A DNA stretch of 20,629 nucleotides, taken from positions 1-20,629 of the IMG/VR virus record IMGVR_UViG_3300050821_021923; one strand, written 5' to 3'. This document shows, one piece after another, positions 1 to 20,629 of the stretch. A model generated the notes under the pieces. The model was not told where the DNA came from. It saw nothing but the letters and a program-made list of their open reading frames with translations, and searched no databases. Origin of the DNA: a virus. Position 1 is the first letter of the stretch; each line of letters begins with the position of its first letter. The translations under genes and the position numbers were made by a program.

Positions 1-346
1 ACGCGGTCGCGTCAGGCTGGGCCGCCTGCGCAACCCCGGTGTAGTCCGCAGCCGTACCGGCTATCTGATCAGTCGTGGACACGACCAGCGAATTGGCCCC
101 TGAAGCTGGATTCAGGAGGTAGTACAAGTAGGCCCACCGACCCTGCGTCGACTGTATCTTTATGGCCTGGGTCAGAGACACCCCGTTGTAGGTGACCCCA
201 GTCATGTCGTCTATATTGCCGTTCGACGTGCTGAGCGCGACGACCAACAGCCGGTTAGCACCGCTGCTCACCGTGTAGGTGACGTTGAGGTTGCCGGAGC
301 CCCCGTTCCAGCCGAGGTCCATGGAGGTGTTGTACCCTATGGCCAC
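1..346 (-). CDS. Phage adhesin-like or structural protein, N-terminal part (truncated by the window edge)
   Basis: A GTG start at 346-344 opens a frame of 115 complete codons that stays open to the left edge, so the C-terminus is missing. GAGGTG at 351-356 is a fair ribosome binding site, and the start lies three bases beyond the stop of the 920-aa gene, in the same operon. The protein is rich in Gly, Ser, Thr and Asn. Its pattern (VTYNGVSLTQA, then WAYLYYLLNPASG, then ADYTGV) recalls repeated beta-sandwich domains found in bacterial surface proteins and phage tail proteins, where a YNGV strand is followed by a Trp/Tyr-rich strand and a NPxSG turn. No enzyme motif is visible. Its place after a likely tail protein fits a tail-fibre or decoration role, but this is inferred. 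Presence of a gene is much surer than its function. Confidence 0.7.
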   Translation of the reverse strand, partial: MAIGYNTSMDLGWNGGSGNLNVTYTVSSGANRLLVVALSTSNGNIDDMTGVTYNGVSLTQAIKIQSTQGRWAYLYYLLNPASGANSLVVSTTDQIAGTAADYTGVAQAAQPDATA

Positions 347-349
347 GGG

Positions 350-3112
350 TCACCTCGGCAGGAAGTAATACTTGGCGTAACCGTTCACCCCGCTCGTCGG
401 CACGTTGGTGCTAGCCTGAGAAAGGAGGTAGGACAGGGCGGCATGCGCGTTGGTCACCCCGTCATCCTGCATCATCGCAGCCACCCCCGCGACGATCACA
501 TTCCACGGCTGGTTCGCCAGCGTGGTTCCCGGCAACGGCGCATCCGCGGGGCTCGGCCACGGGACGTTGACGTTATTGCAGGTCGACGTGCTGAACGCTG
601 CCCCGTTGTAGGTCCCCAACCCGCCCTGGGACTGGATGCCGGTGACCGTCGTGTCGAGCGTCCAGGTCGTGCCGGATATCGCGGTAATCTTAGCGACGCC
701 AGGGCCACCGTTCTGCGTTACGATCCCGCCGACGTACCACGAGTGGTCCGAACCGAACGGGTCGTAACTAGCAGTTGCGGTGATCGCGGCCCCCGACAAC
801 GCACCAGGGAACGTCAGGTTGACCGGCGTTGTGCGGGTTCCCGATGTATACCAGGCTGTGTGCTGGTAGGCGGCGGCCCAAGTCGTGTCGGAGTGGGCGG
901 CACCGCCAGTCGGCTTCATCATCGCCCACTCGGGGCCGGCTATGTAGTCCGGGGCCACGTTGGCCGCGTCGGTGGCCGGCACGACGATTTCGGATTGCCA
1001 CCACGCCTTGAAGGCGCTGCCGTTAGCGTCCAGGTACCCGAGCTCCCTCGCGTGCTGGAGGACTGCAGCAGAGAAACCCGACTGATACATCGCGAAAGAG
1101 GTACCCGAGTTGCTGTCGCTCTGGGTCCACTTTGGCCCGGATGGGCCGTAGTCCAGCGTATCATTCACCAACGGGGTCTGCACGCCGGACCAGGTGTTGG
1201 TGATGAAGGTGTTTATCGTGAGCTTCGTGGTCCCGAGCAACGCGGAGCCGTCCGGCGTCACCGCCGCGCCCTGCAGTGTGGACCTCTGGCTCCACGCCAT
1301 GGCACGCATCTGGTCGCCACCAAACCACGGGTTGCGGTTCAACTGCGACCCCGCGTAACCGGGGTTAAATGCGGCCCAACCGAAGAAGAACGCGGTGGCC
1401 TGCACGTCCTCCAGGTGGATGAAATCCCCCGTGAGGAGGTAAGCGAGGTATGCACCATTGCAGGAGTGCGCGATGTCCAGGCCCCCGTGAGGGCCGGAGG
1501 CGACCGCAGTGGTCGGTATGCTCGACGTCGCCAGCAGCGTACCCCACCGGGGGTCCCAGGCCCAGTCGGTGCCGCCGTTCATGGTCGGCAGCAGCCCGGT
1601 CGTCGTGTCCCGGTAGTGCCACTGGTAGAACTCCCGTATCTCGGCGGTACGGAACAAGCGATATTGGCCGTCCGTGTCCATCGAGATGGCTCCCGCCACC
1701 TCCGCGCCTGGGTTCACGCCGATCTGCTCGTAGGGGCCATCGCCGCTCGTAGGGAAGTAGTCCCGCAGGTCCCCGTTTAGAGTAGACTGCCCGTTGGCCA
1801 ACGCACCGTAGGGCCGCGCTCCGTACCCCGCCGACGCCGCCCCCGCGTTGCTCACGTTGGCGGGCAGCGTCGCGTAGTTCGGAACCATCTTGCTCGAAGC
1901 GAGATACGGCATCACGGACCGGGTGCCGCTGCCACTCCACGGGCTGATCGTCTGCGCGGTGCTGTCACAGGTGGCCACCGGGCTTCCCACGACCACGCGC
2001 TGCCGCCAGCGGGTCGCGTAGGCGTGACCGATACCGTGCATCGTGTAGTTGCCGGACGTAAGCGACGTGCCGCTGAAGTTGCTGACTACCCGCAGCGAGG
2101 CAGCCGTGCCCCCGACCGTCACGCTGCAGATCTGCCCGGCTCCGGTCGCGCCATCCACCAAGATCCGACCGTTGTCGTTGGCCGTCCAAGTCCCAGCGCT
2201 GCGGCTGAGCGTGGTGATGTTGCTACCACCGACGTTCCCCAACGTCAGCGTGCCGGGGCCGGTCGAATCGTCCGTCCAGTTGACCGCACCCCCGACACCG
2301 CTGGCCAGGACCACGTTGTTAGCCAACGTGAGGGTCGCGACGGTCAACGAGGTCGAGGACTGCACCTGAGCAGCGTAGTAAAGGTCCGACGCCGCCGTAG
2401 TGTGGGTCTGCGCGTAGCCGTTCTCGACGACGACGTCCGTGAGGACCGAGAGTATCGGGTTCCCGCCGCCCTGCGCCGTTATCACCCCCGCTCCAGCCTT
2501 CCAGGCGTAAACGTGGAAAAACACCCGGAGATAGTTATGGGCCGTCCCCGAGTGGACCAAAGGTGCGCTGCACAGGAACGCCGAACAATACGGGCCACTG
2601 CGGAAGTGCCCGAAGTTCTGGCTCGTCGTCAACCCCCACGTGCCACCGGAAGCGAGGGCGGCAGCGCAGGAGGCCGTGTAGGTGAGGCCACCGAGGACGA
2701 TGGTCACGAGCCCCGGCTCGAACGAGCCTGAGCAGAGCCCCGTGATGTCAGATGCGGCGATCACCACACCGCCTGGTGGCGTCCCCACGACGCTCTGGAC
2801 GGTCAACTGCTTCGAAGCGTTGGCCCCGAGCGCGCTCAGCACACCGGAGACCGCGACGAACCGAACGTTTGCCTTAGCCAGGTCGGACGCCGCTTGGTCC
2901 GTCTGAACCACCTGCTGGGAGGCGCCGTCCAAGATCTGCACGATGCTACCGGACGGGAGAGCTGCGGGCGCGAGCGGCAGACCGAACATAAACGGCATGT
3001 TGGTCTGAGCGTTCCCGCTCTGCTCCTGCACGGTGAAGGTCGTGCTGAAGTTGGACGGTTGGATGTACGTCGACACCGGCGGCGGAAGCCGCGCGAAGCT
3101 AACCTCCATCAT
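350..3112 (-). CDS. Large phage structural or tail protein with a possible alpha/alpha-toroid glycan-active region
   Basis: This 920-aa protein starts ATG-ATG at 3112, overlapping the stop of the upstream TPR-glycosyltransferase in an ATGA. The first 360 or so residues are Gly/Ser/Thr/Val-rich, suggesting beta-structure of virion proteins, and contain several short sandwich-like stretches. From about residue 440 to 720 the character changes: it is rich in Trp, His, Tyr and Asp, with PHGGLDIAHSCNGAYLAYLLTGD and further helices. Repeated helices of this kind with a YLLTGD turn resemble alpha/alpha-toroid glycoside hydrolases and lyases, such as the exo-rhamnogalacturonan-lyase-like group. The last 150 residues are again beta-rich. 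I infer a tail fibre, tail spike or other virion protein that binds or cuts a host glycan. I cannot point to catalytic residues, and it may only bind. It is followed three bases later by another adhesin-like gene. Confidence 0.72.
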   Translation of the reverse strand: MMEVSFARLPPPVSTYIQPSNFSTTFTVQEQSGNAQTNMPFMFGLPLAPAALPSGSIVQILDGASQQVVQTDQAASDLAKANVRFVAVSGVLSALGANASKQLTVQSVVGTPPGGVVIAASDITGLCSGSFEPGLVTIVLGGLTYTASCAAALASGGTWGLTTSQNFGHFRSGPYCSAFLCSAPLVHSGTAHNYLRVFFHVYAWKAGAGVITAQGGGNPILSVLTDVVVENGYAQTHTTAASDLYYAAQVQSSTSLTVATLTLANNVVLASGVGGAVNWTDDSTGPGTLTLGNVGGSNITTLSRSAGTWTANDNGRILVDGATGAGQICSVTVGGTAASLRVVSNFSGTSLTSGNYTMHGIGHAYATRWRQRVVVGSPVATCDSTAQTISPWSGSGTRSVMPYLASSKMVPNYATLPANVSNAGAASAGYGARPYGALANGQSTLNGDLRDYFPTSGDGPYEQIGVNPGAEVAGAISMDTDGQYRLFRTAEIREFYQWHYRDTTTGLLPTMNGGTDWAWDPRWGTLLATSSIPTTAVASGPHGGLDIAHSCNGAYLAYLLTGDFIHLEDVQATAFFFGWAAFNPGYAGSQLNRNPWFGGDQMRAMAWSQRSTLQGAAVTPDGSALLGTTKLTINTFITNTWSGVQTPLVNDTLDYGPSGPKWTQSDSNSGTSFAMYQSGFSAAVLQHARELGYLDANGSAFKAWWQSEIVVPATDAANVAPDYIAGPEWAMMKPTGGAAHSDTTWAAAYQHTAWYTSGTRTTPVNLTFPGALSGAAITATASYDPFGSDHSWYVGGIVTQNGGPGVAKITAISGTTWTLDTTVTGIQSQGGLGTYNGAAFSTSTCNNVNVPWPSPADAPLPGTTLANQPWNVIVAGVAAMMQDDGVTNAHAALSYLLSQASTNVPTSGVNGYAKYYFLPR

Positions 3113-4728
3113 GCGCGTAGGTCACCCGCCACCTCCGCGACCACCTCGTCCCACTCGTGCGGACGCCGCTGGCGGTAGAGCCGCGCGGTCGGGTACCAGG
3201 GGCTAGCCTTCTGCCACGGAGTGCCCTCGACGTCCGCCATCCAGTGCCACGAGCCCTCGGTGTGCATCAACACCTTCATCGGCTTGCCCAGCGCGCCGGT
3301 GAGGTGGGCCACCGCCGTGTCGACCGTGACGACGAGGTCGAGGCAGGAGACCAACGCCGCCGTGTCGTCCCAGGTGGAATCAGGCGTAAGCGGCGACACG
3401 ATCTGCGGCAAGCCGTCGGCTTCAGCTACCTCAGGCCCCATCTGCAGAGACACGAACACCTCAGGCCCATATTCCCAGATCGGCTTCAACTGCTCCAGCT
3501 TCACCGACTTCCGCCGCCCATACTCGCCGAGCCAGATGCCGGCTCGGATACCCGACGACCACGACAGGCCGACGCGCAGGCCCCTAGGCAGCAGCGCGTC
3601 GTAGCGAGCAGCCTTCTCGGGGTCGGCCCTGAGGTACGGTCCCGACCACGGCACGGTCTCAACGGTGGTGCCGAACGAGTGTGGGCAGCTGAGCAACGGC
3701 AGGTGATAATCGAACCGCGGGATGCCAAGCCCGCCGGGGAAATCGACGGCGCGAGGCAGCACCGTGACGCCGGGGAAGCTGCGCGCGAACAGGTCGATCA
3801 ATTCGTCGCGGACCTCGAGCCGCACATCGTAGCCCATCGAGGCAAGCAGCGGCGCGTAGCGGGCCATCGCCAGAGTGTCGCCGTAGCCCATCTCCTCGTG
3901 CAGGTGGATCGAGGCCGGGGCCGGCTGTCCTCGCCAGACGGGAGCCTCGAAGCGGCGGAAGGGCACGGCGTGGATCTCGTTCGTCTCGCCGCGCGTCTCG
4001 TAATCCGCCCAGCCCTCAGCGTAGCGCCCGAGGGAGTGGAGTGGCAACGCTCGGTTGAGCTTGATCGACAGCGGGTCGGAACATTCGGTTTCCAAGACGC
4101 GGTTGTAGAGGTCGATCGCGTCCTGGTGCCGCCCCTCGCGGTAGGCGACCATCGCCAGGAAGTACAGCGCGTCGCCGGTCCGCTCCGGGTGCTCGGTCAT
4201 GATGACGTCGCAGAGGCGGGTGACGGCGTCGTAGCGGCCGGTGTCGAGTTCGACGCGGGCGAGCTCGAGCATCAGGTACGGGTCTCCAGGACGAAGGGAA
4301 AGAGCCTTCGTCCTGGATACGCGGCTCGCGTCGCCGTCGCCCTCCTCGTACTGGACCATGCCCAGCGCGAGCCAGGCCTTGGGCTCCTCGGGGTCGATCT
4401 TGACCGCGCGCTCGGCCTCCTGCCGGGCCACCTTCATCATGCCTAACGGGAGCAGCACCTTGCTGACGAAGTCCGCACGGTAGTTCGAGGCGCGCGGGTC
4501 GGCCGAGAGCGCGACCTTGTACCAGTCGCCCGATTCGCCGACGTGGCTGCGGGCCAGCGCGCGGAGCGCGAAGAACATCGCGGCCTCGCCGCGCGCCACT
4601 CGATCGGTACCGTTTTTTACCGGCTCGGTCGCCTTCAACACCTGGCGATAGAACAGCTCCGCGGTGAACGGGTTGCCGGCCTCGAACTCGCGCCGCGCCC
4701 CGGCGACGAGGGATCCGACGTCAGGCAA
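3109..4728 (-). CDS. TPR-repeat glycosyltransferase-like protein
   Basis: The 539-aa protein has tetratricopeptide-type helical pairs over roughly residues 75-230 (for example KAWLALGMVQYEEGD and DALYFLAMVAYREGRHQDAIDLYNRVLE). The C-terminal half has the look of GT9 or GT41/SPINDLY-like glycosyltransferases: LHEEMGYGDTLAMARYAPLL near 280, VGLSWSSG near 385 and VTVDTAVAHLTGALGKP near 465, the last being the nucleotide-sugar site region. This combination is common in bacterial proteins that put sugars on proteins or surface glycans, and is found in some phages. The start is TTG at 4728, overlapping the FkbM gene by eight bases; no better start is available. It follows two methyltransferases and precedes a tail-like protein, so modification of a virion or envelope glycan is a reasonable inference. 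The acceptor is unknown. A 13-bp perfect hairpin lies inside the gene at 4285-4317. Confidence 0.82.
   Translation of the reverse strand: MPDVGSLVAGARREFEAGNPFTAELFYRQVLKATEPVKNGTDRVARGEAAMFFALRALARSHVGESGDWYKVALSADPRASNYRADFVSKVLLPLGMMKVARQEAERAVKIDPEEPKAWLALGMVQYEEGDGDASRVSRTKALSLRPGDPYLMLELARVELDTGRYDAVTRLCDVIMTEHPERTGDALYFLAMVAYREGRHQDAIDLYNRVLETECSDPLSIKLNRALPLHSLGRYAEGWADYETRGETNEIHAVPFRRFEAPVWRGQPAPASIHLHEEMGYGDTLAMARYAPLLASMGYDVRLEVRDELIDLFARSFPGVTVLPRAVDFPGGLGIPRFDYHLPLLSCPHSFGTTVETVPWSGPYLRADPEKAARYDALLPRGLRVGLSWSSGIRAGIWLGEYGRRKSVKLEQLKPIWEYGPEVFVSLQMGPEVAEADGLPQIVSPLTPDSTWDDTAALVSCLDLVVTVDTAVAHLTGALGKPMKVLMHTEGSWHWMADVEGTPWQKASPWYPTARLYRQRRPHEWDEVVAEVAGDLRA
4285..4317. repeat. Perfect 13-bp inverted repeat inside the TPR-glycosyltransferase gene
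   Basis: TCCAGGACGAAGG (4285-4297) and its exact complement CCTTCGTCCTGGA (4305-4317) flank a 7-base loop. It encodes the turn region SRTKALSLRPGD of a TPR helix pair. There is no T-run after it on the minus strand, so it is not a standard terminator. Confidence 0.9.
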
Positions 4729-5389
4729 AGGGCACGCAGAGGAAGTTGGGGCCGAGAACCTCGATCACGTAGCTCTCCGCGTCCAGCTGGGCGCGCAGCC
4801 CCTCGGCGCTGGTGTCCCTGTGGTCCCACTCAACGAAGAGGACCGGGCGGCAGCGGCGGATCGTCTCCAGCGCGCCGTTGATCACCTGGCGCTCGGCACC
4901 CTCGACATCTATCTTGATGAAGCTGTAGCACTCGTCGGCGGGCACGAGGTCGTCCAGCGGCACCGCGCGGACCAGGTCGCCCTGCCCCTGGGGCCGGGCG
5001 CGCACACCGCCGAAGTTAGTCTCGGCATCGTAGTCCACCGCGTCGAGGCGAAGGCTGGCCTCGCCGTCCCAGGCCGCGCAGCAGACCGCCTGGGTGCGGC
5101 CGGGGAGGTTCTCTCGGAGCGACCACGCCAGCATCTCGAATATCTTACGCTGGGGCTCGATCGCGTAGACCCGGTCCACATCGCCCGCGAGGGCCAGCGA
5201 CCAGCACCCGAACGAGGCGCCGACGTCGACCATGCTGCCGCGCGGACGCTCGGCGAGCAGCTCGCGAACGCAGCCGATGTAGATGTCCTCCATCGAGACC
5301 CCCGCCTCGCTGAGCCACTTGTGCTGCCAGACGTCCGTATCATAGAGCCGAATCTTGCCGTAGCTCGTGTCTAGGGTGACGACGCTCAT
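4721..5389 (-). CDS. FkbM-family SAM-dependent methyltransferase
   Basis: This 222-aa protein has the hallmarks of the FkbM family, class I SAM-dependent methyltransferases that mostly methylate hydroxyl groups of sugars or polyketides. MVDVGASFGCWSLAL near residues 53-67 is the SAM-binding motif I, YAIEPQ near 74-79 is the acidic end of strand beta-2, and SFIKIDVEGAERQVINGA near 156-173 is the family signature. The length is normal for the catalytic domain. The ATG at 5389 overlaps the stop of the 40-aa membrane peptide as ATGA, and the end overlaps the TPR-glycosyltransferase by eight bases, so the genes are probably translationally coupled. In phages and bacteria FkbM genes commonly sit in glycan loci, which matches this context. 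I infer O-methylation of a sugar made or attached by the neighbouring glycosyltransferases; the substrate is not visible. Confidence 0.9.
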   Translation of the reverse strand: MSVVTLDTSYGKIRLYDTDVWQHKWLSEAGVSMEDIYIGCVRELLAERPRGSMVDVGASFGCWSLALAGDVDRVYAIEPQRKIFEMLAWSLRENLPGRTQAVCCAAWDGEASLRLDAVDYDAETNFGGVRARPQGQGDLVRAVPLDDLVPADECYSFIKIDVEGAERQVINGALETIRRCRPVLFVEWDHRDTSAEGLRAQLDAESYVIEVLGPNFLCVPFA

Positions 5390-5508
5390 GCGCAGCGTGG
5401 TCCTACGACAGAACGCTCACGCTTTGCCAAATCATATCTAGCCCAAAGATACCAAATGCCAAAAGCAGGTGGAAAAACAATAAACGATACAATCCAAATA
5501 AAGCGCAT
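5386..5508 (-). CDS. Small single-pass membrane peptide (40 aa), unknown function
   Basis: The ATG at 5508 shares its A with the TAA stop of the upstream methyltransferase (TAATG), and the TGA stop overlaps the ATG of the FkbM gene (ATGA). That exact fit on both sides is the best evidence that it is a real gene. A longer reading in the same frame starting at 5625 would run through the methyltransferase gene and is unlikely. The peptide starts MRFIWIVSFIVFPPAFGIWYLW, one hydrophobic membrane segment, followed by a charged tail with several Arg and Lys residues, so an N-out, C-in orientation is expected. The gene is clearly more AT-rich than its neighbours, suggesting separate origin. It could be a holin-like or regulatory peptide, or anchor enzymes of the block to the membrane; nothing in the sequence decides this. 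Confidence 0.62.
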   Translation of the reverse strand: MRFIWIVSFIVFPPAFGIWYLWARYDLAKRERSVVGPRCA

Positions 5509-6044
5509 TACACAACAACCTTCTTCATCAAAATCCGGATCTCGTTGACCACGTTGAATTGCTCGTGCATCGCGCGCTCGAGGTCGACGACTGTCAACCG
5601 GCCCTCTACCACGGCGCGTGACCATTCGGGGAACGGCTCGTTGGTCACCTCGACGATCTCGAGGTCGATCCCCGTCTCCGAGTAGATCTCCGGGCTGAAC
5701 CCGTGCTTGCGTGAGAACTGCTGCAGCATCAATTGCGTCACCGGGCGCACGTGCTGGTAGTTGCCCAGGTAGGTGTCCGAGCGCGGGTGCGGCACGTGGA
5801 CGCGGAACAACCCGCCAGGGGCGAGGACGCGGTTGACCTCGCCCATGATCCTGAGGAACACCTTGGGGTCCTGCCCGAGGTGCTCCAGGACGTGAAGCAT
5901 GCGGACCTCAGTGGCGCTAGCGTCGTCCCAAGGCCAGGGGAACCGCTCCAGGTCCCACACCACGTCGGGCTCGAGCGAGGCCGCGACGTCGACCGAGACG
6001 TAGCCTGCTTCGCGGCGGATACCGGCACCGAGGTCAAGCCGCAA
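5508..6044 (-). CDS. Class I SAM-dependent methyltransferase (Methyltransf_11-like)
   Basis: This 178-aa protein begins almost directly with the SAM-binding motif LDLGAG (residues 3-8), followed by an acidic strand YVSVDVA and then MLHVLEHLGQDP near 49-60, the usual motif of Methyltransf_11/23 proteins, and VNRVLAPGGLFRVHVPHPRSDTY, the strand-5 region. The start is TTG at 6044, preceded by GGGGCG; it overlaps the upstream zinc-protein gene by 11 bases. The protein is short, lacking an N-terminal lid helix before motif I, but several phage and cyanophage methyltransferases of this type are equally compact. It sits directly before a membrane peptide, an FkbM methyltransferase and a TPR-glycosyltransferase, so it probably modifies a sugar, lipid or protein in the same pathway. 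Substrate unknown. Confidence 0.87.
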   Translation of the reverse strand: MRLDLGAGIRREAGYVSVDVAASLEPDVVWDLERFPWPWDDASATEVRMLHVLEHLGQDPKVFLRIMGEVNRVLAPGGLFRVHVPHPRSDTYLGNYQHVRPVTQLMLQQFSRKHGFSPEIYSETGIDLEIVEVTNEPFPEWSRAVVEGRLTVVDLERAMHEQFNVVNEIRILMKKVVV

Positions 6045-6537
6045 GTTCGCCCCGCGGGGTCTCCGGGGTCACGGGCGGTGGCTCGACCTCCGAGGCGGCA
6101 ATCTCGGCACGGGCCTGGGTGAGCCGATCCTCGCGCATCCGGACCAGACGCTCCTCGCGGTCGCGCGGATGCTCGCGAGTGCGCTCCTCGCCGACGTAAC
6201 CGTCGTCGTAGGCGCGCACGTTGCCCGTGCCGACGCAGCGGTGGCAGCCGGGGGTGGGGCTGTCGTTCGACCCGTTGCCCGAGCAGTCCGGGCACGGCAC
6301 CATCCGCCACACCTGCCACGGCTCGCCGGCGTTGATGACGACCTCGACCTGATCGTCCTTCGTGTTAAACTTGCGGTAGTTCGAGCACGAGAAGTCGCCG
6401 GGCGTGCAGAAGCCCAGGAGGGGGCCAGCGGCACGGCAGGGGCTGCCCTTCTCGGTCTCGGCGCTCTCGTACCGCTCCGTGTTGGCGTAGCGGCGCAGCG
6501 TGCCGCGCTTCCAGAACCTGCAGTTCGCGCAGCTCAT
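6034..6537 (-). CDS. Cys-rich zinc-binding protein with a DnaJ-type CxxCxGxG pair
   Basis: The ATG at 6537 overlaps the stop of the upstream zinc protein (ATGA), giving 167 aa; the same frame is open further upstream to 6642 but that part only reads the other gene out of frame. The N-terminus has MSCANC (Cys3, Cys6) and further Cys at about 34, 44 and 51. In the middle, CPDCSGNG (82-89) and CHRCVGTG (98-105) form a pair of CxxCxGxG-like motifs, as in the DnaJ zinc domain, which would bind one zinc ion. The C-terminal third is charged and Arg/Glu-rich, likely helical. There is no J-domain. A role in folding, RNA or DNA binding is possible. It is placed between structural genes and a methyltransferase, so I cannot assign a function. 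Confidence 0.75.
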   Translation of the reverse strand: MSCANCRFWKRGTLRRYANTERYESAETEKGSPCRAAGPLLGFCTPGDFSCSNYRKFNTKDDQVEVVINAGEPWQVWRMVPCPDCSGNGSNDSPTPGCHRCVGTGNVRAYDDGYVGEERTREHPRDREERLVRMREDRLTQARAEIAASEVEPPPVTPETPRGELAA

Positions 6538-6791
6538 CCCAACTCCCTGCGGAAGCGCCCGCGGGCCTCCTCCTGCTCGCACCACTTCTCGATCGGGCGG
6601 CAGCCCCTGCCGACGCAGTCCGCGCAGATCAGGTGCATGCACCCGTGGCAGATGTCACCCATGTTCTCGGGTCGCTCCTTGTGGGGCACGACGACGATCC
6701 TGTTGCAGTGCCCACAGGTGTAGCTCTCGTGCTCGACGGTCGTGTAGCCATCGTTGACCCAGACGAGGCCGCCCGGCTTGTAGCCCCGCAT
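6534..6791 (-). CDS. Small zinc-finger protein (85 aa)
   Basis: The protein has an N-terminal GYKPGGLVWVNDG stretch, then CGHC (26-29), CHGC (48-51) and CADC (56-59) with a further Cys at 64 and 71. Spacing and density of Cys pairs indicate one or two zinc sites of the treble-clef or ribbon type. The first residues are glycine-rich and the tail is charged. It begins three bases after the stop of the preceding structural gene (GTGA-like arrangement is absent; ATG at 6791) and overlaps the next zinc protein as ATGA. Similar small zinc proteins lie among head genes of several uncultured phages, to my recollection, but their job is not known to me. It may bind nucleic acid or stabilise a capsid part. 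Confidence 0.75.
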   Translation of the reverse strand: MRGYKPGGLVWVNDGYTTVEHESYTCGHCNRIVVVPHKERPENMGDICHGCMHLICADCVGRGCRPIEKWCEQEEARGRFRRELG

Positions 6792-6794
6792 CGG

Positions 6795-7346
6795 TCACTC
6801 GACGAAGCTGACGTTTCCCACGGCCGAGCTGGTGAAGCCCGAGGAGAGGACGCGCAGGCCGACGCCGGAGTTCGAGGTGGCCGGCATGATGATGTTGTCG
6901 CCGTTGTCCAGCGCGCGCCAGCGGTACGAGCCGCGCTGGTTGATCGCCCAGTTCTTGAGCGCCAGCCCGGCGCCGGCCGTGGTGTAGGTCAGCTCGGCGG
7001 TGTTATTGTTGAAGCCGAGGGTGTTGCAGGCCGCGTCCGCCAGGTCCAGCAGGTTTGGCACGACGGCGGTGGCGGTGAGCACGGCCGTCGCCGAGAAGCG
7101 CGACAGGTCCCACTGGCACTGCACATCGGTCGAGTTGAGCGAACCGGTCTGGCCGAACTCGATCTCGTAGATCTTCGCGCGACGCGGGGTCGCCGCGGCG
7201 GCGAGCAGCAGCGCGGCGGTCTTGTAGGTGGTGGCTACGGTGCCCTGCAGAACCGGCAGCTCGTAGTTACCCTGGCACACGAAGTCCGCCTCGCTGTGCT
7301 GACGAAGCAGGTCGTGGAAGTCGTTCATCACGCTAAACTTGTCCAT
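6795..7346 (-). CDS. Probable virion structural protein
   Basis: The best start is the ATG at 7346, because AAGGAG lies nine bases before it; a GTG two codons upstream (7352) is only three bases from that site. The product has 183 aa. It contains no enzyme motif. It is rich in Ala, Thr, Asn and Leu, with beta-strand-like segments (RAKIYEIEFGQTGSL, GAGLALKNWAINQRGSYRWRALD, GVGLRVLSSGFTSSAVGNVSF) typical of small beta-sandwich or jelly-roll virion proteins. It has its own strong ribosome binding site and follows the terminator-like hairpin and the small carbohydrate-binding-like gene, so it may be made in large amounts. It is too short for a usual major capsid protein; a head decoration or tail protein is more likely. 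The assignment rests on context and composition. Confidence 0.6.
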   Translation of the reverse strand: MDKFSVMNDFHDLLRQHSEADFVCQGNYELPVLQGTVATTYKTAALLLAAAATPRRAKIYEIEFGQTGSLNSTDVQCQWDLSRFSATAVLTATAVVPNLLDLADAACNTLGFNNNTAELTYTTAGAGLALKNWAINQRGSYRWRALDNGDNIIMPATSNSGVGLRVLSSGFTSSAVGNVSFVE

Positions 7347-7363
7347 CTTCACTTGCTCCTTCG

Positions 7364-7555
7364 TTAACTGAACAGGTCCCAGCTGGCGTGCTCGCCGGGC
7401 GGGTAGAGGTTGTTGTCGCGCAGGCTCACCCAGACGATGCCGTCGCGGTGGGTCTTCTGGCCCTTAGCGTAGCCGGTGCCGCCGTTAGCGTTGAGCACGT
7501 TCGTCGCCTTCTGGCCGCCGGACGAGTGGGGTGTGACTACCGTCTGAACGCTCAT
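7364..7555 (-). CDS. Small carbohydrate-binding-module-like protein (CBM5/12-like), 63 aa
   Basis: The ATG at 7555 is preceded by GGAGG at 7560-7564, a good ribosome binding site. The 63-aa protein reads like one short module: TGYAKGQKTHRDGIVWVSLRDNN, then PPGEHASWDLF. The spacing of Tyr, Gly, the bare Trp, DNN, Pro-Gly and the closing Trp matches the CBM5/12 (chitin-binding type 3) fold as found in phage tail and head proteins, where it is usually one domain of a larger protein. Here it forms a whole gene. I infer a virion surface module that binds a polysaccharide of the host or its surroundings. It follows a terminator-like hairpin and precedes the 183-aa structural gene by 17 bases. Family assignment by eye only. 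Confidence 0.6.
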   Translation of the reverse strand: MSVQTVVTPHSSGGQKATNVLNANGGTGYAKGQKTHRDGIVWVSLRDNNLYPPGEHASWDLFS

Positions 7556-7566
7556 CCTGCCTCCGG

Positions 7567-7592
7567 AAAAAGCGGGGAGTGGTTAGCTCCCC
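7567..7592 (-). terminator. Rho-independent terminator-like hairpin
   Basis: On the minus strand GGGGAG (complement of 7587-7592), a 7-base loop and CTCCCC (complement of 7574-7579) are followed by GC and a run of five T (complement of 7567-7571). That is the shape of an intrinsic terminator. It lies after the minor head gene, just before the ribosome binding site of the next gene, so it would lower, not abolish, transcription into the genes to the left, perhaps subject to antitermination by the NusG-like protein. Confidence 0.6.
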
Positions 7593-7608
7593 GAGTCGAG
7601 GGGAGGAT

Positions 7609-7659
7609 GCCCGTGACGGGCAGCGCGCACCTCGCGGAGGTGCGAGCCGCCGGGGGCTC
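7609..7659. repeat. Three further stem-loops in tandem before the terminator-like hairpin
   Basis: Three perfect inverted repeats follow each other: GCCCG/CGGGC at 7609-7621 with a 3-base loop, GCACCTC/GAGGTGC at 7627-7643 with a 3-base loop, and GAGCC/GGCTC at 7644-7659 with a 6-base loop. Together with the terminator-like hairpin they fill the whole 109-base gap between the minor head gene and the next gene. The use of the gap as a structured RNA or as a processing or termination site is inferred. Confidence 0.75.
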
Positions 7660-7664
7660 GAAGC

Positions 7665-8594
7665 TCAACTGAAACCAGGAACGATCGGTCGGCTCACGCA
7701 CCGACAGTTTATGAGCTGACCGGGAAGGATGTGTTTCCCCTCATCCGGGTCGTACCAGCCGGTCGCCAAATCGAAGACGATCTTATCGCGACCCGCCTTC
7801 AGATGGCTGGGGCGAGGTTCCTTGCCAGCGGTCGAATGAATCCACACCGCCTGGGTGATCCCGAGTTCCAACTGGCGGGCGCGCTGCAGTGAGGCGCCGG
7901 CCTTGTTGTTCTGATCCCGCGCGATAAGGTGCGCCCGGCGCTTGACCACGCCGAACTGATGTTGCAGGTCATCGCTCAACTGCTTAAGGTCACGGCCGGT
8001 GGCCACGGAGCGCGCGACAATACCCTCAATTTCCTGAAAGTATCGGGCCGGGATCGAGCGGATCAAGCTGACGTTCTCGTTGATCACGGCACGGTAGACG
8101 TCGCGCATCGCCGGGGTCATAGTGAACCGGACCGCCATCCCGCCGCGCTCCAGGCTGCGGCGCAGCGCGACGTCCGAGCGCTGGGCGATGGACCGCGCGA
8201 AGAACTTGGCGAGGTCTGCGGCGAGGTCGTCGAAGCGCCGGCGCCAATCGGCAGAGAGCCGGCGCACCCGGCGCGAGAGCGCGGCGGCGGGCAGCTCGTC
8301 CTGGGCAATGTGCGGCGGGTCCGCGCGGTACGCCGCCGCGACCCAGTGCGCGGTCGAGCGCTGCATGGCATCGATCAGGCGCAGCAGCTTCTTGCGGTAC
8401 TCGACCTCGACCGCGAGGGCCGGGCGGACGGGGGCGAGGGTTTTGGTCTTACGCGGCGTAGCATCAACCGCGGCGGTGGGACGCTGGGCGCCCGCTGGGC
8501 GCAAGAAAGGATTAGGCGAGGCGCGGTCGCGGGGTTGAACTAAGATAATTTTACGATTTGTGTCGGGTGAAGAAACTAGCTTAATCTTAATCAT
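7665..8594 (-). CDS. Minor head protein, SPP1 gp7 / Mu F type (phage head morphogenesis)
   Basis: This 309-aa protein ends with the signature of the phage head morphogenesis family (Mu gpF, SPP1 gp7): ARDQNNKAGASLQRARQLELGI, then AVWIHSTAGKEPRPSHLKAGR near residues 245-265, and PGQLINCRCVSRPIVPGF at the end. Proteins of this family sit in or on the capsid at the portal vertex, associate with the portal and help DNA delivery or assembly. The length is normal. The first 60 residues are basic and the DNA there is more AT-rich than the rest. The start ATG at 8594 overlaps the stop of the PhyH-type gene (ATGA). The usual partner, the portal gene, is separated from it here by five metabolic genes, an unusual arrangement. 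The gene is followed by a hairpin-filled gap. Confidence 0.9.
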   Translation of the reverse strand: MIKIKLVSSPDTNRKIILVQPRDRASPNPFLRPAGAQRPTAAVDATPRKTKTLAPVRPALAVEVEYRKKLLRLIDAMQRSTAHWVAAAYRADPPHIAQDELPAAALSRRVRRLSADWRRRFDDLAADLAKFFARSIAQRSDVALRRSLERGGMAVRFTMTPAMRDVYRAVINENVSLIRSIPARYFQEIEGIVARSVATGRDLKQLSDDLQHQFGVVKRRAHLIARDQNNKAGASLQRARQLELGITQAVWIHSTAGKEPRPSHLKAGRDKIVFDLATGWYDPDEGKHILPGQLINCRCVSRPIVPGFS

Positions 8595-9325
8595 ACCACT
8601 ACCAACCGTATCGCACGTTGCAGCGCCTCGTCGGCGGGGTAGCGGTCGCCAAGCAAGTCACGGGGGACGGCTTCCAGGCGGTCCCAGCGGTAGCTTTCCG
8701 GCGGGTCGCTAACGCCCCAGCGCGCCCACAGCAGCAGGCGTGGGGCGAGCGCCCGATCGCCGACGTGGAGGCCAGAGGTGTCAGCGAAAAACACCGTGCC
8801 TGCCTTACCGGTGACCGTGGCGACGCGCTCGGGCGGGGGCTCGGCAGGGTCGTAACCCAACTCAGCATCCGTCAAACAATGACTACCGCGCTGGTAGCGG
8901 TGGACCCCACCATCGGTGCCAAACATGAACATCACCAACTGCTTACGGTCGTCGCCGTCGCGGTGCCAGTAGTGGGTGTCCACATAAGGTAGCTGACCCG
9001 ACGCGGGCTGCGTCCAGAAAGCATTTACCGAGTAGAGCAGCGGCAACTCGCCAAAGTACTCCTGAGCCGCCGAATAAGTTGCTAACGCCAACTCAAAAAA
9101 ATTCGGCGCCGTCACTACATCCCGCATGTGGTGACTAAACGCGGGCCAGCGACTCTCCGCTAGCACTTGAAAGAGCGGAAGTGGCGGCTCGGTCGCTTTA
9201 GCTGCGACATGCGCGTTCCACACCAGTGTCTCACGTAGATGTTTGCGAAGGACCGCATGTGGTCCTGTCCAGAACGGCGAAAGATAGATACCATCGTGAC
9301 GGATGGCGTCAATTATATTACTCAA
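8591..9325 (-). CDS. PhyH-type Fe(II)/2-oxoglutarate-dependent oxygenase
   Basis: The frame is open back to 9445, but the part before 9325 overlaps the CgeB-like gene and reads as Arg/Gly-rich noise. The TTG at 9325 overlaps that gene's TGA (TTGA), and AT-rich coding begins there, so I chose it, giving 244 aa. The iron-binding facial triad is visible: THYWHRDGDD with His and Asp near residues 121 and 123, and SGLHVGD with the distal His near 187; an Arg follows in LAPRLLLWARWG, as expected for the 2-oxoglutarate contact. The surrounding layout (DTHYWHRD, GSH, GKAGTVFFADTSGLH) matches the phytanoyl-CoA dioxygenase family. Such enzymes hydroxylate lipids, sugars, amino acids or small molecules. 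Being between a glycosyltransferase and a head gene, it may modify a glycan precursor or a virion protein. Substrate not visible. Confidence 0.8.
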   Translation of the reverse strand: MSNIIDAIRHDGIYLSPFWTGPHAVLRKHLRETLVWNAHVAAKATEPPLPLFQVLAESRWPAFSHHMRDVVTAPNFFELALATYSAAQEYFGELPLLYSVNAFWTQPASGQLPYVDTHYWHRDGDDRKQLVMFMFGTDGGVHRYQRGSHCLTDAELGYDPAEPPPERVATVTGKAGTVFFADTSGLHVGDRALAPRLLLWARWGVSDPPESYRWDRLEAVPRDLLGDRYPADEALQRAIRLVVV

Positions 9326-10167
9326 TTCACGCCACCAGCATGAAGCACATCCCTCCAGAACACCGCGGGGTGGTGCTCGGCGGTGACCCGACGGTGAAGC
9401 GCGGCGGCGATCTCCTGCGCCTCGTCGTCGTAGCTTCGCGCCCAATCCAGCTTGGCGCGGGCGTCGTCCGGGTTCTCGTACTCCAGGTACTCGGTTCCGG
9501 GCGTGAACCAGCGGGCGGTAGCGCCGTTGCGGCGTTCTAGAAGCAGGCTTTGAGAGAAGCCTGCTTCTAGAACCCGACCCTTCACGTGGTCGGCGTTGCC
9601 GGTGCCGTTAATCGGCGCGTTGACCACCACTCGGCAGTCACAGAGGAACCGCGCCATCTCGTCGTGGCCGACGAGGCCCGGTGAGGCGGCACCCGTAGCC
9701 GCGATGACCCCGGTGCGCTCGCCAATGTCGCTGCCGGTGTAGCCCACCGGGACGGTGCGCTCGACCCAGGGGCGCGGCGCGTAGGGGCGCGGGTCGACCG
9801 GGGTCAGCTTGGTCAGGAAGCCCTCGCGCTCGGTCCCGTCGATGCTGACGTAGACCGAGAAGCAGTCCTCGCGCCGGTAGGCGTCCAGTGTCGGGTGCCA
9901 GGCATTGTCGCTCGCGTCGCCGCAGAGCAATACCGACGGCGCGACGTCGCGCAGGCGGCGTAAGACGTCGGTACCCGGCACGAACCCGACGACCGAGCCG
10001 AGGTAGACGATAAGCTCGGGGCGCAGGCTCTCGGCCTGGGTCACGAGGTCCATGTACCGGTCGTGCTCGTCGTAGCGCCGCGGCGTGACGTCCCAGCCGA
10101 CGGCCTCCAGGCTGCGCCACATGACCTCGCAGTTCGGCGTGCGGGTGTGGAGGAAGAGGGCCTTCAC
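9322..10167 (-). CDS. CgeB-like glycosyltransferase (GT-B fold, GT4-type C-terminal domain)
   Basis: The GTG at 10167 overlaps the TGA of the preceding glycosyltransferase (GTGA) and starts VKALFLHTRTPNCEVM, giving 281 aa; the longer open frame upstream is a shadow of that gene. The N-terminal half has Rossmann-like strands (ALFLHTRT, ELIVYLGSVVG, SVLLCGD). The C-terminal half carries the pattern of CgeB-type Glyco_trans_1_2 domains: VVVNAPINGTGNADHVKGRVLEAG, LLLERRNGATARWFTPGTEYLEY and an ending EEIAAALHRRVTAEHH-like helix. This matches the sugar-nucleotide binding region GR-x-x-EA...LLxE. Phage genes of this kind are linked to glycosylation of proteins, DNA or cell-wall sugars; here the surroundings favour a glycan on virion or host surface. 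A 17-bp perfect hairpin lies over codons for GRVLEAGFSQSLLLER at 9534-9573. Confidence 0.82.
   Translation of the reverse strand: MKALFLHTRTPNCEVMWRSLEAVGWDVTPRRYDEHDRYMDLVTQAESLRPELIVYLGSVVGFVPGTDVLRRLRDVAPSVLLCGDASDNAWHPTLDAYRREDCFSVYVSIDGTEREGFLTKLTPVDPRPYAPRPWVERTVPVGYTGSDIGERTGVIAATGAASPGLVGHDEMARFLCDCRVVVNAPINGTGNADHVKGRVLEAGFSQSLLLERRNGATARWFTPGTEYLEYENPDDARAKLDWARSYDDEAQEIAAALHRRVTAEHHPAVFWRDVLHAGGVN
9534..9573. repeat. Perfect 17-bp inverted repeat inside the CgeB-like gene
   Basis: GTTCTAGAAGCAGGCTT (9534-9550) and its exact complement (9557-9573) flank a 6-base loop. On the minus strand it codes for part of the conserved GRVLEAG...LLLER motif. The codons used here (CTA, TCT, CAA, CTT) are unusual for this GC-rich gene. 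No T-run follows, so it is not a standard terminator. Confidence 0.95.
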
Positions 10168-10814
10168 CCGGGCACGTCGACGTTGAAGCCGCGCAGGTGC
10201 GACAGGTCGTAGCCCGCGCCGTGGGTGGCGGCCCAGCGCTCCAGGAACACCGGCATGTCGTCCTCGTAGCGGGATGGCGTCGCATCGGCAGGCAGCGTGA
10301 CGATCGTGGTCTCGTGGACCGGCTCGCAGCGGCCGGCGGCGGCCCAGACGCGGAGCCCGAGGTCGCAGTCGCCGAAGCCGTGGCGGTAACGCGGATCGTA
10401 CCAGCCACCGACCGCGTGGGCGTCCTCGAGACGCATGAACGGGAAGTACGCGTAGTAACGGCCGAAAACTTGTCCTGTGTGCGGCGCTTGACGGAGCCCT
10501 AGGATGAACAACTGATCTCCCGCGCGACGCAGGTAGCCCTCGACCGCTAGCTCGTCCCAGCCCTCGACGTAGGCGTGGTCGTCGACGAACGCCGTGATGA
10601 AGTCGCCCGTCGCGTGACGGAACGCCGCGGCGTGGGCCGGCACGTTGCCTCTCGGCTCTTGCTCCTCGACCCATACGACACCGGCGTGGCGGACCGGGAA
10701 CGGCGAGACCGCGATGACCTCGACCCGGTGGCGGGTCGTCGCTTCGGCGATGTTGCCCAGCGTCCGCTCCAGCAGCTCCGGGTGAAGCGACGGTAGCGTA
10801 ATGCTGATCCTCAC
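10164..10814 (-). CDS. GT2-like (GT-A fold) glycosyltransferase
   Basis: The start GTG at 10814 overlaps the stop of the methyltransferase gene (GTGA) and gives 216 aa. The protein begins with MRISITLPSLHPELLERTLGNI, the first strand and helix of a GT-A fold, and contains GDFITAFVDDHAYVEGWDE near residues 70-88, where the DD pair corresponds to the DXD motif that binds metal and nucleotide sugar. RHGFGDCDLGLRVWAAAGRC near 145 resembles the ED-like motif of GT2 enzymes. Length fits a single catalytic domain without membrane segments. It would transfer a sugar from a nucleotide sugar to an unknown acceptor. The CgeB-like enzyme follows it immediately, so the two may act one after the other on one glycan. 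Confidence 0.8.
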   Translation of the reverse strand: MRISITLPSLHPELLERTLGNIAEATTRHRVEVIAVSPFPVRHAGVVWVEEQEPRGNVPAHAAAFRHATGDFITAFVDDHAYVEGWDELAVEGYLRRAGDQLFILGLRQAPHTGQVFGRYYAYFPFMRLEDAHAVGGWYDPRYRHGFGDCDLGLRVWAAAGRCEPVHETTIVTLPADATPSRYEDDMPVFLERWAATHGAGYDLSHLRGFNVDVPG

Positions 10815-11419
10815 TCCGGGTAGGCGAACGCCGCGCCGCGGTACGAGGAGTCGGGGTCGGACTCCTGCATGTACTCGATCCGGTGCGTCGGGCTCCACTC
10901 GGTCAGCGCGTCGCGGATCAGGTCGTAGTCGAAGTCGCGCACCTGGCCGTCGACCATGTAGCCGTCGACCCCGAAGTCCCTACCCGGCACGCGAAAGTCG
11001 TGGAACGCCAGCACGCCCTGGCCCCGCGGGATCGCGGCGATCTCGTCGCGGCAGGGCCAGCGGGCGCTGGAGTCCGGGAAGTTGTGCGCGTCGAGGAAGA
11101 ACAGCGTGCGGGCGACGGGCAGCGTGGGCATGATGTCGCGCAGCATCTGCGGCGAATCACCCTGGCAGAGCTGCCAGTCCGCCTCGCCGGCCTCGGCCGC
11201 CAGCAGCTCACGGGTCTGCTCCAGGCACGCCGGGTTGATCTCGATCCCCACGTAGCGCGGCGCGATCCGGCAGAACTCCAGCGCACTGCGGCCCGCCGCA
11301 ATGCCCGTCTCGACGATGACCTCGATGCCGCGCTCCGCGACGATGTCGGCGATCCGAGCGCGCAGGAACCGGTCGTCGAGCGCGTAGCCGGGGTGCGTCC
11401 AGCGGGGGTAGTCAGTCAC
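10811..11419 (-). CDS. Class I SAM-dependent methyltransferase (Methyltransf_24-like)
   Basis: This 202-aa protein starts with GTG at 11419, overlapping the 82-aa gene's stop (GTGA). VIVETGIAAGRSALEF near residues 34-49 is the glycine-rich SAM site, YVGIEINPACL near 56-66 the following acidic strand, and RTLFFLDAHNFPDSS near 104-118 the LDAH motif seen in the Methyltransf_24 and cephalosporin-hydroxylase-like groups. GVLAFHDFRVPG near 136 gives the HD pair common in these families. These proteins are O-methyltransferases, often of sugars. Its position directly before two glycosyltransferases suggests methylation of a sugar in the same pathway. An alternative is a non-enzymatic homologue; the motifs look intact, so activity is likely. 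Confidence 0.85.
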   Translation of the reverse strand: MTDYPRWTHPGYALDDRFLRARIADIVAERGIEVIVETGIAAGRSALEFCRIAPRYVGIEINPACLEQTRELLAAEAGEADWQLCQGDSPQMLRDIMPTLPVARTLFFLDAHNFPDSSARWPCRDEIAAIPRGQGVLAFHDFRVPGRDFGVDGYMVDGQVRDFDYDLIRDALTEWSPTHRIEYMQESDPDSSYRGAAFAYPE

Positions 11420-11664
11420 CCGAGTAACTCCCGCGCCCGAGTAACAGCTTCTTCAAAAGAAGAACATATTTCGACAACTACACCGTCGCCATCGAACGGA
11501 TCCCAAATGAAGATGCGACCTAAGCGATCCTTAACTACATCAAGGCGAGGACCATAATCCATCGCCGCATCGTAAGCATCATCGCTAACGTTTAAGCTAC
11601 TTGAGACAAAATGCTCGTGGTCGTCAGACCAACCATCGTACGGAGGATCCAGCGTGACGCTCAT
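11416..11664 (-). CDS. Small acidic protein of unknown function (82 aa)
   Basis: The ATG at 11664 shares its A with the TGA stop of the portal gene (TGATG), and its own stop overlaps the methyltransferase start (GTGA), which supports a true, coupled gene. The protein is acidic, beginning MSVTLDPPYDGWSDDHEHF, with beta-like stretches RIFIWDPFDGDGVVVEICSSF and a C-terminal helix. No motif is recognised. The gene is more AT-rich than both neighbours, suggesting a later arrival, perhaps together with the enzyme block that follows. A small regulatory or accessory protein of that block is possible. Confidence 0.7.
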   Translation of the reverse strand: MSVTLDPPYDGWSDDHEHFVSSSLNVSDDAYDAAMDYGPRLDVVKDRLGRIFIWDPFDGDGVVVEICSSFEEAVTRARELLG

Positions 11665-13499
11665 CAGTGCGCGCTAAAACCGCCCGATGCGGCCCCTCCA
11701 AACTTGGCCGCGGTGTTCGTGATGCCCGTGGCCAGCCGGTTGGCCGGATCCTTCGGCGGCGGGGTGCGACCGGGCGGCTGCTCACCTAATTCCTCGGGTG
11801 GCTTCTCGCCCTTGCCTTCGAGCATCTCGCCAGGCTGCTGCATCGGCTGACCAGTCTCCGGATCTAGCTGCCCGCCACCCTGCGCTAGCAACTCGGCTTG
11901 TTGCTGCTCCTGCTCGAACTCCTCCTGGGCCTGCTCTAGCTCCTGCTCCTCCAGCGCCGCCTCGACATCGAGGCCCTGGTACTGGGAGTCGGGGTCGGCG
12001 GCGAGGCGCTGGGCGATCGTCTTAGCGGTGATCACGCCCATGGCGAAATTGGCGTTGTCGATGTCGGTCTTGGTCTTCTGGATAGCGATCTTGCCAGCCT
12101 CGTCCAGCTGCCAAAGCGGGTTCCAATCCGCCTCGATGTCGGGGTCGACGTCGCCGAACTCGCTGAGCTGGATGAAATCCAGCATCCGCCGTAGCGGGTC
12201 GGCGAACAAGAACTCCTGGTAGGCGTGGATGTAATCGTAGAAGACTCTGATCTCGCCCTCGCTCGACGCGTTCAAACCGGCGGGCTGGATACCGAGCAGC
12301 TTGACCAGCGGTATACGGCTGACCGCCGACATGTGCTCCTGGCTCTGCGCTTGGAGCTCGTGCAGTCCGGCGATCGAGGCCGAGACGTTGGTGAACTCCT
12401 CCTGGTCCTTGTCCAGGAGCATCAGCCCCTGGTTGTTGCGCAGGTTGTTGAACAGCTGCGCGCGGTTGAACAGCAATTCCCCGTCGACCTGCATCGTCTC
12501 GCTGAGGTTCGTGCCGAGCACGAACGTGGTGAAGCTGACCACGAGGTCGGCCACGGCCTGGCGGGTGCGCAGCCAGTTGGTGACGTACGGCATCGCCATC
12601 TGGGTCATCGAGAGGCCGCCGAACGAGTAGGCGGGCTTCAGGATGTCCGGCACCTCGCGGCCGATCAGCGTCATCAGACGCGTGGAGTGGAGCTCCGTAC
12701 CCATGACGAACCACTCGCTCGGCTTGTACCAGCTGGGGCTAAGCGGGTTGTTCGAGTTATACCGCGTCGGGTACGTCCACACCGGCTCGACGTTGACGAA
12801 GCGCTTGAGGCTGCCGCGGGCCACCTTGGCCTTGGACATCTCGTTGCGGCCGTCGCCGACGTTGCTCTTCAGCTCAGCCGCGTCGCCGGACGAGAGCGGC
12901 GCGTCGAAGTCGATATCGAGCGTGTCGATGAAGATGTGCCCGCGACCGTAGAACCCGTCGTGCGCGGCAGCCTTGGCGAGCGTGGGCAGGACCTTGAGCT
13001 CCTTGATCAGCTCGTTCATGCGGCCGATGCGGTCGTCAGCCCTACCCCTCTCGCCCTCGCCCTTAGTCTTGAGCGTGATGCCCTCGCGGGTCATCTCGTA
13101 GGCGATGGTCTCCACGATGGCGCGGTACTCGGGGCGCTGGGCCAGCTCGGCCAGCGCGGTGTAGCCGAGGAAGCCCTGGCCCTCCATAAGGGAGGAGGTT
13201 GCGGCCCACTGCTGCGCCCACCCCGATACCTGGATCGGGGTGCTGTCCATCGCCAACTTGGGCGCGGCCACCTTGCGGTCGGGCGGTACCACGCCGGGGT
13301 ACGGCTGGGCCGGGGCCAGCAGCTGCTGGAGCTTGGCGTCGTACGCCAGCTTCTGGGCGGCGTCGCTGCGCGCGGCGGACCTGTTGACCAGCTCCCGGCT
13401 GACCGCGAGGCGGCCGCCGTTGCGCGAGACCGCCGCCTCGAACGCCGGGATCGTCGCCGGGACGACGCGGAGGTTAGAGGCGGGCATCGGGCAGAACAC
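11664..13499 (-). CDS. Portal protein, DUF1073 type
   Basis: The 611-aa product matches the DUF1073-type phage portal family in pattern: LGYTALAELAQRPEYRAIVETIAYEMTREGI near residues 110-140, HDGFYGRGHIFIDTLD near 190-205, FVNVEPVWTYPTRYNSNNPLSPSWYKPSEWFVMG near 245-280, and ISRIPLVKLLGIQPAGLNASSEGEIRVFYDYIHAYQE near 410-445. A twelve-subunit portal ring forms the DNA entry channel of the head. The last 100 residues are a Gln/Glu-rich coiled-coil-like tail (EEQELEQAQEEFEQEQQQ) and a proline-rich end. The start shown is GTG at 13499, with AAGG close upstream; ATG at 13487 is an alternative. It overlaps the upstream gene by 26 bases (14 with the ATG). Next to the trigger-factor-like and terminase genes it defines the head module. 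Confidence 0.92.
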   Translation of the reverse strand: MFCPMPASNLRVVPATIPAFEAAVSRNGGRLAVSRELVNRSAARSDAAQKLAYDAKLQQLLAPAQPYPGVVPPDRKVAAPKLAMDSTPIQVSGWAQQWAATSSLMEGQGFLGYTALAELAQRPEYRAIVETIAYEMTREGITLKTKGEGERGRADDRIGRMNELIKELKVLPTLAKAAAHDGFYGRGHIFIDTLDIDFDAPLSSGDAAELKSNVGDGRNEMSKAKVARGSLKRFVNVEPVWTYPTRYNSNNPLSPSWYKPSEWFVMGTELHSTRLMTLIGREVPDILKPAYSFGGLSMTQMAMPYVTNWLRTRQAVADLVVSFTTFVLGTNLSETMQVDGELLFNRAQLFNNLRNNQGLMLLDKDQEEFTNVSASIAGLHELQAQSQEHMSAVSRIPLVKLLGIQPAGLNASSEGEIRVFYDYIHAYQEFLFADPLRRMLDFIQLSEFGDVDPDIEADWNPLWQLDEAGKIAIQKTKTDIDNANFAMGVITAKTIAQRLAADPDSQYQGLDVEAALEEQELEQAQEEFEQEQQQAELLAQGGGQLDPETGQPMQQPGEMLEGKGEKPPEELGEQPPGRTPPPKDPANRLATGITNTAAKFGGAASGGFSAH

Positions 13500-13806
13500 C
13501 GACCTTTGTAAGCCACTCGATCAGGACGCTCCGAGCGGCGTAACGCAGCGTAGTAAAGCCAGCATCGATCAGTTCGCCGACCCACGAGAAGCGCATGGGG
13601 CACAACAACGTCTTCAGGTCGTGGTCGGATATCTCGACCGTCTCGACGCTGTCCGGACGCACAGCGAGCTTCTCACGCGCAGCCTGCTCGATCCGATCGA
13701 ACTCAGCGGCGACGAAACGCACGGTGAACTGTTGCGGCGGGATTATCGCCTCGTTAGTCTCAGCGTCCTCGATCCTAAAGACGATACGCACGCTCCTATC
13801 CGTCAC
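13474..13806 (-). CDS. Small protein of unknown function (110 aa)
   Basis: GTG at 13806 overlaps the stop of the preceding gene (GTGA). The protein starts MTDRSVRIVFRIEDAETNEAIIP, an acidic and beta-rich N-terminus, and has a more hydrophobic and basic C-terminal half ending SVLIEWLTKVGVLPDARL. It contains no recognisable motif, no signal peptide and no membrane segment. Its place between a small conserved phage protein and the portal suggests a role in head assembly, for example as an accessory or connector protein, but the sequence does not show it. Confidence 0.65.
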   Translation of the reverse strand: MTDRSVRIVFRIEDAETNEAIIPPQQFTVRFVAAEFDRIEQAAREKLAVRPDSVETVEISDHDLKTLLCPMRFSWVGELIDAGFTTLRYAARSVLIEWLTKVGVLPDARL

Positions 13807-14084
13807 GCCACGTACCCCCGACCCTGACGCCCGTTGAGGATCTTCAGGCGGACCTCGTCGCGGTTCACGCCCCAGACGACGACGCCGTCGGTCAGGATCG
13901 GCGAATCTTTGTTGGTCTCAACCCACTGCACGAAGCCACGGTCGCCGTCCGGGGCCTCGGTGAACGCGTAGCCGGCGTAGGTCTCGGGCCGCAGGTCTAC
14001 CGGTGTCTGCGGATCAACCGCCGGCCCCCGGGCGACGACACCGCCGAGGTTCAAACCGTTCGGATGGCTGCAGGCGATGATCAC
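13803..14084 (-). CDS. Conserved small phage protein (93 aa), unknown function
   Basis: GTG at 14084 overlaps the stop of the trigger-factor-like gene (GTGA); the longer open frame upstream to 14234 lies over that gene and was rejected. The product starts MIIACSHPNGLNLGGVVARG and continues with YAGYAFTEAPDGDRGFVQWVETNKDSPILTDGVV. This arrangement (cation-like HPNGL, GYGxT, an aromatic-Trp stretch and a short final strand) resembles a family of small phage proteins with LPHGL and GGYGIT motifs that often sits near terminase and portal genes. I recall no established function for it. A small structural or assembly protein is the best guess. Confidence 0.65.
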   Translation of the reverse strand: MIIACSHPNGLNLGGVVARGPAVDPQTPVDLRPETYAGYAFTEAPDGDRGFVQWVETNKDSPILTDGVVVWGVNRDEVRLKILNGRQGRGYVA

Positions 14085-14569
14085 GCTGCAGCTTTCGCCC
14101 GGTTGTAAGTGTCGAGTTCTTGGATAGTCCGCTCGCAGAACCCGCTGACCGCGTCGGTGTCTAGCGGCGGCAGCGCGCTGTAGTAGGCGTGCAGCGACGC
14201 CGTGAACGGCAGCCCCCGGATCCCGCAGGGGCACGGCAGCTCAGGGCGGTGGCGGGCACGGACGGTCAGCTCGACGTCGCCGGTGATGCTGAGCACCTCG
14301 GTCTCCGGCTCGGCCACCAGGCACATCGCGTCGGTAGCGTGGGCCACGGCGGCGTCGACCAGCCGGTCGATCATCCGGGTGCGCACCGCCTCGCCGAGAT
14401 GCCGGCGGATCACATCGTGCGGCACCTTGCCGGGGCGGAAGCCGTGCCGCGTGTACACGCGACCGAGGTCCTCGATCTCCTCGGCGATGCGCGCCTCCAC
14501 CTGGGCGGCGGGGATCGTGACCGCCAAGTCGCGGGTGAAGAACGTGCGGGCAGTCTCGGTGACCTTCAT
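14081..14569 (-). CDS. Trigger-factor-like ribosome-binding domain protein
   Basis: The first 115 of 162 residues read as the N-terminal domain of trigger factor, the bacterial chaperone that sits at the ribosome tunnel exit. GFRPGKVP occupies residues 43-50, the same numbers as GFRKGKVP in Escherichia coli trigger factor, whose FRK loop docks on ribosomal protein L23; Phe44 and Arg45 are kept and the lysine is proline. The preceding stretch LAVTIPAAQVEARIAEEIEDLGR and following HDVIRRHLGEAVRTRMIDRLVDAA also match in order and spacing. ELTVRARHRPEL near 100-111 fits the last strand. The peptidyl-prolyl isomerase and C-terminal chaperone domains are missing; a 45-residue unrelated tail with a CPC motif replaces them. 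The ATG at 14569 overlaps the upstream stop (ATGA). Its operon suggests assistance to late protein folding or a hold on host ribosomes. Confidence 0.78.
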   Translation of the reverse strand: MKVTETARTFFTRDLAVTIPAAQVEARIAEEIEDLGRVYTRHGFRPGKVPHDVIRRHLGEAVRTRMIDRLVDAAVAHATDAMCLVAEPETEVLSITGDVELTVRARHRPELPCPCGIRGLPFTASLHAYYSALPPLDTDAVSGFCERTIQELDTYNRAKAAA

Positions 14570-14805
14570 CGCTTCGCCGCCTGCTGGAAGCCGCTACTCG
14601 CGACCGGCGCGGGCGGCGTGATGCCGAGGTCGAGCAGCAGCTGGCGGTACTGGTCCGGCGCGCCCGCCGCCGAGGCGAAGGTCACCAGCGCCTGCTCCAG
14701 GCGGTCGAGGCGGTCCAAGATAGTCTGCTCAATCGGATTTGGACCTGGGCCACCAACGGGAGCCACGAGGTCCGCCTCATTCACCATAATCGTCGGTGTT
14801 GGCAT
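14566..14805 (-). CDS. Small coiled-coil-like protein (79 aa)
   Basis: The ATG at 14805 is preceded by AGGGAAG, a good ribosome binding site, and the stop overlaps the start of the trigger-factor-like gene (ATGA). The protein has a proline/glycine-rich N-terminus, then NPIEQTILDRLDRLEQALVTF, a heptad-like helix that may form a coiled coil, and a proline/alanine-rich end. No catalytic motif is present. Short proteins of this type near terminase genes can be scaffold-like or terminase accessory proteins; the sequence does not say which. Confidence 0.65.
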   Translation of the reverse strand: MPTPTIMVNEADLVAPVGGPGPNPIEQTILDRLDRLEQALVTFASAAGAPDQYRQLLLDLGITPPAPVASSGFQQAAKR

Positions 14806-14806
14806 A

Positions 14807-15085
14807 CTATCTTCCCTCCATCATCATGCGCTCGATCTGCTCGCGGTCGGTGAACCACAGCGGCCGGGCGATCGGCCGGGGCATCGGCGGTCGCGGCTCG
14901 CGGACGGCGAGCGGCACGCTGCCGTGCCCGATACGCGTCTTCGAGGGCAGGCTAGCGCTCTGGCCGATGCGGGTCACGGTCTTGACCGACACCCCGGCTA
15001 GCGTCGCGATCTGGGTCAGCGTATGCTCGGCCCACAAGCGGCGGACCTGGTGGCGGATGGCCGGGGTGACGATGACGCGCGGCAT
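14807..15085 (-). CDS. Helix-turn-helix DNA-binding protein (92 aa)
   Basis: ATG at 15085 shares a base with the TGA stop of the large terminase gene (TGATG). A TTG one codon earlier is possible but less likely. Residues 10-45 contain HQVRRLWAEHTLTQIATLAGVSVKTVTRI, a helix-turn-helix of the type found in resolvases, transposases and small regulators: a first helix, TLTQIATLAGVS for helix two and turn, and VKTVTRI for the recognition helix. The rest is proline and arginine-rich, unlike a repressor with a dimerisation domain. Placed after the large terminase it might be a regulator or a DNA-recognition part of packaging. Confidence 0.75.
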   Translation of the reverse strand: MPRVIVTPAIRHQVRRLWAEHTLTQIATLAGVSVKTVTRIGQSASLPSKTRIGHGSVPLAVREPRPPMPRPIARPLWFTDREQIERMMMEGR

Positions 15086-17055
15086 CAACGCCCCCTATTA
15101 GTCCACGGACCGGCGGCCGCGCTCCGCTGCAGCAATGCGTTGCTGACGAACAGCCCCGAGCCGACAACCGGCTTCGGCTTATTCTGCTGACCGTAGGCCT
15201 CGCCCTGGAACCCGGTCTGGCTGCGCGCGACGATCTCGTGGGTTACCCGCATGTCGGCGCCGGTGCGCGCGTAGAGGATCATCAGCGCGTCAGCTAGGTT
15301 CGGGCTGCGCGTGCCCTCGGGCGCTTTGTCGATCTCCATCTTGCCGGTCGGCGGGTCCTTCTTGAACACGGGCTGGCTCAGCTCGGCCGTGAGCTTCAGC
15401 CGCATACCCGGCTGGCCCTCGTCGATCGAGCGGCTCAACGAGATGATCTCGTCACGGTGCGCCGGCGTCACCTCGCCGGTCTCGTCGTCCGGCACCAGCG
15501 CGCGGTACGTCACGCGGAAGCGCTCGCGCAGGCTCCACCACGCCTGCGCCTTGCGGTTACGGAACATGTCCTTGTTCTTGCGGCCCTTGACGTCCTGCGC
15601 CTCGGGCATGTAGGGGGCCTCGCTGCTGCGAAACGGGGTCACGTAACGCGCGGGCTGACCGTTGGCGCTGCGGTGCTCGTTGACCCGCCGCGCGTCGCCG
15701 CGGCAGCTGGCGCCCATGCCGTCGCTGTCGTAGCGGAAGCCCTCGAGCTCGAAGTGGTCGCAGATGCGGAACGCGCGCTCGACACTGGCGTAGATGTCCG
15801 AGCCCTTGCCGGCCCACTCTTCGACCCACTCGACGACGACCCCGTGGGCCACCGCGAACGCCAGCAGATCGCCACCCTCGTCGGCCACGTCGAAGCCGCC
15901 GCTCTTCTTGCCCGTCGGCTCGATGCCGAGCTTCTCGTGCGCGTCGAACGCGGCCAGCACCCACGCATGGGGGATGACCACGCCCTCGACGCTAGCGGCG
16001 TAGTCGATGTCGAGCTCTTGGGCCACGATTGCCGGACTGAACGCCTCGGCGCGCTGCTTGGCGTACCAGGCGTCGTCCTTCCGCGGGTCATCCTTCCAGT
16101 GGAACGTGAAGACCTTGACCCGGCCGGAGTGACGCAGCTGCTCGAACGGGCCACCGAGCCCGGCGGGGGTCGAGATATCCTGGCGACAGTTGGTCGTCGA
16201 ACTCAAGCTCGCCTCAGCCAGCTGCGGGTGCTCGAGGTGCGCCGACTCATCGATGAAGTAGATGCTCGTGCGCGAGCCGCGGCCGATGTTATCACCCTGC
16301 TCGCCTGACAGCATCGAGTTCGTGTCAGGAAAACGAATCCGCATCTGCGCGGTATCGCGTCTCGGGTCCCACGAACCGCGAAATTCGGGCGGTAGCGAAC
16401 TCACAAAGGCACGAGCCTTCCAGAACAAGCTCTTCGGTTCGCCAATCGCATCGACATACTCCGCCAGACGGCTACCGAAGCCCGCGACGAAGCCCTCGGT
16501 CAGTAGCGCCAGAGTGCAACTAAGGCTGACCGCCAACCAACTGACACCACTCTCGCGCGACTTTTCGGTAAGCCCGCGCTGACGATTCTTCCAGCACTCT
16601 ACAACGAAGTCGATCCACTCGCGCTGGCGCGGGAACAGCACGAACGGGATGCTAGCCGGCAGGCCGACGTCCGCGTTGCGCGGGTCGAAGGTCATGCCCC
16701 AGTCGCTGATGAAATCGGCAGGGCGCTCGCGGTAGAACTCACGCAGCGGCCCCATCAGCCGCGGGTCGGTCCGCAGTCGCGCTAGGCGCTCGTCGCGCAA
16801 CGCGTAGAGCGGCGCGTAATCCGGGGCCATGTAGTCGAACGCCTCGAACTCATCGCCACGCACCCAGCCCACCGGGTCGCCGCCGTACTCGCCGGGGTCC
16901 AGCGGAGCGTATCCGCGCTCGGTACGCTTGCGCTCGGCCACCTCGGCCTCGAGCCGGCGGCGCTCCTCGGGCGCGAAGTAGCGGCGGTAGAGCTCCTCCT
17001 GCCGCTCGCGGGGCAGCCCGCGTAGGCGTTCCTTAAGCTCGATCTGGCTCAGCAC
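15085..17055 (-). CDS. terL: Terminase large subunit (TerL), packaging ATPase and nuclease
   Basis: This 656-aa protein drives DNA into the prohead and cuts it. In the ATPase half, GLTEKSRESGVSWLAV (near 161-176) is the Walker A region in the variant form with lysine ahead of the glycine, SIYFIDESAHLEHP (near 264-277) the Walker B with the catalytic Glu, and SLSSTTN (near 283-289) the coupling motif. In the C-terminal half, GGFDVADEGGDLLAF (387-400), YDSDGMGA (near 440) and SPNLADALMILY (near 593-605) supply the acidic residues of the RNase H-like nuclease. The N-terminal 115 residues are a charged, helical extension. The start is GTG at 17055, overlapping the small basic protein by 23 bases, with no strong ribosome binding site, which suggests coupling. 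Length is at the upper end for phage TerL. The best anchor of the whole window. Confidence 0.96.
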   Translation of the reverse strand: MLSQIELKERLRGLPRERQEELYRRYFAPEERRRLEAEVAERKRTERGYAPLDPGEYGGDPVGWVRGDEFEAFDYMAPDYAPLYALRDERLARLRTDPRLMGPLREFYRERPADFISDWGMTFDPRNADVGLPASIPFVLFPRQREWIDFVVECWKNRQRGLTEKSRESGVSWLAVSLSCTLALLTEGFVAGFGSRLAEYVDAIGEPKSLFWKARAFVSSLPPEFRGSWDPRRDTAQMRIRFPDTNSMLSGEQGDNIGRGSRTSIYFIDESAHLEHPQLAEASLSSTTNCRQDISTPAGLGGPFEQLRHSGRVKVFTFHWKDDPRKDDAWYAKQRAEAFSPAIVAQELDIDYAASVEGVVIPHAWVLAAFDAHEKLGIEPTGKKSGGFDVADEGGDLLAFAVAHGVVVEWVEEWAGKGSDIYASVERAFRICDHFELEGFRYDSDGMGASCRGDARRVNEHRSANGQPARYVTPFRSSEAPYMPEAQDVKGRKNKDMFRNRKAQAWWSLRERFRVTYRALVPDDETGEVTPAHRDEIISLSRSIDEGQPGMRLKLTAELSQPVFKKDPPTGKMEIDKAPEGTRSPNLADALMILYARTGADMRVTHEIVARSQTGFQGEAYGQQNKPKPVVGSGLFVSNALLQRSAAAGPWTNRGR

Positions 17056-17236
17056 GCCGATTGTCGCTGGCGTGCCGATCCATACAGATCGAGTAGGGAT
17101 CGCGCCACATGATCGGCTGCGGGCGGCGCATACGCTTGAATATTCTCAAGTAAAGATCAACGCGACGTGGCAACAGCGGGACGCTGCTCCCGTACGGCCA
17201 CTCGAATTCGCGAAGTTTACGGAAGCTGTTCTTCAC
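17033..17236 (-). CDS. Small basic protein between the terminase genes (67 aa)
   Basis: GTG at 17236 overlaps the stop of the candidate small terminase (GTGA). The frame is open to 17566, but the upstream part lies over that gene and is noise. The product, starting MKNSFRKLREFEWPYGSSVPLLPRRVDLYLRIFKRM, is strongly basic with aromatic residues and is unlike its GC-rich surroundings in base use. It overlaps the start of the large terminase by 23 bases. It may bind nucleic acid or help the terminase; no motif identifies it. Its tight fit between two genes supports it being real. Confidence 0.6.
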   Translation of the reverse strand: MKNSFRKLREFEWPYGSSVPLLPRRVDLYLRIFKRMRRPQPIMWRDPYSICMDRHASDNRRAEPDRA

Positions 17237-17682
17237 TCCGCCGCCTCGGCGAACTCGGGCTCGTCGGCGAGCAGCTCGCTGACCGAGGCCAGGTTCTCGA
17301 TCAGCTCGAGGTCGGCCATCTCCTTCGGGTCGCGCGTGCCGCCGATCTTCACCATGCTCAGCTTCGCGTGCATGTACGGCGCGAGGTCGACCGCGCAGGC
17401 CTGCGCGTCCTGGCGCGACTGGCGCGACTTCCTGTGGATAGCCTGCAGCTCCTTCACCGGTGCGCCCTTCTCCAGCAGCCGGTAGAAGTCGGAGTCGAGC
17501 AGCTCGGCCTCCTGGTGGTAGAAATGCATGTTGATCGCCATCACCTGCATCGGCGTCAGGTGGCAATCCGCGAGGATCTTGCGGGCCTTGCCGGGCGAGA
17601 GCTGTGGCGGGCGCCCGTGGCCCCGATGCTCCAGGGTCAAGGTACCGGGCTGCCGGGGGCGGCGGTTGGGGCGTCCGGGCAT
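17233..17682 (-). CDS. Candidate terminase small subunit (TerS)
   Basis: The 149-aa protein lies two genes upstream of the large terminase, the usual place of TerS. It begins MPGRPNRRPRQPGTL, a basic, proline-rich start seen in many phage TerS proteins (MPGRP), followed by SPGKARKILADCHLTPMQVMAINMHFY, a helical segment that could be the DNA-binding part. The middle has AQACAVDLAPYMHAKLSMVKI and the end is acidic (ADLELIENLASVSELLADEPEF), which could contact TerL. TerS recognises the phage DNA and starts packaging. The match is by position and pattern only. It starts at the ATG at 17682; a copy of this start region occurs at 17819-17832. Confidence 0.65.
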   Translation of the reverse strand: MPGRPNRRPRQPGTLTLEHRGHGRPPQLSPGKARKILADCHLTPMQVMAINMHFYHQEAELLDSDFYRLLEKGAPVKELQAIHRKSRQSRQDAQACAVDLAPYMHAKLSMVKIGGTRDPKEMADLELIENLASVSELLADEPEFAEAAE

Positions 17683-17832
17683 TACCGCTTAGCCAGCATC
17701 ACGCAAATGGCTATTGTCAATAACCCGGTGGGAATCACTCACGATCCGATTCCGATGTGCCTAAAGTTTCCGGCTTCACCAGGTGCGGTGTCACGATTCT
17801 CCCTCAACTTTACCGATAGGGCGTCCGGGCAT
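17669..17832. repeat. 14-bp direct repeat: the start of the small terminase gene is duplicated
   Basis: GGGCGTCCGGGCAT occurs at 17669-17682, where it is the start of the small terminase gene (MPGRP on the minus strand), and again at 17819-17832, three bases beyond the stop of the HNH gene. The second copy opens a frame of 13 codons, MPGRPIGKVEGES, and then stops. The two copies are 136 bases apart. Confidence 0.9.
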
Positions 17833-17835
17833 GGC
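17683..17835 (-). promoter_or_regulatory. Gap between HNH gene and small terminase with a possible promoter
   Basis: This 153-base gap has no gene of its own apart from the 13-codon duplicate. On the minus strand a perfect -35 hexamer TTGACA (complement of 17715-17720) lies 33 bases before the ATG of the candidate small terminase. The expected -10 is weak (TGGCTA at 19 bases spacing). A promoter restarting transcription for the head genes is possible, not shown. Confidence 0.35.
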
Positions 17836-18399
17836 TTAGGCAGCAGCCAGTTGCGTGCGATGACTACGGCGCTTTTGGCGACGCTTTACTCGCACTAATT
17901 GGTCTAAAGCAATTACCTCAACCGTTTTAGCAACTAATATCATAGCAAATCTATCACTAATTCCAGCAATCTTACCCCTTCTCCCGTAATACTTTCCCTC
18001 TTCGCGAATAGATACAGTATTGCCACGAGTAAATTCCGTTAAATTTACTCGCCCCTTTGCTTCTAAGTAATTTTCCAGCGCGATAAATATTTCTGAATTA
18101 GGGTGCAATTTGGAGACGTCCATCTTTATCGGCGTAACCCAGCCCAACTCTTCCCAATTCTGAATAACGTTTCCGTCTTTATCGAGCAGCCACGGTGCCC
18201 AATGGGACATAAGGCGATCTTTTTTAGACCTATTGCAGGAAGTACACAATATCTGAAAATTGCTAGGCCGGTCTGAACCGCCCTTAGCTCGGGGATGAAT
18301 GTGATCTAATTCCCACGAGACTTCGTGTAAATCCGCGCCGCATCGCAGGCAACGAAAATTACATCGTTGAAGCAATCTACTGGCGATTTCTCGAGCCAT
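17836..18399 (-). CDS. HNH endonuclease with a C-terminal KOW-like domain
   Basis: The start ATG at 18399 (MAREIASRLL) gives 187 aa; an upstream TTG in frame at 18441 is less likely. The HNH part has CLRC (Cys17, Cys20), VSWELDHIHPRAKGG with the Asp-His pair at 32-33, NFQILCTSCNRSK with the second Cys pair at 52 and 55 and the final Asn. The DNA-cleaving fold is complete with its zinc knuckle. After a linker, residues 125-175 read TVSIREEGKYYGRRGKIAGIS and end VIALDQLVRV, a KOW/SH3-like barrel as in NusG and some ribosomal proteins, an unusual addition. The gene is markedly AT-rich against its neighbours and lies next to the packaging genes, as many homing HNH genes do. It may be mobile, or it may assist terminase in making cos ends, as HNH proteins do in several phages. 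Confidence 0.85.
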   Translation of the reverse strand: MAREIASRLLQRCNFRCLRCGADLHEVSWELDHIHPRAKGGSDRPSNFQILCTSCNRSKKDRLMSHWAPWLLDKDGNVIQNWEELGWVTPIKMDVSKLHPNSEIFIALENYLEAKGRVNLTEFTRGNTVSIREEGKYYGRRGKIAGISDRFAMILVAKTVEVIALDQLVRVKRRQKRRSHRTQLAAA

Positions 18400-18573
18400 T
18401 TTGCCCGCTTTACCTATAGCAAGGGCAGGTACGCGGAACAAGGATGTTCACGCGCAGAGGCTTTAATGCCGAGGCCGCTTCGGCCATCTCGCATCCCGGT
18501 TCTTCCCGGCAGTCGGGAATAGCGGTAACCCAACAGGATGAGCTTAGTAAGCCGATTTTAGGCGCGGGTAAAG
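18400..18573. other. Gap between the small Cys-rich gene and the HNH gene, with stem-loops
   Basis: This 174-base stretch contains GCCGA/TCGGC at 18468-18484 and a perfect TTCCCG/CGGGAA stem with a 5-base loop at 18503-18519. There is no T-run beside either, so neither is a plain terminator. A 62-aa frame at 18410-18598 overlaps both neighbours and shows no coding character, so I left it out. The gap may be the scar of the HNH insertion or hold its processing signals. Confidence 0.5.
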
Positions 18574-18816
18574 TTAAAATAAGGGCTCCTGCGCCCATCG
18601 ACGCTCAGCAAGCGTTATTTCACCGAAGTGGCGTCGCGGATTACCACAACAGGAATTGGCGCACGACTTCGGTTGCTCGCGAAATTTCGCCATCGCTCTC
18701 GGATCGGCCGCGCAAGGACATGCTAGATTGTTGTAGTGCTGGTTCACGTGCTCCTTACGCCGACGGTTGCCGTGCGAGTCAGCCTGGTGACGTCGGTAGG
18801 CGCGCGAACGGGTCAC
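18574..18816 (-). CDS. Small Cys-rich CGNPRR-type protein (80 aa)
   Basis: GTG at 18816 overlaps the stop of the NusG-like gene (GTGA). The basic N-terminus MTRSRAYRRHQADSHGNRRRKEH is followed by CPC near residue 33, SCANSCCGNPRRHFGEITLAERRW near 50-72, and a short end. The CANSCCGNPRRxxG arrangement recurs in a widespread family of small phage and bacterial proteins with a CGNPR motif, of unknown function to me; Cys spacing suggests zinc binding, and the basic start suggests nucleic acid contact. It is the second gene of the late operon, right after a transcription factor, so a role in regulation is possible. Confidence 0.7.
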   Translation of the reverse strand: MTRSRAYRRHQADSHGNRRRKEHVNQHYNNLACPCAADPRAMAKFREQPKSCANSCCGNPRRHFGEITLAERRWAQEPLF

Positions 18817-19430
18817 GCCGGTACCACCCCCACGGGACGCACCACCGGGAAGTCAAGGAACGTCAGCGGCTTCTGACGGCGGCCGACGACCCCGACCTTT
18901 CGCAGGTGCCCGAACGGCACCTCGGCCTTGATCTCGCCGACGTTGAACAGCCCGCGCAGCACGACCCAGGCGGTGGTCTTGGTCAGCCACTCCACGCGCC
19001 CGTCGAGCTTCTCCAGCACGCCGGTTATCACCGTCACCCGGTCGCCGCGGTCAAAGGGCACCTTCGCGGGCGCGTCCGTGGGCATCTCCATCAGCCAGTC
19101 GCTCTCGGTACTGCGGAGGATCATCTCCTCGACCCGGCCGTCGAGCGCGCGCTGCGGCTCCCCGCCGCCAATAAAACCCAAGTAACCCCTAGTATTCGCG
19201 ACCTCGTGCCACCGGTGCGCGAAGTAACGGGGCAGCTGCACGAAAGTATAGCCGGGGGTCATGGTAAACATGCGCGAGTAGGTGGCGCCGCGGTTGACCC
19301 ATCTGCGGCGCTCGACGGGACAGAATGCTCGGTATGGTGTTGGGTCTTGATCTAAGAGTCTTGCCGCTGGCAGCTCGTAGCCTGACGCGAACCGCGCGGC
19401 GTACCAGCCTATACTCGACTCAGCGCTCAA
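18813..19430 (-). CDS. NusG/RfaH-like transcription elongation (antitermination) factor
   Basis: The protein has the two-domain plan of NusG paralogues. An N-terminal NGN-like domain starts SIGWYAARFASGYELPAARLL and has FCPVERRRW, FTMTPGYTFVQLPRYF and GYLGFIGGGEPQ, the usual path of NGN strands, though with a longer middle. A C-terminal KOW domain follows with PFDRGDRVTVITGVLEKLDGRVEWL near residues 127-152 and a closing PFGHLRKV. NusG proteins bind RNA polymerase, stop pausing and couple it to other factors. I start at TTG 19430, because CGGGAG lies nine bases before it; TTG at 19448 is the longer alternative. It is the first gene of the leftward operon, about 80 bases after a strong promoter, so it may act on its own operon. 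Length (205 aa) is normal. Confidence 0.85.
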   Translation of the reverse strand: MSAESSIGWYAARFASGYELPAARLLDQDPTPYRAFCPVERRRWVNRGATYSRMFTMTPGYTFVQLPRYFAHRWHEVANTRGYLGFIGGGEPQRALDGRVEEMILRSTESDWLMEMPTDAPAKVPFDRGDRVTVITGVLEKLDGRVEWLTKTTAWVVLRGLFNVGEIKAEVPFGHLRKVGVVGRRQKPLTFLDFPVVRPVGVVPA

Positions 19431-19510
19431 AATCCAAGTCTCCCGCAACTAAATTCGCGTAACACGGACGGGCGCGCTCGGGGCAACCGCTCAACCGGCC
19501 CAAAGCAGAG

Positions 19511-19546
19511 CCGCGCAATTATACGCCCGCGAAGCAGCAAGGTAAA
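19511..19546 (-). promoter_or_regulatory. Sigma70-like promoter of the leftward late operon
   Basis: On the minus strand TTTACC (complement of 19541-19546) and a perfect TATAAT (complement of 19518-19523) are separated by 17 bases, the ideal spacing. The start of transcription would be near 19511, giving a leader of about 80 bases before the NusG-like gene. The -35 matches the consensus at four of six bases. I see no comparable promoter for the rightward genes. Confidence 0.65.
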
Positions 19547-19581
19547 CTAGCTTCTATTTTCTCCACTCTCCAGCCTCTTTA

Positions 19582-19690
19582 GTAACCCCCGTAACTATAG
19601 CGTAACTTATTATGTAACCCCTATAGAGTAGGGTATATGCCTTTGTATACTATAGCCTATCTACGCTTGTAACCCCCGTAACCCCTATAG
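19582..19690. repeat. Array of six GTAAC(CCC) repeats and four CTATAG palindromes
   Basis: GTAACCCCC or GTAACCCC starts at 19582, 19614, 19669 and 19678, and short GTAAC copies start at 19591 and 19602. CTATAG stands at 19595, 19621, 19650 and 19685. The 13-base unit GTAACCCCTATAG occurs identically at 19614-19626 and 19678-19690. Read on the minus strand this is CTATAGGGGTTAC. The array lies upstream of the leftward promoter. Confidence 0.85.
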
Positions 19691-19956
19691 TGTATATAAA
19701 GCTACGCTCGAAATACATATATCACTACACCTACTATACGTAGTCACATATAGTACGTACCTAAAAACACCCGCTACAGGGTAAACGTACAAGGTGCCCG
19801 GTTTTAGGCGGTTACGCGTTACGTCGTTATACTTATGCTAATATAGCGTAGCGCTAATACACTAATGTAATCAATCATCTAACTAAACACCCCCACCCGG
19901 CCCTAACTTTATATATTTACTTCGCCGCCCGTAGGGTATAGGCTCTTACCGTCGCT

Positions 19957-19971
19957 TTTTGACCGTCAAAA
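19957..19971. promoter_or_regulatory. Operator-like palindrome next to the first rightward gene
   Basis: TTTTGAC and GTCAAAA form a perfect 7-bp dyad around one base at 19957-19971. It touches AGGGGG at 19971-19976, the likely ribosome binding site of the gene starting at 19982, so a protein bound here could block transcription or translation of the replication genes. Confidence 0.55.
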
Positions 19972-19981
19972 GGGGGTTATC

Positions 19982-20299
19982 GTGCCGATCGAGGACCCGA
20001 ATATCGCCGCGTTCCTCACTCGTTGGTACGATCTCTTCGGCTACAACCCGGTCACGGTGCGCACCATCGTGGCCACCGCGCTAGAGCACGACCCGGACCT
20101 GCTGCGCTTACTGACGGCGCTCGCCCCCGAGCTGGCCCACGCGCCGCAGCCACGCCCCTTCTCGCGGTGGCTGCTGCGCCACGAGAACTTCCCGCTCGCC
20201 GATGGTGCCAACAACGCCTTCCGCCTTATGCGTCTGCGCACTACGGTTGACGGCGCCCTGTGGTGTCTCCGCCCCCTGACTGAGGCCGCTGTAGCTTAG
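19982..20299 (+). CDS. Unknown small protein at the start of the replication module (105 aa)
   Basis: GTG at 19982, five bases after AGGGGG, opens a 105-aa frame. It begins MPIEDPNIAAFLTRWYDLFGYNPVTVRTIV and has HDPDLLRLLTALAPELAHA in the middle. The end, RPFSRWLLRHENFPLAD...AFRLMRLRTTVDGALWCLRPL, resembles the winged-helix modules attached to phage primases and helicases, where a short basic wing ends in a Trp-containing strand. It may bind DNA at the origin or help the primase that begins 22 bases downstream of its stop. I know no named family for it. Confidence 0.65.
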   Translation: MPIEDPNIAAFLTRWYDLFGYNPVTVRTIVATALEHDPDLLRLLTALAPELAHAPQPRPFSRWLLRHENFPLADGANNAFRLMRLRTTVDGALWCLRPLTEAAVA

Positions 20300-20321
20300 C
20301 CGCGCACCGGACGCCTATCTC

Positions 20322-20629
20322 GTGCCGCCGCCTACAGGCCGCACCGACGACGCCATCGCGTGGCTGCTTGCGCTCGCGCCACGCGGCCCGTGGTTCCTCT
20401 ACTCGGCGGACTCTACCGGCAAGGAGAGCGGTCTGCCGATGCGGCGCTTCGCTGGTCCCGACTCCGCCGAGGCCCGCCGCTGGATCGACGAGCGCCAGGG
20501 CCGTTACAACCTGTACTACTCCCCCAACTCGCCGCTCCCCACCGTCACCAAGCACCCCACCAAGCCTGAGATGACGCACCTTAACGTGCTCCACGTCGAT
20601 CTGGACCTGCCTAAGGGCGGCCCGTACTC
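20322..20629 (+). CDS. Primase-polymerase (archaeo-eukaryotic type), N-terminal part, cut by the window edge
   Basis: The frame from GTG 20322 is open to the right edge with 102 complete codons. It begins MPPPTGRTDDAIAWLLALAP and continues RYNLYYSPNSPLPTVTK...KPEMTHLNVLHVDLDLPKG. A sequence of the form NLYYSxN, then a Lys-rich loop, then LHVDLDLP is the start of the AEP primase core found in phage and plasmid replication proteins, where the two Asp in VDLD bind the catalytic metals. It would make primers, and in longer proteins is followed by a helicase. No strong ribosome binding site is visible, so coupling with the upstream gene is possible. The remainder lies outside the window. Confidence 0.75.
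   Translation, partial: MPPPTGRTDDAIAWLLALAPRGPWFLYSADSTGKESGLPMRRFAGPDSAEARRWIDERQGRYNLYYSPNSPLPTVTKHPTKPEMTHLNVLHVDLDLPKGGPY

Follow-up and report, generated by a model that had tools for sequence, protein, structure and literature searches.

A stand-alone trigger factor ribosome-binding domain encoded among the packaging and head genes of a phage

The stretch of viral DNA analysed here (the window), an entire IMG/VR record of 20.6 kb (20,629 nt), carries on its minus strand a stand-alone gene for the N-domain of trigger factor (TF), hereafter referred to as TFN (14081-14569). Our main reading, to which we assign a probability of about 0.5, is that the encoded protein combines the ribosome-binding domain (RBD) of TF with a phage-specific C-terminal tail, and that it would dock at uL23 and there compete with or replace the TF of the host. 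The open reading frame called in the earlier note is real and encodes 162 aa from an ATG start codon. Pfam Trigger_N (PF05697) matched residues 1-113 (14231-14569, minus strand; profile positions 1-117 of 144) with an E-value of 3.5e-16 and a score of 60.2 bits, as compared to a gathering cut-off of 22.2, and a phmmer search of PDB sequences returned TFs only (1t11, 9e-6; 1w26, 7e-4). Furthermore, a profile built from TF N-domains, with the TFN protein left out, scored TFN at 58.6 bits, while the best of 2000 shuffled versions of TFN reached 6.5 bits. Based on the Pfam score and the shuffle control, the match is far above chance, and the homology of residues 1-113 to the TF N-domain is virtually certain. 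The equivalog model TIGR00115 gave 49.6 bits against a cut-off of 180.2; TFN belongs to the Trigger_N domain family and lies outside the TF chaperone family.

The first 80 residues of TFN could be aligned in gapless register with 22 TF N-domains, which bore out the claim that the ribosome-docking loop GFRPGKVP is located at residues 43-50 (14420-14443, minus strand). This GFRxGxxP signature is part of a loop (residues 39-50) between helices H21-38 and H51-81. Such a loop was reported to be indispensable for contact with L23 and to suffice for it (PMC3130931), and TF binding additionally involves contacts with L29 and domain III of the 23S rRNA (PMC9527764). When TFN was compared with 43 TF N-domains, the identity was about 30% at most. 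Of the columns conserved at 70% or more in this set, 17 of 24 were kept in TFN, and in the loop all eight positions were kept, making the ribosome-contact loop the best-kept stretch of the protein. Because the loop motif was the main criterion for collecting the TF set, loop conservation within this set is inflated, but this way of collecting does not explain why the loop was retained in the divergent phage copy. The helix-loop-helix region (residues 36-66) has a net charge of +6, as opposed to -3 for the whole protein. In a phylogenetic tree, TFN was placed on a long branch (end branch 2.88), weakly near the alphaproteobacterial TFs (support 73/92). Since this placement is weak and the branch is long, we make no claim on the origin of TFN.

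A TF-like fold was also predicted. With an alignment consisting of the TFN protein and the TF N-domains from the retrieved loci, AlphaFold2 produced a model with a mean pLDDT of 84.5, in which strands 2-8 and 12-19, helix 21-38, the loop, helix 51-81, strands 89-94 and 99-106, and helices 124-132 and 138-161 follow each other. In this model the order of the N-domain elements (E-E-H-loop-H-E-E) is that of the TF N-domain, as had been proposed from the letters alone. The comparison of a predicted structure with the TF N-domain, which the earlier note had suggested as a check, came out in agreement: a Foldseek search of the PDB returned the E. coli TF N-domain (1oms and 1p9y; E-values of 3e-8 to 1e-7, TMt 0.84-0.86, rmsd of about 2 Å). 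As the alignment contained TF sequences, the model could have been steered by them. An alignment-free model predicted from the single sequence was poorer (pLDDT 62), and its top seven PDB matches were all TFs, with probabilities of 0.91-0.97 for the top three. The viral structure library contained no match to the TFN model at E ≤ 0.001. Together, these predictions strongly support the fold of the TF ribosome-binding domain for TFN.

The remaining domains of TF are missing, as had also been claimed. Neither the PPIase domain (FKBP_C, PF00254; no match at E ≤ 1) nor Trigger_C (PF05698) was matched anywhere in the record, and a frameshift truncation of a full TF was ruled out by the absence of any further TF domain. 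In their place, TFN has a 49-aa tail (residues 114-162; 14081-14230, minus strand) with two predicted helices (124-132 and 138-161), for which no family match and no PHROG match were obtained. When scored with a profile of TF linkers, the tail ranked about 450th among 5000 of its own shuffles, and the idea of a decayed TF linker was rejected; judged from its sequence, the tail is new and phage-specific. A CPC motif at residues 113-115 (14225-14233, minus strand) forms part of PCPCG, which is similar to the opening half of a SEC-C motif. However, the CxCx8C[CH] pattern is absent, the second Cys/His pair is missing and Pfam SEC-C gave no match, arguing against the tail being a SEC-C motif.

TFN is embedded in a tightly packed gene row on the minus strand, the genes of which overlap in a similar style throughout. 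This row comprises the genes for the terminase large subunit (TerL; 15085-17055, with a weak match to phrog_5989), a 93-aa HTH protein overlapping TerL by 4 bp (14807-15088; LacI-type HTH, E = 3e-4, below the cut-off), a 79-aa protein (14566-14805), TFN, a second 93-aa protein (13803-14084), a 110-aa protein without relatives in viral contigs (13474-13806) and the portal protein (11664-13499; Phage_portal_3, Pfam E = 2.4e-77; phrog_146, 1.5e-104). The start and stop of TFN each overlap the neighbouring gene by 4 bp: the stop codon of the 79-aa gene overlaps the TFN start (ATGA), and the inferred GTG start of the 93-aa gene overlaps the TFN stop (GTGA). The GC fractions at codon positions 1, 2 and 3 were 0.70, 0.50 and 0.90 for TFN and 0.62, 0.56 and 0.82 for its tail alone; they were 0.67, 0.48 and 0.87 for TerL and 0.65, 0.43 and 0.91 for the portal gene. 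The coding composition of TFN, tail included, is normal and like that of its neighbours. The minus-strand gene row is headed by a gene for a NusG-like antiterminator (18813-19448; Pfam NusG, 1.4e-7; phrog_6386). The single promoter-like site on the minus strand of positions 11000-20629 is located upstream of this gene (TTTACC-17-TATAAT, 19546-19518), a match that is in itself no evidence of function. Elsewhere on the minus strand (3109-11419), genes for sugar and methyl transfer surround a Mu-F-like head gene. They include genes for a TPR protein with a glycosyltransferase-9-like end, an FkbM methyltransferase and further methyltransferases, and no relatives of these transfer genes were present in the related phage loci.

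The position of TFN between terminase and portal, as described in the earlier note, was confirmed; this place is not a conserved one, and the relatives have TerL and portal side by side. Viral contigs contained 312 relatives of TerL, the best at 58-59% identity, and Burkholderia phage Magia is among the phages in which a homologue is annotated as terminase large subunit. Portal relatives showed up to 52% identity. In 65 of the 68 loci where both genes were visible, TerL and portal overlapped or lay within about 208 bp of each other, counts that are not independent since many of these loci are close copies. The other three loci had inserts of 0.7-1.7 kb, two of which (L040 and L045) contain unrelated ORFs. 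Accordingly, the five small genes in the window make up an insert of 1.6 kb at a junction that is otherwise conserved. The search for the same gene near the portal genes of other phages, which the earlier note had proposed as a test of conservation, was negative: Trigger_N was found in none of 50 records with a related TerL or portal gene, and no TFN match was found in the flanks of the TerL and portal relatives. Together with the usual adjacency of TerL and portal, this absence marks TFN as cargo of its phage and not as one of the standard head genes.

The search for other stand-alone TF N-domain genes was equally negative. Motif scans of IMG/VR, which loops with other codons or residues escape, identified no second one, and TFN was carried by one record only. 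Close relatives of the TFN protein were absent from viral contigs, and in the genome collection its relatives were two complete TFs only. Matches in the phage and plasmid collections were weak, with several of the plasmid matches annotated as tig. Among the phage-collection matches inspected, an annotated tig gene on an Acinetobacter 'phage' contig was discarded as it adjoins clpP and clpX in host-like DNA, and three unannotated faecal fragments carry long TF reading frames. Scans for GFR[PK]GKVP revealed no closed short version, the cases that could be read through being complete tig genes. Further scans of viral contigs with a GC-rich GFRxGK[VATI]P pattern (GGNTTCCG..) and with a GFRKGK pattern gave host tig genes that were complete or broken by contig ends. 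One 137-aa protein with GFRPGKIP (L181:3866-4276, minus strand; L185:406-816, plus strand) was rejected as a TF N-domain since its match is confined to the loop region, which implies that the loop motif alone can arise by chance; this unrelated, cysteine-containing protein ends with GFRPGKIPPEQIAKR. In 285 of 299 Pseudomonadota genomes Trigger_N was present, almost always as a single copy. Three genomes had two matches and, with these left out, all frames among the matches listed were at least 435 aa long. The GFRK scan additionally revealed a 75-aa N-terminal tig fragment beside a tRNA-Gly gene on a prophage-like contig (L224:8168-8395, minus strand), which has the appearance of an integration event within or at the tig gene. 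A complete host tig gene is present on several prophage contigs from IMG/VR, on some of them with a tRNA-like sequence just upstream.

The same scan identified complete, divergent TFs on four viral contigs of 49-239 kb (L215:4171-5415 and L220:4547-5755, plus strand; L221:1883-3127 and L225:1442-2686, minus strand), with matches to phrog_26774, Trigger_N and Trigger_C; the proteins from L221 and L225 are identical. Like TFN, these are Trigger_N proteins on viral records. Unlike TFN, they have about 400-414 aa from the ATG and retain Trigger_C; of the three that were scanned, two also showed FKBP_C (E ≤ 0.001). Their loop reads GFRKGKAP instead of GFRPGKVP, and their N-domains are 16-18% identical to that of TFN. 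Moreover, whereas TFN lies among head genes, these TF genes adjoin a gene of PD-(D/E)XK exonuclease type and, as far as can be seen on the contigs, SbcC/SbcD-like or DNA polymerase III-like genes. As a check for hallmark genes, PF07068 and PF03237 were searched on these contigs; neither of the two profiles gave a match, which says little about the contigs either way. The family phrog_26774, listed as of unknown function, could be renamed phage trigger factor. In the same region of L225 as the complete TF, a peptide deformylase is encoded (11364-11894, minus strand; Pfam 1e-24) with a SEC-C-like C-terminus (DPCPCG...KNCC), bringing two tunnel-exit factors together.

Compared to the bacterial TF (tig; PF05697, PF00254 and PF05698; TIGR00115), TFN shares the homologous residues 1-113 and a loop at the same residue numbers, while it lacks the PPIase and C-terminal domains. 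A closer parallel is Tig2 from plant plastids (At2g30695), a TF that is devoid of chaperone activity (PMC11731035). Like TFN, Tig2 is a TF cut down to the RBD with its GFR loop, lacking the PPIase and C-terminal domains, and it is encoded by a gene separate from that for full-length TF. Tig2 co-sediments with ribosomes, and its ribosome association exceeds that of Tig1 about threefold; its RBD did not prevent the aggregation of the substrates tested, and it contributes to the maturation of the 50S subunit, where it may serve as an exit placeholder (PMC11731035). Tig2 is absent from cyanobacteria (PMC11731035), and earlier work cited there found it in land plants and not in the prokaryotes studied. 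In contrast to TFN, which adds a 49-aa tail and is encoded within a phage structural gene row, Tig2 is plastid-targeted and ends at the RBD. An RBD-only TF is thus already known in plants, and TFN is such a protein in a phage. In the literature searched, which included few subscription papers, there was no report of a phage TF, complete or truncated, and a survey of Southern Ocean viruses states that no analogue of TF was found (PMC8407431).

Homology, fold and the intact loop make it probable that TFN docks on the host ribosome. Its GFRPGKVP loop would bind uL23, next to uL29 and domain III of the 23S rRNA, at the tunnel exit, and docking would be timed with the expression of the packaging and head genes. 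Once docked, TFN would compete with or stand in for the full-length TF of the host while offering no folding cradle, and the early handling of nascent chains would be altered on ribosomes that make virion proteins, with the tail deciding what TFN contributes or obstructs at this site. Since the docking clip was kept and the folding cradle is missing, TFN should dock but not act in folding. By analogy to Tig2, it would most likely occupy the tunnel exit during the expression of the packaging and head genes. Competition, or a placeholder function at the exit, is quite conceivably its main role, though we predict this only tentatively. Roles in competition, recruitment and biogenesis all predict the same sequence. 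A stricter proposal, in which TFN plugs the exit, evicts host TF and lets its tail rewire the earliest contact made by nascent virion proteins, strikes us as somewhat unlikely. More doubtful is a mini-chaperone or recruiter that is anchored on the ribosome via the RBD and uses the tail or the N-domain to bind TerL, portal or another head protein from the same operon during its synthesis. The location of TFN, which overlaps its neighbours by 4 bp in the row from TerL to portal, and a tail that is unrelated to TF and has two predicted helices, would fit this idea, but TFN is absent from the 50 related TerL/portal records and from the sequences flanking every relative, the adjacency of TerL and portal in 65 of 68 loci implies that these proteins fold without TFN elsewhere, and the Tig2 RBD failed to keep the substrates tested from aggregating (PMC11731035). 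A role as portal or capsid chaperone in particular is possible, with gene position as the one point in its favour, and it is weakened by the absence of TFN from the related TerL/portal phages tested and by the lack of chaperone activity in Tig2.

The precedent of Tig2, which is ribosome-associated, consists of the RBD only and serves 50S maturation without chaperone activity (PMC11731035), also raises the idea that TFN has no role on nascent chains and instead protects the tunnel exit of 50S subunits that are idle or still maturing and preserves the ribosomes of the host for use at late stages of infection. Tig2 is, however, plastid-specific and tied to hidden breaks in the 23S rRNA, and the location of TFN among packaging and head genes suggests a role after ribosome assembly, so that we regard this as improbable. 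It would be very improbable that TFN is a fragment of a host tig gene that was captured by recombination, is free of selection and is on its way out. Its single occurrence, its shortness relative to TF and the fact that prophages do adjoin tig, including the contig with the 75-aa fragment beside tRNA-Gly, would be accounted for. Yet a recent piece would resemble host tig, whereas TFN is about 30% or less identical to any TF compared and nonetheless has its loop and core columns intact; the GC content at its codon positions is normal, tail included, 4-bp overlaps are present at both ends, and no remnant of the PPIase domain or Trigger_C is left in the record. Least probable of all is the reuse of the TF N-domain fold for a purpose beyond ribosome binding, for instance as part of the virion or of its assembly machinery: the head-gene neighbourhood and the long divergence (end branch 2.88) are compatible with it, but the stretch of TFN that has been kept best is precisely the ribosome-contact loop.

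Deformylase, SRP and TF all encounter nascent chains at the ribosomal tunnel exit. A phage protein limited to a copy of the TF docking clip would be a natural probe of the competition at this site, and TFN would be the second case of an RBD-only TF, after plant Tig2. If TFN indeed plugs the exit, a viral effector would be at work at the uL23 docking site, a kind without an earlier case in the literature searched, few subscription papers being included. The complete TFs on large phage-like contigs, one of which also encodes a deformylase, suggest that the control of the tunnel exit by phages may be more extensive than has been reported.
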